The notes under the pieces: model-generated
Told to the model about the DNA's origin: nothing
Databases searched by the model: none
The model's input: only the letters and a program-made list of their open reading frames with translations
Shown: piece by piece, positions 1 to 64,000 of the stretch
Numbering within the stretch: the stretch's first letter is position 1
How the letters are laid out: each line of letters begins with the position of its first letter
From: a virus
IMG/VR virus record: IMGVR_UViG_3300027797_000019
Span: 33,024-97,023 of that record
DNA: 64,000 nt
Direction: 5' to 3' (one strand)
Program-made: the position numbers and the translations under genes

Positions 1-1
1 T

Positions 2-1531
2 CAATCTGATCCACAGACACTTATCCAACTTTTACAACTTCTTATTGACAAAATATGTTCTTTAGAAGATCTTATTGATGGAGGTAATGGAGGTGGTAGT
101 GGTTCTGTGAATGTACAGCTTCCTCCTTGTCTTCGTTATACCAACAACGATGGTGACTTTATAGAATACTTAGAGCATACTGCATATAGCAGAAAACTTG
201 CTGCAGAGATATGCACGCTTATTGGAAACATTGCTTCTCATAATACACGTATTACAAATCTTGAAACACGTGTAACAACGTTGGAAAATGGTTCAGGCGG
301 TGGAGGTTCAACTTCTATTACAGTAACTCCACAGTGTACAGGTACTCCGGGTACTCCTACAACCATACAAAATGCTTTTTTGAATTTAGAAGACGAGTTT
401 TGTGATTTAAGAATCGCAACGGGTACAACTTCACAAATTCTTCAGGCACTTGCTAAACAATGTAATAATCTTGGAAGTCAATTCCAGTTATCTGGTAATG
501 GAGTAGCTGTAATGTCTCAGCTACCTGGTTGGGTTAATAATCCTACATCTGTTGCTGATACTATTAATAACATCTGGCTTACACTATGTGACATTAGAGA
601 TCGAGTTGATGATCTTGGTGTAGTAACATCAATTAAGTGTACTGACCTTATTATTGATTTCTTACTAACAGTTAACCAGCAAAGAACAAGTGCTTCACTA
701 ACGTTTGCAGGACTTTCAACAATACCAAGTGGCTTAACAGAGCAATTAGGAACAAGAGTTAGAATCGCTTGGAATAACGGTGCAAACTTTGTGGATGTTC
801 CATTTACTTTAGGAAATTTTGTATCTCCTGATGGTGGTCCATTTGAAATAAATCTTGCGTCATTAAATCCTAACGTTCCTACTGATAAAGACTTAACATT
901 TACAGTCACAACAACTTATACTGGTTCAGGTCTAACTTGTTCTAAAACTGCTATTAAAACCTCAACATTTACTTGTAATAAACCCACTGTTGGAACGGTT
1001 TCATTAGTACAAGCTACAGCTAGTAGTTTAGAAGTAGTTTGGGCAGAACCTACAACCGGAACTACACCAGTTATATCTTATACTGTAACTCTAAAAAATA
1101 ACTCTGGAACAATTACATATCAGACTGCACAGACAACTATAGGTCAGTACTTATTTAGCGGCTTAAATGCTTCTAGTTCTTATAGAGTAGACGTTGTAGT
1201 TAATTACGAGTGTGGTTCTTCAGCTGTAACAAGTGGATTGTTTAGTACTCTTTCCGGTGGTGGTACTACATATTACTATTATCAGGTAGAAAGATGTTGT
1301 GGTGCTAGCCCTACAATTTTGAATGTTAGAAGTAACAGCCAATTAACTGTTAATCAGGGTGTAAATATTTCAGGTTCAGCTAATGCCCCATACGCATGGC
1401 ATGTAATTGGGACATCTTCACAAATTGTTTCAGCTCCTGTAGTACTTGCTGTTCACCCAGATTGTGAAGCTGCAATTGATGATTTAGGAGATCCTTGTGA
1501 TGACGGTGGTGGTAATGGTGGTGTAGTTTAA
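2..1531 (+). CDS. Tail fibre/adhesin-like protein with fibronectin-III-like domain (5' truncated by window edge)
   Basis: The reading frame is open from the first bases of the window, so the GTG at 107 is probably internal and the true start lies upstream. From the N-terminus I see a glycine-rich linker, a short coiled coil (LETRVTTLEN), and a helical region with regularly spaced Cys. A beta-rich region follows that reads as a fibronectin type III domain (roughly residues 290-385 counted from the GTG: SLEVVW, then SYTVTLKN, then YRVDVVV). The C-terminus is Gly/Asp-rich. This composition is typical of tail-fibre or decoration proteins of Bacteroidota phages. It is followed within 22 bp by the thrombospondin-repeat gene on the same strand, so the two are probably co-transcribed. 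A role in receptor or surface-glycan binding is inferred. No enzyme motif is visible. Confidence 0.7.
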   Translation, partial: QSDPQTLIQLLQLLIDKICSLEDLIDGGNGGGSGSVNVQLPPCLRYTNNDGDFIEYLEHTAYSRKLAAEICTLIGNIASHNTRITNLETRVTTLENGSGGGGSTSITVTPQCTGTPGTPTTIQNAFLNLEDEFCDLRIATGTTSQILQALAKQCNNLGSQFQLSGNGVAVMSQLPGWVNNPTSVADTINNIWLTLCDIRDRVDDLGVVTSIKCTDLIIDFLLTVNQQRTSASLTFAGLSTIPSGLTEQLGTRVRIAWNNGANFVDVPFTLGNFVSPDGGPFEINLASLNPNVPTDKDLTFTVTTTYTGSGLTCSKTAIKTSTFTCNKPTVGTVSLVQATASSLEVVWAEPTTGTTPVISYTVTLKNNSGTITYQTAQTTIGQYLFSGLNASSSYRVDVVVNYECGSSAVTSGLFSTLSGGGTTYYYYQVERCCGASPTILNVRSNSQLTVNQGVNISGSANAPYAWHVIGTSSQIVSAPVVLAVHPDCEAAIDDLGDPCDDGGGNGGVV

Positions 1532-1553
1532 AAACATAAAACATTAGATAAAG

Positions 1554-2438
1554 ATGTACCCTAACGATTATTGTCAACCTTGTCAACAAACAGTACCTCC
1601 GGTTACTGTACCACCTCCTCCAGTATGTGCTGGGGAGCCGTGTGTTGAGTTATATAAAGATGATTGTGTTCTTTATACAGGACCCAATTTTCCATGCTTA
1701 AATGTTACAACAAATGAGCGTCTTGAAAGCGTTTTGATTAAAATCATGACAAAACTTTCTCAGTGCTGTTGTGATGGTACACCTCAACCTGTTGACTGTG
1801 TTGTATCAGAATGGAGTGCTTGGGGTGAATGCATTTGTCCAGATGAAGGCGCCGAAATAGAAATATGTACTCAAACAAGAACTAGAACAGTTATTACACC
1901 AGCATCTAATGGAGGCGATCCTTGTCCTTTACTTATTGAAATAAGAGAATGCTGCCAACCAGTAAACTGTGTAGTATCTCAATGGAGCGAATGGTCTAAC
2001 TGCGTTAATGGCATTCAAACAAGAACAAGAACAGTAGTTACTCCCGCCTCTTGTGGTGGTACTGCTTGTCCTCCACTAGTAGAGACAAGGTCATGTTGTA
2101 CTCCTGTAAACTGTGTTGTATCAGCATGGGGTCCTTGGTCAAATTGTGTTAGCGGAGTTAGAACTAGAACAAGAACTGTTGTTACACCAGCATCATGTGG
2201 TGGAACAGCTTGTCCTGCACTTACAGAAACTCAAGATTGTGATGGGGGTTTACCTGTAGATTGCGTAGTTTCAGATTGGAGTCCTTGGTCTAATTGTGTT
2301 AACGGTGAGCAGACAAGAACTAGAACTGTTGTAACACCTGCTGAAAACGGTGGAGCACCATGTCCAACTTTGATAGAAACAAGAGACTGTATAGGATGTA
2401 CAACACCAACAGGTCTTTCAGTACAAACTTTAGCTTAA
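1554..2438 (+). CDS. Cys-rich adhesin with four thrombospondin type-1 repeats
   Basis: The 294-residue protein starts with a Pro/Cys-rich segment (about residues 1-75). Four tandem repeats follow, each with the core WSxWxxC, then TRTRTVVTPA, a GG-x-x-CP motif and a closing Cys pair. This is the thrombospondin type-1 (TSR) pattern: a WxxW tryptophan ladder, an arginine layer and six cysteines. TSR domains are mainly known from animal and apicomplexan adhesins, where they bind glycosaminoglycans; here a phage host-surface or decoration role is inferred. The DNA repeat units begin at 1791, 1962, 2106 and 2256. The gene lies between two FN3-like genes in an apparent adhesin operon and has an A-rich leader with no Shine-Dalgarno sequence. 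The disulfides implied suggest folding outside a reducing cytoplasm. Confidence 0.8.
   Translation: MYPNDYCQPCQQTVPPVTVPPPPVCAGEPCVELYKDDCVLYTGPNFPCLNVTTNERLESVLIKIMTKLSQCCCDGTPQPVDCVVSEWSAWGECICPDEGAEIEICTQTRTRTVITPASNGGDPCPLLIEIRECCQPVNCVVSQWSEWSNCVNGIQTRTRTVVTPASCGGTACPPLVETRSCCTPVNCVVSAWGPWSNCVSGVRTRTRTVVTPASCGGTACPALTETQDCDGGLPVDCVVSDWSPWSNCVNGEQTRTRTVVTPAENGGAPCPTLIETRDCIGCTTPTGLSVQTLA
1791..2395 (+). repeat. Four tandem thrombospondin type-1 coding repeats
   Basis: Four diverged units start at 1791, 1962, 2106 and 2256, with spacings of 171, 144 and 150 bp. Each encodes V-[DN]-C-V-V-S-x-W followed by WxxC, an RTRTV strand and GG-x-x-CP. Unit 1 carries an extra insertion of about nine residues (CICPDEGAE region). 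Units 2-4 are closest to each other, consistent with recent tandem duplication. Confidence 0.8.
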
Positions 2439-2462
2439 ACATAAACATTAAATTATAAAAAC

Positions 2463-3005
2463 ATGCCATCATTTACTTTAAACTGGACCCCTGCGGGTGG
2501 TCAAACAACAACAGCACAACGTGTGCAAAGAAAATCAGGCGGAGGAGCTTTTGCAACAATTGCAACTCTTGGTACTGCAGCTAGTACGTACACAGATACT
2601 AGTGGTTCTGATAACATACTTTATACTTATCAGATTGTTAACGTATGTACTAATGGCGAAGTAGATTCAAGTGACGTTCTTATTTGTAATCCTACTTGTC
2701 CTACAGTTACAGAAGTAGTTAGTGGAACTGGTGTAGAACTTTCTTTCCCTTCACTTTCAGGTAATACTGTTTATACAGGTAATGTTACATTTAGTGGTGG
2801 TATTGCTGCTCAAGCAACTAGTGGCAACGCTAATGGTTTTGCTTTAGGATTTACTGGTGCTTATGGTACAACTTATACATATACTTACACAGTTTCTTGT
2901 GGGGGATTCCAAATTTCATGTTCTGATACAGTTGCTATTTCTAGCCAACCATGTTTGACACCAACTGAACTTTCAGTAATGAATGACGCGGGTTTTGACT
3001 CATAA
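2463..3005 (+). CDS. Small fibronectin-III-like structural protein
   Basis: The 180-residue protein begins with TLNWTPAGG and continues through a strand pattern (RVQRKSGG, then STYTDTS, then YTYQIVNVC) typical of an FN3 beta-sandwich over about residues 1-70. A second beta-rich, Ser/Thr/Gly-rich segment with scattered Cys follows. Its N-terminal domain is clearly paralogous to the next gene. It starts 24 bp after the TSR gene behind an A-rich leader. A role as a fibre-tip, head-decoration or tail adhesin component is inferred from composition and neighbours. Confidence 0.65.
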   Translation: MPSFTLNWTPAGGQTTTAQRVQRKSGGGAFATIATLGTAASTYTDTSGSDNILYTYQIVNVCTNGEVDSSDVLICNPTCPTVTEVVSGTGVELSFPSLSGNTVYTGNVTFSGGIAAQATSGNANGFALGFTGAYGTTYTYTYTVSCGGFQISCSDTVAISSQPCLTPTELSVMNDAGFDS

Positions 3006-3023
3006 GATAAAATTTAAAATATT

Positions 3024-3530
3024 ATGGCAACAGTAACATTAACATGGACACCAGCAGGAGGTGCTAACTCTACAAATCAAAGAATTTATAGAGGTTTAGA
3101 TCTTACTGTCTCTACACTGTTAGCAACTGTATCGCCTAGTGTAGCAACTTATACTGATTCAACCGCTCCTGATGGTGCAACTGTTTATTATCGAGTTGCT
3201 AATATCTGCAATAATGGTGGTCCAACTAATAGCACTGTAGTAAGTATAACTACACCCGGTGGCGGAGGTGGTGGCAGTACTGACCCTGTAGAATACTTTA
3301 ACGTTGGATGGGGTGGTGATACAAGTGCTGCATGCAGTATGGCTAATATTGGTGGTAATGTATTCTATACAACGTGTAGAACCGACGAGTTTGGTTCTGG
3401 ATGTCAATTGTATATTGATGGCTCTATGAGTGGACGTCTGCAAGGCTTTACGCATTTATTTGCTAATAACATGAACTGGCTTATTACTACCGAAGGTGTA
3501 GTTATTGGACCAGACGATACTCAGTGTTAA
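3024..3530 (+). CDS. FN3-like protein with Cys-containing C-terminal module
   Basis: The 168-residue protein has an N-terminal FN3-like domain (TLTWTPAGG to VYYRVANIC) paralogous to the gene before it. A poly-Gly hinge (about residues 89-94) follows, then a C-terminal module of about 75 residues with the pattern ACSM...VFYT...GCQLYIDG...WLITTEGVVIG. I recall similar terminal modules on other Bacteroidota-phage fibre or surface proteins, so it may be a shared attachment or tip domain. It is the last gene before the hairpin at 3585-3608, so it probably ends the adhesin transcript. Confidence 0.65.
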   Translation: MATVTLTWTPAGGANSTNQRIYRGLDLTVSTLLATVSPSVATYTDSTAPDGATVYYRVANICNNGGPTNSTVVSITTPGGGGGGSTDPVEYFNVGWGGDTSAACSMANIGGNVFYTTCRTDEFGSGCQLYIDGSMSGRLQGFTHLFANNMNWLITTEGVVIGPDDTQC

Positions 3531-3584
3531 GATAAAAAAATCATTGATCAGGTTTGTTGGTTTCTCCTGGCAGTGGTCTGTGAG

Positions 3585-3608
3585 ACCCCCGGTAGCAATA
3601 CTGGGGGT
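3585..3608 (+). terminator. Probable rho-independent terminator after the adhesin genes
   Basis: A 10-bp stem pairs ACCCCCGGTA (3585-3594) with TACTGGGGGT (3599-3608), with one G-T wobble and a GCAA tetraloop. It is followed by TTCTTGCTATTATTT. It lies 55 bp after the stop codon of the last adhesin gene and upstream of the next promoter-like region. Confidence 0.75.
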
Positions 3609-3639
3609 TCTTGCTATTATTTATAGTTAAAATCAATAC

Positions 3640-3673
3640 AAGTTCTACAAAAAGGTATATATTTGTAGAACTT
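3640..3673 (+). promoter_or_regulatory. Promoter-like region with a perfect 12-bp inverted repeat
   Basis: AAGTTCTACAAA (3640-3651) and TTTGTAGAACTT (3662-3673) form a perfect inverted repeat separated by 10 bp. TATATTTG (3658-3665), which fits the Bacteroidota -7 consensus TAnnTTTG, overlaps the spacer and the right arm. No good -33 TTTG is present at the expected distance. The start codon of the metallophosphoesterase gene follows at 3697. The half-site GTAGAAC recurs at other intergenic regions (59099, 59806, and 63789 in reverse). An operator overlapping a promoter is inferred. Confidence 0.55.
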
Positions 3674-3696
3674 ATCCATGAAAAACCCAATATAAT

Positions 3697-5028
3697 ATGA
3701 GTCTAATTTCATCTGTATATCAGAGTTTAAAACGCAAACGCTCTGATCAGGAGAAAGCTGAAAAGATAGGCATTCCCTTAAAAAAATACCTTGCATTAAA
3801 AGAGTTAATAGTTAATGCAATTAGTGAAATTTCTTCTGTAGTTGATAGTCACGTTGTTGATTATTTGCAAGGAAAGTTAGTTGATAAAGTTGAAGAAACA
3901 GCTCTCATTGGTCAATTAAATGAAGAGCTTGGTAAAATTGTCATTGATAAATCAAAGTCTGAAGGAGCTACTATTGTTGAACAGCACGTTGATCTGGAGA
4001 CCGGTACTACAAAAATTACCGGTCTTTTTGCTGCTGAGCCTAGAAGTTCTGAAGAAATAATAGAGCTACTTAATATTGATACACGAAAGTGGAAACTTTC
4101 GCAATACTGGAACAAAGAAAAAAGTGGGCGATGGTATGTGTCAGCACTTGTAAGTAAACTTCCAGAGGAGCAAGTTATACAAAGCACGTTTTTAGAGATT
4201 CTTCAAAATTATGAATTACCGGAAATTCAACCCCTCGACAAGAGTAACATCTTGCTCAATAAATCAGCAGAAGAAAAAGTCTGTGGAGTTTTCTCTCTTC
4301 AAGATCTTCACTTTGGAAAACCAGGAAACGAAAATCTCGGAGAAATTCTTGAAAACTGTGTAAAGTCCTTATTAACAAAGGCTTACAATACATACTACCT
4401 TGATGAAATAATTTTTGTAGTTGGTGGAGATGCTCTAAATATGGACACATTTAACGGTACAACCACAAAGGGGACTATTGTAGAAAATGGGGAAGGTCCT
4501 GTAGAAACCTACATTAAAGCTTTTGACTCTCTTATGCAAACAATTGGGACAATATCTCAATTTTGCAATAAGCTAAAAATAGTATACTTACCAGGTAATC
4601 ATGATAGATTGTCATCATTTCATCTGGTACATGCTTTACAGCAAGGTTTTAAAGATTGGTCAAATATTGATTTTGATAGCGCATATGCTGAAAGAAAAGT
4701 ACACCTATATGGTTTAAATATGTTCTGTTTTGAGCATGGTGATGTGACTACAAAAAACAATCCTTTGGTATATGCGACAGAATTTCCTATTGAATGGGGT
4801 TCTGCATCATTTAGAACTCTCTATGTTGGACATTATCACACAAAGAGGTCAAAGGAATACTTGACAGAAAACGAAGAAAACGGGTTTACAACTCGTCAAC
4901 TTCCAAGTTTGTCATCCTCAGATTATTATCATTACCACAATAAATGGACTGGTAATAAGCGCGCAGGAATTTTAGAACTGCACTGTGAGAAGAAAGGTAA
5001 AGTTTCAGAGTTTGTTTATACACTTTAA
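3697..5028 (+). CDS. Calcineurin-like metallophosphoesterase (SbcD/Mre11-type fold)
   Basis: The C-terminal half of this 443-residue protein carries the full motif set of the calcineurin-like phosphoesterase superfamily: DLH (D203, H205), GGDALNMD (D245), GNHD (N301-H302-D303), HGD (H347) and GHYH (H379, H381). These residues bind two metals and hydrolyse phosphodiesters or phosphomonoesters. Residues 1-190 are helical, with a basic start and no recognised motif; they may bind DNA or a partner. Members of this superfamily include DNA exonucleases (SbcD/Mre11), cyclic-nucleotide phosphodiesterases and phosphatases, and the sequence alone does not decide between them. The gene sits between adhesin genes and connector genes of a late structural cluster, so a DNA-processing role at packaging or ejection is possible. 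It has its own promoter-like region. Confidence 0.88.
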   Translation: MSLISSVYQSLKRKRSDQEKAEKIGIPLKKYLALKELIVNAISEISSVVDSHVVDYLQGKLVDKVEETALIGQLNEELGKIVIDKSKSEGATIVEQHVDLETGTTKITGLFAAEPRSSEEIIELLNIDTRKWKLSQYWNKEKSGRWYVSALVSKLPEEQVIQSTFLEILQNYELPEIQPLDKSNILLNKSAEEKVCGVFSLQDLHFGKPGNENLGEILENCVKSLLTKAYNTYYLDEIIFVVGGDALNMDTFNGTTTKGTIVENGEGPVETYIKAFDSLMQTIGTISQFCNKLKIVYLPGNHDRLSSFHLVHALQQGFKDWSNIDFDSAYAERKVHLYGLNMFCFEHGDVTTKNNPLVYATEFPIEWGSASFRTLYVGHYHTKRSKEYLTENEENGFTTRQLPSLSSSDYYHYHNKWTGNKRAGILELHCEKKGKVSEFVYTL

Positions 5029-5086
5029 TGGGTCAAAACCATGAAAGTATGGCAAAAATTTATTAAATTCTTATTGTAGGACGTGC

Positions 5087-5671
5087 ATGAAAGACGCTAA
5101 GAAACCAGACTTAAATGCACCGCGTTTTAGACCCTCTGTATTGGGTACTCTTAATAAGTCTGTAATCAGTCTTCTGAGAGATAAAATACACGGTTTGAAC
5201 AAGCTTAGCGATGTTGAGATTAAGAATATAATCTTAACATTTAATGAGCTATTGTGGAACACGGTGTTAGAAAATAGGGACGGTGTTGAGCTTCCAGAGC
5301 ATGTGGGCAACTTATTCATAGGAACCTGTAAACCTAAAATTCGTAAAAACGTAGACTTTAAAAAGTCACAGGATTATTTAAAGGTAATCCAACATCGTAA
5401 CTGGGAAAGTGATGATTATCTAGCAAAGATATTCTATACTAATCATGAAACTAGATATCGATTTAAAAATTACGAAGTATGGGGTTTTCAGGGGTCGCGG
5501 AGGTTTAAAAGAACACTTGGTAAAGTGTATCCTGAAAACTGGAAGCTGTATGTTCAAGTAGATCACACGCTTCAAGTTTCCAAGCTGTTTAGAAAAAACA
5601 GTTACAGAATCATGAAGGAAGCAGAAAATACCAAAAACCTAGAAAGTTATGATGAACTAGCACTTGACTAA
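5087..5671 (+). CDS. Conserved basic protein of the tail-connector cluster, function unknown
   Basis: This 194-residue, Lys/Arg-rich soluble protein has no membrane segment. An N-terminal stretch contains a phage-typical NxLLWNTVLENRDGVELPEHVG region, followed by basic, aromatic-rich sequence. It is the first of four or five short genes leading to the muzzle-like protein. From its place and size it may correspond to the conserved short structural gene that precedes the ring proteins in crAss-like phages, but I cannot show this from motifs. Basic composition also allows DNA or RNA binding. The ATG at 5087 is chosen because it gives the full open frame and lies 58 bp after the preceding gene. 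Confidence 0.6.
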   Translation: MKDAKKPDLNAPRFRPSVLGTLNKSVISLLRDKIHGLNKLSDVEIKNIILTFNELLWNTVLENRDGVELPEHVGNLFIGTCKPKIRKNVDFKKSQDYLKVIQHRNWESDDYLAKIFYTNHETRYRFKNYEVWGFQGSRRFKRTLGKVYPENWKLYVQVDHTLQVSKLFRKNSYRIMKEAENTKNLESYDELALD

Positions 5672-5696
5672 GCACGCTATTTAAAACATACAAGGG

Positions 5697-6371
5697 ATGG
5701 TAACTATTGGAGAAGTAATATCTAGGGTGCGTAATCAAGTTAAGTCGGTAAAGCAAGACGCTTTTTTAACCGACCGTTTTCTTCATTCCCTTATTCGCAA
5801 ATACGCAGCACTAATGATGCGACGTCAGGACAACCTGAATCGCATTATGAAATTTAACTCTGTATTTCAAGCTCTTTCTTTTGTTGAGCTTATTGAAATT
5901 GATAAGATTGAAGCACAATGTCATTGTGTTGAAAGTGGTTGCACATTTAAAAGAACAAAAGATAAAGTACCAGCTTTAATGCAGGGTTACTGGGGTCCTC
6001 TTATGAGGTCGGTTACAAGTATTGATATAAGTGAAGAACTTGTACCAACATTTCCGCACACATTTGAAAAGATTGCAAACCAAAAGACGTTTAAATACAA
6101 TAGGAAAAAATACTATTGGTATTTAGACGGGTATTTGTATTTCCCAAATCTAGAGTGGGATGCTATTAGAATTGAAGGTGTGTTTGAAGAAGACATTAGT
6201 AAATACAATTGCGATATTAAAGATGATTGTTTGTATATGCAGGATCGTGGATTTCATGTTCCTGAATTCCTTTTTGCAGAAATCGAACAGAATGTTGTAA
6301 GAGATCTCGCGGGAATGATTCAGATTCCTTCTGATATTATGCAAGACAACAGACACCTTGCTAGACAATAA
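5697..6371 (+). CDS. Candidate tail ring/connector protein (crAss-like, P22 gp4/T7 gp11-like role)
   Basis: The 224-residue protein begins with an EVISRVRNQVK helix and a TDRFLHSLIRKYAALMMRRQ helix, then a beta-rich middle with a Cys pair (CHCVESGC). It ends with a helix (FAEIEQNVVRDLAGM) and an IPSDIMQDNRH tail. The helix pair, middle Cys cluster and 'IPxD...DN' ending fit my memory of the ring/connector proteins located between portal and muzzle in crAss-like podoviruses. It starts 26 bp after the preceding gene and 12 bp before the next, inside a tight late operon. The role as a portal-to-tail adaptor is inferred. Confidence 0.6.
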   Translation: MVTIGEVISRVRNQVKSVKQDAFLTDRFLHSLIRKYAALMMRRQDNLNRIMKFNSVFQALSFVELIEIDKIEAQCHCVESGCTFKRTKDKVPALMQGYWGPLMRSVTSIDISEELVPTFPHTFEKIANQKTFKYNRKKYYWYLDGYLYFPNLEWDAIRIEGVFEEDISKYNCDIKDDCLYMQDRGFHVPEFLFAEIEQNVVRDLAGMIQIPSDIMQDNRHLARQ

Positions 6372-6382
6372 AACATTAAACG

Positions 6383-7477
6383 ATGCTTACGGAACTTCAA
6401 TATAGGACATTTGACGAGCTTCTGCAGAGCGTTGAGATTGACATGAAAGGTGTCGATAGTCAAGGTTATGTAGAACCACAAGAATTGCTTAAAGTAGCAA
6501 TTAAAGTCAACAGAGAATTAGGTTTAAAAATCAATCCTTCTAGACAGAAGTGTATTGAAATACATAAAGGAAAAGCCAGACTACCTGAAGATTTTAACGT
6601 GTTAAATTTTGCCTTGGTTTGCGAGTCAAGAAATGAGCATCCTATAGTTAGAAAAGAGAAGACTTACAACCAGGGTTTATTAGAGGGTGTTTTAATGGCA
6701 CAGAACATTCTTTCTAGAACAAGTGTTGATCAGTTTACGATTACAATGGATTTACAACCTAATGGTAATCTTATCAGTCATACTCTAAATACAATGGATG
6801 TAATTGTACAAGCACAATTACCTGATGGAACCCTAGCTTCATTTGATTTTTCTACACCAAGTACAGGTGAGATTATTTTAGACAATGATACAGCACAATT
6901 AATTACAGGTGTAAAGATTATCATTATTGGTAAAAAGTCAATTACAAATTTTGGTAGTCAACAACATACTAATCTTAATAATGACGACAATAATCCTTCA
7001 GTTACCTATATCTATAATAACGTAGTTAATACTTATAAAAGATTAGTACCAATTGAAATTAGACCCAGCAGAAAAATTATGAATGACTGCTGGAATCTTA
7101 CTGTAAAAAGTCATTACATAGGTTACTTAGAAAATGGATTTTTCCATGTCAATTTTGACGAGGGTACAATTTATCTAAATTATTCTTCTGTAATGGAGGA
7201 TGACGCGGGTAATCTTTTGGTTTTTGATCACCCTATTGTAAATGAATATTATGAATATGCACTAAAAGAGCGAATCTTTGAGAATATGTTTTTGAGTGGT
7301 GAGTCTTCAGTACAAAACAAATTGCAGTTTATATCTCAGAAATTGAGAATGTCAAGAAATAATGCATTTAGTTATGTAAATACTCCTGACTTTAATGAGT
7401 TGAAGCGCGTTTGGGAAATGAATAGAAAAGCGCAATACCACAACTACTACAACATGTTTAAGAGCAATATACGATGA
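6383..7477 (+). CDS. Candidate tail ring protein with N-terminal helical and C-terminal beta regions
   Basis: This 364-residue protein opens with YRTFDELLQSVEIDM, QGYVEPQELLKVAIKVNRELGLKI and then KARLPEDF. That arrangement resembles a family of conserved structural proteins next to the ring protein in crAss-like genomes. The middle (about residues 100-210) is beta-rich and Asn-rich, and the C-terminal part has aromatic residues and helices. Its stop codon overlaps the next start (ATGA at 7474-7477), implying translational coupling with the small peptidase gene. A tail-ring role is inferred from position and family resemblance. No catalytic motif is visible. Confidence 0.6.
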   Translation: MLTELQYRTFDELLQSVEIDMKGVDSQGYVEPQELLKVAIKVNRELGLKINPSRQKCIEIHKGKARLPEDFNVLNFALVCESRNEHPIVRKEKTYNQGLLEGVLMAQNILSRTSVDQFTITMDLQPNGNLISHTLNTMDVIVQAQLPDGTLASFDFSTPSTGEIILDNDTAQLITGVKIIIIGKKSITNFGSQQHTNLNNDDNNPSVTYIYNNVVNTYKRLVPIEIRPSRKIMNDCWNLTVKSHYIGYLENGFFHVNFDEGTIYLNYSSVMEDDAGNLLVFDHPIVNEYYEYALKERIFENMFLSGESSVQNKLQFISQKLRMSRNNAFSYVNTPDFNELKRVWEMNRKAQYHNYYNMFKSNIR

Positions 7478-7827
7478 GCATTATACAAAAAAAGATTAAG
7501 GTTGGTGTTTATGATGCCAATGTGGTTTTTATGGTAACTGACTCAATGGAGGAAGTTGCGATAAAAACATTTCGTAAAACAAAAGAAATCTGGTCTATTG
7601 AAGACGCAGACGGTTGTGTTTTTTATACAACAGGTTTGTACTATTTAGTGCTTCTACAAGAACAAATATCTCACAACCTTATAGCTCATGAAATATTTCA
7701 TCTTTCAACTCGGATATGCGAAGATAGATATATCGAAGATGAAGAAACAAAAGCTTGGTTAACAGGTTATCTTACTGAAAACATTTATAAGTTTTTAGAC
7801 AAAAAGAAAATTGAAATAAAGCTATGA
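7474..7827 (+). CDS. Small HExxH zinc metallopeptidase-like protein
   Basis: The 117-residue protein carries HEIFH (H72, E73, H76) and, 15 residues further on, EETKAWLTGY with E91 as a candidate third ligand. This is the pattern of gluzincin-type small phage peptidases. The zinc fold would be minimal, about 100 residues. The gene overlaps both neighbours by 4 bp (ATGA at each junction), so it is made with the ring and muzzle-like proteins. A role in processing a tail or cargo protein is a reasonable inference; its substrate is unknown. Confidence 0.65.
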   Translation: MSIIQKKIKVGVYDANVVFMVTDSMEEVAIKTFRKTKEIWSIEDADGCVFYTTGLYYLVLLQEQISHNLIAHEIFHLSTRICEDRYIEDEETKAWLTGYLTENIYKFLDKKKIEIKL

Positions 7828-10800
7828 GTCAAGGGCTTGATAATAAAAGTAGTCTGCAGAAGAACAATACCTTTACAAAAGGTATGGTTAAAGACTTTAA
7901 CGACCTATTTGTCGGTGAGGGGTTGTGGACTCATGCCCGTAATGCGGTAAACAATTCACATCTTGGTGAGGTTGGTGTGTTAGGAAATGAGCAGGCAAAT
8001 AGATACTGTACTACAGCTCCCTACACTATAATAGGATTAATCCATAAGTCAAGTAGTGAGTGGATTGTATTTTCTACAAATAATACCGATAGCGAAATTG
8101 GAATTTTTGATGAAGGTTTGTGTAAATACACAAAATCTGTAAATGATAAATGTCTTGGTTTTAAGACAACTAATTTAATTACTGGTGCAGCAAAAGAAAA
8201 CTTTGACTGTACTCACTCTGTTTATTGGCAAGACGGGTTAAATCCTGATCGGTATATTAATCTGGATAATATACCCTATAAGAAGACTGGCGTCAACCTT
8301 TCCCCAGATCCTTCATGTTATATTCCAGAATATTCAGATGAATTGGATTGTGAAAAGACCCTCTTGCAATCTATAGTAGAAACACCCTGTATTCGTATCA
8401 GTAAGGGGAAAGGTGCCGGTCAATTACTTAATGGTTCTTATCAAGCTGTAATCGCTTACTCTGTAAATGGTGTTAGAGTAACGGATTACTTTAAACCAAG
8501 TAATGTTCAATCGCTGTGGAGTCATAGTGGTGTAGGTGGTTCAATGGAAATAGATATTGATGAAATAGACACAACATTTGATGAGTTTGAACTTGTTATG
8601 GTCACTACAGTCAATTTGCAAACTGTAGCTCGCAGAATAGGATATTATAATACTCGTCAAAAGAAAATAGTTCTTGACCTTATAGATCAAGCATGGGTAA
8701 CAATACCCTTGTCTTACATTCCTCTTCAAAATGCACTTTATTACAAGAGTGATAAAATATTTGAGATTAATGGTTACCTACTAAGATCTGGTGTAACAAC
8801 AAGACCTGATTTTAATTATCAACCTTTAGCAAACCAGATTCAGTCTAAATGGGTTTCTGTAGAATATCCTTCTAACTATTACATTAGAGGTGGTAATAAA
8901 ACTTCATACATGCGTGATGAGGTCTATAGCTTCTTTATTCGTTGGATTTATAAAACTGGTCATCGTTCTGCATCTTATCATATTCCAGGTAGAGCACCAA
9001 TAGCAACCGACACGCAAATAGCTACTGGTAATGATGTTTTGCCTGGTGAAACAATAAATTGGCAGGTTTATAATACTGCTACAAAAACAGCGGCTTCAGG
9101 AATACTTCCAGACGGTGGGGTATTATCTTTCACAGGTCAAATGGGGTATTGGGAATCTACAGAAAAATATTCTGATGACAAACCTGATATTTGGGGTCCA
9201 TTGTGTGGTAAACCTATTAGACATCATAAGTTTCCTGATAACGTTACAACACATATACACTCTAACGCAGGTTCGAAAATTTCAATACTAGGTGTTGAAT
9301 TTTTAAATATTCAGCACCCGTTAGATTTAGATGGTAATCCTATAGAAGATATTGTAGGATATGAGATATTAAGAGGATCTCGTGAGGGTAATAGAAGCAT
9401 AGTTGCTAAAGGATTGTTTAACAACATGTGGGAATATGAAATTGATGGACAACCTGGTAAAAAAGGATTGTATCAAAATTTTCCATATAATGACTTGAAT
9501 CCAAATGTGTTTTTAAGAACAGCGTTGAAAAAAGATAATGGTAATAAACCTGATCACAGTTCACTTGCACCGTCAAGTTATCGTAAGGATATTTACTCTT
9601 TTCATTCACCTGATACTACATTTAACAAACCTTTTTTCTCTCAAGGTGCAGTAGAAGTATATACGGTTGAGCATGGCTCTGTTGAAGGTAAATTTGAATT
9701 TCCATATAAGCATCCTAAAAGTAAATTAATTACAGATGGTGCTTTTGTATTTGCATCTGTTGTCGGTGCCGGTATAGCAGTTCTTGCAGCTTTAGGTAAG
9801 GCGACAAACAGGACTGATGTAAGCGCTACATTTCTTGGTGCAGGTGTAATAAAAATATCACAAGCTGAATCAGGAACTGCTACAGCTATTCCTGATATAG
9901 CAAGTATGATTACAGCAAGACCTGTAGGTACAGTTGCTGGTATTCTGTTAGCAGCACCAGCATTAATATATTATGGTGCTCTCGGTATTCAATCTGCTTT
10001 GGAAGCTATTTATGCATTTAGTCCATTTAGGGATTATGCTTTGCAAGTAAACTCTCACGGATTTTACAATAATGCAATACCGATTACTAATAAAGGTAAC
10101 AGGCGTAGAGCAGTTACAGATAATTCTGGAAGATATATTGATCCATTTGTTCAAGCATATGTTGATAATTTGAAGATTAATAATTTATTTAGAAATAAGT
10201 TTGTAGCAGTAAAACTATCTAGTCAATTATCTGACCCACATGTTAATGTTGGTAATAATTCTATTAAGGATAATTCAAGAGTAAGAATTCATGATTTAGA
10301 AAAGCATGATGATCCTACAAATGGCGTGTATAGTAGAAATACATCTGCATATTATGGGGCAATTAAATTGAGCTATGAGAATCAATATGGACAATTAGAT
10401 TCTATTGTTCAGCTTCCTATTGAAAGTTGCATATTCAAAACACAACCTGGTTCAATTAGATATCGAACTGGAGCATTATTTGGAGGAGATGTGTATATTA
10501 ATCGATACACTGAAAAAAATCCATATATGTTTTTTAATCAGTGGTTACTAGGTGAAAACAATGGTACAGAATACAACTATAAGAATTATATTAATGGACC
10601 GTTTCCTCGTTACTGGGCAAACTTAGAAAGGTTTGATTTAAATGATTTTACAATCAAACTAAATTTAAAGAAAGGTTTAGAACTTACTACACCAAGTGAT
10701 TTTCATCATATGGATAGAGCTGGTAGTAAGACTGGTGTTTTTGTACTTAAGCGAGCGTTTTTTTATCTATTTAATAATGGCGTGAGAGATTTCTTTGTGG

Positions 10801-12458
10801 AATCCGAAATAAACCTTGCACATAGAGATTACGGTGAATTGTTACATGAAAAACATTTTGAACCTGAAGGATACTCTGACTACAATGAAATGTTTAGATC
10901 AGATATTATCACTAAAGGTAACTACTATAAATATGATTTTTCTTTAAGCGTATCTAAGCTATATAACAATTTTTCAACTTGGGGTAAAGTACTTCCTAGA
11001 AGTTATGATCCACGAGTTGCGGTAGATTGTTTTGAGTATTATCCGAGTCGAGTTATTTATTCATTACAACAACAGGATGAACTAAAACGTGATAATTGGA
11101 AAGCATATCTTGCAAATAACTATAAGGATTTTGGAGGTAAGGTAAGTAATATCAAAAGCTTAAATGAGAATGGTGCTGTTATTCTATATGAAGATTCAGA
11201 ACCTACTCGTTTTGTAGGCGTAGATACACTTCAAACTCAAGGTGGTACAAAAATTACTATAGGGGATGGTGGATTATTCCAACAGAACATGCAATCCCTT
11301 GTTAACGCTGATGATATTCTAGAATATGGAAGTTGTCAAAGTCATAGATCAGCTATAAATACTCCTTATGGATTGTTTTACATTTCTCAGAAAATTGGTA
11401 AAGTGGTCCAATATGGTGGCGGAGGTTTAGAAGAAATATCTCGTAACGGTATGCGTCTCTGGTTTGCTGAGTACTTACCATCTAAGTTATTGCAAGCATT
11501 TCCTGATTATGATCTCTATGATAATCCTGTTGAAGGAATTGGTTGCCAGACAATATATGATGGTCAGTATGATTTGATCTATTTTACAAAAAGAGATTTT
11601 AAACCATTACTACCAGAAATTAAATATGACATAGAAGCTAAGAAGTTTTATGTTCCTTGTAATTACAATCTAATAGAAAACCAACCTTTAACACCGGTTG
11701 GTAGCAGATGCTATGTTGAACTTACAAATCCTAAATATTTTGAAGATTGTAGCTGGACTATCAGTTATGACCCTAAGTCAAAAGTTTGGGTAAGTTTTCA
11801 CGACTGGCATCCTAGTTTGACATTACCTGCATATGAGCATTTCTTAACAGTTAAAGGTTCAGAGTTTTGGAAACATAATGATCGTTGTGATCTTTATTCT
11901 AACTACTACGGTATTGACTATCCTTGGGAAGTAGAATTTCCTGTGACAAGTGGTAACAATGTAACTACTACAAGAAGTGTAGAATATTTACTGGAGAACT
12001 ACAAATACTATAATGATTGCCAGGACAGTTTTGCTCCTCTTGATCATAACTTTGACAGGGCTGTTATTTATAATAACGAGCAAATATCAGGTGTATTAGA
12101 GTTGCAGGTAAAGCCTAAAAATAATCCTATAGCATTACTGCAGTATCCAATTGCTGGTACTAATTCAGTACAAATACATTACTCAAAAGAAGAGAATAAG
12201 TATCGATTTAATCAGTTTTGGGATCTAACCAGAAACAGATTTGAATTTGTGGGCGGAGCTGTACCAATGTGGATTACCGAAGCTAATGGATATAAAAGGC
12301 GTATTAATCCTACATATATCAATTATGCTAAACCTCCGCTGGAACGTAAGAAATTCCGTCACTACGGAAATAGGTTGTTCTTGAGAAAGAATATAAGTGG
12401 TGAAATAAAAATGCTTCTTAAATTATTTACAACCAAACAACTGGTAAGTTTTAGATAA
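7824..12458 (+). CDS. Giant muzzle-like tail protein (crAss-like)
   Basis: The 1544-residue protein starts with a signature I associate with crAss-like muzzle proteins: FTKGMVKDFNDLFVGEGLWTHARNA in the N-terminus, an early GLIH...STNN...IGIFDEG region, and a YWQDGLNPDRYINLD motif near residue 135. The rest is long, beta-rich and aromatic, as expected for a tail nozzle. Two hydrophobic glycine/alanine-rich segments lie near residues 639-658 and 702-726, which is unusual for a purely structural shell. It follows ring and connector genes and precedes the cargo block, the order known for crAss-like phages. Its stop overlaps the next start (TAATG at 12456-12460). I am fairly confident of a large tail structural protein, less so of the exact assignment. 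Confidence 0.68.
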   Translation: MSQGLDNKSSLQKNNTFTKGMVKDFNDLFVGEGLWTHARNAVNNSHLGEVGVLGNEQANRYCTTAPYTIIGLIHKSSSEWIVFSTNNTDSEIGIFDEGLCKYTKSVNDKCLGFKTTNLITGAAKENFDCTHSVYWQDGLNPDRYINLDNIPYKKTGVNLSPDPSCYIPEYSDELDCEKTLLQSIVETPCIRISKGKGAGQLLNGSYQAVIAYSVNGVRVTDYFKPSNVQSLWSHSGVGGSMEIDIDEIDTTFDEFELVMVTTVNLQTVARRIGYYNTRQKKIVLDLIDQAWVTIPLSYIPLQNALYYKSDKIFEINGYLLRSGVTTRPDFNYQPLANQIQSKWVSVEYPSNYYIRGGNKTSYMRDEVYSFFIRWIYKTGHRSASYHIPGRAPIATDTQIATGNDVLPGETINWQVYNTATKTAASGILPDGGVLSFTGQMGYWESTEKYSDDKPDIWGPLCGKPIRHHKFPDNVTTHIHSNAGSKISILGVEFLNIQHPLDLDGNPIEDIVGYEILRGSREGNRSIVAKGLFNNMWEYEIDGQPGKKGLYQNFPYNDLNPNVFLRTALKKDNGNKPDHSSLAPSSYRKDIYSFHSPDTTFNKPFFSQGAVEVYTVEHGSVEGKFEFPYKHPKSKLITDGAFVFASVVGAGIAVLAALGKATNRTDVSATFLGAGVIKISQAESGTATAIPDIASMITARPVGTVAGILLAAPALIYYGALGIQSALEAIYAFSPFRDYALQVNSHGFYNNAIPITNKGNRRRAVTDNSGRYIDPFVQAYVDNLKINNLFRNKFVAVKLSSQLSDPHVNVGNNSIKDNSRVRIHDLEKHDDPTNGVYSRNTSAYYGAIKLSYENQYGQLDSIVQLPIESCIFKTQPGSIRYRTGALFGGDVYINRYTEKNPYMFFNQWLLGENNGTEYNYKNYINGPFPRYWANLERFDLNDFTIKLNLKKGLELTTPSDFHHMDRAGSKTGVFVLKRAFFYLFNNGVRDFFVESEINLAHRDYGELLHEKHFEPEGYSDYNEMFRSDIITKGNYYKYDFSLSVSKLYNNFSTWGKVLPRSYDPRVAVDCFEYYPSRVIYSLQQQDELKRDNWKAYLANNYKDFGGKVSNIKSLNENGAVILYEDSEPTRFVGVDTLQTQGGTKITIGDGGLFQQNMQSLVNADDILEYGSCQSHRSAINTPYGLFYISQKIGKVVQYGGGGLEEISRNGMRLWFAEYLPSKLLQAFPDYDLYDNPVEGIGCQTIYDGQYDLIYFTKRDFKPLLPEIKYDIEAKKFYVPCNYNLIENQPLTPVGSRCYVELTNPKYFEDCSWTISYDPKSKVWVSFHDWHPSLTLPAYEHFLTVKGSEFWKHNDRCDLYSNYYGIDYPWEVEFPVTSGNNVTTTRSVEYLLENYKYYNDCQDSFAPLDHNFDRAVIYNNEQISGVLELQVKPKNNPIALLQYPIAGTNSVQIHYSKEENKYRFNQFWDLTRNRFEFVGGAVPMWITEANGYKRRINPTYINYAKPPLERKKFRHYGNRLFLRKNISGEIKMLLKLFTTKQLVSFR

Positions 12459-15400
12459 TGGAGAATTTATATAAATACATTTCATTTGATGGTTATCGAA
12501 ACGATAGTCCTGATAGATACAACCCTGTAAATATTATTCCTACAGGTCGTATTTCTATGAGAGATGTTAATTATCCTGTTTTTGGTATAGACGAATATGG
12601 TAATGGAGGTATTATGTATCCTGGTAATGATTATCAGTTTACAGGAAATACTGTTTTAGAAATTCCTATGATGCAGCGTGGGGGACAACCTGTATATGAT
12701 AACATTCCTAGTCCAGCTGTTATGAGGTCTAAAGCTCAAGCAGATCATGAAGCTGATATAGTATTAAGACAGAAAGCTCTTCAACCTATTACAAAGCCAG
12801 TTATTGATTTTATGCAGGAATGGATGAGTTCACCTATGTATAAAGCTATGCTTCAAAAGAGCAACGGTTCTAGTATAGCTAAAGGAAGAGAGAAACAGCT
12901 TCAGACAATGCGTGCACCTGGTTCATTTAATATAGATGTTGACTTAAATCCATATCATGATTGGGTAGATAATTTTTTTGTACCTAGAACTTTAGGTTCA
13001 TACGGTATAAATACCCTTACTGGGGAAAATAAAATCTATATAGATAAAAAAGAGACCGATCCAAAGAGACGTAAAGAAATTGCAGTTCATGAACTTTCTC
13101 ATGCTACTGATAATCCTAATGGTGCTGGTGGAACACCATTATTACCCGCTGCTGATATTGCTAAGATGCAAGCATACAGAGCTGCATTTGATAAAACAAG
13201 GAAATCTAAACCTGAAGACTGGCAGACTGAGTTTTATAACTATTTAGCTGAACCAACTGAAACAAGAGCTAGATTAAATACACTTAGATATCTTGGTAAA
13301 CAAAAAGGTATTTATGATCCTTTTACAGAGAAGATTGATAAAAACAAGTTAGATAAGTTTAACTCACTTTTTTCAAATGATATTTCTTTAAGACAGCTAA
13401 GAGAAATATACTCTGATGAACAGATAACAGATATGCTAAACAGTATTTCTAAAGTACCATCTGTTTCAAGTATCCCTTTAGCAAAAGGCGGTGGACAGCA
13501 CGGTGGTCTCGACAGATGGTTCGCTGAAAAGTGGGTTGATGTTAAGACAGGTAAAGAATGTGGTAGACAAGAAGGTGAAAAACGTAAAGGTTATCCCGCA
13601 TGTCGTCCTTCTAAAAGAGTATCTACTGATACTCCGAAAACAGCTTCAGAATTATCTTCTGCTGAAAAAGCAAGATTTAAAAGAGAGAAAACATCTAGTA
13701 AAAGAATTTCATATAACCATAAGAAAGAAGAAGGTGGTGAGCTTGAATTAGCTCAATATGGATATATGATACCACCTGCTGGATTCAATCTTATGCTTGG
13801 AGCATCAGAGTTATATAACTATTTCTTTGGTGATGAACCTAAAGAAGTAAGTAAACCTCAGGTTAAGAATGTTAGTCCAATGGGTTCTATGTATCAGCTA
13901 TATAATGCTGATTTAAACCAGTTCAAATCACAAAAGACTAATAATGATAAACTAAACCAAAATAACTCAGGAAACATTAATCTTTCATCTGGTAGATTTC
14001 AAGGTGCACAAGTATCGCCAGAAGTGATAAAAGAAGCTGTTGCATCTGCTAAAGCCCAGGGAATAGATCCGTGGTTAATGCTATCTGTAATCGGAAGAGA
14101 ATCAACATTTGGTAGTGGTACTGATGCAAACATAAAAAGAGCAGGTAGTAAATCAAAATTGGTATCTGGTTGGGATGTTGCAGAGAATTATACCCCATAC
14201 GATCCTTTAAGATTTCTTGCAGACAAAAAAGTTCCGGGTGTTAGTACAACTCGTGATGCACACGGTTGGCATTATAAGTTAGATGATAAAGCTGCGTTGA
14301 ATAAATATTTATCACAACATCCTGAATTAGTAGCTCAATATCAAAAGAAAGTAGAGAGTACCCCCGAACTTGGTAATCTTGATAGTTTTGATTTAGCTGC
14401 TAAATTTATTAAAGAACGAGGTCTTGCTCGTTATAACCCTGGAGATCCTAATTATTCTTCAATGGTTAATCAAGACATGAAATTATTACAATCTGACCCT
14501 AAATTAAAAGCATATATGAAAACGCTTGGATATGAGAACGGTGGCGAACTATTTGATATGAAATCAGGTGGTAATGTACCGACAAATCCTTCACTATGGA
14601 GTAAAGCAAAAGCTGCTGCAAAAGCAAAATATGATGTGTATCCTTCTGCATACGCAAATGGTTTTGCTGCTAAATGGTATAAACAGCGCGGAGGTAGTTG
14701 GAAAAAAGCTGCTGAAGGTGGATGCTTTGAATGCGGTGGACAGTTTGCAGAAGGTGGTGTTAACTATAATGACATGTTGAATCAACCAGTATTTATTCCA
14801 ACAAACTTTGTTCAGTTTGGTGGTGTAGCAAATCCACTAAAGCAACTGCAAAATATGGATACGGGTGATAAAATACAATTAGCAAAATTAGCAATGATGT
14901 TTGCTAAAGATGGCGGTGAAGCTGACGGGGGAATGGCACTTACACAAGTAAATGCAATGATTGATAGACTTAATAACCTTAAGAATTTTATTACTCTTGA
15001 ATCAGATTTAGATCCGTGGATCAGTGATAAAATATCTGTAATGAATCATTCTGCTACTGCAATTAATGATTACATGCAATATGGTGAACAAGAAGAACCT
15101 GAGGAAATGAGAGAAGGTGGAGGTATACCTACAAGGTATAAAAATATGGGATTCAGTAAGGTGGGTGTTAAAAAAGAATCTTCTCGTCCTGGTAAGAAAT
15201 GGATGGTACTTGCTAAAAAAGGCGATGACTATAAAGTTGTTCATGGTGGTTACGATGGTATGAAGGACTTTTCTCAACATGGTTCTGAAAAACGTAAAGA
15301 TCGTTTTTGGGATCGTATGGGTGGAAAAGATTCTGCAAAAGCAAAAGATCCATTTTCACCATTATACTGGCATAAGAAGTTTGGTACTTGGGCTGAAGGT

Positions 15401-16552
15401 GGTGAACCTCAGAATGAAGGGTTTCAAGCATTACCCGAAGAAGTGCAAAATAAAATTTTGAAAAGAATGATTGGTGGTGGAGAAGAAGGCGATTGGATGA
15501 CAATTGGTAAAACTACTAATAGAAACATTGCAGCTTATCAAGATAAACCTACCAGGAGCATGGTGAACTTTGGTGCTAATACAACACTTAATCCTACACT
15601 ATATGCTATTGAGGGTATGGATGACAAAGGTTTTTTTGGTGATCTTGCTGCTATTGCATTGGGTGCTGGTGCACTAAATAATGTTGGATTAGGTTACAGA
15701 AAACTTTTGGGTCCTGCATCTAAGACACAGACTCAGATGAATACTAGGACTGGTAAAATGGTAACATCCAATCTCATGGATCGTGATAGTAAGAAATTAA
15801 TGAATCAGTGGGAAAAACCTGAGTTTTATCAAGAACCTGTTCAAGATGAGTTAAGACGAAAGCAAAAAATGAATTTGAGTGTTCCACCGACTGGTGTAGA
15901 TACAATTCCGATGGATAGTTTTGAAAACATGGCAAAGTATGGAGGATATTATGTAAGCAAAATGCTAACCGGTGGTCAACCTATGTTGTCAAAAGATGAA
16001 TGGATGCAACAGAATGGTAGAGGGTTAATGGGTCAAGAATTACAAGATGAAAAAGATTATCAAGCGTATGTGCAACAGTGGCAGCTTGAGAATGAAAATT
16101 CAACAACTCAACAAACGCCTGCAACTACAACAACTACAACCCCTGAAGTAACTACAAGACTTGGTAAATCAAAGATGATTCCAAATCTTGAGTTAGATCC
16201 AGAAGGGCAAGCTCTTGCTTACGGTACTATTTCTGCGATAAGTACAATTGCTAACAGAAAGAATCGTAAAGACACCTTAAAAGAGTACGAAGCAAATCTT
16301 CAAAAGTATGGTAATACTGACTTTAGATTTGATAACAATTATGTCAATCGTGATATGTTTGGTCAATACACTACTAACAGAGCACAAGGTCAAAACTTTA
16401 TTTTAAATAAAACTACTTATGCTCAAGACATGGGTAATCAATTTAATTATGGTTTTGGTACAAACTTTAAAGAAGGTGGTGAATATGATTTAACACCTCA
16501 GCAGATTGCAGCTATCATGGCTGCTGGTGGAGAGATTGAGTTTATTGATTAA
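12458..16552 (+). CDS. Multidomain virion protein: metalloprotease, transglycosylase-like domain and recurrent phage domains
   Basis: This 1364-residue protein is a chain of small domains. A zincin motif HELSH (H211, E212, H215) is followed by AEPTETRAR (E265/E268 as candidate third ligand). Residues about 349-425 (LDRWFAEKW, then CGRQEGEKRKGYPACRPSKR) match what I remember as the DUF5872-type domain of marine and giant viruses. A lysozyme/SLT-like segment lies near residues 525-690, with GRESTFG (E548 as catalytic Glu). Residues about 710-752 carry YPSAYANGFAAKWYK, a short module common in aquatic phages. Residues about 893-978 (RPGKKW to FGTW) resemble DUF5754. Domains are separated by repeated xGG linkers. 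It follows the muzzle-like gene with a TAATG overlap. Peptidoglycan cleavage plus proteolysis during ejection is inferred. Confidence 0.72.
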   Translation: MENLYKYISFDGYRNDSPDRYNPVNIIPTGRISMRDVNYPVFGIDEYGNGGIMYPGNDYQFTGNTVLEIPMMQRGGQPVYDNIPSPAVMRSKAQADHEADIVLRQKALQPITKPVIDFMQEWMSSPMYKAMLQKSNGSSIAKGREKQLQTMRAPGSFNIDVDLNPYHDWVDNFFVPRTLGSYGINTLTGENKIYIDKKETDPKRRKEIAVHELSHATDNPNGAGGTPLLPAADIAKMQAYRAAFDKTRKSKPEDWQTEFYNYLAEPTETRARLNTLRYLGKQKGIYDPFTEKIDKNKLDKFNSLFSNDISLRQLREIYSDEQITDMLNSISKVPSVSSIPLAKGGGQHGGLDRWFAEKWVDVKTGKECGRQEGEKRKGYPACRPSKRVSTDTPKTASELSSAEKARFKREKTSSKRISYNHKKEEGGELELAQYGYMIPPAGFNLMLGASELYNYFFGDEPKEVSKPQVKNVSPMGSMYQLYNADLNQFKSQKTNNDKLNQNNSGNINLSSGRFQGAQVSPEVIKEAVASAKAQGIDPWLMLSVIGRESTFGSGTDANIKRAGSKSKLVSGWDVAENYTPYDPLRFLADKKVPGVSTTRDAHGWHYKLDDKAALNKYLSQHPELVAQYQKKVESTPELGNLDSFDLAAKFIKERGLARYNPGDPNYSSMVNQDMKLLQSDPKLKAYMKTLGYENGGELFDMKSGGNVPTNPSLWSKAKAAAKAKYDVYPSAYANGFAAKWYKQRGGSWKKAAEGGCFECGGQFAEGGVNYNDMLNQPVFIPTNFVQFGGVANPLKQLQNMDTGDKIQLAKLAMMFAKDGGEADGGMALTQVNAMIDRLNNLKNFITLESDLDPWISDKISVMNHSATAINDYMQYGEQEEPEEMREGGGIPTRYKNMGFSKVGVKKESSRPGKKWMVLAKKGDDYKVVHGGYDGMKDFSQHGSEKRKDRFWDRMGGKDSAKAKDPFSPLYWHKKFGTWAEGGEPQNEGFQALPEEVQNKILKRMIGGGEEGDWMTIGKTTNRNIAAYQDKPTRSMVNFGANTTLNPTLYAIEGMDDKGFFGDLAAIALGAGALNNVGLGYRKLLGPASKTQTQMNTRTGKMVTSNLMDRDSKKLMNQWEKPEFYQEPVQDELRRKQKMNLSVPPTGVDTIPMDSFENMAKYGGYYVSKMLTGGQPMLSKDEWMQQNGRGLMGQELQDEKDYQAYVQQWQLENENSTTQQTPATTTTTTPEVTTRLGKSKMIPNLELDPEGQALAYGTISAISTIANRKNRKDTLKEYEANLQKYGNTDFRFDNNYVNRDMFGQYTTNRAQGQNFILNKTTYAQDMGNQFNYGFGTNFKEGGEYDLTPQQIAAIMAAGGEIEFID
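13502..13732 (+). other. DUF5872-like domain coding segment
   Basis: This segment encodes about 77 residues with LDRWFAEKWVDV, a CGRQEGEKRKGYP motif, ACRPSKR and a basic end (SSKRISYNHKK). The Cys/Arg/Lys pattern is strongly reminiscent of a short domain seen in cyanophages, pelagiphages and nucleocytoplasmic large DNA viruses. Its function is not known to me. It lies inside the 1364-residue protein between the zincin and transglycosylase-like parts. Confidence 0.65.
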
Positions 16553-16635
16553 TCCTATGGTAATCTGCGTAAAATATTGTAAATTCTAAATGTAGGGGAT
16601 TTAAATCCGCATGCATTTTTAAACTTTAAAAGTTT
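16553..16635 (+). other. Short intergenic leader inside the cargo block
   Basis: This 83-bp gap is one of the few non-overlapping junctions in the cargo block. It contains two small palindromes, GGATTTAAATCC and AAACTTTAAAAGTTT, the second ending next to the ATG at 16636. There is no clear -7 box. It may affect translation of the 1039-residue protein, but this is weak. Confidence 0.3.
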
Positions 16636-19600
16636 ATGAAAGTAAGAATCACTAAAAAACCCGGAAGCACTGGAGACCAACGTAATTACGGATTGGTCAG
16701 AGGAAGTGCGTTCGATTCATTTGAAAGCAAGGATAATACCCCTATCTCTGATACAATGGGTGCTGTACCACGAAATCAAGCTAATATTGAAGCTGAGGGT
16801 GGAGAAACTATTGTTGGAGACTTGAACAATGACGGATACTTGGAGCATTTTAAAATTTCGGGTAAGCGTCACTCTAAAGGTGGTGTACCTTTGAATGTTC
16901 CTGGTGGATCATTTATTTTTTCAGATACCCCTAAACTTGCTATTAAAGACCAAGAAGTTCTTGCAAGATTTGGAAAGACTTTTAAAAAAGGTGGGTACAC
17001 TCCTGCTGAACTTGCTAAGCAGTATGACATCAATAAGTTTATTCAGCTAATGAAGGATGATAACTCTGATGCTATTACAAAGCGTACAGCTGGAGATATG
17101 GTTAAAAAGAATTCACAGAAGCTCGCTGAACTTGCATTAGTACAAGAATCAATGAAAGGTTTTCCTAGTGGTGTTCCTTCTATTGCTGCTCCTTTAATGG
17201 GTGCAGAACTAGGTCAAGCTAAGTATGGTGGGAGATTACCTAAAATGGAATTGGCAGGTGATCCTATTTACAATAAAACAACACCTATGTATATTAATGG
17301 GCAGATGTATTATTGGAAAGAAACTGTAGACAAACCCGGATGGGGAACTGGTGATACTGTTGTATTGTATAATCCCCAGACAGGTAAGGAACTTAAAATG
17401 GATAAAGACAGATATGAAACTTTATCTAAAAAAGAGTTTTTACCTACATATGATAATGTTTATGGTAAAGGTTTACCTGATAGAATTAGAGGTGTTAAAT
17501 ATCTAAACTGGGGACTTACACCAGAGGATGCTAAAAATATTAATGGTAATAATCAGCGAGTTTTGACAGATGGTGCAAGAAGAGTTTATCAAGCCGGTCA
17601 AAGATTTTCTACGGATGGGCAAAACTATTTTGAAATTGTAGATCCTTTTGCATATACTGAAGGTTGGGGTGAATCTTCATATTACGGTCCAGGTATGGGG
17701 ACTTATAACGTACAAGAAAAATCTGGTCCTGCTGTTGTAGTTAGACCTTTAAAAGTTACATATGATAATCAAGGTAAACCGGTCTATACAAGAAATGACG
17801 CAGCACCTTTGAGTTATATGACTGACGGAACTATTCTTGACGCACAACAAAATAATAAATTCACGTTTGTAGGAGGAACTCCTGTTTTTAGTGGAAATGT
17901 TGTTAAGGGTGACGCATCTACTGTTACTGGTGGGTTGGAAGGTACTATAGAAAATAAACCTACATATACTAGAACTGGTAAAACATTTGAAAAAGGTGGT
18001 TTAATACCCGTATTTGCAGAAGGAGGTCCTGGCGATAATAAAATCTATGAAGTAAAAGATGCAAGTGGTAAAATTCTATATGAGTATCGTGGAGTTACTT
18101 ATAACAGTTTAGATGAGGCAAAAGCTGCAAGAACAAAAAATGCTCCTGCTGGAAATTCTGGTAAAACTGAACCAAAAACAGGTGGTACACCTACTTTACC
18201 TAAAGAACTTGAATCTGTAAAGGATTATGTAAAGTGGGATAACAATGTTAAGAAATGGCGAGTAACACTACCAGATGGAACATCTTCAGAGGTACGTGAT
18301 AAAGTGGCTAACACTTTGACAAACTATGGTTTTAAAGATGTAATTCAGAGTGGTTCAAAAAAGATAACTACATCTGCTAAAGATTACGATTATTTCTATG
18401 CAGGTTTAAGACCTCAAGATTTTGAAGGTAAAATGGTAAGCAAGTTTATTGGAGCTGAAGAAGCTGGTAAGCTTGATGAAATTGCAACAAGAAAAAAATA
18501 TTTTGAAATTTTAGGAATTACAGGACTAACAGACGATCAGTTAAAAGATCCAAAAGCTCTTTATAACAATAAAGAGTTTATGGAAGGTAAATACTATCCT
18601 GCTTTCCAAAAAGTTCTTCCTCAAGATAAGTTTAGAAAAGTCATGAAAAATGACACTAAATGGGGACTTGAGCACTATGACGCTATACCTGATTTTGGTA
18701 CACCCGAAAAAATACCAACGCCAGAACTTGTTTATTGGTGTCTTCCCTCAAAAGAACAAGGTAAAGACGGTACATCAGGTCAGAGTAAAAAAGAGGAAGC
18801 ACCCGCAGGTGCTGTATTTTATACAAGTGTAGCAGAAAGAGATGCTGCTTGTAAAAATATTCCTACAACCACAACTACTCAGACTAAACAGACTCCTAAA
18901 AACTGGTGGTCACAAGATATTGGAAAATTTGCTGTTGGTCTTACAGATAAAGTGACAGAATTTGACCCCGTTCTTTATCAAGTACCTATTGTAGAAGAAG
19001 ACTATGTTTTACTTGATCCAGCCCGTCAGATTGCTGCAAGACAAGAGCAATTAAATAAGGGTATTGATTTAGTAGAAAATACCAGCGATGGTCAAGTAGC
19101 CCGTGCAAACGTAATGGGATATTCTGGTCAAGCAGCAGAGGATATGGCAAATGTTATTTCACAATATGAACAAGGTAATGTTGGTATTGTAAATAACGCA
19201 CTTGCAAGAAATGCTCAGGGAATGCGTCAAGGAATGTTAGAGAATGCTAAGTTACGCAGCGCATACAATGACGCACTTGCAGTTAAAGGACAAGCAGCTG
19301 AAAACGAAAGAAGACAAATCAAGTATCGTAATTTAGCAAACTGGATGGAAGGTGTTACAAATGCACAAAAGACAAATGAATGGCTTCCAATTCTTACACC
19401 TTCTTACAGAGTTAATGCATTAGATGGTTCTATTAACTATGCAGAAGGTTATGATCCTCGTAGTATGTATACTGGTGCAATTGTAGGAACAAATCCTGGA
19501 CTTTACGATCCTAGTCAAATTGCTTCATCTGTTGCTACAGCTTATGATGAAGGTTATCGTGCAAATATCAGTAAAGGTGAAGATGCTGCTAAGCAAGCTG

Positions 19601-19755
19601 GTAATGCAGCTGCACGTGCAGTACAAATGCGATTGAATAACCAAAATATGGGTATTGGTACTAATGGTTCAATGATGTATCCAGGAGCAGGAATGAATCA
19701 ACAACAAGTGTTGTGGAACATGCTCAACGGTATGCAAGACCCCAATAATCCGTAA
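16636..19755 (+). CDS. Large virion/cargo protein with conserved N-terminal phage domain
   Basis: The 1039-residue protein has an N-terminal region (about residues 45-115) with the pattern AEGGETIVGDLNNDG, SGKRHSKGGVPLNVP, FIFSDTPKLAIKD and FGKTFKKGG. I recall the same arrangement at the start of large structural proteins of aquatic Bacteroidota phages. xGG linker motifs recur (FKKGGYTPAE, KYGGRLP, FEKGGLIP, FAEGGPG). The middle is Tyr/Asp-rich and beta-like. The C-terminal 280 residues are helical and Gln/Ala-rich (RQEQLNKGI, then AQGMRQGMLENAKLR, then MQDPNNP), typical of internal virion or ejection proteins. It follows the 1364-residue protein and shares its xGG linker style. Function unknown; packaged ejection protein inferred. 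Confidence 0.6.
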   Translation: MKVRITKKPGSTGDQRNYGLVRGSAFDSFESKDNTPISDTMGAVPRNQANIEAEGGETIVGDLNNDGYLEHFKISGKRHSKGGVPLNVPGGSFIFSDTPKLAIKDQEVLARFGKTFKKGGYTPAELAKQYDINKFIQLMKDDNSDAITKRTAGDMVKKNSQKLAELALVQESMKGFPSGVPSIAAPLMGAELGQAKYGGRLPKMELAGDPIYNKTTPMYINGQMYYWKETVDKPGWGTGDTVVLYNPQTGKELKMDKDRYETLSKKEFLPTYDNVYGKGLPDRIRGVKYLNWGLTPEDAKNINGNNQRVLTDGARRVYQAGQRFSTDGQNYFEIVDPFAYTEGWGESSYYGPGMGTYNVQEKSGPAVVVRPLKVTYDNQGKPVYTRNDAAPLSYMTDGTILDAQQNNKFTFVGGTPVFSGNVVKGDASTVTGGLEGTIENKPTYTRTGKTFEKGGLIPVFAEGGPGDNKIYEVKDASGKILYEYRGVTYNSLDEAKAARTKNAPAGNSGKTEPKTGGTPTLPKELESVKDYVKWDNNVKKWRVTLPDGTSSEVRDKVANTLTNYGFKDVIQSGSKKITTSAKDYDYFYAGLRPQDFEGKMVSKFIGAEEAGKLDEIATRKKYFEILGITGLTDDQLKDPKALYNNKEFMEGKYYPAFQKVLPQDKFRKVMKNDTKWGLEHYDAIPDFGTPEKIPTPELVYWCLPSKEQGKDGTSGQSKKEEAPAGAVFYTSVAERDAACKNIPTTTTTQTKQTPKNWWSQDIGKFAVGLTDKVTEFDPVLYQVPIVEEDYVLLDPARQIAARQEQLNKGIDLVENTSDGQVARANVMGYSGQAAEDMANVISQYEQGNVGIVNNALARNAQGMRQGMLENAKLRSAYNDALAVKGQAAENERRQIKYRNLANWMEGVTNAQKTNEWLPILTPSYRVNALDGSINYAEGYDPRSMYTGAIVGTNPGLYDPSQIASSVATAYDEGYRANISKGEDAAKQAGNAAARAVQMRLNNQNMGIGTNGSMMYPGAGMNQQQVLWNMLNGMQDPNNP

Positions 19756-19777
19756 TTACACATAAAAGAAACTAATA

Positions 19778-22393
19778 ATGGCGACATACTTACCTAATGT
19801 ACAAGCTGTATTTCCGGAGAGACCATCGTTCACTCCGGACTTCTCTTTTTTAACAAGGGTATTGACTACACAGCAGCAGCGCTATGACGCTAATTTTATG
19901 CGTGTAAAAAACTTGTACAATTCTCAGTTTAGTAAAGCTCTCTCAAATTCTGACAACATTGAATTTAGAAATTTGATGTTAAAAAAGATGGATCAAGAGA
20001 TTGCAAGTATCTCCAATCTTGATTTAGCACTTCCTCAGAATGTTTCTTCTGCAATGACTGTTTTTAATCCATTGCTGCAAGATAATGATTTACAAGCTGA
20101 TTTAGTAAAGACACAACGTGCACAACAAGCTTATCAACAATATCAGCAGTATTCTCAAAGTACAGATCCTGATATTCGTGCACAAGCAAATCCTGCAGCA
20201 ATGCAGTATATTCAGATTGGTTTGGAAGAACTGCAAAATGCAAAGCGAGGTGATGGTTCAATTCAAGCCGCACAGGTACGTGATTTTGTCCCTTTTGAAG
20301 ATTACATAAAATACTTAGATGAAGCTGCTAATAAAGAAAAGCTTTCGATAAAATACACCGCACAAAAAGGTTATTATCTTGTAGATATTGAGAATGGTAA
20401 AGAAGCTATTATGCCTTTTAGTAGCTGGGCGTTAGGTCATCTTGGGAACAGATTTGATAGACAATTTGCAGTTATTGCTGAAGTAGAAAAACATAATGGT
20501 GTAAAAGCTTTTATGCAGCAAGGATTAAGTTATCAGGATGCATTGAAAGCATATGCAAAACAAGTGCAACCTAAGTTAGTTGAAACCTTTGTAAATGCTG
20601 CCGCAAATAGTACAGACAGACTTACTGAATTAGATGCTAAAATTAAATTCTTTAAGGATACTTATGGGGATAATGTACCTGAGCAATTTAAAGATCGCTA
20701 TAATCAATTGCTTGAAGCAAAAAAAGCAATGGATTCTGAAGCAACTACTAATATGAATCAAGCTGCAGATATTGCAAATGCTGATGATATTAGATTGTCC
20801 AATGCTGTGGTTAACTATTTGTTTGGTTCTAAAAAACAAGAAGCTGCTGTTCAGTGGGGTACAAATAAAGCTATGGCAACACAGTCTATGACATATAAGC
20901 CCGATGATGTAAAGCTAAAGTTTGCTCAAATGTCGCATGACAGAAGTATGAAACTTTTAGATCACCAATTATCTAAAGAGCGTGATTATTTGAAGTTTAC
21001 TTATGACTATAAACTAGCTGAAGCTAAAGGTGATATTATACCAGCAGAGGTACCTATGGGTAGAAATACAGACATTGAATCTGTAAGTGCTTTAACAGCT
21101 GCTGCTACTTTGAATAATAATGGTGTACAACAAATGGCATCTTATCTTGTAGATGCAAATGCGGGTTTGTTAAACTTTGTTGCTGGTTCTGAAAAAGGTG
21201 CTATGTATAGTTCACTGGTTAGTAAAATGTCAATGCATGCAAAGGGGAGTCAAATTCAGTATTCTGCCGATGAACTTAAAACATTAAGGGACCTGACTAG
21301 CGCTATGGGTGTTTCTTTTTATACACCTGACAGTCCACAAAAAGCCGGATTGATGATTTCTAATATTTCTACAGGTGTTTATAAAAAAGTAACATTGTCA
21401 AGCGGTGCAATTAATGAAGAAGCTGGGGGTATTAAACATACAAGAGAGGCAATTAAAAATGCATCAGCTTTAGTTCGTGCTTTAAATAATTCATGGAAAG
21501 AAACTACACAAGCGCAAGATGATTATCAAGCAGCACTTAGATTAGAAGTTCTTTCTGGAAACACTGTTAAACCAGAATACAGAGATAAAATAAGTGTTAT
21601 AGGTAATGATAGAAACGGTCGACCCATTTTGAGTGTAAATGCTCAGTTTGAGAAAGCTGTTGAAATGAAAATTTCAGGGACACTTCCTCAACGATATCAG
21701 AATGTTACTACTACAAGTGGTGATTTGACTCAATTCAATAGACTTAACGGTGCTCAAGTTAGTCAGCTTTTTAACGTGAATACTGCTTCAAAAATTGTTA
21801 TTGACGGTAAAGATGTTACTTCAGATTATAAAAAAGGTGAAGCTGATTTTAATGAAGCTATTCGTGGTATAAATGCAAATGATTTAGCTGAGTTATATGG
21901 TAATAATGCAGAATTTGCATTTAATCCTAACTCAAAAACAGTTGATATAACATTTAGAATTTCACCTACATCAAAATCTGCAACAGGTGTTAATTATAAA
22001 AAAGATGGGTTTGCGGGTAATGAAGTAAAGATTACTGTTCCTTATTCACAAATAGGTAGAATTATACCTGGTGCGATAGATAACATTCAAATGAATAGTT
22101 ATGATCCACAATCTCTTATGAATTTGGATTTATTTGCAACACAACCTTTTAGTGTTGTAAATTTCCCTTCATATATGGAAAGTGCAGGATTTAAAGGTAC
22201 AATTAGTGGTCAAGTAACTGGTGATGGTGCATATGCTTTAATTATTCAAGGAACAAAACGAATAGGTGGAAAAGATGTTTCATTCAAATATCCTGTTACT
22301 CAAAACATTGCTCCTGGTGATGTTAATGCGCTTAATGCTGTTGAAACAATCCTTGAACAAGAATTTCAAAAATACCTAGACCAAAGTAATTAA
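19778..22393 (+). CDS. Helical internal virion/cargo protein
   Basis: The 871-residue protein opens with YLPNVQAVFPERPSFTPDF, followed by long helices (VLTTQQQRYDANFMRVKNLYNSQF and a QQAYQQYQQY stretch). I recall a family of internal structural proteins in aquatic Bacteroidota phages that begin like this (Tyr-Leu-Pro start, LPQNV motif). The middle has coiled-coil tendency and the C-terminal 250 residues are beta-rich. No enzyme motif, signal peptide or membrane segment is seen. The next gene starts 3 bp downstream, so the two are co-translated partners. Packaged cargo or scaffold role inferred from position. Confidence 0.6.
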   Translation: MATYLPNVQAVFPERPSFTPDFSFLTRVLTTQQQRYDANFMRVKNLYNSQFSKALSNSDNIEFRNLMLKKMDQEIASISNLDLALPQNVSSAMTVFNPLLQDNDLQADLVKTQRAQQAYQQYQQYSQSTDPDIRAQANPAAMQYIQIGLEELQNAKRGDGSIQAAQVRDFVPFEDYIKYLDEAANKEKLSIKYTAQKGYYLVDIENGKEAIMPFSSWALGHLGNRFDRQFAVIAEVEKHNGVKAFMQQGLSYQDALKAYAKQVQPKLVETFVNAAANSTDRLTELDAKIKFFKDTYGDNVPEQFKDRYNQLLEAKKAMDSEATTNMNQAADIANADDIRLSNAVVNYLFGSKKQEAAVQWGTNKAMATQSMTYKPDDVKLKFAQMSHDRSMKLLDHQLSKERDYLKFTYDYKLAEAKGDIIPAEVPMGRNTDIESVSALTAAATLNNNGVQQMASYLVDANAGLLNFVAGSEKGAMYSSLVSKMSMHAKGSQIQYSADELKTLRDLTSAMGVSFYTPDSPQKAGLMISNISTGVYKKVTLSSGAINEEAGGIKHTREAIKNASALVRALNNSWKETTQAQDDYQAALRLEVLSGNTVKPEYRDKISVIGNDRNGRPILSVNAQFEKAVEMKISGTLPQRYQNVTTTSGDLTQFNRLNGAQVSQLFNVNTASKIVIDGKDVTSDYKKGEADFNEAIRGINANDLAELYGNNAEFAFNPNSKTVDITFRISPTSKSATGVNYKKDGFAGNEVKITVPYSQIGRIIPGAIDNIQMNSYDPQSLMNLDLFATQPFSVVNFPSYMESAGFKGTISGQVTGDGAYALIIQGTKRIGGKDVSFKYPVTQNIAPGDVNALNAVETILEQEFQKYLDQSN

Positions 22394-22395
22394 TA

Positions 22396-25300
22396 ATGGC
22401 GGAGTTTGAGAATAACCCTTTTGATTCAGTATTTGGATCTGCTGCAACAGATGTATATCAGGACAGACCTAAACTTCCTGATAATCCATTTCAAACAGCG
22501 GTCAATGCTGTAAATACTGGAGGATACGGTGCACAATATTTTCCCGAATCTTCAGTTGCACCTTTTCGTGCACAAGATTTTTTTCAAGCTCAAGGTTTTG
22601 ATCCTGCTAATTATTCGCAGAACTACGCAGGTTATGCTGCAGCAGAAACTTGGGGTAGTACGTTTGGAAAAGCTTTTGATGATTTTGGTTATAAGTTTGG
22701 TAATTCTTTTGTAGAAGGTGCTTATAGTACAGGTAGACTACTTCGTTCAATTTTTACTTTAGGATCTTACGGTATTAATAAAGATGAAGATGATTTGCTA
22801 AAACAATATTATGCTGATCAGGAAAATGAGTTAAAGAATACAATATTTATGACTCCTGAAGAGCAGGAAAGTTTTTTTAACAAAAAGTTTGTCAAAGATT
22901 TTATTGGTAATGCTGGTTATACACTAGGTACACTAGCTGAAATTGCTGCTGAAACAGCTTTAACTTTTGGCGTTGGTGCTGCAGTTTCAGCAGGACTTAA
23001 AGGTGTAGGATTAACTGCAAGAGCAGCTACATTGGGAGCTGGTGCAATATCAGCCGAAAGTGCAGCTGCAGGGTTAAGTGCATCAACTAAAGTCTTGGAA
23101 GGTGCAGCTGCCGCAGGAAGAGCTGCCGTTGACGATGTTGCAAAAGCGGGTATGACTCATGCAGAAGCTGCTGCTAATCTAAGCACCATGGGTCGTGTTG
23201 GAGAGTTTGGTAATAGAGTTGTAAATGAGACTTTCAGAGCAGTCGGAATGAACTTTGCTGACATTGCAAAAGCTCAAGGTCTGTATAATAAGATTTGGGC
23301 TGCTGGTGAAAACTTTATTCCTGTAGCAGGTAATTTAATGCGGACTGGTAAAGAACTAGCAATTGCTGGTGCAAATGGTGCAGACATGTTAAAACTAGCA
23401 GGTGTTGGTTTTAATGGTTTTAGAAGAAGTTTAAATGAAATGACTCTTGCTACTTCTGAGTCAGCATTTGAAAGTGCTAATGCTTATGGTGATACATATA
23501 CAGCATTGCATAATCAGTTTAGAGAACAATATGACAGAGTTCCTACAGAATTAGAAGAAAAGGCTATTAGAGAAACAGCAATGAATGTTGGCGGAAGCGT
23601 GTTTGATATAAACATGGGTATTCTGCTAACAATGAATAAAATACAGTTTGGTAACTTGTTTAGTCGATTTGGACCTACTAACAAGTTCATGCGTGAGATG
23701 GTAGTTAATAACGCTGAAGATAGAGTACTTGCAAGAGCTGTTGCAAATGACGTAAAAACTAAATTTTACAAACAAGGTTTTTTAGGAACGTTTGGGAATC
23801 TTGGTGAAATTGCAGAAGACTTTGGTAAAAAAAGAGCTACTTGGGAAGCTACCAAATCACTTGGTAGAGGTATGGGTAAGTTTGAACTTACGGAAGGTGT
23901 GCAAGAATTACTCCAAGAAGGTAGTGCTGTAGGTGTAAAAGACTATTATGAGTCTATTTACAACGGTAACCCAATGTCTTTAGAAGAGTCTATAACTAGA
24001 GGTGCTCGATCTCAAGCAAACCAGGAAGGTTTTAAGACATTCTTAATGGGTGCTTTGACAGGAAGACTTGTTGCTCCAGTTACATATGTAGGTGGTAAAG
24101 CCAGTGAATATGGTTATGCTGCTGTGCAGGGTAATCTTGAATCAATGAAAGTTCAAGATCAAAAAGTAACTGACGCTGTTAACCAGCTTAATTTATTTTT
24201 TGACAATAAGCGTAACGGTACACAGCACTATGTAAGAAATGCGAGAGAACAAGCAGTAGCTTCTGAAAACATCACAGAAGCTGCAACAACGGGTAACGTA
24301 TATGAATTTAATAATGCTAAAGAAGATGCGTTGGTTTCAGCTGTAAGAGCTGCAATGATGACTAATACAACTGATGCTTTTGTTTCAGCACTACGCCAAA
24401 CTGGTGAACAATTTTCAGAAGCAGAGTTTAAAGAAGCGTATGGTGTTGATGTAAATGAAACCGGGTATAACTCTGTTAAAGAGTTTACCAATAAGATTGC
24501 TGATGACATTAATACTTATACAGATACATATAAAAGTTTAGTAAGAAAATATGGACCATTAGTAGATCCTCAAATATTTCCTAAAGACAGTAAGGATTTT
24601 CGCAGAGCTATGTACTTACAAAATGCTTTGTATGGTGCAATAGATGTTGTTGCAGTAAATAGTATCAAAGGCAAACAAGCTGGCGAAAGAAGTAGAACAT
24701 TAGCAAATGAGCTTAGATCTATTAGTGAAATTGCAAATAGTGCTGATTACGCTCTACGTATTTTAAGTAATCCTAGAAATCTAGAAAGTGAATTAGGTAT
24801 TGCTCAAAGTGAGCTTGCGAGTTTACAGGCAAGCTATGAACAAACACAAGATCCTGCTTTAAAGCAAGCTATTGATAACAAAGTTGAAGAGCTTGAATTA
24901 CTCAATAGTTGGAAACAGTTTTGGTTATTTGAAAATACAATTGAACAACAAGAGCTTGAAGGTCAAGAAGAATTGAGTGGTGATGAGCGTGAAAAAAATA
25001 AAAAACTCCCTAAAGATTTACAGTATACATTTATTGGTACAGCAAACAAAAAAGCATACCAAGATGGTACTCTGACTAAAGAAGAATTTGATACTCTGAT
25101 TAAAAATGACACTGTTCAACAGTTATTCAAAAAGATTGTCAATCTTAAAAATAAACAAGCGGGTCTAGATACAAGAGTATCGGATGAGACAATTAGACAA
25201 AGCATTGACAAATTAGTCGACTACATTCGTCTGGATAAAAATGCTAAAGACTACATTAATGCTGTTGATATTCTCCTAGACCCTAAGAATTTTAGAAAAG

Positions 25301-26433
25301 CACATTTACGTTTTGCTGATGGTGAATTTAAAGCTCGTATTTCTGATGCCCTTACATGGTTAGAAAATGAGCTGGTATTGAGTATTACCAGAAGAGAAAT
25401 ATCAGAAAGATTTTCAGGTCAAGCGCAAATTAATCCTGTAGAATTCATCGAGTTTTACATGGACAATTTTGAAAAAGTAAGTAAAGAGGTTAAAGATTTT
25501 GTAAAGAGTCAAGATTCTTATAAGAAAATATTTGCTGTATACATTTCAGCTAATCGTGGTGTTGAAGAGCAAGAGTATGTTCAGGAAGAGCTTACAAAAC
25601 TTATAGATGCTATTAAAGAAAAGTATAACATAGATAAGGAAAAAGCACCGAATGTAGCTGAAAATCAAGACAATACAACGCAACCGCCTTCTACGACTAC
25701 TCCAGTTAACGATGACGAAGACGATCCTCAGGCTACGCCAGTTACAGCTGCTGATATTCAATCTGCAACAGGATTAGACGAGGACGCTGCTACTGATGCT
25801 GAAGAACTTGTACCTGCTCAAACTATACCGAAGACAGCAGCAGAAGCTGATGATTTATCTATACTAGATGCATTTGATAATGCTCTAACATCTGCACCTG
25901 TAGAAGATGCTGCTCAACCATCGGAAACAATTCCTGTGACAGATACTAAACCTGCAGAGCAACCAGAGCAGAAAAGCTCCGTAGAATTAGATTTATTTGT
26001 TGTAGATCTTGCTGCACAATCATTACCTAATGCATCTTGGGCAGTGCAAGCACAGTTTATTAATGATCTCAGAAAGAAGTTTGAGAATTATAATCGCAGA
26101 GCTAAGAAAAAATTAGCAGACATTGAAGAATATGTTCAAACAGTTTCTGGTAAGAAGGCGGTAAAAGATCTTATTTCAAATGCTGGGCAGTCACAAACTG
26201 AAATACAATTTGCAGAACCTGTAATTGAAACAAGAGACATATCAACACCAAATATTGATGTTGCAAATCTTACACAAGAGCAGGTTATAAACTTTGAAGA
26301 TTTAAAAAATACTCATTCTGAACTTGTAGAGTTTAAACAAAAAGCTCTACAAAATAAGGAAAAAAGTGTTAACTTTGATATAGAGAGAGACTTGGCTTCA
26401 GACATCAATGATGCGCTGACTTGTCTCTTGTAA
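22396..26433 (+). CDS. Large cargo/ejection protein with Ala-rich membrane-active-like segment
   Basis: In this 1345-residue protein, residues about 176-240 form an Ala/Gly-rich, weakly hydrophobic stretch (ALTFGVGAAVSAGLKGVG and onward), similar in character to the membrane-inserting parts of podovirus ejection proteins. Long amphipathic helices follow (SELASLQASYEQTQDP and later). Residues about 1090-1200 are an acidic, Pro/Thr-rich, probably disordered linker (NDDEDDPQATP). A basic helical tail closes the protein. No catalytic motif is seen. It sits directly before the RNA polymerase-like giant, and a role in building an ejection conduit or carrying the polymerase is inferred. Its stop is 20 bp from the next start. 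Confidence 0.6.
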   Translation: MAEFENNPFDSVFGSAATDVYQDRPKLPDNPFQTAVNAVNTGGYGAQYFPESSVAPFRAQDFFQAQGFDPANYSQNYAGYAAAETWGSTFGKAFDDFGYKFGNSFVEGAYSTGRLLRSIFTLGSYGINKDEDDLLKQYYADQENELKNTIFMTPEEQESFFNKKFVKDFIGNAGYTLGTLAEIAAETALTFGVGAAVSAGLKGVGLTARAATLGAGAISAESAAAGLSASTKVLEGAAAAGRAAVDDVAKAGMTHAEAAANLSTMGRVGEFGNRVVNETFRAVGMNFADIAKAQGLYNKIWAAGENFIPVAGNLMRTGKELAIAGANGADMLKLAGVGFNGFRRSLNEMTLATSESAFESANAYGDTYTALHNQFREQYDRVPTELEEKAIRETAMNVGGSVFDINMGILLTMNKIQFGNLFSRFGPTNKFMREMVVNNAEDRVLARAVANDVKTKFYKQGFLGTFGNLGEIAEDFGKKRATWEATKSLGRGMGKFELTEGVQELLQEGSAVGVKDYYESIYNGNPMSLEESITRGARSQANQEGFKTFLMGALTGRLVAPVTYVGGKASEYGYAAVQGNLESMKVQDQKVTDAVNQLNLFFDNKRNGTQHYVRNAREQAVASENITEAATTGNVYEFNNAKEDALVSAVRAAMMTNTTDAFVSALRQTGEQFSEAEFKEAYGVDVNETGYNSVKEFTNKIADDINTYTDTYKSLVRKYGPLVDPQIFPKDSKDFRRAMYLQNALYGAIDVVAVNSIKGKQAGERSRTLANELRSISEIANSADYALRILSNPRNLESELGIAQSELASLQASYEQTQDPALKQAIDNKVEELELLNSWKQFWLFENTIEQQELEGQEELSGDEREKNKKLPKDLQYTFIGTANKKAYQDGTLTKEEFDTLIKNDTVQQLFKKIVNLKNKQAGLDTRVSDETIRQSIDKLVDYIRLDKNAKDYINAVDILLDPKNFRKAHLRFADGEFKARISDALTWLENELVLSITRREISERFSGQAQINPVEFIEFYMDNFEKVSKEVKDFVKSQDSYKKIFAVYISANRGVEEQEYVQEELTKLIDAIKEKYNIDKEKAPNVAENQDNTTQPPSTTTPVNDDEDDPQATPVTAADIQSATGLDEDAATDAEELVPAQTIPKTAAEADDLSILDAFDNALTSAPVEDAAQPSETIPVTDTKPAEQPEQKSSVELDLFVVDLAAQSLPNASWAVQAQFINDLRKKFENYNRRAKKKLADIEEYVQTVSGKKAVKDLISNAGQSQTEIQFAEPVIETRDISTPNIDVANLTQEQVINFEDLKNTHSELVEFKQKALQNKEKSVNFDIERDLASDINDALTCLL

Positions 26434-26453
26434 ATAAGCTAATCCGGTAAACT

Positions 26454-29400
26454 ATGACTAACTGTAAGGTAACACCTGCGGACTTCCTTCCTATTTTAAA
26501 GAAGCTGGTGCAGGCGGACCCACAGCGATATACTAACTTTGATAATGTAGCAAAAGCAGTAATCACTAATGGTTCCCTAACCCCCTTTAATAAAGCAACC
26601 GCTATTTATTCATTTGCAGAGCTATTTCAAGCTTTGCACGGACTTGATGTTTCCTTTTATGAATTAGGAAAAGCAAACAATATTGTCGGATTAAAAAGTC
26701 TTATTGAATCAAACCCTGATAACTTTATTGATCAAGCATCTGAAATTTTTGGTGTAAAGTCTAAAGTATCCACAATCAAACCTGAAAAAATTATTGACTC
26801 AATTAAAAATCTTGAGTCATTAAAATCAATTACACAGGTACAGATTGATAATATTCTTAAAGATGTAAATGCGTTTCTATCATCAAATGATTATAAAAAT
26901 CAGGATGATAGATTGCAGGATATTAATAAGTTTATGGATTTTCTTGAGAATACTATTAAACAGCTATCTCCGGAAAATCAGACGTTTCTACTTAATAGAA
27001 CTACAGCTGCACGTACAAAGCTGATAGGCAAATCACCTTATATTCGTTTACAGAATTTGTCAGAAGACTTGCAAACTTACATTGTAAGTCTGCCAGGTTT
27101 TATAGTAGTAGAAGCTGTAAAGCAAGATGGTCAATTTATCTCTTTGAGTGGTGAAGTAATTACGGATTATCTTTTTGCGCGTCCTGCTTTACCTACACCT
27201 AGCGAAACCTTTAACAGAGGTGAAACTATTTTCTATGACGTAAACATGCGCTCTGGTCTAAGAATCAGAGATATTATTTTAGAAGGTCAGAAACCCGCAT
27301 CAGAAGTTTTGGCATCAAAATCAAAAGAAGCAGTTAATTCTGCTTTTAAAGTTTTTGCAGTTAAGGTTGGTAACATTGCAGATAATCGCATATCACGAAT
27401 ATATTCAGAAGCTTCATCAAATCCTTCATTAGCAGGTTTGGCTAATCGGACTTATGAAACTTTTGAGAATGAAGCTCAGATTCAAAAGCTTGAAAAATCT
27501 GTTGGTTTTACTGAAGTTCTTACAGTTGCTAGACCTAAACAAGATCAAGGATTTATTTTAGTGGGTGTTGTAGAAGGTACGGGTGAAACCTTTGAAATAT
27601 TTACTCTTAACAATTACAGTTTTGTTGACAATAACAACAACACAACTATTGTAGACTTCAGTAACGCTGAGCATCTTAAAAGAATACAAAACACCTCTGT
27701 AACGAATAGAAATGGTCAATACGCTAAACTGACTGATGCTGATATCAATGAGCTTAAAAAAGCTTATGAAATTTATAAGCAGTTTGAAAATCAAGTATTA
27801 CCAGAAGTAGAACTTGGTGGAGCAGTTACAGATGTAACAAATATATTCAAAAATAGTTACAACCTATTCTCCTATGGTGCAGGTTCTGGTACATCTAGTC
27901 AATCTTTAGATGACTATGTAATGAATAATCCTGAGACAGCACCGACAGTTGATGTTGTAACATTAGACGAAAGAACAGGAATAGAAACTAATCGTAAAAC
28001 CATACAAGTACCATTAGTCCTTTTTACAAATACGAATCGTTCTACTATTCAGGTTAATCCTGAAGATTTCAATATCGACTCTACTAACTGGTCTTTTGAG
28101 TCACAATTAGGTAATAAAGAAATTATTGAGTTTAATGGAAAAGCGTATAGTTCTGTATCAGAATTTGCTGTAGACTACCTCGGTAAGAATAGTCTTGGAA
28201 GATGGATTAATGCTATGAATTCCAGATCGATTCCTTATAATAAGAAATATCTATTGACAAAGACAGGATCTGGTTTAGTTACATCAAATCCTATCGCGTC
28301 TACAATGTTTAATAACGCAAAGTTTATAGGGTTATATGCAAGAATTGCTAGTCATTTTGATGTTGTAGCTGAGGCATTAGCTACAGCTGAAGGATTAAGT
28401 GATGAGCAGATTAACGATTTGAACTTTGAATTCAATACCAAACAAATTCAAATTGATCCTCGCGGTAGTGTAGCTGTAAACATTAATGTCAGAAAGAGTA
28501 ACGAGAATAAACCTATTCTGGTGTTTACTCTTAAACCTATGCAAAGAGTATACGGTGGTCTAATAAAGCCAATTAGTATTGAGTTTCCAATTGATACGAT
28601 TAAAGATGACATTAAAAGATTTAAGTCTAACAGTGTACTTGAAAAACTAAAAGGAAAGTACACATCTTTAAATATTCACGATTTAAGCACACCAGAAGGT
28701 ATTATCGATTTATACGCTGATTTAGCTAAACTTCAGGAAAGACATCCCGAAGACGCCGAACTTAAAAATTATAATTTACGAGTTACTCAAAGTGTACAGC
28801 GTATTACTAAGAGTATCGTAGATTCAATGGTTGGTACATTTGAAGATGTAATTAATGCAGGTTCAGATGAACTTAAATCTGCGTATGAAAAAAGTGGTTT
28901 AAAAAAGAACCCATTTTTGATTATTGCTCAAACTACACCTGGTTTACCGGGTGAAGGACCTATTTATTCATTACGTGTCAATGATGTCAAAGTTGGAAAA
29001 TTCAATACAAAATTCTATCAAGTTCTTACAGCTAAACCAAGTAAAGTCGCTTTTGAAGCAGCTTACCAAAACTCTACGTCGACTAAAATATCATCTACAA
29101 AAGAGTCAGGGATTGGGTCAACAAACACTCAAGCTAATCCTGCGATACAGAACAATGGGTTAGATATTCCAGTTGAAGACAGCATTCTTTCTGTTGAAGA
29201 AGACTTTTCTGATAATTATACTGAACCGTTTAGCGAAGAACGATTACAATCTGAAAAAGCATGGTTACAAGAAAATCTTAAGTCTGCTAAGCTAGAAGAA
29301 AAAGATTTGTCTGAACTTCTAGAAATAGTAGAAGCAAACGGAACCATATTGGGTATGTATAAGGATAGCGTGATCTATCTAAATAAGACTATCAAATCTG

Positions 29401-32400
29401 GTGGTACTATTTATCACGAAGCTTTTCACCATGTTTTCAGAAAGTTGATGACTTCAAAAGAACGTTCTAGACTATTCAAAGAAGTTAAAGCAAATACTAA
29501 AAACAGTAAATATTTTACAGACGAATACCGTAAATCATTTGCTCAACGTAGAAAGTTAACTGGTAGCAAGGAAAGAATCGACAACCTTATTGCTGAAGAA
29601 ATTTTAGCAGAAGGGTTTAAGTCATATATGACAAAAACTAAAGCTTCAAAACCTGTGGGTTTGCTTGCTAAATTATTTAGCTTACTTAAAGATATTATTG
29701 CATTCTTTACTAAGAATGCTAGTACTATCGATAAGGTTTATGGTAGAATTGCTACAGGATATTATAAAAATGCATCTGTTATTAGTAACTATGAAACAGG
29801 TTCGGTAGCTTTTGAACTAGCCCCTACTCGACATAGAATTGTTCAAAAAGAAGACGGTACTGTTAAAAGGGTATCTAGCTTCCTTCCTGTAGAAGATCAA
29901 AAGCAATTAGCATATAGACTTGCATACGAGATCATGAATTTTGATCCTCGTGAATTTGCCGAAATCAATCCTGATATAAAGTTAACACTAAGAGATAAGT
30001 TCGACTTGCAGAGAAAACTTCTTGCAATGTCTGACTTTAACATTGAAAGTTGGATTGCAACAAATCCTGGTAAGAATAGTGTTATTCAGGAAAACTGGAG
30101 ATCAAGACTTGAAGACATGCGTGCTATTTTAGCACATGGTGTGTTGCAATTTAATATAGATGGTCAAATGATGGCTTTTCTTCCAAAAGCCGAAAACATG
30201 ACTGGTAATCCATCTTATGACAATATTGATGATTCAGGTGTATCTCAAGTTTATGACAAATCAGTTGACGTACTTTTTGATCAAGTCAAGAGTATTTTAA
30301 AACACATAAACTTTGGGTCTGCGGTTGCGCATAAAGAGCAAGAAGATATTGTAGAGCAGGATATAATCAATCAGGATGATTTTGATATTTCTGAAGATGA
30401 ATTAGGATCTGCTTCTGATTTGGACTCATCTTTCTTTAATATTAATCCACTTGAAGGATTACCTAGAGAAATGAGAAGATTTTTGTCTTTGGTTAAATAT
30501 GAAACTGAAGATGAGAATGGTGTCAAGTATAGTAGAATGGTTGATGGTTCTAACATCTTCAATTTATTGATGAAGATTACCGCTAATGCTATGCCGGAAG
30601 AAATTATTCCTAGAATTGCATTGGCTGGTGAGCAATACCGCTATGATGAAAATATTGAAGAAGCTCGTTCTTTAGAAGCAGTATTTAATGTTCTTCAAAA
30701 GAATATTAGGTTTAATGAAAGCTTTGAACCTATTGGTGGAGATTTACTTCTATACTCTCAAGTAATTGATACATTCCACAATGCTGAAATGGATTCATTA
30801 CTTACCAAGCTTAACACTAAAGAAGAATATGATGATCAGAATCAGCTTATTTCATCTCAAACAAGCACATCGCAGGTAGAAAAACTTACTCGTGCAGACG
30901 TTCAATCTAAAATGGATGGATTAGAATCCAAGCTTAAATCTACTAATACAAAATCTGCATCGACAGAAGAATATAAACAAGCTGCTGAAACACTATCTAA
31001 TCTTGCGCTTTCTATTTATCAAAATACGGGTAGAATAACAGATCTTATTGTTTCTAACCAAGAGGTTAAAATTGAATCTTTAGTAGATTCATTATACAAG
31101 AACATGCAGATTCTGGGTATAAACATTCCTAAATCTCTACTTAGATTTTCATTGCTATCAATTGATGTAAAAGAAAATGGAGTACTTCCAAGACAAGAGG
31201 AGAACGTATTTAGACATTACTATGCATTTGAAAGTTTTGCGCATAGTGATGAATACCTACCTAAAAACTTCTTTAAGAATCTCAGTGACATGGCAAAAAA
31301 CATGTCAAAGGGTGTACGTTTCAATACAATCCAGGGACAAAAACTTGATATTTTAAGTAGTTCAAGAACATCAGGTAATGATGGATTTTATGCTTCATTG
31401 CGTAGAGCTATGAAGTATGTGCTTAAAATGGACCCTAAAGAACTACCATCTGTGGTGACAAATGCAGAAGGTAAACCAGTTTACAGATATGTTAAATACA
31501 CTCCTGCTGTATTGTTGCTTCAGGAAATAAAAAACAAAGGTCTTGAAGAAGCTCTGGCATCTAGTATTTACTATAGCGAATACCTCAAACCATGGTTTGA
31601 AGATAACATCTTTGTTGCATCTGCACTGAAAGATAGCGCTGAAGGAGATAAGAAAACTGTAGAGAGAAGACTTGCTTTAAAGACATTTTTTGAAAATCTA
31701 TCAGTAAGTGTCAACGCAGGACTTGAACAAACAGTCAATGGTCAAAGAGTTAGATCTGCAAACTATAAAGGTCTAAATGCTAGATCACAGTATTTACAGG
31801 AGTTAATGAATTTCTCTCAACGTTCAGTATTAAAGTCTGAACATCAGATGTTAACAGCAAACGATGAAAGAGTTTCTTTGACTGGAGAGGTTACAGTATT
31901 TAATCGCAACCTTACTCAGCTTGAAGCTTCGCAAACTAACTTTCTGATAAATGCAATGTATATAAACTTTGCACCAAAGATTGTGGCAGGGAAAGTAGCA
32001 TTCGAGAATACCCCTGTGCAATATCTGCGGGTAGCAGTACAGCAAGAATTTAATCGTATACAAAGAGAATGGTCTGCCAGATCTTTGCGTGATAGTTTAT
32101 ACGAGCAGGGTAATAACACATATCTTAATAATTTTAATGCTAAGAAGACACCTACAGGTGAAATCATTACCGATGATACATCTTTGGCGCAGTCTAAGAA
32201 ATTAAGAGCTTATCAATTTAATAACCTAGATGATTTCTTTGTTACTGGTAAATCTGTTTCTGAGTTTGAAGAAGGTACTGTTCAATTTGAAAGAGCAACA
32301 CTAAGAGATGAACTTATAGAAATAGCAAAAAGAGACGGTGAAGACAAGATTGATTTCAAAAATCTAGATTCAGATTTGAAATCAAGACTTGATAAACAAC

Positions 32401-35400
32401 TTTCATTATACGCTGAAGAATCATTTAAAAAGTATGTAGATAACCTTGTTCTTAACGATATCATTAAAAGAGATGATAGAGGTGTAATTAACTTAAAAGG
32501 TGGTTCAAGACCTAGAGAGATTAGAAATGGTGTAATTAATAACCTAGATGCTAATCAGACAAAAGGAAGTGCACGTGGTACTGCTTTTCAATCTGTTTAT
32601 TTTAGTAATAAAGACCTCGGTATTAATGGTGATGAGCAATTTTTAAGAGACTACTATTTTAACTATTTGATTAACGGTTTGTTTGTTAATCAAATTATTG
32701 ATGGTGACAGAGCAATGGGTATTAAAAACACCATTGATTATTTTAAACGTAACAAGTCTCTACTTGCTGCGGGTAGTACAATGAAAAGAGGATGGTATAA
32801 TGTCGCACATGTTGACGACATTATGCTTTTGCTGAACAGAAACAATATTCTTGCTGGACAATACGATAGTATTGATGATATTGAAGACGACACAATTCGT
32901 TCAGAGTTCCAAGCTTTAGTTGGTGAAGATGGTGTTATCAAAGAAGAGAATGGCAAGGAAAAAGTATTTGACGGTCAGTCTCTTACTCTTTTGATGCATC
33001 GTATTGACTTTTATCAAGAAACAGGTAGATTACCTGAAAAGGCGAGAAACCTTTTGATTGAATCTAACTATCGCAGACTTACAAACAAAGAGATATCTTA
33101 TTTAGAGGATAACAGAATTGTTCTTAACTCTTTTAAAACTGTACATGCAGGACGTGAAAATTATTTCAAACAGTCTGAGCATATCATTAATCGTAATGAT
33201 GTTAGTGTTCTTAATATAACAAATGAGCAAGATCAAGCTATTTTAGAAAATGCATATCGTACAATCTACGACTTGCGTCAAAAAGCCAGATTAATTGAAC
33301 CGGGTAATACAGAACATGAATTAATACAAAACCAAATAAAAGATTTGTATTCAACTATTCATGGTTTTTGGTTACCTCGTCCACACAGACAGAAGCTGCA
33401 TGATCTTTTAAATGCTATGGAATATCATCAGATAGATATGCTGATGGATACTACTGCATCTAAAAAAGTTACAAGCTTGCCTGTTAGCATGGATGAAAGA
33501 GATGGTAATTACATTTCACTTAATAGAAGTAGTTACCGAGTTGACGCAAGATTTAAGTTTAATCAAGTTGAAACTAGCGGAGTATCCGATGAATCTAAAG
33601 CATCTGTTCAAGCTAAGATTTTGCTTCCTGCAGATATTCAGAATACTATTGATAGAATGCTTGCAGAATCAGCTCCTGAAGACCGTGAGCGTGTAACATC
33701 TGAGACACAACAACTTGCAAATATCTTATCTAGATATAACACCACTTTAGCTCGTTCTACAAATTCACGATTGCAGTTTATGTTGAAAGCTCTTAGAGAT
33801 GAGAATGGGAACATAAATATTGGAGAGCTTGTAGATACAATTAGAGAAGCTTTGGTTGATCAGGGGGCTGATAGTAATATGCTAAAGTTTTTTGAAACTC
33901 AGGATGGTAAACCTAAATTTAATGTCAACCTACCTGTAATACGTAAAACATTCCAGTATTATTTCTTCAGTCATTACAGCAATAAAGTATTTGACGAAAA
34001 AGTAAAAGGCGGGAAATATTTCCATGCCACATCGTTTGGATATAAACTATTATACGACAAGCAAACTGGTCGTGTTATTGATTCTGTTGAGCAAGGAATG
34101 GTTGAAAGCGCGGGTCAGTATGAGCAATATTTAGATAGCGACAGATTTGGTACACGATATCCTGGGATATCTACAGAAGTAGATGCTGAAGGAAATACTA
34201 CATACTTTGTAGAAGTAATTGTACCAATGCCTGAATTTAAGTCTTTTGAAGAGTATCAACTCTTTAAAGATAAAATGACTAAAGCATTTGCTACCCGTAT
34301 TCCTACAGAAGATAAGCGATCAATGATAGCTTTCAAGATAGTAGATTTTATTGATGCTTCTTATAAGAATACAATTATTGCACCTCAACTAGTACACTTA
34401 CTTGCAGGTTCTGACTTAGATATTGACTCTTTGTATGCACATGGATATGCGTCTTATGAAGATGCTGTTGGTAAAAAGCATGTATATGGTGACTATAGCG
34501 GTTACGATGGTGTAAGTCGAAATGATGCTCAATTTCTAGAACTCATTAATTCTGTTGGAAGTAATAGCGTATTCCGTTATGAGATTAAAAAAGCTCACCG
34601 CGAATTGATGCAGGAGTTTTATGAAGCTCGGAAGGATAATGAAATTGCTTACGATGAAGATACTGATAGAGTAATGCAACTTATGGGTCTTCCTACTATG
34701 CCTGAATTAGCAGAATTGTGGGGTGCTGAAAATATACAAGAGGAAGTATTCAAAGAATACATGACTGTAAGAAACACCAATGAAGCAAATGAAGAACAAG
34801 CAAATTGGAAACTTCAGGGTGAACTTTCAACAAAACTACGTGCCGCAAAAGGAAGAACAGATTTACTAGAGTCTCAATTTAGCGAGCTTGATAAGAAAGC
34901 ATATGTTAAATTGTATAATTACATTAATGCTGTACAGCTTGTTCTTGCAACTAACGGCTTACCATACACTACTGAACAATTTAGAGAAAATCCACAAATA
35001 ACGGTAGAGACCTATCAGAATCAAAACCTGGATGCAAAGCTTGGTATTATCAGTAATAAGATTGTATTCGACAGCTTGTATTCAGAAGAAAGATCAGACC
35101 CAAGTATGTTTAAAGACTTGGCAATCAATATATTAGGTCTTTCTCCAGAAGCTATAGCTGCAAAATACAACGCCTTTAGTATTGACGGTGTTATAAATGT
35201 AAACAGACTAAATGCTGTAAACAAAGACGGTATTGGTATTACTGCAAATTTTAATAAGTTTCTTGCTTTGGTTGGCGCTAATAAGCTAGTTCTTAAACCT
35301 GAGGAAAGAATTTGGTTTTTAACAGATAACTCTGGAAACAGCAAATTCTATGATTCTTTTGGTGGTAATGAATCTTATCGCTCTATACAACTTGTAGGTA

Positions 35401-37406
35401 ATGCTCTAGGCATGTTCGCTGATGGTGCAAAAGATCCTATCCCAGCTTTATTGCAACTTAATGATGTGAACTTAAATGTCACTCTGGCAATGATTGGTTT
35501 AGGATTACCTATAGAAATGGCTGTGTTTACAAACATGTTACCTGAAATTATTGATGCAGCTGATTCTGTAAAAGATTCAGAAATAAATGGAACATATATT
35601 AAAATGTTCTATAAAGAAGTAAATACTCAGAAGAGAAAACTTCTCACAGATCAGGTCTCAAAGGATTTGTCAGCTGCTAAAATACTTAGCGCATCTCGTA
35701 GAAACTTGATTTATGGTAATGTGTCAGTTAAGTTTACACCACCTACTCAGATTGATAATAGTCGTTTGGATGCTAAACTCTTGACACCCGCTGAACTTGG
35801 GTATACCATTACAGCAAAGTCTGGTGAACCTTTGAGCTTAGAAGCGCAGAAGTATATTCTTCTTGATATGTACTCTAGACAAGCCGCACAATCTTTTGGT
35901 ATTATGGATGCCGGTAGAATTGTAAACCTGTTTAAGAGAATTAAGCCAAGTGCCGCAATGCTTGATAGATTTAGTAAATCTATTAGCAGACTTAAGAATA
36001 ACAGTGGAATATTCCAGAATAGCTCTGAGCTGTTTAAAGGAGAATCTGTGTGGAATCCATTAGCCGCTGCTGTATCGGATATGAATACCCAGCTTTCTAG
36101 AGTAATGTTGTCAAGAAGTAATCCATTGACGTCTTTACGTAATCTGTTTGGAAATATATTCCAAGAGCAAGAAGAAATGGCGGATGTAATTATCGGAACG
36201 CTTATTCTTGATAAAATGAGAGTTGAAGCGGAAAATCCTGGTATAAATAATGATGATCAGTTCTTAAAAAATACTCTCAAAGAAATGTTCAGACCAGAGT
36301 TTTGGTTTGGCAGTGTTTCAGATACATCTAAGTTTACAACTTTAGAAGAAGATTTAGAATATTTGAATGACCAGTATTCTTCTAACCCATTTGTAAGAAG
36401 TATCAGTATTCGTTCAAAAGAAGATGCAGGTGCCGCAAGGTCTTACTACATTTTACAAATGAATACAAAAGCTAAACTTGTACCTGAACTTAAAGAAGAG
36501 ATTATTGACGGTTTTAATGCTTTATTAAAGAGCGTTGATCCTCGTGCCAGAAAGATTGCTGTTAAACTATTCTTCCATGAGATTATTAGAAATGGTATGG
36601 GTAGAAAAGCAAGTAATTTTGCACAATACATTAATACTGATTTGTATAAGAATCTTAATGCTTATACAGAAGAACTTATATCTGCAATATCTAGTAAGAG
36701 TAAATTTGAGCAGTTTTTCAACGGAAAGCGACAAATTAAAGATGTCATGTTCCAGTTATATGTGAAAATGCTTGACGCTGCTGCCACAAGTAAAAATTCT
36801 AAGATACCTACTGTAAATGCAGTATTTATCCAGGATATCGAAATGGCAAAAAAAATATTTGGGGTTGAGTCTATAAAAGCTAATAAAAAAGGTTTTGCTT
36901 ATTCTGACAATATCATTAAAGATCTTGGGTCTGGTAAATATGTTATTTCCCTAGATATGAGATCTTATGAAGGTGAGAATAGAAATCTGATGAATGCTCA
37001 AGTTGCTCCTCTTGGTGTACGAATGGAGGATATGATTACAAATAGATACGAGTTTCCAGCAATGATTAAAAATGCGAATTCAGGTGAAATATTTGTACTT
37101 ACTAAACTCAGAACATCTGAGAAAAGTGAAATGACTACTATGTCTGAATTATTGAGTCAAAGTATCGAAAGTGCTGGAGCTGTTTTGGGTGTTCAAGCTG
37201 AATATCAATTATATCAACCAACAGTTATTGATGGTATTAGCTTAGCAGGATTTTCTAGAAAAGAGATTAATGATTTTATTTCATATGCAAGTGATCCTAA
37301 TAAGAGCTTACCTGAAAGCGTAACACCCCAAGTGTCTGACTTAGACATTGCGTCTAAAGAATTGACAGACAAAACAAACAATGGTGAAATAGAAACTAAA
37401 TGCTAA
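26454..37406 (+). CDS. Giant virion RNA polymerase-like polyprotein with HExxH metalloprotease domain
   Basis: At 3650 residues this is the largest protein here. A zincin segment near residues 975-1055 has HEAFH (H988, E989, H992) and EEILAE (E1048-E1053 as third-ligand candidates). Residues 2066-2099 (YYFNYLINGLF, GDRAMGIKNTIDYFKR) resemble a block I associate with crAss-like virion RNA polymerases. Residues 2615-2658 align by eye with the universal beta-prime double-psi barrel: RIPTEDK (R2615, P2617, T2618), an apolar strand, APQLV, then SDLDIDSLY (D2654, D2656, D2658) against RAPT...HPLV...NADFDGD, with near-conserved spacing. The usual Gly of DFDGD is Ile. Multi-subunit-type single-chain RNA polymerases with DxDGD loops are known in crAss-like virions and transcribe early phage genes after injection. 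Assignment is from motif only; the beta-like barrel with its lysines was not located. Confidence 0.72.
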   Translation: MTNCKVTPADFLPILKKLVQADPQRYTNFDNVAKAVITNGSLTPFNKATAIYSFAELFQALHGLDVSFYELGKANNIVGLKSLIESNPDNFIDQASEIFGVKSKVSTIKPEKIIDSIKNLESLKSITQVQIDNILKDVNAFLSSNDYKNQDDRLQDINKFMDFLENTIKQLSPENQTFLLNRTTAARTKLIGKSPYIRLQNLSEDLQTYIVSLPGFIVVEAVKQDGQFISLSGEVITDYLFARPALPTPSETFNRGETIFYDVNMRSGLRIRDIILEGQKPASEVLASKSKEAVNSAFKVFAVKVGNIADNRISRIYSEASSNPSLAGLANRTYETFENEAQIQKLEKSVGFTEVLTVARPKQDQGFILVGVVEGTGETFEIFTLNNYSFVDNNNNTTIVDFSNAEHLKRIQNTSVTNRNGQYAKLTDADINELKKAYEIYKQFENQVLPEVELGGAVTDVTNIFKNSYNLFSYGAGSGTSSQSLDDYVMNNPETAPTVDVVTLDERTGIETNRKTIQVPLVLFTNTNRSTIQVNPEDFNIDSTNWSFESQLGNKEIIEFNGKAYSSVSEFAVDYLGKNSLGRWINAMNSRSIPYNKKYLLTKTGSGLVTSNPIASTMFNNAKFIGLYARIASHFDVVAEALATAEGLSDEQINDLNFEFNTKQIQIDPRGSVAVNINVRKSNENKPILVFTLKPMQRVYGGLIKPISIEFPIDTIKDDIKRFKSNSVLEKLKGKYTSLNIHDLSTPEGIIDLYADLAKLQERHPEDAELKNYNLRVTQSVQRITKSIVDSMVGTFEDVINAGSDELKSAYEKSGLKKNPFLIIAQTTPGLPGEGPIYSLRVNDVKVGKFNTKFYQVLTAKPSKVAFEAAYQNSTSTKISSTKESGIGSTNTQANPAIQNNGLDIPVEDSILSVEEDFSDNYTEPFSEERLQSEKAWLQENLKSAKLEEKDLSELLEIVEANGTILGMYKDSVIYLNKTIKSGGTIYHEAFHHVFRKLMTSKERSRLFKEVKANTKNSKYFTDEYRKSFAQRRKLTGSKERIDNLIAEEILAEGFKSYMTKTKASKPVGLLAKLFSLLKDIIAFFTKNASTIDKVYGRIATGYYKNASVISNYETGSVAFELAPTRHRIVQKEDGTVKRVSSFLPVEDQKQLAYRLAYEIMNFDPREFAEINPDIKLTLRDKFDLQRKLLAMSDFNIESWIATNPGKNSVIQENWRSRLEDMRAILAHGVLQFNIDGQMMAFLPKAENMTGNPSYDNIDDSGVSQVYDKSVDVLFDQVKSILKHINFGSAVAHKEQEDIVEQDIINQDDFDISEDELGSASDLDSSFFNINPLEGLPREMRRFLSLVKYETEDENGVKYSRMVDGSNIFNLLMKITANAMPEEIIPRIALAGEQYRYDENIEEARSLEAVFNVLQKNIRFNESFEPIGGDLLLYSQVIDTFHNAEMDSLLTKLNTKEEYDDQNQLISSQTSTSQVEKLTRADVQSKMDGLESKLKSTNTKSASTEEYKQAAETLSNLALSIYQNTGRITDLIVSNQEVKIESLVDSLYKNMQILGINIPKSLLRFSLLSIDVKENGVLPRQEENVFRHYYAFESFAHSDEYLPKNFFKNLSDMAKNMSKGVRFNTIQGQKLDILSSSRTSGNDGFYASLRRAMKYVLKMDPKELPSVVTNAEGKPVYRYVKYTPAVLLLQEIKNKGLEEALASSIYYSEYLKPWFEDNIFVASALKDSAEGDKKTVERRLALKTFFENLSVSVNAGLEQTVNGQRVRSANYKGLNARSQYLQELMNFSQRSVLKSEHQMLTANDERVSLTGEVTVFNRNLTQLEASQTNFLINAMYINFAPKIVAGKVAFENTPVQYLRVAVQQEFNRIQREWSARSLRDSLYEQGNNTYLNNFNAKKTPTGEIITDDTSLAQSKKLRAYQFNNLDDFFVTGKSVSEFEEGTVQFERATLRDELIEIAKRDGEDKIDFKNLDSDLKSRLDKQLSLYAEESFKKYVDNLVLNDIIKRDDRGVINLKGGSRPREIRNGVINNLDANQTKGSARGTAFQSVYFSNKDLGINGDEQFLRDYYFNYLINGLFVNQIIDGDRAMGIKNTIDYFKRNKSLLAAGSTMKRGWYNVAHVDDIMLLLNRNNILAGQYDSIDDIEDDTIRSEFQALVGEDGVIKEENGKEKVFDGQSLTLLMHRIDFYQETGRLPEKARNLLIESNYRRLTNKEISYLEDNRIVLNSFKTVHAGRENYFKQSEHIINRNDVSVLNITNEQDQAILENAYRTIYDLRQKARLIEPGNTEHELIQNQIKDLYSTIHGFWLPRPHRQKLHDLLNAMEYHQIDMLMDTTASKKVTSLPVSMDERDGNYISLNRSSYRVDARFKFNQVETSGVSDESKASVQAKILLPADIQNTIDRMLAESAPEDRERVTSETQQLANILSRYNTTLARSTNSRLQFMLKALRDENGNINIGELVDTIREALVDQGADSNMLKFFETQDGKPKFNVNLPVIRKTFQYYFFSHYSNKVFDEKVKGGKYFHATSFGYKLLYDKQTGRVIDSVEQGMVESAGQYEQYLDSDRFGTRYPGISTEVDAEGNTTYFVEVIVPMPEFKSFEEYQLFKDKMTKAFATRIPTEDKRSMIAFKIVDFIDASYKNTIIAPQLVHLLAGSDLDIDSLYAHGYASYEDAVGKKHVYGDYSGYDGVSRNDAQFLELINSVGSNSVFRYEIKKAHRELMQEFYEARKDNEIAYDEDTDRVMQLMGLPTMPELAELWGAENIQEEVFKEYMTVRNTNEANEEQANWKLQGELSTKLRAAKGRTDLLESQFSELDKKAYVKLYNYINAVQLVLATNGLPYTTEQFRENPQITVETYQNQNLDAKLGIISNKIVFDSLYSEERSDPSMFKDLAINILGLSPEAIAAKYNAFSIDGVINVNRLNAVNKDGIGITANFNKFLALVGANKLVLKPEERIWFLTDNSGNSKFYDSFGGNESYRSIQLVGNALGMFADGAKDPIPALLQLNDVNLNVTLAMIGLGLPIEMAVFTNMLPEIIDAADSVKDSEINGTYIKMFYKEVNTQKRKLLTDQVSKDLSAAKILSASRRNLIYGNVSVKFTPPTQIDNSRLDAKLLTPAELGYTITAKSGEPLSLEAQKYILLDMYSRQAAQSFGIMDAGRIVNLFKRIKPSAAMLDRFSKSISRLKNNSGIFQNSSELFKGESVWNPLAAAVSDMNTQLSRVMLSRSNPLTSLRNLFGNIFQEQEEMADVIIGTLILDKMRVEAENPGINNDDQFLKNTLKEMFRPEFWFGSVSDTSKFTTLEEDLEYLNDQYSSNPFVRSISIRSKEDAGAARSYYILQMNTKAKLVPELKEEIIDGFNALLKSVDPRARKIAVKLFFHEIIRNGMGRKASNFAQYINTDLYKNLNAYTEELISAISSKSKFEQFFNGKRQIKDVMFQLYVKMLDAAATSKNSKIPTVNAVFIQDIEMAKKIFGVESIKANKKGFAYSDNIIKDLGSGKYVISLDMRSYEGENRNLMNAQVAPLGVRMEDMITNRYEFPAMIKNANSGEIFVLTKLRTSEKSEMTTMSELLSQSIESAGAVLGVQAEYQLYQPTVIDGISLAGFSRKEINDFISYASDPNKSLPESVTPQVSDLDIASKELTDKTNNGEIETKC
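29412..29615 (+). other. Zincin (HExxH) protease domain inside the RNA polymerase-like protein
   Basis: The segment encodes YHEAFHH (H988, E989, H992) preceded by VIYLNKTIKSGGTI and followed, 56 residues after H992, by AEEILAEGF. The strand-helix-helix order is that of gluzincins. A cleavage role in separating the giant chain or processing partners is inferred. Confidence 0.65.
34296..34427 (+). other. Beta-prime-like RNA polymerase catalytic barrel motif (RxPT...DxDxD)
   Basis: This segment encodes R2615-D2658 of the giant protein. The order Arg-x-Pro-Thr, basic residue, hydrophobic strand, Pro-x-Leu-Val, then Asp-Leu-Asp-Ile-Asp matches the magnesium-binding loop region of two-barrel RNA polymerases. 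The first Asp is 39 residues after the Arg, against about 35 in the bacterial beta-prime subunit. Confidence 0.7.
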
Positions 37407-37415
37407 TGCTATCCT

Positions 37416-40400
37416 ATGAGTACTTGTAAATTTTTATACAACGGACTAGAGTACAACGAGAGCGATATTAAATTGCTTCTTGAAAATGAGGTTATTGAAT
37501 CTGCTCAATATAATCTGACTGATTATAAATTAAGCAACCGTGATAGTAATGTTGCAAAAGCATTTAGATTAAGAGAAATATCTCCTGGTCGATATCTTGC
37601 TACACCCAAGCAATTAGAGGGTTTGAGAAAATGGACTAGTTCTCCTGATGTAAGGGGTGTAGGTTTATTCTACAAACCATATTATACATATGGTGAAAAC
37701 TTATTTGAAGTTAGTTTTAGTACCCCGCAAGCTAATCTAACGGGCGTATTGACTCCTCAAATTCGTGCTAAACAATTAAGAGAGTCTGAACAACAAGATG
37801 TTATCCAAAAAACATTAGACAGAATGTCTGAGGTTTTCCCTGGTTTAAAAGTTTCGTTTGTTAATCCTGAAGATCTTGTTCAATCAGAGCACGGGATTAA
37901 TGTAGATCGAATTAATGGTTTCTTTAAAAATAGTACGGTTTATCTTGTCAATGGTCGTGCAAATACTTCAATAGCAATAGAAGAAGTACTGCACCCATTT
38001 GTCAATACACTGTATGTAGAAAATAGACCTTTGTTTGATCAGCTTTTAAGAGCTGGTAAAAAGCTCGATATTCAGTTTTTTAATGAAATAAGTAACAGGT
38101 ATAAAAACGGTACAGGATATAGCGCTTTAGATATCAATAAAGAGTTTGTAACACAAATGTTACAACGTGCTGTAAAACAAGAGTTTGCAAATAATCCTAC
38201 GCGCCCTGCTTCTGAATTTATGCGTTTGATGGAGCAGTTTTTTGGATGGCTTAAAAATCTAATTTCTGAGATTGTATATCTAGTTAATAGTCGTGGTAAT
38301 CGTGTGATTGATATATCGAGTCTTCCTGAAAAATTAAGTTTTGAAAATTTAGCGGTGTTGCTAAATACTGCTGAGGTAGAGTTTTATATTAACTACAATC
38401 AATCAGGAATAGCATACAGCTTGGACGAAGCTAAACAGGTAAATGATTTATTTAATAGTCAACCCGATGAAAATCTAAGAAGAAGTAATACCCAATATAA
38501 ACTTGATCGCATTAACTCTCAGATTGAAACATTAAAAGCTGTTGTAGAAAATCCAAGAGTTAAGCAAAATGCTAAGCAAGTAGAAACACTTACTAAGCTT
38601 ATGGAGAATGCTGAAAAGAATGCAAAGTTCTTTCGTGATAGTTTAGAAGCTGAAGCTCAAGGACGAAAGCCCCTTGAGTCTGTAAGTGTTAGTGGATTCA
38701 TCGGTTCATCAGAATTTACAACAGTACAAGATTACACCGACTTTAAAGAGTTCGGTACATTTATGCATGCTATACTTGAAGAAGTTCAAGAGGAAGCTAC
38801 AAAAGAAAACAAACGTCTCAGAGAAATATTATCTGAAGAAAAGTTTAAAACAATCCTCGAATCATACCGCAAGAAGAATCCTTTCCAGATTCAGAATTTG
38901 AAAGATGAAGAAATGTTTGAGATGGCACTACAAGTCATTGATGTGCTTGGTTCCAATGTGTCTGCCAGCAATATCATTTTACCTGAACTTACTGTTGGTG
39001 CAAGTGTATCAACTTCTGAGACGGGTCGTACAATGATGCTTGGAAGACTGGATATGGTTGTAATTGATATTACCGGACAACTTCATATTGTAGACTTCAA
39101 AACTAAAAAGGTTAAGCAACTTGTTGTACCTCAAAAAGATGGTGTAACTGATTTTAATATTAACCGGGTATACAAAGAACTTGCAAATAATAAGATTAAA
39201 ATTAATTCGACTAACGGTACAGCTGTAGAATTTCAGGGTCAAAAAAGATCTACTTATGATACATGGAATGCTCAATTGCTTGCATACGAGTATATGCTAA
39301 GACAAAATGGTATTAATGTAGGTAAAAAGGAAATCATTGCTCTAATATATCAAGCAGATATTAATAAGATATACCAAGGGTTTGCTGTTCAAAAGTTTGA
39401 AGGTAACTTCTATGAATATGCTGGGATGGTCAGTATTGAAGGAGATAATCGAAGTGCTGCATTTTCTGAAATTGGTGCTAGGGAATACGATAAAATTAAA
39501 AAAGTTGTTTCCAAATATGTAGAGATTGGTGAATCTCAAGAAAACCAGCAGGAAGTAAATGAGGAGCGCATGGCTTTTGATATGACTGCTGAGCAGTACA
39601 AGCTTTTTGTTAGCTCACTTAAAAAAGCTGTTTCAGATAATATAGATGCTTTATATGGAGAGAGATCTAATCTAAAGTCAAAAGAGGGATATGATCAGGA
39701 AGTTGATACTATCAACAAAAGAATAGAAACTCTCAAAACATTTAAAGACATTATTGATAAAGGAGGTGACATCGCTTCTTCTCTTAAGTTTGCACGTGTT
39801 GTTGAACAAATGGATATTGATATCAATAACATGCTTAAAAACTTTAACGAGGCATTGTCTAGTACCGATGAAGTAGCAAAATCAAGAAAGGTATTAGTCT
39901 ACAAAAAAATGTTGGATAATACCCGTGAAATCATGCGCCTTGTTGAAAATCAAATTAATAGAGCTGAATTTGATGGTAAGATTCAAAAGACTGGTTTTAT
40001 GTACCAGCTTGTTAAAGACTTATCTGCCAAGCTTGATATTATGCAAGCTGATTATAGAGAATATGCTGTTCCGCTTTTTGTAAAAATGATACAGTCTACA
40101 TTCTCAGAAAAAACTTTTGAGGCTGTTGGTGATGATATGCGTATGGCTTTGGAACCCAAGATTAAAAAACTAGAAGAAGAAATTCAAAATCTTATTGATG
40201 GTACACCACTCAAAGGTTTAGATAAGCTTAAATTAAAAGCACTTAAGTTTTTAAATAAAGAATCTTATGATGAGGTTATGGATAAGCTGGATCCTAATAA
40301 GAGAGGTGTCATATATGCTATTGAAGCTAAACAACTTGAGCTAAAAAGATTAAAACTTATCTATGAAACTGGATTTAACTATGATACAGAAAGTATTAAA

Positions 40401-43400
40401 AAAGTAATTGAGGGGACAACTGATCCTGACAGTATTCTTTATATTGGTGCAAGTAATCCAAAACTCATTAGTTTTTTAGGAATGTCGCCTGACCAGTTTA
40501 TATCATCTGCTGGTAATAGCGATCTTGCTATTGCTGCATTTACAAACTTTTTGAAAGACTCTCAAGCTGAAGCTCAAACGTCATTTATTAATGATATTCA
40601 ACAATCTGAACTACAAACCTTACTAGAAAATTTCAGAAGAGGAAGATCTGTTGAATCAATGAATGCACTTGTAAGTGAAATTAGAACAATTCAGTCTTAC
40701 AATGAAAATGGAGAAGCTGCCTCATACCAAGTAGCTACTTATATTAAACCAAGCAGTGAGTCTTACGATAATAAGTTTAATCTTTATAGACAACAGCTTA
40801 AAGCAATTCGTACTAAGATTGATGAAGTAAAAAAAGAAAGAGATAAAGCAGCACAAGAAAAGAATAAAGAAGCATACGAAAAGTTAAAACTAGAAGTAGC
40901 ATCTCTAATTCGTGAGAAAGAAAATATTACTCGTGATCATACAAACTGGATGAGAGAAAACTCGTCGTTACCCTATATTGATGTTTACTATGAGTATCTG
41001 TCTAAACTTTCTCCTGAAATTAAAGAAAAGCTTGAGCTTCTATATATGGAACGAGAAGTTATTCTTGATAGTGTAGGTTTTGGAAATGAGGAACTTATTG
41101 ATGAAGAAGACTTTGATCGTATGCGGGAAATTGACATTGAGATTAAAAAACTCAGAAATGACGCAGCTAAACAAGATTCTCAGTACCAGGAGTATATTGA
41201 TGCTCTTAATACTTTGTTTGTTTATGATGTAAATCAGAATCTTTTCGACCGTATTTACAACAGAAAAAAATTGGAGTATGCAAATAATCCAGAAATGCTG
41301 CGCAAATGGGAAGAGGAAAACATTGTTAGTATACCAAATACTGCATACTATGAGGCTTTAGAATCAATTTACAGTGAAATTGAAAGTATTACTGCAGGTT
41401 TAGGTGATCCTGAACTTACCAATTTGTTTGAGCGCAGAAGACAATTAATGTCTCCATACAAGCGAGATGGTCAATTTGACCCAAGATATTTGTCTGAGCA
41501 AGATAGAAATGAGCTGGATAAGATTACTCAGCAAATCGAAAGTTTAAAAGAAGCTAATAAGTCTTTTAATATATTTAGATTTCTTACTGAAGAGGATGCA
41601 AGTCGATTGAGAGATTTAAGTGCAGAACTTAGAAATATTTCTACTCAACGTTTAAATAAGTTTTATGAGCAAGAACGTGATGAGCGTAAAAATAATCTCT
41701 TGAGAGCAAAGTCTTTGATGGATAATGCAAGGTTGAGATTAGAAGACGCTATTGCTGCAGGTGATAATATTAGGATTGAGAGTGCTAGTACTGATTTAGC
41801 ATTTGCTGAAGTTCAGTTCCAGGCTGAAGAAAAAGTATTTGGTAAATGGTATAATCAACATCATTACTCACCATATGTTTCAATCTTAGAGCAAGATATT
41901 CAATTTGCTACAACAAAGATATTTCTATATGATCGTGTACCTGCCGATCCTCAGTACATGGAAAAACGTCCTAGTAGTAAGTATACTATCAGAAGATTAA
42001 GCGAAGAGGCTTATAACAAAGATTATCAAGAGCTTGCTGATCGTACACCATTACCAAGGGGGTTAAGAATTGTAAATGGTGTCATCGAGGTACTACCCGG
42101 ATTTGAAAATTCAGATAACATTAACTCTAAGTACGTCAAATTATCTCAGGACAAGTCGGCATTTGCTTATTATAATGCGTTTATGAAGATGTTCTTTGAT
42201 ATGCAGAGAAAAACCACAGGTAAAGTCCTAGGTTATAAAGTACCTGCCTCTAAAGCAACTCTTATCGAAAACATTGTTGCCAAAGGATTTTCTCGTGGAA
42301 TGTATAGTGAAATAGCTAAGATGCGAGATAATTTTTTTGGTGTAAAAGTCAGCCAAGAAGATGCTGTAACAAACTTGTATGGTGACATGGGTCCTGATTC
42401 AATTAGGTTCAGATTCAACGATCAATATGATACCAACCTTCAAACTGTTGATGCTGTGAATGCTGGTGCTAAATGGTTATTTGAAGCTTATATAAATCAA
42501 GCAATGTCAGATATGCAACCAACAGCTCAACACATTGTTAATATTGTTGGTGATTTTCGTCGAGAACTAGAGATTAGAAACTCTAATACCGCTACTGATA
42601 AAAAACGTATTCAGGATCTAGCAAAGCTTGAAGAATTGCTTCAGTTTGAAAAACGCAAGTTTATCTCTGGTCAATATGAAGAAGACACAAACAGAAGAAC
42701 GAAGAAAGCACTAAACGGTGTATTAAAAATTGCATCTTTTGGTCGTTTAGGTTTTGATATCACTATGCAGTTTAAAAACTTTATATCTGGTAATATTCAA
42801 GCTTTCTTAGCAACGCATAGTTCTGGACATTACAGTGTACAAGATTACAGATGGGCAAAGTCTCAGATATACGGATATAACGGATTTTTCAGAAAGTATT
42901 TAAGCGACTGGGGAAAACTTGGTAATCTATCTGTAGAGACTATGATGTATAGAATGTATAATCCTGCTCAAAAAGATTATATCAAGTATTTAAACCTAAC
43001 AACAGGTTCTAAGAAAAGAAGAGTACTTGAGAAACTTAGTTCTATTCAAGAACTTGCTTACGCTCTCCAAGATAAAGGTGATACTGAAGTAAGTATGACT
43101 GTTTGGTTAGCTGTTATGAATAGCTACAAGTTTGCCGTTATTGACCCTATTACTCGAGAAGAAGTTAAAGATGATAACGGTGACACCATAATGGTAAGTG
43201 CCTATGAAGCATATACGCAAACCCCTGATGGAAGAATCACTATTAGACCAGATGTAAACTTTACTAAAGATGATGAAAAACGTCTGAGAAGAATTGTTTA
43301 TTCTGAATCACGTAGAGCACAAGGTGCTTATGCAAAGAGCGATATGCCGGCTATTGAACAAACACTTGTAGGTAAAATGATGTACTTTTTTAAAAAATAC

Positions 43401-44114
43401 CTCGTCCCACAAGCTATTAACAGACTTGGAAATTTGCGTACTAATTGGGAAGGCGAAGAAGCTGCTATGGGTTATTGGCGCGCATTAGCAGCTATTGGTA
43501 GTCTGTACTCTTATAAAGAAATGGGTAAGCACCTTCTTCTTGGTGGATTTAGTCCAAGACTTACAAAAAATTCTCCTGTAAATGCTTTTTATAGTAGAAA
43601 AGCTGCTCAAGCTAGTAAAGAATTTTATGCAGCTATTTTGTTAGTAAGTATATCGTTTCTTCTTGCAAATTATGTACGTCGTAAAAAAGATGATGACGAA
43701 GAACTTGGCATGTTTGAAGGAAATGCTATCAGACTTATTTGGGGTCTTAAAGCAGAAACTGCATCACTTACACCTGTGCCAGGAATTGGAAGTTTTGATG
43801 AGTATGCTAGAAACTTTACTCAAATTACAAGTTTAGTTAATGATGGTTTGAAATTCTATAGAGCGGGTGAACACTTGGTAGCTTTTGCATTAATGAATGC
43901 TTATGATTTTACAGGTGCAGATCGACCTGACCCAGAAGATAATTCAATTATGGCAGGTATATTTAGAAGAGGAACTTACCAAAGGCGTGTTGGATTTTAT
44001 GAAAAAGGTGAACCTAAAGTTAACAAGGACTTTGTAGACTTAACAGGTATTAAGAATATCCGTGACTTTTTTGATCCTAATTACCGGATTAGTATAATGC
44101 TAAAGAGTCAATAA
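37416..44114 (+). CDS. Giant cargo protein with PD-(D/E)XK (RecB/Cas4-like) nuclease domain
   Basis: The N-terminal 300 residues of this 2232-residue protein contain a degenerate zincin-like segment, IEEVLHPFV (E189, E190, H193), with no first His. Residues about 440-625 hold all motifs of RecB/Cas4-type nucleases: GTFMHAILEE (H451), GRLDMVVID (D546), VDFKTKK (D560, K562) and QLLAYEYM (Q620, Y624). Long coiled coils cover much of residues 730-1600. A later segment (FGRLGFDITMQFKNFISGN and onward) resembles C-terminal parts of crAss-like giant proteins, and a hydrophobic stretch lies near 2072-2086. The gene starts 9 bp after the RNA polymerase-like gene and is the last of the cargo block. It may be injected and act on host or phage DNA; this is inference. 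Confidence 0.72.
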   Translation: MSTCKFLYNGLEYNESDIKLLLENEVIESAQYNLTDYKLSNRDSNVAKAFRLREISPGRYLATPKQLEGLRKWTSSPDVRGVGLFYKPYYTYGENLFEVSFSTPQANLTGVLTPQIRAKQLRESEQQDVIQKTLDRMSEVFPGLKVSFVNPEDLVQSEHGINVDRINGFFKNSTVYLVNGRANTSIAIEEVLHPFVNTLYVENRPLFDQLLRAGKKLDIQFFNEISNRYKNGTGYSALDINKEFVTQMLQRAVKQEFANNPTRPASEFMRLMEQFFGWLKNLISEIVYLVNSRGNRVIDISSLPEKLSFENLAVLLNTAEVEFYINYNQSGIAYSLDEAKQVNDLFNSQPDENLRRSNTQYKLDRINSQIETLKAVVENPRVKQNAKQVETLTKLMENAEKNAKFFRDSLEAEAQGRKPLESVSVSGFIGSSEFTTVQDYTDFKEFGTFMHAILEEVQEEATKENKRLREILSEEKFKTILESYRKKNPFQIQNLKDEEMFEMALQVIDVLGSNVSASNIILPELTVGASVSTSETGRTMMLGRLDMVVIDITGQLHIVDFKTKKVKQLVVPQKDGVTDFNINRVYKELANNKIKINSTNGTAVEFQGQKRSTYDTWNAQLLAYEYMLRQNGINVGKKEIIALIYQADINKIYQGFAVQKFEGNFYEYAGMVSIEGDNRSAAFSEIGAREYDKIKKVVSKYVEIGESQENQQEVNEERMAFDMTAEQYKLFVSSLKKAVSDNIDALYGERSNLKSKEGYDQEVDTINKRIETLKTFKDIIDKGGDIASSLKFARVVEQMDIDINNMLKNFNEALSSTDEVAKSRKVLVYKKMLDNTREIMRLVENQINRAEFDGKIQKTGFMYQLVKDLSAKLDIMQADYREYAVPLFVKMIQSTFSEKTFEAVGDDMRMALEPKIKKLEEEIQNLIDGTPLKGLDKLKLKALKFLNKESYDEVMDKLDPNKRGVIYAIEAKQLELKRLKLIYETGFNYDTESIKKVIEGTTDPDSILYIGASNPKLISFLGMSPDQFISSAGNSDLAIAAFTNFLKDSQAEAQTSFINDIQQSELQTLLENFRRGRSVESMNALVSEIRTIQSYNENGEAASYQVATYIKPSSESYDNKFNLYRQQLKAIRTKIDEVKKERDKAAQEKNKEAYEKLKLEVASLIREKENITRDHTNWMRENSSLPYIDVYYEYLSKLSPEIKEKLELLYMEREVILDSVGFGNEELIDEEDFDRMREIDIEIKKLRNDAAKQDSQYQEYIDALNTLFVYDVNQNLFDRIYNRKKLEYANNPEMLRKWEEENIVSIPNTAYYEALESIYSEIESITAGLGDPELTNLFERRRQLMSPYKRDGQFDPRYLSEQDRNELDKITQQIESLKEANKSFNIFRFLTEEDASRLRDLSAELRNISTQRLNKFYEQERDERKNNLLRAKSLMDNARLRLEDAIAAGDNIRIESASTDLAFAEVQFQAEEKVFGKWYNQHHYSPYVSILEQDIQFATTKIFLYDRVPADPQYMEKRPSSKYTIRRLSEEAYNKDYQELADRTPLPRGLRIVNGVIEVLPGFENSDNINSKYVKLSQDKSAFAYYNAFMKMFFDMQRKTTGKVLGYKVPASKATLIENIVAKGFSRGMYSEIAKMRDNFFGVKVSQEDAVTNLYGDMGPDSIRFRFNDQYDTNLQTVDAVNAGAKWLFEAYINQAMSDMQPTAQHIVNIVGDFRRELEIRNSNTATDKKRIQDLAKLEELLQFEKRKFISGQYEEDTNRRTKKALNGVLKIASFGRLGFDITMQFKNFISGNIQAFLATHSSGHYSVQDYRWAKSQIYGYNGFFRKYLSDWGKLGNLSVETMMYRMYNPAQKDYIKYLNLTTGSKKRRVLEKLSSIQELAYALQDKGDTEVSMTVWLAVMNSYKFAVIDPITREEVKDDNGDTIMVSAYEAYTQTPDGRITIRPDVNFTKDDEKRLRRIVYSESRRAQGAYAKSDMPAIEQTLVGKMMYFFKKYLVPQAINRLGNLRTNWEGEEAAMGYWRALAAIGSLYSYKEMGKHLLLGGFSPRLTKNSPVNAFYSRKAAQASKEFYAAILLVSISFLLANYVRRKKDDDEELGMFEGNAIRLIWGLKAETASLTPVPGIGSFDEYARNFTQITSLVNDGLKFYRAGEHLVAFALMNAYDFTGADRPDPEDNSIMAGIFRRGTYQRRVGFYEKGEPKVNKDFVDLTGIKNIRDFFDPNYRISIMLKSQ
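38754..39287 (+). other. PD-(D/E)XK nuclease domain
   Basis: The segment encodes H451 to Y624 of the giant cargo protein. His in GTFMHA, Asp in GRLD, D-x-K in VDFKTK and the QxxxY helix motif appear in the order and spacing of the RecB/AddB/Cas4 nuclease family, with a predicted beta hairpin between the GRLD and DFK motifs. All metal-binding residues are present, so activity is expected. Confidence 0.75.
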
Positions 44115-44121
44115 CACGGGT

Positions 44122-44159
44122 AGGTGTAAAGGGGGTTGGGAAACCATCCCCCTACACCT
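44122..44159 (+). terminator. Strong stem-loop after the cargo block, probable terminator
   Basis: AGGTGTA (44122-44128) pairs with TACACCT (44153-44159), GGGGG (44131-44135) with CCCCC (44148-44152), and TGG with CCA, around a GAAA loop, with a small AA bulge. It begins 8 bp after the stop codon. The following sequence TTAAAAAG has only a weak U-tract, so it could instead stabilise the mRNA end. Confidence 0.6.
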
Positions 44160-44172
44160 TAAAAAGTTAGCT

Positions 44173-44267
44173 ACTTCTTATAGAAGTTTCATGGGAATTC
44201 GGTATATTATTATTAGGAGATACTTCCTGAAAGATATTCTATTGTCTACAACTAAATCTTATATATT
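44173..44267 (+). promoter_or_regulatory. Promoter-like leader of the tail-fibre operon
   Basis: A small hairpin ACTTC-TTATA-GAAGT (44173-44187) is followed by GTATATT (44202-44208) in the context GGTATATTATTATTAG, which resembles the -7 elements at 59087 and 63954. No TTG lies 20 bp upstream, unlike the better sites. The fibre gene starts at 44268. Late promoter inferred. Confidence 0.4.
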
Positions 44268-45593
44268 ATGGCATCAAAATTCTTAGTTCCAGTACAGTTA
44301 CCCGAAATTCAGGGTACTCCCACAGCACCTGGAGCAGGTTTCAAAAAAGTCTATCTTAAAGACGGCTTTACAAAAATTATGGACTCTGCAGGTGTGCAGA
44401 GAGACCTTGTACTAGACAGAGTTCTCACAAACTTAACTATTCCCGCAACAGCAACAGCTATTGGTAGTACAGACACTGTACTTACAGCTTTTGCTAAAAT
44501 TCAGAAGTCTCTAAATTCCATTGCGTTAGTAGGTGATGTTGCAGGTACTGCTGCTTACAACAACATTAGTGGACGTTTAGAAATTCAAGCTACTGTTCAA
44601 CCAAACAGTGTTGCTTTAGGAACAGACACAACTGGTGATTATGTTCAAGGTATTTCTTCTGACACTGGTATTGACGTTATTGGAAGCGGCGGTGAGGGAT
44701 CTACTCCAAGTATTAAACTTCGTGGTGCAGATGCACTTACACCAGATAAACTAATTAAATGGGATGGTGCAGCTCAGCAAGTAGTTGATTCAATCATTGA
44801 TGATGATGGTACTACTGCTTCTGTAAGAGGTGCTTTATCTACCGATGGTGGAGCAACAGTTAATGGTGCTTTACAAGTTAATAGTACTGCAAACATTACA
44901 GGTAATACCCAAGTTGGTGGTAATCTCCGTGTAATTGGAAACCTTCAAGTAGATGGTACAGTTACTACTGTAAACTCAGAAACTGTTACAATTGCTGATA
45001 ACATTATGTTGTTGAACAGCAATGTTACAGGAGCACCAACAGAAAATGCTGGTATTGAAATTGAAAGAGGTACTGCAGCAAATGTTCAAATTCTTTGGAA
45101 TGAATCTTCAGATAAATGGACGCTTACAGAAAACGGTACCGAGTATTATGATATTCTCAGCACTAACCCTGTTTCTGTAGAGTTTATTCAAGACTCTGCA
45201 TTGGGAGCTATTTCTGCAGGTGTTGGTATTGTTGTTACTTATAACGATGCTGCTAATACTCTTGAAGTAAAACATGATGATACGTCTAGCGTTGGAAATA
45301 CTGCAAATTCTGGTACATCTGTATTACAGAATTTGACTTTTGACACATTCGGTCACGTACAAACGGTAAGTAGTGTTGCTCTTAAGCATACTGCCTTAAT
45401 TGGTGATGGAGCTAACGTAGCATTTACTATTGATCATAATAAAGGTGAAGAACATGTAGTAGTACAAGTATATACTACAGCAATGCCGGGTGAACAAGTT
45501 GAGTGTGAGGTGCTTTTAATTAATGCTAACCAAGCATTATTGCGATTTGTAGACGCACCTGCTCCAGGAGAATTTACAGCAGTAGTAATCTAA
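44268..45593 (+). CDS. Tail fibre protein (shaft, beta-repeat)
   Basis: The 441-residue protein begins MASKFLVPVQLPEIQ. Its middle has regular alternating Thr/Val/Asn strands (ADALTPDKLIKWDG, NGALQVNSTANITGNTQVGGN, VDGTVTTVNSETVTIADNIMLLN), which I recognise as typical of long tail fibres of aquatic phages. The C-terminal region contains ALIGDGANVAFTIDHNKGEEHVVVQVY, a small beta module seen in fibre or baseplate proteins. No enzyme motif. It is the first gene after the cargo terminator and the promoter-like leader. Probable role: proximal fibre or fibre attachment. Confidence 0.72.
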   Translation: MASKFLVPVQLPEIQGTPTAPGAGFKKVYLKDGFTKIMDSAGVQRDLVLDRVLTNLTIPATATAIGSTDTVLTAFAKIQKSLNSIALVGDVAGTAAYNNISGRLEIQATVQPNSVALGTDTTGDYVQGISSDTGIDVIGSGGEGSTPSIKLRGADALTPDKLIKWDGAAQQVVDSIIDDDGTTASVRGALSTDGGATVNGALQVNSTANITGNTQVGGNLRVIGNLQVDGTVTTVNSETVTIADNIMLLNSNVTGAPTENAGIEIERGTAANVQILWNESSDKWTLTENGTEYYDILSTNPVSVEFIQDSALGAISAGVGIVVTYNDAANTLEVKHDDTSSVGNTANSGTSVLQNLTFDTFGHVQTVSSVALKHTALIGDGANVAFTIDHNKGEEHVVVQVYTTAMPGEQVECEVLLINANQALLRFVDAPAPGEFTAVVI

Positions 45594-45607
45594 AAAATAT
45601 TCTTGTA

Positions 45608-46174
45608 ATGGCAAGAAGAACTGAATCTGATGTTTTTATACGTGGAAAGTTGCAAGTAGACCAAATAACTAATTTGGTTGCTAATGCTACTCGATTTGCC
45701 GTAGTGGAACCGGGTTCTGGAGAAATCAAGTATCGTACTTCTACACAAATTCTTGACGACATTGACGCAGCGCCTGTAACAATTAATATTGATCAGGTTC
45801 TGGCAAACGGAAATACATCTACCAGACACCTACAAGTAGGTAGTCATACGGTTACCGGTCAATTTGTATTAAGCTCTTTAGGGGTTGGTACGTTGAAAGT
45901 TGATCATACAGGTTTAGTGTATTCTGATGCATCCAGTGTAGTAGACGAAACAGATTATGATTATAATATAATCGGTACCCGAAATGGTATCAACCAGGTG
46001 TTTAGAACACAAGTGCCTTATATAGCTGGTTCCACCAAACTCTATATTAACGGTATCAGAATGACTGAGGGCATTGGTTACGATTATTCAGAATCTGGAG
46101 CTAATATCTTGACAATCTATGACCCACCACTTGCGTCAGATCTTATCACTGTAGATTACAAGATACAGCTCTAA
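45608..46174 (+). CDS. Small tail fibre/baseplate accessory protein
   Basis: The 188-residue beta-rich protein begins MARRTESDVFIRGKLQVDQITNL. Its C-terminal module reads RNGINQVFRTQVPYIAGSTKLYINGIRM, then YDYSESGANILTIYDPPLASDLITVDY, a common 'displayed adhesin strand' module of phage fibres. It starts 14 bp after the first fibre gene and is followed 42 bp later by the first giant fibre. Likely a connector or tip component of the fibre; function inferred from composition and neighbourhood. Confidence 0.65.
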   Translation: MARRTESDVFIRGKLQVDQITNLVANATRFAVVEPGSGEIKYRTSTQILDDIDAAPVTINIDQVLANGNTSTRHLQVGSHTVTGQFVLSSLGVGTLKVDHTGLVYSDASSVVDETDYDYNIIGTRNGINQVFRTQVPYIAGSTKLYINGIRMTEGIGYDYSESGANILTIYDPPLASDLITVDYKIQL

Positions 46175-46216
46175 TTGCTTCTGACTGAATAGTCAAAGTT
46201 AATTTTAAGGTCAAAG

Positions 46217-49200
46217 ATGGCAAGTACTCAAATAACAGGTAGACAAATTGCTGATGGCAGCATTGAACGCTCGGATATTAATATTTCCGCAGCGGGTAAA
46301 GCGCTTATTCGCAAAATTATAGAAACACCTTCAACAGGTCTTACAATTTCTTCTTACACTGGCGCTGATTCAGGTACCGGTGATGTTACGCTTGCTATTG
46401 ATACAAACACTATTGCTACAAGAGCCTGGGTACAAGCTCAGGGATATCTTACATCTAACGATGGTTATATTTCAGAAGTAGCGCTACATGGTAATGATCT
46501 TCAGTTTACGGGCGTTGGTAATGCATTTAGCGGAAACGTCGACCTTTCTTCTTTAATTCCTACAGAAGTAGATACTCTTGCTACGGTAACTTCAAGGGGT
46601 GCTGTAACAAGTACCCCTGTTACTTTTAATAGTAATGTAACTCTAGGTAACAACGCTGACTTAATTTTCCAAGACCTTGCTGGTGTATTTCCTACGACAG
46701 GTAAAGGTTTTGACTGGACCTTAAATAATGATGGTGCTAGAATTTATGCAATTCAACCATCTTCTGACAGCATTGATTTTGTATTTCAACTTAGAGACAA
46801 TGCTACAACTAATGATAGATTTGTATTCTGGGTTCAGGAATGGCGAGGTGTAGCGTATGACAAATATCCTCTTATTATTAGAGGTGGTACTGAGTTTGAT
46901 CTTGTAGACTCAGGTCTTTTTATCCGTGGAACACAAGTAATTACTAACGGTAGAAATCTTCAGAATGTTAGTGGTAACATATCTATGTTCACTAATGATT
47001 CTGGATACATTACTGTAGCAGCTCTTAATGGTTATGCTACACAGACTTATGTAAATACAAATATACAAAGTGGATTAGATTCATTAGCGGCGGTTGCTCA
47101 TTCTGGGGCGTATGCTGACTTATCTGGCACACCAGCCTACGCAATAACAGCGACTCAATGGACTGTAAATCATACATTAGCTGATGGTACTCGATATCTA
47201 ATTAATGATGTTGTTTATGACAATGGAAATATCTACAGAGCATTATTCGAAAACGAAAGTATACCAACTTCAAATACCACCTATTGGCAATTAGTTGGAC
47301 CAGGTAGCAGAATAAACTTAGATGGTAGAGATATCCCTAATATTCAGTTTACTCAACTTAGTTCAGTACCAACTACAATTGCTGGGTATGGTATAACAAA
47401 TGCCTACACAGACGCACAAATACAAAACTTTTTTAATGGCGCAAATGCCATTACAGGATACAATAAATCAAATTGGGATACTGCTTACAGCTGGGGTAAT
47501 CACGCTACAGCTGGATATCAGCCGGCGTCTACTGCTATTAATACAAGTAATATTGGTTCTCAGAGTGTTAACTACGCTAACAGTGCTGGTTCTTCTACAA
47601 CTACACTTAGAGGTACTGTTGAAGATACTCGTGGTGGTCAAAGAACTCCTACAGACTATGATGATTATCGTGTAAGTTGGGAGTTTACAAATCAAATTTC
47701 CGGATTATCTGGTAATAGTACTTGGTGGTCAGCAATGACTATTCAAGGATGGCATGACGGATATGCTGCATGGCAAATTATCGGTCCTGCATCTTCAGCA
47801 GTTGAAGATTTTTATCTACGTTCTGGTAATAATGATACCTGGAATACTTCTAGAAGAATCTGGCACAATGGAGATTTTACAACTACAAATGTATCTAACT
47901 GGAATACAGCCTATTCATGGGGTAATCATGCAACTGTAGGTTATGCAACTCAGACTTGGGTTCAGTCTCAGGGATATTTAACATCTGTATCAGACATCTG
48001 GGTAAATACCAGCGGTGATACAATGACTGGTGCTTTAACTTTTCAAGGAGGATGGGCAAGCACTATTCTTGATGGCGATAATGTAGTACTTAGAAAACCA
48101 AATTACTCTAGTGGTGGATGGGCGAGAACCTTATTAAACTTTCAAGAATACGATACTACATCTCTTTTCCAAATTGGAGGTTATGGCAGTAATAATACCA
48201 TGACTTATGGTTATCTAGGATCAGCATATAACACACCAACATTTAGATGGTATGCTAATAAAAATGTTGTATTTGATGGTAACGTAGGTTTTGGTGTAGT
48301 ACCTTCTACTGGAGATAGAGTTGAAGTAGCCGGATCATTTAGAGTACACACAGGAAATAACTGGGATGGAGTTACTATTTATTCTGATGGAGCAAATGGT
48401 TATATTAGAGGCTTAGGTGATGAAACAGGATTACATATTCGTTCTGAATATGGTAATATATATCTTGCTGATGATCGTGGTGTAGTAGGTATTGGTGATA
48501 TACATGCAAGCTATAAGTTTAACGTATCGGGTGCAATTCGTCTTACAGGTTCGCTTGTATTTGATGATACTACCAGTAATACAATTCAACATCGTGCTGG
48601 TACAGATATTAATACACTTGTAACAGTTGGACACGGAGGTTTTGATCATAATGGATATCTGCGAATTGGTGGTGCTAATGTTGCTACACAATCTTGGGTA
48701 ACTTCTCAAGGTTATCTTACATCATATACAGAAACTGATACTTTAAACAGTGTAACAACTCGTAGCGCAACCACTTCAAACACTATTCAAGTTGGAAAAC
48801 TTGGCATTGGTAGAGCAGCAGGTTCTAATGAATCTATTTCTGTAGAAAATCCAGAAGGAACATGGTTAATACAAGGATTTAGAAGTGGTGTTTCAGCAGG
48901 CGGTCTGCATACAAATGATGGTGTTTTACATGTTCAATCTGCTAATGTTAGAATTCAAGCTTCTAGCAATGCTACATGGAATGGTGATACTCTTGCTACT
49001 CGCCCATGGGTAACATCACAAGGTTATCTTACATCTCTTCCTGCACATAACCACGATGGTGTTTACTTACCAATTAATCCGGATGGTGATGGTCCTGCAT
49101 GGTCTTATGCAGATGAAAACCCTACTATCAACGGTAAGTATGTTGGTGGTGGTCAAAGATTTGGCGCTGATGGTGACAACCTTACAGGTGGTTTCCTGCA

Positions 49201-51202
49201 AGCAAGACACATTAATGCTTATGACGGTCACGTTAATGCGACTGATGGATATTTTGTAGGACTACTCGAATACGGTGCTAATAGTGGAATTCACAACACT
49301 ACACAAGTAATTGACTCTGGTGGTAGATGGGTAGGTGTAGCAATTGCTGATAATAAAATTGCAAGTTCTGGAAACTGGAATACGGCATATAGTTGGGGTA
49401 ACCATGCATCTATTGGATATGCTACACAAGCATACGTAAATACAGCAGTATCTAATCTTGTAGACTCAGCTCCAGGAACCTTAGATACACTGAATGAATT
49501 AGCCGCAGCTTTAGGTGATGATCCAAACTTTGCAACTACGGTAACAAATAGTATAGCAACAAAGTTACCACTTGCTGGTGGCACAATGACCGGTTCTCTA
49601 AGATTTAATGAAGGTAGTGGATTTGGTCGTGTAGCTTACTTGGATAACTACCACGGTATGATTCTTCGCGGTATTCCAAGTGATGCTGCTGGTAATGTTA
49701 CAGTAGGTGATTATACCTCTTTAATTCAGCATAGTGGTGACTTTAGATTCTACAGAACCAATGGTTCTATAAATGAATTATACTTTCAGGTTAATGCATC
49801 AGCAGCATACTGGAGAGGAAATACTATTTGGCATTCAGGAAATGACGGAGCAGGGTCAGGTCTTGACGCAGATTTACTTGATGGATTTCAAGCTTCACAG
49901 AGTGGTGGAGGTAATGTTGTTCTGACTACAGCATCTAATGGATACTTGTATGTAAACAACTGGATTCATCCTGCAAACGGAACTGGTTTATTTTATGATT
50001 CAGGACCGCACTTTTATGAAAGTGAAGGTCAAATGTACTCATCACATGCTCTGAGAGTTAATGCTAATATTCTTATTACTGATGGTACTGACAATAATAG
50101 ATTTACTAAAGGTAGTAACTTCTTAAACCTTAGAGATCCATGGAATAATCTTCACATGCGGATTGACAGCGGTGGAGGAATGTATTTTGATGCAGGTCAC
50201 TTCTTATTAAGAAGACCTGACGGAGGTACTAACTGGTTGTACTTAGATGGTTCAAACTACAATGTATTCATTGAACAGCATAACTATGCTCGTGTAACAT
50301 TTAGATATAACACTGACAGATACGCTCAGTCATGGTATAACTCTACTACTGGTGCATACTGGTGGGTAACTACTGATGCCGGACAACTAGGTCTTCACAG
50401 AAATGGTGATGGTGATAAGTTTTACTTTAGTAATGGTGGTGACTTTTACTCAACAACAAATGGTTGGTTAAGCACAGCTCTTGCAGGTAAATCTAATACT
50501 GGTCATACTCACGATGATAGATACTATACAGAATCTGAATCTGATGCAAGATATCAACCAATAGAAAATCAAAGATTATCTACCAGCAACTCACCAACGT
50601 TTGCTGGACTTACTATTAACGGTGGAGTTAATGCATATGCAGGTGTTATTAGATTAAATGAAATACGATTTACTGATACAGCAGGAAGCACAGAGTCTGA
50701 TCCATACACTATGCGTTGGGTTAGTGAAAGTTCAGTTCGTGGTGCTGGTTTAAGCTGGTTGGAGTTTCAGCTTAATGATGACTCAAACGAAGAAATACGT
50801 ATATATGGTAATTCTTGTGTTGGATATGGTTGTGGTACATATTCTGAAAATCTTTATCACCGGTTTAGGGCAGATGGTTATGCATGGCATGCTGGTGATT
50901 TAGAAGTTGGAGGAACTATTACAGAAAACTCATCCATTCGATATAAAGAAAACGTCCGACCACTTGAATCAGTTTCTGATAAGATTGCTAAAGTAGCACC
51001 AGTACGATATAATAAAAAAGGTGGTAGTACAGAAGAAATTGGATTCATCGCCGAAGATATGGCAACAATATATCCTGAAGTAGTAAAATTTGATGCCGAA
51101 GGTAGACCTGATGGTATTAACTATACTCGTCTATCAGCAATTTTGATTAAAGCTGTCCAGGAATTAACCAACAAAGTAAACAAACTAGAAAAGAAAGCAT
51201 AA
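46217..51202 (+). CDS. Giant tail fibre with C-terminal S74 intramolecular chaperone
   Basis: The 1661-residue beta-repeat protein has at least three copies of NTAYSWGNHA-type modules, four copies of a WVxxQGYLTS motif, and a LDTLNELAAALGDDPNF segment well known from phage fibres. The C-terminal 90 residues form an S74-type chaperone: NSSIRYKEN with S1572 and K1577 in Ser-x4-Lys spacing, then KIAKVAPVRYN, EEIGFIAEDM and a final coiled coil (VQELTNKVNKLEKK). This domain guides trimer folding and then cuts itself off. The gene runs directly into the second giant fibre with a 3-bp gap. Likely receptor-binding long fibre. Confidence 0.85.
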   Translation: MASTQITGRQIADGSIERSDINISAAGKALIRKIIETPSTGLTISSYTGADSGTGDVTLAIDTNTIATRAWVQAQGYLTSNDGYISEVALHGNDLQFTGVGNAFSGNVDLSSLIPTEVDTLATVTSRGAVTSTPVTFNSNVTLGNNADLIFQDLAGVFPTTGKGFDWTLNNDGARIYAIQPSSDSIDFVFQLRDNATTNDRFVFWVQEWRGVAYDKYPLIIRGGTEFDLVDSGLFIRGTQVITNGRNLQNVSGNISMFTNDSGYITVAALNGYATQTYVNTNIQSGLDSLAAVAHSGAYADLSGTPAYAITATQWTVNHTLADGTRYLINDVVYDNGNIYRALFENESIPTSNTTYWQLVGPGSRINLDGRDIPNIQFTQLSSVPTTIAGYGITNAYTDAQIQNFFNGANAITGYNKSNWDTAYSWGNHATAGYQPASTAINTSNIGSQSVNYANSAGSSTTTLRGTVEDTRGGQRTPTDYDDYRVSWEFTNQISGLSGNSTWWSAMTIQGWHDGYAAWQIIGPASSAVEDFYLRSGNNDTWNTSRRIWHNGDFTTTNVSNWNTAYSWGNHATVGYATQTWVQSQGYLTSVSDIWVNTSGDTMTGALTFQGGWASTILDGDNVVLRKPNYSSGGWARTLLNFQEYDTTSLFQIGGYGSNNTMTYGYLGSAYNTPTFRWYANKNVVFDGNVGFGVVPSTGDRVEVAGSFRVHTGNNWDGVTIYSDGANGYIRGLGDETGLHIRSEYGNIYLADDRGVVGIGDIHASYKFNVSGAIRLTGSLVFDDTTSNTIQHRAGTDINTLVTVGHGGFDHNGYLRIGGANVATQSWVTSQGYLTSYTETDTLNSVTTRSATTSNTIQVGKLGIGRAAGSNESISVENPEGTWLIQGFRSGVSAGGLHTNDGVLHVQSANVRIQASSNATWNGDTLATRPWVTSQGYLTSLPAHNHDGVYLPINPDGDGPAWSYADENPTINGKYVGGGQRFGADGDNLTGGFLQARHINAYDGHVNATDGYFVGLLEYGANSGIHNTTQVIDSGGRWVGVAIADNKIASSGNWNTAYSWGNHASIGYATQAYVNTAVSNLVDSAPGTLDTLNELAAALGDDPNFATTVTNSIATKLPLAGGTMTGSLRFNEGSGFGRVAYLDNYHGMILRGIPSDAAGNVTVGDYTSLIQHSGDFRFYRTNGSINELYFQVNASAAYWRGNTIWHSGNDGAGSGLDADLLDGFQASQSGGGNVVLTTASNGYLYVNNWIHPANGTGLFYDSGPHFYESEGQMYSSHALRVNANILITDGTDNNRFTKGSNFLNLRDPWNNLHMRIDSGGGMYFDAGHFLLRRPDGGTNWLYLDGSNYNVFIEQHNYARVTFRYNTDRYAQSWYNSTTGAYWWVTTDAGQLGLHRNGDGDKFYFSNGGDFYSTTNGWLSTALAGKSNTGHTHDDRYYTESESDARYQPIENQRLSTSNSPTFAGLTINGGVNAYAGVIRLNEIRFTDTAGSTESDPYTMRWVSESSVRGAGLSWLEFQLNDDSNEEIRIYGNSCVGYGCGTYSENLYHRFRADGYAWHAGDLEVGGTITENSSIRYKENVRPLESVSDKIAKVAPVRYNKKGGSTEEIGFIAEDMATIYPEVVKFDAEGRPDGINYTRLSAILIKAVQELTNKVNKLEKKA
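46420..49036 (+). repeat. Recurrent WVxxQGYLTS / AYSWGNHA coding modules in the first giant fibre
   Basis: WVxxQGYLTS is encoded near 46430, 47960, 48690 and 49010, and AYSWGNHA modules near 47480, 47910 and 49390. One more diverged WVQAQGY copy is in the second fibre near 52280. They are diverged direct repeats, so intragenic recombination could vary fibre length. Confidence 0.6.
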
Positions 51203-51205
51203 GAT

Positions 51206-54200
51206 ATGGCTAATTTAAGGAATACCGTAGTTACAGGATCTCTAAGACTTGCAAGTCATGGAGCGGGTATGGTGCGTACTGATGCAAATGGTACCATCTC
51301 TACTGCTGCAATGACAGCAGGAGACCTTCCTTCTCACAACCATGACGACAGATATTACACTGAGTCTGAAATAAATTCACTTTTAAGTGCAAAACAAGAT
51401 ACTGCCACAGCAATTACAACAAGTAACATTGGTAGTCAGTCTGTAAATTATGCTAACTCTGCAGGTACTTCTGGACAAGTGAGTGGTGTATCTGTTTCTA
51501 GTTTACAGATGCAATACCTTAAAAACACTTTAGACCCCTCAACTCTTCCTTATACGTGTGATATCTATGTAGATGGTGATGCTAATACCTATTATCCTGT
51601 TCATTTCATATGGGGAGACCAGGACGTTTGGAGAAGAATTGTAATAAAGCGTGGATATGGTGAAGAAGCTCCTTGGGACCCCATTGGAACTGGTTCTCAC
51701 CACGGTGGACTTCTTTTAGACTGGGAAGGAAACTTTGGTGGATGGGGTGGAGCAGAATACTCTGATAGACTTCGTGTATTTAATGAATCATATACTAACG
51801 TATGTGCTGATATGTACATCTATACCCATTCAATGGGTTATGTATTTATGCTTCGTGGTGGTCATGCATTATATCATATTTTTTCTGATCAACCTATTCG
51901 AGGATATCATCAAACAGGTACACCTGATATTGCGTATAATACAAGTACATTGTTTTATGATCATTCAAATACATCTTATAGAGTATATGCTCCATCACCT
52001 GTAACTACAGTAAACTCATCTCGTATTGATGGTCTCAGAACTAAAAAGCAATCTCTTTTTGATAATAGATATCTTAGACAAGGTGTAGATATTAACGGTA
52101 TTGGTAGTATTACTACTACTAACAGTTATGCTACAAACTTTATGGCTGCAAATGCCTTTTATTTAAATGGTCAGTCTTATTACTTAAACTCATATAACGG
52201 AGGTATTTATACCAACGCTAGATTTGAGTCAGCTAGTAATATCTATATGAGTGGTAATCTTGTTGCCACTCAAGCATGGGTTCAAGCCCAAGGATACAGA
52301 ACAACAGATTCTGATAATCAGACACTAAGTGTTTCTGGTAGTACTCTTACTATTTCAGGTGGTAACTCAGTTACTATGCCTAGTGGAGGAATTTCGCAAG
52401 GCGATGCTGATGCAAGATATTTACGTTATACAGGTGCAGAGCTAACAGAAGGGAATTATTTTTATTACAGAAGTAATCGTGGTTCATATCTTGGGGAATT
52501 AAATAGTGCTAGTCTTCAAGTATATGCTACAGGAGGTAATTCAGCATTTATGTCTTTTCATAGAAGTGGAAATTATGCTGTAAACTTTGGTTTAGACGCC
52601 GATAATGTTATGCGTATTGGTGGATGGTCTGCTAGTGCTGATCGTTGGGTATTGGATATGAGTGGTAACAATACTGTTGCTGGTTCTTTTCGTGCTCCAA
52701 TTTTTTACGATTCTGCAGACACTACATATTATGGTGATTTTGCTGGTACATCTTGGCTTAGACATCTATCCGTAGGTGATGTAAATGCATCTAATGATGG
52801 TGGATGGAATGCCAGATTAAACCTAACTGGTTCATCTCACGCAAGACTTGATGTAAAGAGTAATAGTGATGGTATTATTACTACAATGTACTCTCACACT
52901 GGCCAAGGAGTTGGTAGGGTCGGAACCTCTTCTAACCACCCATTAGCATTTATGGTTAATGGTGGTATCGCTGGATACGCATATGCTAATTACCTACAAG
53001 GGGTTGATTCTGTTCGTGCCCCAATCTTCTACGATTCTCAAAACACAAACTACTATGTAGATCCAAATAGCAACTCATACTTATCAAGGCTTCATGTTGC
53101 AGACGCTAGTAGTGGTGTTTCAATGCATGTTGGTCTTGGCTCTACTCACGGAGTTTATACATTAGATAACGACAGAAAGTACTTGGTAGTATCAGGTGAG
53201 TACTACCCTCATATGGCACTTGTTGCTAGATCTGCAAATAACACAAATCACGGAGCCGTATTTTCTTTTGTTGGAACAGAGGGTAGTTCTCCAAGGCAAT
53301 GGAACCTTGGAATTGCAAATCAGAATCCTTTTATATTTAGCATTGGATATAATACAACTAACGATACAAATCCTCACTACGGCGTAGGAGACGGTTGGTC
53401 TAGTAATGATGCTAACCACGCAAGATTAAGTATCGATAGAAGTGGAAATACAAAGATTCGTGGTATGCTTTATGTTAACGGAACTAGCGGTGGTATATCT
53501 ACCGGTAGTGCTGTTATTCACGCAGGTAACATAGGTTCACAATCTGTAAGTTACGCTACTACATCGGGTGCGTTAACTTCAATGAACATATCTCAATTCA
53601 CAAATAACTCTGGGTATATAACATCCGGAGACACAACGACAGGGATATTTACTACTTTCTTAGGTAACGGAACTAGCAATATAGGCAGCGGTTATACTAG
53701 AGTAATTAGGAATGAAAACGGATTAGGTGGCAATCCTAACTATGCACCTATTTTGCACATCGCTGCTTCTGATACAATGTGGCAAATCGCTGGTCCACAC
53801 GCCGGTCAAACAAATTTAGTTTGGAGGTCTGGGTATGCTGGAGCTTGGGATACCCCTTGGTGGACAATTCTTCATACAGGGAACTATACTTCATTCGCAC
53901 CATCTTTGACGGGAACTGGAGCATCCGGTACTTGGGGTATAAGTATTACAGGTAATGCCAATACTGCAACCACTGCTGGGGCGTTAACCTCAATGAACAT
54001 ATCTCAATTCACTAATAACAGTGGATATATTACGGGTTCTTATGTTGTTGCTAATGGAACTAGTGCTGGTGATATTGATGCTGATTGGGGACAGTCATTT
54101 AAAACTTTTGATCCTGTTCCAAGCGGTACTCCACCATTAGCATCACCAAATATTAGAACAATAAATGTCGGAGAAAACTATGCAAGGAGAACACAATTAG

Positions 54201-57200
54201 CATTTAATTACTCTTCAGATCAGGCTTGGTTTAGAAGAAGACAAGATAGTACTTGGTATACTTGGAGGGAGTTTATCCATAGTGGTAATATAGGTTCACA
54301 ATCTGTAAACTATGCATCATCTGCAAATTATGCTACATCAGCAGGTAATTCTGATACAGTAGATGGATATCATGAATCATCTTTTTGGAGAGATGGACAA
54401 AATAGAGTTATTGGTGTACTTCGATTTACTGGAGAAGGTGGCGACTCCGGTAATGGTTCTCTTGCAACATCATACGGAATATATCAACAAGGCGGAGCTT
54501 GGACTCATCCTTATCCTGATCTTTGCATTGGATTTCACACTGGAATTAAAATTGGCGCTCATTATAGTTATCAAGGAACTCGTTTTTACAATAATTCTGA
54601 CTGGGCTACAGAGATTTTTTCAGTAGGGAATGGAGATAATCATGTAAGAGTTCAAAATAACTTATATGTTTATGGTAACACCTACTTGGGAGACGGTAAT
54701 GGTGATGAAGTTCACATTAATGATATTCTTAGAGTAGGTGCTACAGATTCTGGTGATGCTCATATTTTCTTTGGTGAGGGTGGTTCTGCAGGTTCTGACT
54801 ATGGGGCACATTTGTACTGGGATTCTGGATATACTTTCACATGGAACACCAGAAATGCAGGTACTGATACTAGACTATTTAGTTATGTTACTAATGATAC
54901 AACGTACCTGTATTGGAATCGTCACCATCATTTAGAAAACAAAGAACTTAATTATGTAGGTCAGTTACATCTAAATAACGGTTTTGCTCTTCAGCAATCA
55001 GGTAGTTATGGATATATAAACAACTGGTTAAAACTAGGAACCACAGGTATATTTTCAGATACAAACTCAGCTCATATATATCCTAATACTTCTACATCAT
55101 ACGGTTCTTGGAGAATGGATGGTAGTAGAGGCGGTTGGAGAGGTATCAACTTTGCAGGAAATGTCACACTCATGATGAATGATAATGAGACAGGTTTTTA
55201 CAGAGATGGATATGGATGGCAATGGCGATGGGAAAATGGTACTGGTTATATTTATAAAAATGGTCAAGGTGGTGGAACATCAGCTGCAATTTTAGACAGT
55301 TCTAACTGGACAAACTATGTTACTACTTTACAAGGTTATAGCGCTAGTGCTTTAGTGACCCAGTCTAGAGGTATGCACTCAGGAAGTGATTTTCCTAATG
55401 GTACACTTGTAAGAACAAGTATTGATGCCAATGGATGGGCTGGAAATTCTTTTGTAATGGAAGTTTCTGGTAAGAGTTATGGATCAGGTACACCATTTAA
55501 ACTTGTGATGGAAGGTTACTTGTATGCTGATACTATTATCAATGTATCTGCAATGTCTTATGGATCATATTTCCCTGGTGGACTTGTGGTATTTAGACTT
55601 GATGGAAAACTTTGTTTCTGGTGGGCAAGAGGTTCATACTGGAATTCATTTGAAGTTCATGTAAGAAGTGCTGATGGTGAATCATGGAACAGAGTTACTA
55701 GTATTGGTGATTCTCCTGATCCAGGTGGTGACAAAAGAGTTGGTTGTACACCAACACAAGTTGTTCACTCAGGTAATATTGGATCACAATCTGTTAACTA
55801 CGCAAGTAGTGCAGGTAATTCAGCTCAACTCAATGGCTTGAGCAAAATACAACTTTGGAATAACAGTGGACAAGGACATGGTACCTATCAAACATTTGGA
55901 GCAATTCCAAACTTTGGTGTATGGTTTATGCAAGGCTCTGGTGCTGCAGATACTCCACAGGCAGGTTCTCAATACTATGTACAGACACAAGGTTTAGGTA
56001 ATGATTATGCATATGGTACTTATGGATTAATGACTGCTGTAGCAAGAAATCATGATCGTAAGTATACTTATTATAGAACACAAGAAGGTGGTAGTTGGGG
56101 AAGTTGGACAAAAGCAGCTGCAGGTTATGCTGATGAAGCAGGTACTGCGAATGCTGTTGCATGGACCAACGTGTCTGGTAGACCCACAGCTTTATCTCAG
56201 TTTACAAATGATTTAACATTTACATCAAGTGATACATTGCAGTCTGTAACAAACAGAGGTGCAAGTACATCAGCTCAAGTAAGTTTTACAAAAACTGATG
56301 ATCATGCTATATCTGTAGGAACTATCAGAGGTAGAGCAGTAGGTTCTCAAACTGGAGAATTTATCCAGTTATATGAAAGAGTAAATATAGGTGGACCAAG
56401 TGGATGGGGAGCTAGTAATACATCAGCACCATCTTTTGGTTTATCAGTTTATGGTGGAGCTAATATTGGCTATGGTAATAATGCTAGTTTATTTGCTTAT
56501 GCTTATAGAGGTAATGGTAATGTAGGAGGAACAGGAGAAGCATCTTGGCACCCTGCTGGTATATACTCTGGCGGTACACAATGGTTTTATGGAACTACAT
56601 ATCGTAACAATGCTGCAACATATGACCATGGTAATTTATACTTTAGCGGTAATTATGGTTATGGTATAGTTGGTTTGTATAACGCTTCAAGATACCAAGC
56701 AGTTTTTGCAATGGGTGATTCATATAGACTACCTATTGATGGTACAACTACAGGAAATCTTTATGGTCTTGCTTGGTCACATCCTAATGCAGGAGGTGTA
56801 GCAAGTAACTTGAATTCACACGGTCTTCTTGTAATGGAGAATGGTACATTCTTAGCAGCAATTTCTGGTTCAATTAGAGCTAGAGATGATGTGCGTGCTC
56901 CTGCTCTTTATGATTCAGGTTCTCGTGTAGCTATTTCAAGAGGTGAAGGTAGAGACTATGTTAATTATTCAAGATATGTTTATAACAATGGTGCATACTC
57001 AGGTTCTGGATGGATTGAACCATCTGATCTTGGTGTAAGATATGCAGCTTCTGCAGGAAGTGCCTCTACTGCTCGTTATTTACCAACATATTATGTTGGT
57101 GGTCAACAAACAAATCCTCAAGTATACTTTAACAATGGTGTTGGCTTTAACGTTGCTATGACTGGAGCATGGTCAGTTTGGTCAGATACTCTTTGGATAA

Positions 57201-58639
57201 ATGGATATTCTGGAGGAGATGTTCCTTGGATGTGTGCTCTTCATTTTTTAAGAAATAGCGAACCAAGAATGGCTATATCTGCTCAAAGATTTGATTCAAG
57301 CGGTTATGGTTCATACTATGAAGTTATAACAGCATACAATATTGCTTCTCAAACCGTAGCTTCTGCAGGTAATGCAACAACAGCAGGTGGATTAGCAGTA
57401 CATGGTGGTAGAAACAATGAAGTAAACAAAATTGTAAGAACAGATGCCAATGGATATATACAAGCGGGATGGATTAACACAACTTCTGGAGCATTTTCAA
57501 GTGGTATAAATAAAATATATTGTTCTGATGATGACTATATGCGTTATCAAACTCCAGCAAACTTTATATCAAACTTAGGATTAATTACTACTGGTAATAT
57601 AGGTTCTCAGTCAGTAAACTATGCTAATAGTGCAGGTTCTGCAGGTTCTGTATCATGGGGTAATGTTAGTTCAAAGCCTGCTGGTTGGTTAAATACTGCA
57701 ACACTTGTAGAAGAGATTGCACCAAGTGCAAGTGCTTTCCCTAGTGGTTTCTATCAGTCTTACTTGGGTGCAGGTAATCCAACAGGAACATGGTTCAACT
57801 ATATTAACGTAAGACATAGTAATCCTGCAAACGGTCATGGATATCAGTTAGGAATGTCTTACTATGACAACATTCTATGGTTTAGAAGTTATCAAGGAGG
57901 TTTATCACCATCATTTCAATCATGGGCGTATGCTATTAGTAGTCAAAATATTGGATCACAGTCTGTAAGTTATGCAACTTCAGCAGGTTCTGCAACATCT
58001 GCAACTACAGCTAGTACATTATCAGGAAATGCAACTATTAATGGACTAAACTTTGGAGGTGTTTTTGCATTAACTGGATCAGGAGCTTCTACTAGTAATA
58101 GTACTGGTACTAGAATGAGTGAAAGTTATGGTGTACTTTGGAACTTTAGTAATTCTGCAACATGGCATCATCAAATAATAAATGGTTCTTCATTAGTTGG
58201 ATTTCAATCTTCTGGTGGGAACTATGGTGGGGGTAATTATTATGGAACAGGTGATGTTACTGCATATTATTCTGATGAAAGATTAAAAACTAAGATAACC
58301 ACTATTACAGATGCTATAGAAAAAATTAAATCTTTAGAAGGTTTTGTATACATAGAAAATGATTTAGCTAGAAGTTTAGGTTACACTAACGAAAAAGAAC
58401 AAGTTGGGGTATCTGCTCAAAAAATTCAAGCTGTATTACCGCAGGCTGTTTCTTTAGCACCATTTGATATGCAAGGTGTTCCAGAGACAGGAGAAATTAT
58501 ATCTAAAACTGGAGAAAACTATCTTACTGTAAAATATGATCGTATTGTACCTTTATTAATTGAAGGTATTAAAGAGCAGCAATTACAGATAGAAAAGATG
58601 AAAAAACAAATTGATGAACTTAAAGCTAAGCTTGTATAA
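51206..58639 (+). CDS. Giant tail fibre with C-terminal S74 intramolecular chaperone
   Basis: The 2477-residue protein is almost wholly beta-repeat. Six copies of an NIGSQSV(N/S)YA module, two of SMNISQFTNNSGYIT and several APIFYDS...YY modules recur. The C-terminal 120 residues are a canonical S74 chaperone: SDERLK (S2356, K2361), then EQVGVSAQKIQAVLPQAV, a TVKYDRIVPLLIEGIKEQQ helix and a final coiled coil (IEKMKKQIDELKAKL). Ser-Lys autocleavage after trimerisation is known for this family. It shares modules with the preceding fibre, so the two arose by duplication. Likely distal receptor-binding fibre. The stop is 2 bp from the next ATG. Confidence 0.85.
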   Translation: MANLRNTVVTGSLRLASHGAGMVRTDANGTISTAAMTAGDLPSHNHDDRYYTESEINSLLSAKQDTATAITTSNIGSQSVNYANSAGTSGQVSGVSVSSLQMQYLKNTLDPSTLPYTCDIYVDGDANTYYPVHFIWGDQDVWRRIVIKRGYGEEAPWDPIGTGSHHGGLLLDWEGNFGGWGGAEYSDRLRVFNESYTNVCADMYIYTHSMGYVFMLRGGHALYHIFSDQPIRGYHQTGTPDIAYNTSTLFYDHSNTSYRVYAPSPVTTVNSSRIDGLRTKKQSLFDNRYLRQGVDINGIGSITTTNSYATNFMAANAFYLNGQSYYLNSYNGGIYTNARFESASNIYMSGNLVATQAWVQAQGYRTTDSDNQTLSVSGSTLTISGGNSVTMPSGGISQGDADARYLRYTGAELTEGNYFYYRSNRGSYLGELNSASLQVYATGGNSAFMSFHRSGNYAVNFGLDADNVMRIGGWSASADRWVLDMSGNNTVAGSFRAPIFYDSADTTYYGDFAGTSWLRHLSVGDVNASNDGGWNARLNLTGSSHARLDVKSNSDGIITTMYSHTGQGVGRVGTSSNHPLAFMVNGGIAGYAYANYLQGVDSVRAPIFYDSQNTNYYVDPNSNSYLSRLHVADASSGVSMHVGLGSTHGVYTLDNDRKYLVVSGEYYPHMALVARSANNTNHGAVFSFVGTEGSSPRQWNLGIANQNPFIFSIGYNTTNDTNPHYGVGDGWSSNDANHARLSIDRSGNTKIRGMLYVNGTSGGISTGSAVIHAGNIGSQSVSYATTSGALTSMNISQFTNNSGYITSGDTTTGIFTTFLGNGTSNIGSGYTRVIRNENGLGGNPNYAPILHIAASDTMWQIAGPHAGQTNLVWRSGYAGAWDTPWWTILHTGNYTSFAPSLTGTGASGTWGISITGNANTATTAGALTSMNISQFTNNSGYITGSYVVANGTSAGDIDADWGQSFKTFDPVPSGTPPLASPNIRTINVGENYARRTQLAFNYSSDQAWFRRRQDSTWYTWREFIHSGNIGSQSVNYASSANYATSAGNSDTVDGYHESSFWRDGQNRVIGVLRFTGEGGDSGNGSLATSYGIYQQGGAWTHPYPDLCIGFHTGIKIGAHYSYQGTRFYNNSDWATEIFSVGNGDNHVRVQNNLYVYGNTYLGDGNGDEVHINDILRVGATDSGDAHIFFGEGGSAGSDYGAHLYWDSGYTFTWNTRNAGTDTRLFSYVTNDTTYLYWNRHHHLENKELNYVGQLHLNNGFALQQSGSYGYINNWLKLGTTGIFSDTNSAHIYPNTSTSYGSWRMDGSRGGWRGINFAGNVTLMMNDNETGFYRDGYGWQWRWENGTGYIYKNGQGGGTSAAILDSSNWTNYVTTLQGYSASALVTQSRGMHSGSDFPNGTLVRTSIDANGWAGNSFVMEVSGKSYGSGTPFKLVMEGYLYADTIINVSAMSYGSYFPGGLVVFRLDGKLCFWWARGSYWNSFEVHVRSADGESWNRVTSIGDSPDPGGDKRVGCTPTQVVHSGNIGSQSVNYASSAGNSAQLNGLSKIQLWNNSGQGHGTYQTFGAIPNFGVWFMQGSGAADTPQAGSQYYVQTQGLGNDYAYGTYGLMTAVARNHDRKYTYYRTQEGGSWGSWTKAAAGYADEAGTANAVAWTNVSGRPTALSQFTNDLTFTSSDTLQSVTNRGASTSAQVSFTKTDDHAISVGTIRGRAVGSQTGEFIQLYERVNIGGPSGWGASNTSAPSFGLSVYGGANIGYGNNASLFAYAYRGNGNVGGTGEASWHPAGIYSGGTQWFYGTTYRNNAATYDHGNLYFSGNYGYGIVGLYNASRYQAVFAMGDSYRLPIDGTTTGNLYGLAWSHPNAGGVASNLNSHGLLVMENGTFLAAISGSIRARDDVRAPALYDSGSRVAISRGEGRDYVNYSRYVYNNGAYSGSGWIEPSDLGVRYAASAGSASTARYLPTYYVGGQQTNPQVYFNNGVGFNVAMTGAWSVWSDTLWINGYSGGDVPWMCALHFLRNSEPRMAISAQRFDSSGYGSYYEVITAYNIASQTVASAGNATTAGGLAVHGGRNNEVNKIVRTDANGYIQAGWINTTSGAFSSGINKIYCSDDDYMRYQTPANFISNLGLITTGNIGSQSVNYANSAGSAGSVSWGNVSSKPAGWLNTATLVEEIAPSASAFPSGFYQSYLGAGNPTGTWFNYINVRHSNPANGHGYQLGMSYYDNILWFRSYQGGLSPSFQSWAYAISSQNIGSQSVSYATSAGSATSATTASTLSGNATINGLNFGGVFALTGSGASTSNSTGTRMSESYGVLWNFSNSATWHHQIINGSSLVGFQSSGGNYGGGNYYGTGDVTAYYSDERLKTKITTITDAIEKIKSLEGFVYIENDLARSLGYTNEKEQVGVSAQKIQAVLPQAVSLAPFDMQGVPETGEIISKTGENYLTVKYDRIVPLLIEGIKEQQLQIEKMKKQIDELKAKLV
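51424..57995 (+). repeat. Six recurrent NIGSQSV modules in the second giant fibre
   Basis: The coding module NIGSQSV(N/S)YA recurs near 51428, 53528, 54287, 55776, 57594 and 57948, usually followed by a Ser/Ala-rich segment. A related copy occurs in the first fibre near 47550. The intervals are irregular (about 0.4-2.1 kb), so this is a module used to link different beta blocks rather than a uniform tandem array. Confidence 0.6.
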
Positions 58640-58641
58640 AA

Positions 58642-59052
58642 ATGGCACTACCTAGTTCTAGTACAATAGCAATGTCGCAGATAAATACTGAACTTGGTCG
58701 TTCAGCATCTGCTACTATATCGCTTGATACTGCTGAAAATGGGGGTTATGGTGCTATTAATCAAAATAGTTCTTCAAGACCAAATGCATCAAATCCAGCA
58801 GCTATGAGTGAGTGGTATGGTTACAATCACAGTGCAAGTGGTGGTGGTGAGCCTCAGAACTGTTTCTCAGCAGTAGTTGCGCAAGAAGGATTTTGGGAGG
58901 CATTTACATGTGATGGTAGTCGTACTTCAGGTAACGGAGGCAGTGGCGACCCAATAAACTGCTGTATAAATTTCGATCAACCATATATAAATCTTGAGAT
59001 GATTGGTGGTGGTTGTCAAGGTGGATGTGGTCGGGGAAACATCGAATTTTAA
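58642..59052 (+). CDS. Small fibre-tip/adhesin-type protein
   Basis: This 136-residue protein begins MALPSSSTIAMSQINTELGRSASATISLDTAENGGYG, then NPAAMSEWYGYNHSA. I recall the same N-terminal pattern in short tail proteins of Bacteroidota phages. The C-terminal part is Gly/Cys-rich (CFSAVV, then CCINFD, then CQGGCGRG). It is separated by 2 bp from the giant fibre, so probably co-translated. A small fibre tip or decoration protein is inferred. Confidence 0.65.
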   Translation: MALPSSSTIAMSQINTELGRSASATISLDTAENGGYGAINQNSSSRPNASNPAAMSEWYGYNHSASGGGEPQNCFSAVVAQEGFWEAFTCDGSRTSGNGGSGDPINCCINFDQPYINLEMIGGGCQGGCGRGNIEF

Positions 59053-59064
59053 AAACTTTTAAAC

Positions 59065-59093
59065 TTGGAGAATTTATTAAAATTTTGTATATT
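59065..59093 (+). promoter_or_regulatory. Promoter: TTGGAGAA - N - GTATATT
   Basis: TTG (59065-59067) and TATATT (59088-59093) are separated by 20 bp, the same spacing as two other sites in this window. The sequence is close to the Bacteroidota sigma-A promoter (TTTG-N19-21-TAnnTTTG). The half-site TGTAGAACTT (59099-59108) follows. The gene start is at 59129, giving a short leader. Confidence 0.6.
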
Positions 59094-59128
59094 ATTAATG
59101 TAGAACTTACCTAAAAACTTATATAAAA

Positions 59129-59644
59129 ATGGCACTTAAAATTACAGCTCAAATCGGTACCGATCAGGGTATTACCAGCGAAGCGTATGTGCGTATTATG
59201 TCTTACCAGATTAACAAAATTGGTAACGCATACTTCAACATTCAGCTTTTAAAATCTGAGGAAGATGCTATAGAAGTATCTGCTTCAGGTCCTTTAGCTA
59301 TTGCGGGTCAAACAGCAAGAAATGCGCAAATTGGTGACAACTTGTTTGTTCCTATGACAAAAGTGATTACAGTAACTCAAACTGTAAAACGCAGTGTTCC
59401 TGAAGAACAACAAGTTACTGAGACAATCACTGTCCCTCCTGCAGAAGAAGGCGGAGAACCTACAACTCAGACAGTTACAAGAACTCAAACTGTGTTTGTA
59501 GAGAAAGATGTTGAAGAAAGCATCGAGAAAACTGTTCCCGATCTGTCAGCAGCTGAAGGAATTGATATTTTTGAATTTGGTTACTCTAAACTCAAAGAGA
59601 AACTTGTGGGTCTTTTTGGTGAAGAGAGCGTACTTGATTGCTAA
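59129..59644 (+). CDS. Conserved late phage protein, function unknown
   Basis: The 171-residue protein has an N-terminal beta-rich domain (ITSEAYVRIMSYQINKIGNAYFNIQLL), a repetitive Thr/Val/Gln-rich charged middle (VTQTVKRSVPEEQQVTETITV, then TQTVTRTQTVFVEK) and a C-terminal helix (GYSKLKEKLVGLFG). The heptad-like Thr/Val/Glu repeats suggest an extended fibrous segment, so it may be a virion-surface or fibre-associated protein. It has its own promoter and is followed 2 bp later by the 45-residue basic gene. Function not recognised. Confidence 0.55.
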   Translation: MALKITAQIGTDQGITSEAYVRIMSYQINKIGNAYFNIQLLKSEEDAIEVSASGPLAIAGQTARNAQIGDNLFVPMTKVITVTQTVKRSVPEEQQVTETITVPPAEEGGEPTTQTVTRTQTVFVEKDVEESIEKTVPDLSAAEGIDIFEFGYSKLKEKLVGLFGEESVLDC

Positions 59645-59646
59645 AA

Positions 59647-59784
59647 ATGGCAGCAAAGAAAGGATCAATAGGTTCTGTTAAAGCTGCTAAAGTGACTTTT
59701 GGAAAGCGCAAGCAAGGAAGTCATGCTAAAAGCTACAACAAGCACAACCGAAAAGAAAAAAATTATAGGGGTCAGGGTAGATAA
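59647..59784 (+). CDS. Small basic protein, 45 residues
   Basis: The ATG at 59647 follows the preceding stop by 2 bp. It encodes a 45-residue, very basic protein (start MAAKKGSIGSV, then GKRKQGSHAKSYNKHNRKEK, ending NYRGQGR). Similar short Lys/Arg/Asn-rich proteins with a YRGQGR-type end are, to my memory, common in Bacteroidota phages. DNA or RNA binding or a virion role is possible. The stop codon lies within the loop of the terminator hairpin that follows, which supports a real gene end. Confidence 0.6.
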   Translation: MAAKKGSIGSVKAAKVTFGKRKQGSHAKSYNKHNRKEKNYRGQGR

Positions 59785-59800
59785 TACCCTGATTCTTTGT
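59772..59800 (+). terminator. Rho-independent terminator after the small basic gene
   Basis: TCAGGGTA (59772-59779) pairs with TACCCTGA (59785-59792) around GATAA, followed by TTCTTTGTTT. It overlaps the stop codon of the 45-residue gene and precedes the next promoter, whose -33 TTTG is inside the T-rich tail. Confidence 0.75.
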
Positions 59801-59834
59801 TTAAATTGTAGAACTCTCGTATATTTGTAGAGTT
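59796..59834 (+). promoter_or_regulatory. Bacteroidota-type promoter with GTAGAAC repeats
   Basis: TTTG (59796-59799), 20-bp spacer and TATATTTG (59820-59827) match the Bacteroidota -33/-7 consensus TTTG...TAnnTTTG fully. TTGTAGAACTC (59806-59816) and TTTGTAGAGTT (59824-59834) are near-repeats within it, the same half-site as in the palindrome at 3640-3673. The gene start is at 59856. Confidence 0.7.
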
Positions 59835-59855
59835 AACAAATCTAAAAATACGTAT

Positions 59856-60275
59856 ATGGAAACAGTAAAAACCAGTCTAACTCTAGAAGAGATTATCTTC
59901 CTGGAAGCAGAAATTGGTGGCGTTGCTAATGAAACAGGGATTGTTTCTAAAGGATTGCTCCAACACAAGCTTTCAATTGCTACAAAGTATCACTTGAATA
60001 AACTCTTGACTTCTTTACAAGAAGACAAAAAGTATATTGGTGAACAGCGTAATGAACTAATTAAGTCTTTAGGAACGGAATCTGAAGAGGGATCTTTTGA
60101 GATCAAAAACGAAATTGATGGTGAATTAAATCCCAATATTATCGAATTCCGTAAACAATGGGATGAGCTTATGAAAACTCAGCGCGAAGTTGAACACATT
60201 AAGCTGAGCATTGACGAATTCAAAGATATTGAAACTGAATCGAACTTTTCAGTTCTTTTCAAGTTGTTAGGTTGA
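59856..60275 (+). CDS. Small coiled-coil-rich protein, function unknown
   Basis: The 139-residue, highly charged and mostly helical protein has an N-terminal SLTLEEIIFLEAEIGG segment, a helix-rich middle (LLTSLQEDKKYIGEQRNELIKSL) and an acidic linker. The C-terminal helix contains IIEFRKQWDELMKTQREVEH. It resembles in pattern small early or late phage proteins of unknown role. It has its own promoter and terminator, so it is a single-gene unit. I do not recognise a function. Confidence 0.55.
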   Translation: METVKTSLTLEEIIFLEAEIGGVANETGIVSKGLLQHKLSIATKYHLNKLLTSLQEDKKYIGEQRNELIKSLGTESEEGSFEIKNEIDGELNPNIIEFRKQWDELMKTQREVEHIKLSIDEFKDIETESNFSVLFKLLG

Positions 60276-60300
60276 TTCATGGTGATGTGTTAGTAAATGG

Positions 60301-60330
60301 AAAACCCCGGTGATGCTGCCGGGGTTTTTT
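60301..60330. terminator. Bidirectional rho-independent terminator between convergent genes
   Basis: AAAACCCCGG (60301-60310) pairs perfectly with CCGGGGTTTT (60319-60328) around an 8-nt loop, with T-runs on the right (+ strand) and A-runs on the left that serve the - strand. It separates the + strand coiled-coil gene (ends 60275) from the - strand gene (ends 60360). Confidence 0.88.
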
Positions 60331-60359
60331 ATTCCACTAATTCTAACAAAACATGAGCA

Positions 60360-60980
60360 TCAAAATACAGTAACAGCAAATTGCTGTGTCTCAGCAATTT
60401 CATCTCCGTCGAGTATGCGTTGACAATAATTAGCTAAGACAGATGTGACAATCTTGTGAGCATCAGACTTACTTATAAAGTATTGACAATATTTTAAGTA
60501 AGCGGGATTTGTCTCATTGATGTACAAGTCGGTTGCTTTCATTACAATATCCCAATTAAATTCAGGATATTCGCTAAAGAACCATACAAATCTTTGCATT
60601 ACATCACGACCATTACCACGATATCCACCACCTTTAGGGAATTTCTTTTGAAATTCTGAAATTTTTAGCGCCCATTCTTCTTTCTGAGAGGTATTTAGTG
60701 CCTGTTTTTTAAGTTTTGCGCTCAATATTCCTTCCATTTCTTCCACAAAAGCTAAACCTTTTGATGTTAGCTCAAATTTTCTAGCTTGAACAAAATTGTC
60801 TTCATCACGGATTTCAACCTGACGAATAAATTGGGCATCAACTAATTTGCTATACTCCGCCATATCTGGGAAATATGCTCTATAAGAAACGTTCTTATAG
60901 ATAGAATACAATACACACCATGAATTGGGTGTAATTCCTGATTTAAATAAATGATTGAATAACTTTTCTTGTAATATCAT
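60360..60980 (-). CDS. Winged-helix-like DNA-binding protein, role unknown
   Basis: The frame extends further upstream to 61040 but only through a TTG and then an ATG (61023-61025) that lie inside the terminator hairpin, so I choose the ATG at 60980 (MILQEKLFNHL, 206 residues). The N-terminal 80 residues end in FELTSKGLAFVEEME, a winged-helix-like wing and helix. The C-terminal part (KFPKGGGYRGNGRDVMQRF, then FFSEYPEFNWDIVMKATDLYI, then YLKYCQYFIS) matches a small domain I recall next to phage regulatory or replication genes. It is downstream of nrdA behind a terminator. A transcriptional or replication-regulator role is inferred, but the substrate is unknown. Confidence 0.6.
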   Translation of the reverse strand: MILQEKLFNHLFKSGITPNSWCVLYSIYKNVSYRAYFPDMAEYSKLVDAQFIRQVEIRDEDNFVQARKFELTSKGLAFVEEMEGILSAKLKKQALNTSQKEEWALKISEFQKKFPKGGGYRGNGRDVMQRFVWFFSEYPEFNWDIVMKATDLYINETNPAYLKYCQYFISKSDAHKIVTSVLANYCQRILDGDEIAETQQFAVTVF

Positions 60981-61007
60981 AGTTATAAATTGAATGCGTT
61001 TGGTTTT

Positions 61008-61041
61008 AAAAAAACTTGAGGTCATATATTGCGACCTCAAG
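61008..61041 (-). terminator. Terminator after nrdA (- strand)
   Basis: On the - strand CTTGAGGTC (61041-61033) pairs perfectly with GACCTCAAG (61023-61015) around a 9-nt loop and is followed by seven T (61014-61008). It lies 13 bp after the nrdA stop. The 5' extension of the downstream reading frame runs through this hairpin, so that extension is unlikely to be translated. Confidence 0.85.
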
Positions 61042-61053
61042 CTCTTTTAGAAA

Positions 61054-62700
61054 TTAACCTGCGCAAGACTCGCAGCTAAGAATATCTCTTGCAAACTCTT
61101 GTGCAGCATTTTGACCTAGTTGATAATATAAGGTCTTAATACCAAGCTCATGAGCTTTTAAAAGAATAGTGTTAATGTCCCGAGTAGGGGTTGCAGGATG
61201 AACCATAAGATTTAATGACTGACCCTGATCAATAAACTTTTGTCTCTGAGACGCCTGAATGATAATTTCCATCTGAGAGATTTCCATAAACGTCCTGAAA
61301 ACTAGTTTTTCTTCGTCTGAGAAAAAACTTAAATGTTGAACACTACCGGCTCTCTGTAAGATGGATTCCCATACATCCATTGTGTCTTTACCTTTCTCAC
61401 TTAGAAGCTCTTTTAAGTACGGATTTTTAACGGCGTGCTTGATTTTAGCTGTCTTTTTGATATAGTAATTAGATGTATAAGGTTCGATTGACTGCGACTG
61501 TTGTCCCATAATAAACGATGACGATGTATTTGGAGCTACTGCTGTCAGTGTTGCATGACGTCTACCATATCCTTTTAGAGCTTCGGGTTCACCATAAAGC
61601 TCAGCCATCTCTTTAGATGCAGCCCATGCTTGTTTCTGAATAGTCTGAAAAATTTGAGTATTCAAGAATTTTGCAGGAAGTGACTCAAATGCAATCATGT
61701 GACTTTGTAAATAAGAGTGGTAACCTGAAGCACCAATTCCTATAGCTCTGTGTCTTTCAGCAAAACGAATAGCTCTGGATACAAATGGTGTTTCTCTATA
61801 CCTGTCAATAAACTCCTGCAAAACAGCATCAGCTATATAAACAGCAATTCTCACAGCATCTGTATCTTTCCACTCATCAAACTTAACCAGGTTCATTCCA
61901 ACCAGGTCGCATACAAATGACTCTTCCTCTGTAGAAGGAAGAAGGATTTCTGTGCACATATTTGAAGAGTTGATTCGAGCGCCACTGTCTTTGTAAACGT
62001 CTACTGTGTTATTGTTTACATTATCTGTGTAGAAAATATAAGGGAATCCTGTACGATTTCTGGAGTCAATAACCATTGCCCAAAGCTCGCGTTTATCCAT
62101 ATCTCCTGCTTTCATGTCTTCCAACCATTTGTCAGAAACACAAACACCAAAGGGAAAACGCTGTAGTTTATGACCTTCAGCGTTAATACGTAAGAAATCT
62201 TTGACATCGCCGTGCGTAATATCCAGGTAAGCAGCAAACTCACCTCTGCGAACATTGTTCTGAGAAATTACATTTTTGGTAGTGTCAAACATTTGCATAA
62301 AATGTACAGCACCATAAGTCTCTCCGCCGGTAGAAATTTTGCTACCAGCGGGTCGAATTTCACCAAAGTATCCTGATGTACCACCCCCAATTTTACACAG
62401 CATACCTACTTCAGCATTTCCTCGTATAATAGATTCAATGCTATCACCAACATGTGTATTAAAGCAGGAAATACCAGAACCTCTTCCAGCTCCGACGTTG
62501 CTCCATACGGGTGACGGCAATACATAGTAACCGTTTTCTATATATTCTTTAACCTTGGATTCAATTTCTTTACTCTTATACGTGTCACCCACAAGTTTAG
62601 CAATTGCATCAATTCTATCAGATATAGTACTATCATTATGAAAATATCCTCTTCCCATAAACTCCTCACTTAAGGGAGTATACCAGTCCATTTTTGCCAT
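61054..62700 (-). CDS. nrdA: Class I ribonucleoside-diphosphate reductase, large (alpha) subunit
   Basis: The 548-residue enzyme reduces ribonucleoside diphosphates to deoxyribonucleotides with NrdB. Catalytic residues are all present: C79 (ISCFN) and C264 (VCDLVGMN) for the redox pair, NxCxE (N247, C249, E251) for the active-site radical Cys, the tyrosine pair Y525-Y526 (KTLYYQ) for radical transfer, and the C-terminal CESC (C543, C546) that shuttles electrons from thioredoxin or glutaredoxin. There is no N-terminal ATP-cone, so allosteric activity control through that domain is absent; the shorter length fits a phage or Bacteroidota form. It starts 1 bp after nrdB ends and is co-transcribed. 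Confidence 0.95.
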   Translation of the reverse strand: MAKMDWYTPLSEEFMGRGYFHNDSTISDRIDAIAKLVGDTYKSKEIESKVKEYIENGYYVLPSPVWSNVGAGRGSGISCFNTHVGDSIESIIRGNAEVGMLCKIGGGTSGYFGEIRPAGSKISTGGETYGAVHFMQMFDTTKNVISQNNVRRGEFAAYLDITHGDVKDFLRINAEGHKLQRFPFGVCVSDKWLEDMKAGDMDKRELWAMVIDSRNRTGFPYIFYTDNVNNNTVDVYKDSGARINSSNMCTEILLPSTEEESFVCDLVGMNLVKFDEWKDTDAVRIAVYIADAVLQEFIDRYRETPFVSRAIRFAERHRAIGIGASGYHSYLQSHMIAFESLPAKFLNTQIFQTIQKQAWAASKEMAELYGEPEALKGYGRRHATLTAVAPNTSSSFIMGQQSQSIEPYTSNYYIKKTAKIKHAVKNPYLKELLSEKGKDTMDVWESILQRAGSVQHLSFFSDEEKLVFRTFMEISQMEIIIQASQRQKFIDQGQSLNLMVHPATPTRDINTILLKAHELGIKTLYYQLGQNAAQEFARDILSCESCAG

Positions 62701-62701
62701 A

Positions 62702-63676
62702 TTAAAAGAGATCTTTACTTGTTATTGATTTTTGAAATTTGGTGTAGTTTGTTCCTTGTGTATTGAAAAAGTCATTACGAACATATCCGTAGATTGCCTC
62801 AACCATCCAATAGAGTTCAGACAATACTGTTTCGTTTATTTCGAATAATTCTTCCCCACCTATAGCGGTAAGAGAGTTATTGAAACGATTTTTGATAAAC
62901 TCTACAACAGCTTCTTTAGATACGGTGTCTATTTCCCCTTCTTCAAATATCCAGTCAATGATTTTTACCTCAGCATCAAAAGCTTTTTTACATGCTCGGT
63001 AAATTTTATCATAGAAATCTTGATCAAACCATTCAGGGTACTCTTTTTTAATAAGATTAATTACGTGCATACCCAATTGAGCATGGATAATTTCTTCTTT
63101 CATGGTGGCTTCAATGACTGTGTCCACTTCTTTAAGAAGATTTTTTTTCTCAATAAAGGATTTGACAATAGCAAATTGACTGAACAGAGATACGTTTTCA
63201 ATGAACATAGAGAATAACGCTAGATTAAGCGTATATACTTGTTTAGCATTATCACCACTGTTTTTTAAGTACTTTGTCAAGTAGTCAACCCTTCCTCCAA
63301 TAACGGGGTTTTGTAAGAGTAGGTCAAACTCACTGTTAAATCCTAGTACTTCTAGAAGCTTTGAATATGCTTCTGAATGGACCACTTCATTTTCAGCAAA
63401 CGTGATTCCTACTGCATTAAATTCTGGTTTAGGGATGTGCTCTCCTAGTTTAGCCCAGAAGGTCTTTACGCTAATCTCAATCTGAGAAATAGCTAGAAGA
63501 GTTCTTTTAATAGCTTCTTTTTCTGGAACAGAAAGCTTGTGTTTAAAATCATAGGCGTCGCTGTCAAAGTTAAATTCTTCAACATCCCAGCGACTGTGTT
63601 TAATTGCATCCCTGTACTTAATAATTTCAGGATACTCATACGGCTTAAAAGCGATACGCTTGTCAAAAATTCCCAT
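62702..63676 (-). CDS. nrdB: Class I ribonucleoside-diphosphate reductase, small (beta) subunit
   Basis: The 324-residue ferritin-like subunit holds the diiron/tyrosyl radical. Metal ligands are visible by comparison with the Escherichia coli protein: E67 (in the position of D84), E97 and H100 (ENEVVH), E160 (FIENV), and E195 and H198 (KEEIIH). Y104 (HSEAY) sits at the radical tyrosine position, so this is a tyrosyl-radical enzyme rather than a radical-free form. The C-terminal end SITSKDLF is the likely NrdA-docking tail. No ATP-cone is fused at the N-terminus. It is the first gene of the - strand operon. Confidence 0.95.
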   Translation of the reverse strand: MGIFDKRIAFKPYEYPEIIKYRDAIKHSRWDVEEFNFDSDAYDFKHKLSVPEKEAIKRTLLAISQIEISVKTFWAKLGEHIPKPEFNAVGITFAENEVVHSEAYSKLLEVLGFNSEFDLLLQNPVIGGRVDYLTKYLKNSGDNAKQVYTLNLALFSMFIENVSLFSQFAIVKSFIEKKNLLKEVDTVIEATMKEEIIHAQLGMHVINLIKKEYPEWFDQDFYDKIYRACKKAFDAEVKIIDWIFEEGEIDTVSKEAVVEFIKNRFNNSLTAIGGEELFEINETVLSELYWMVEAIYGYVRNDFFNTQGTNYTKFQKSITSKDLF

Positions 63677-63811
63677 ATTCTTAGAGTTTTGTTAGTTGCA
63701 TATAGAGACAAAAAGACCTCCCACGTCCCGTAAAACAGAAGGACATGAAGGGTCAATAAATAAATTGGAGTTACATATATAATTTACAAAGTTCTACAGG
63801 AAGTCTTGTTC

Positions 63812-63850
63812 GTTTGTGCATGAATTTTTTTGAATTTTTCATGCAGAAAC
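63812..63850. promoter_or_regulatory. Imperfect inverted repeat, possible operator or RNA hairpin
   Basis: GTTTGTGCATGAA (63812-63824) and TTCATGCAGAAAC (63838-63850) pair at 12 of 13 positions around a T-rich 13-nt loop. It lies between the divergent promoters, so an operator for either direction is plausible. Confidence 0.4.
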
Positions 63851-63931
63851 TACAAACACTTCTTTTACAGTACATTGAAATCATAGGGGTGAATTATTTT
63901 TTACTAAAGGTCTACAAAGTAAACGAATTTC

Positions 63932-63960
63932 TTGGAGAACTCGAAACTATTGGGTATATT
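63932..63960 (+). promoter_or_regulatory. Promoter: TTGGAGAA - N - GTATATT
   Basis: TTGGAGAA (63932-63939) and GTATATT (63954-63960) repeat the pair at 59065-59093, with the same 20-bp spacer between TTG and TATATT. No + strand gene can be confirmed before the window end, so its target lies outside. Confidence 0.6.
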
Positions 63961-64000
63961 TTATATGAGGGAGGTGGTAGAATTATTAAAATTTTTTACA

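What the first reader, a model, noticed from the sequence alone, without database searches (positions are those of the whole stretch)
38754..39287. Complete RecB/Cas4-type nuclease motif set inside a giant cargo protein
His, GRLD, DFK and QxxxY motifs appear in order (H451, D546, D560/K562, Q620/Y624) in a 2232-residue protein immediately downstream of the RNA polymerase-like giant. If packaged, this would be an injected nuclease, which could degrade host DNA, trim the phage end or counter host recombination or defence.
Basis: partly seen in the sequence, partly recalled or inferred. Interest (0 to 1): 0.78.

Follow-up and report, generated by a model that had tools for sequence, protein, structure and literature searches.

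The report
RecB-like nuclease in crassvirus cargo protein
An aquatic relative of the gut phage crAssphage carries an intact DNA-cutting-enzyme domain inside one of the giant proteins that its cultured cousins pack into the virus particle; a nuclease domain in such giants has been reported before, so this is a well-preserved new example and not a new kind of system.

Summary
Confirmed. The motif set lies exactly where stated: G447xxxH451, G543RLD546, D560FK562, Q620xxxY624 of the 2232-aa ORF 37416-44114. It is a genuine RecB/Cas4-like PD-(D/E)XK domain. Pfam PF12705 matches the window protein (1.3e-8, above the curated cut-off) and all 30 relatives scanned. Every catalytic residue is invariant in 43 orthologous sequences down to ~30% identity. 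dN is lower here than in any other part of the protein. The AlphaFold model (pLDDT 88) matches AddAB, Cas4, RecE and AdnAB nuclease domains. The virus is an aquatic-type Crassvirales phage. The host protein is a divergent gp49-type giant next to the giant with the RNA polymerase DxDxD motif. PhicrAss001 gp47, gp49 and gp50 were found in virions by mass spectrometry, and gp47 itself carries a related, more divergent PD-(D/E)XK domain. Packaging is therefore well supported by homology, though unproven for this phage. Nuclease activity is very likely; the DNA target is unknown. Yutin et al. [quoted passage not shown] Added here: the domain sits in the gp49-type giant, keeps the motif-I His, and in this clade follows a zincin-like domain with degenerate HExxH.

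The parts
37416..44114 (+). 2232-aa giant protein (P0001), divergent homologue of the crassvirus RNA-polymerase-associated virion protein gp49, carrying the nuclease domain
38628..39431 (+). RecB/Cas4-like PD-(D/E)XK nuclease domain, residues 405-672
   Evidence: PF12705 E=1.3e-8; PHROG exonuclease 3e-8; AF2 pLDDT 88.0, pTM 0.85; Foldseek AddAB/Cas4/RecE
38754..38768 (+). motif I G447-x-x-x-H451
38985..38987 (+). E524, invariant acidic residue at the start of the core sheet (ILPE)
39042..39053 (+). motif II G543-R-L-D546
39093..39101 (+). motif III D560-F-K562
39273..39287 (+). Q620-x-x-x-Y624 motif
37725..38315 (+). zincin-like N-terminal module (about residues 104-300) found only in the window clade among the orthologues; HExxH degenerate (EEVLH, residues 189-193, at 37980-37994)
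   Evidence: homologous to cr118_1 giant and to Leptolyngbya phage Lbo-JY46 giant, where the motif is intact HEFMH
42258..43505 (+). gp49-type conserved C-terminal region (residues about 1615-2030)
   Evidence: hhalign to crAss001 gp49; blastp E=2e-4; family HMM hits cr116_1 gp49-position protein E=4.6e-11
26454..37406 (+). 3650-aa neighbouring giant: zincin HEAFH (29415-29429) and RNA polymerase DxDxD (DLDID, 34413-34427)
   Evidence: matches crAss001 gp47 C-terminus (2e-8) and gp50 around DxDxD (7e-7); motifs
22396..26433 (+). 1345-aa protein resembling the N-terminal part of gp47-type giants, without nuclease domain
   Evidence: blastp E=4e-4 to cr85_1 gp47; no hit to the gp47 nuclease profile

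Best explanation
The finding is a catalytically competent RecB/Cas4-like PD-(D/E)XK deoxyribonuclease domain fused into the gp49-type RNA-polymerase-associated cargo giant of a Crassvirales phage. The giant is probably made late, packed in the capsid with the virion RNA polymerase, extruded partly unfolded through portal and tail at infection, and refolded in the cytoplasm. There the domain would act in the first minutes of infection as a divalent-metal-dependent DNase, using E524/D546/D560/K562 with H451 and Q620/Y624 as helpers. The most likely role is in DNA transactions at infection onset: attack on host or competitor DNA, or processing of the incoming phage genome's ends. Shown by computation: domain, fold, intact conserved active site, strong purifying selection, homology to virion proteins. 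Inferred: packaging in this phage, catalysis, timing, substrate.
For: PF12705 above its curated cut-off, 1.3e-8, and matched by 30 of 30 relatives; PHROG exonuclease and CRISPR-associated (Cas4-like) families. All motif residues invariant in 43 orthologous sequences, with near-constant spacing in the 32 aligned. dN over residues 405-672 is the lowest of five segments in both close comparisons (0.017 and 0.035; dN/dS 0.017 and 0.007), though dS is near or at saturation. AF2 pLDDT 88; the top PDB folds are AddAB, DinG, Cas4-type, RecE and AdnAB. gp49-type C-terminus beside a DxDxD giant. crAss001 gp47/gp49/gp50 found in virions by mass spectrometry, and the cargo-extrusion model (PMC10172136). 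crAss001 gp47 and cr116_1 carry a related PD-(D/E)XK domain (profile-profile probability 96.6%, E=5e-10).
Against: No experiment on this phage. Homology to gp49 is weak and confined to the C-terminal half. crAss001's own gp47 copy has Asp (GTxVD) where this family has the motif-I His, so the virion precedent is for a divergent subtype. Foldseek TM-scores to solved structures are moderate (at most about 0.43 by query). A free DNase entering with naked phage DNA would endanger the phage, so activity must be restricted or targeted.
Confidence: 0.72

Rival explanations
1. The nuclease acts on the phage's own DNA: it is delivered with the RNA polymerase to trim or resect the ends of the incoming linear genome and promote circularisation or recombination.
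For: The RecB/AddAB/RecE fold class acts on DNA ends (established knowledge); the domain travels in the complex that must handle the phage genome; the virus keeps an SbcD-like exonuclease in its structural block and a second standalone PD-(D/E)XK gene.
Against: No direct evidence of substrate; other nucleases are already encoded separately.
Confidence: 0.3
2. The nuclease attacks host DNA or host defence elements immediately after ejection (host take-over or counter-defence).
For: Delivery at time zero with the virion RNA polymerase would suit early host shut-off; strong conservation of the active site.
Against: Nothing links it to a host target; incoming unmodified phage DNA would need protection.
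Confidence: 0.33
3. The domain works only in the producing cell, for example in genome packaging, maturation or recombination during late infection, and is packaged as a bystander or not at all.
For: Encoded in the late/structural-side block; crAss001 cargo genes are expressed late (PMC10136315).
Against: gp47, gp49 and gp50 of crAss001 are in virions.
Confidence: 0.15
4. A structural DNA-binding relic without catalysis.
For: Some crassvirus relatives carry altered motif I (crAss001 and cr116_1 have Asp in place of His).
Against: In this lineage every catalytic residue is invariant across 43 sequences and dN is lowest in this segment.
Confidence: 0.08
5. Chance motif match with no nuclease fold.
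For: The motif order alone occurs in 0.6% of shuffles of this long protein.
Against: Pfam, PHROG, fold and conservation evidence.
Confidence: 0.01

Closest known systems
PDDEXK domain in the large transcription-associated proteins of crAss-like phages (Yutin et al. 2021, PMC7886860)
   Same: Same superfamily, same virus order, same transcription gene block of giant proteins
   Different: The window belongs to a lineage whose nuclease giant has no close match among GenBank phage records; here the domain is in the gp49-type giant and keeps the motif-I His
PhicrAss001 gp47 (and cr116_1 QOR59396) PD-(D/E)XK domain
   Same: Related domain by profile comparison (probability 96.6%) in an RNA-polymerase-associated giant; gp47 is a virion protein by mass spectrometry (PMC10172136)
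   Different: Motif I is GTxVD/GTGMD rather than GTFMH; in crAss001 gp47 the zincin HEAFH follows the nuclease domain, whereas in the window the intact HEAFH zincin and the nuclease domain are in different proteins
PhicrAss001 gp49 and its cr116_1 counterpart
   Same: C-terminal homology and position next to the RNA polymerase giant; gp49 is a virion protein
   Different: The gut versions are shorter (1349 and 1281 aa) and have no detectable PD-(D/E)XK domain
RecB / AddAB / AdnAB nuclease domains, RecE, Cas4 (SSO0001, ACE1), Exo5
   Same: Fold and motif set His, GxxD, DxK, QxxxY
   Different: No helicase in the protein and no Fe-S cysteines (only Cys is residue 4)

Membership tests
PD-(D/E)XK superfamily, RecB/Cas4-like (PF12705) | Profile match above curated cut-off | tested here: met
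   35.5 bits against a cut-off of 22; 30 of 30 relatives match
PD-(D/E)XK superfamily, RecB/Cas4-like (PF12705) | Motifs His, GxxD, (D/E)xK, QxxxY in order | tested here: met
PD-(D/E)XK superfamily, RecB/Cas4-like (PF12705) | Alpha-beta core fold shared with solved family members | tested here: met
   AF2 model; Foldseek E=1.6e-5 to AddAB, then Cas4 and RecE; TM-scores moderate
PD-(D/E)XK superfamily, RecB/Cas4-like (PF12705) | Metal-dependent DNase activity | not testable with these tools
   Needs purified protein
Cas4 / AddB / Exo5 iron-sulphur nucleases | Four cysteines for a 4Fe-4S cluster | tested here: not met
   Only cysteine is residue 4
RecB/AddA helicase-nucleases | SF1 helicase in the same polypeptide | tested here: not met
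   No helicase family in P0001 or P0002
Crassvirales | Crassvirus major capsid protein and tail ring protein | tested here: met
   PF23898 4.7e-31; PF24228 3e-9; TerL and portal hits
Crassvirus RNA-polymerase-associated cargo proteins | Sequence homology to gp47/gp49/gp50 and the DxDxD neighbour | tested here: met
Crassvirus RNA-polymerase-associated cargo proteins | Presence in purified virions | not testable with these tools
   Only by homology to crAss001 mass spectrometry

The most novel reading that the evidence does not exclude
Crassviruses inject an active RecB-like DNase together with their virion RNA polymerase as a widespread take-over enzyme, with the nuclease and zincin modules shuffled between the co-injected giants in different lineages (gp47 in gut Steigviridae, gp49-type in this clade).
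Probability: 0.4. Interest if true: 0.65.

Novelty: new member of a known kind. Interest (0 to 1): 0.38.

Why it matters
If the protein is packaged and active, an RNA polymerase and a DNA nuclease would enter the host together at time zero in one of the most abundant phage orders. Since crAss001 gp47, a protein already seen in virions, also carries a related PD-(D/E)XK domain, the role of injected nuclease domains in crassvirus infection can be tested in a cultured system. A text search of the structural paper that reported gp47 in virions found no mention of a nuclease.

Tried and rejected
Megablast of the region against phage records: no match. tblastn of the whole protein at 1e-5 found only the N-terminal module in cr118_1. 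PDB sequence search with the domain profile gave no significant hit; its best nuclease-like hit was a UvrD-type helicase (6ppu) at E=2.4. No relative of the domain in GTDB genomes, so no support for recent acquisition from, or a prophage in, a sequenced host. PDB sequence searches with the full-length giants gave nothing useful. First AlphaFold run with 12 sequences was poor (pLDDT 63.8) and was replaced. I considered the ~196-aa ORF between the giants in some relatives as a free-standing copy of the zincin module; blastp found no relation. Literature searches for injected or encapsidated phage nucleases gave no direct precedent.

Full report
Observation. The ORF at 37416-44114 encodes 2232 residues. 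A loose motif regular expression occurs in 29 of 5000 shuffles of this protein, so motif order alone would be weak evidence in so long a protein. Homology and conservation settle the matter.

Identity of the domain. Pfam PDDEXK_1 (PF12705) matches residues 444-567 with E=1.3e-8, 35.5 bits against a curated cut-off of 22, and PHROG exonuclease 1218 matches with 3e-8. With the excised domain the Pfam E-value is 6.2e-11, and 30 of 30 relatives match the same family, with PHROG exonuclease and CRISPR-associated families next. Three scans of IMG/VR gave 42 loci encoding orthologous giants, plus one different giant (L048). In the 43 orthologous sequences including the window, G447, H451, E524, G543, R544, D546, D560, K562, Q620 and Y624 are all invariant (I read the single deviating row as L048, whose giant is of another kind). 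Domain identity to the window falls to about 30%, and motif spacing is nearly constant in the 32 sequences aligned. Between the window and two close relatives, dN is lowest over residues 405-672 of five segments (0.017 and 0.035; dN/dS 0.017 and 0.007). dS is near or at saturation, so the ratios are only rough and the dN comparison is the safer statement.

Fold. With 32 sequences AlphaFold gives pLDDT 88.0 and pTM 0.85. Against the PDB the best matches are AddAB nuclease domains, a DinG protein, Cas4-type proteins (ACE1, SSO0001), human Exo5, AdnAB and E. coli RecE, with E from 1.6e-5 to about 1e-3 and moderate TM-scores. Against viral predicted structures, five of the top eight matches are named as crassvirus proteins, most of them large, including one of cr116_1 labelled PD-(D/E)XK endonuclease-like. 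The domain has no Fe-S cysteines (the only cysteine is residue 4), and no helicase family was found in either giant.

Virus and neighbourhood. The window is part of a 97-kb virus record. 'Aquatic' is my inference: the record carries no habitat label here, but the relatives found are metagenome contigs and none of the gut crassvirus genomes has a close match. Crassvirus major capsid protein PF23898 (4.7e-31), ring protein PF24228 (3e-9) and terminase and portal hits place it in Crassvirales. The portal and capsid proteins are closest to Leptolyngbya phage Lbo-JY46. The upstream giant (26454-37406) carries DLDID at residue 2654 and HEAFH at 988. It matches crAss001 gp50 around the DxDxD motif and the zincin end of crAss001 gp47. 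The nuclease giant matches crAss001 gp49 in its C-terminal part (blastp 2e-4), and the family profile finds the gp49-position protein of cr116_1 with E=4.6e-11. ORF 22396-26433 weakly resembles the N-terminal part of gp47-type giants.

Packaging. In PhicrAss001, gp47, gp49 and gp50 were detected in virions by mass spectrometry and are thought to be extruded partly unfolded at infection (PMC10172136). Comparison of the window family with crAss001 gp47 uncovers a PD-(D/E)XK domain at about residues 1709-1863 (GEVD, DVK, QxxxY). Profile against profile gives 96.6% probability and E=5e-10. cr116_1 has the same domain in the giant next to its putative cargo proteins. Thus a virion-detected crassvirus protein contains a related domain, although with Asp in place of the motif-I His. 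A text search of the virion paper for 'nuclease' gave no occurrence. This makes packaging of the window protein likely, but it remains inference.

Arrangement. In the window and its three close relatives the nuclease domain is preceded by a module of about 300 residues that the other 39 orthologues lack. It is homologous to a region of cr118_1 and of Lbo-JY46. Lbo-JY46 has an intact HEFMH, while the window has EEVLH and cr118_1 EEVMH, so this looks like a zincin-like domain with a degenerate metal motif. In crAss001 the nuclease and zincin domains are together in gp47; in the window the intact HEAFH zincin and the nuclease are in two different giants. Domain movement or independent acquisition cannot be told apart here.

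Mechanism. The best-supported account is a DNase domain delivered with the virion RNA polymerase, acting at the start of infection. Whether it attacks host DNA or processes the incoming phage DNA is open. An unrestrained nuclease would threaten the phage's own ends, which argues for targeting or restriction. None of these steps was tested experimentally.

Novelty. Yutin et al. [quoted passage not shown] The finding is therefore a new, well-conserved member of a known kind. What is added is placement in the gp49-type giant of this lineage, intact catalytic residues across that lineage, and the link to a virion-detected crAss001 protein.

Noticed in passing
1554-2438 (+): Small structural-region protein with four Spondin-like TSP1 (thrombospondin) repeat matches, PF19028 E=1.3e-43, a domain best known from eukaryotes.
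   Followed up: no
37980-37994 (+): EEVLH in place of HExxH in the zincin-like N-terminal module; intact HEFMH in Leptolyngbya phage Lbo-JY46, while the neighbouring giant keeps HEAFH.
   Followed up: partly
L017:2495-5212 and L017:6640-8262: Portal and capsid proteins are closest among phage records to Leptolyngbya boryana phage Lbo-JY46 (33% and 28%), a record with a cyanobacterial host, whereas crassviruses are said to infect only Bacteroidota.
   Followed up: partly
L016:18263-19120: Second, standalone PD-(D/E)XK gene in the same genome, outside the window (PF12705 8.8e-6).
   Followed up: no
3697-5028 (+): SbcD-like DNA repair exonuclease (phrog_704, 7.7e-45) inside the structural gene block, conserved in Lbo-JY46.
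   Followed up: no
L048:6158-15844: A different 3228-aa giant with a PD-(D/E)XK domain near residues 1200-1400, closer to the gp47-type profile.
   Followed up: partly
L016:251-1108 and L016:2355-5634: Spore photoproduct lyase-like radical SAM gene, and an adjacent MoxR-type AAA plus VWA pair, in the same phage genome.
   Followed up: no
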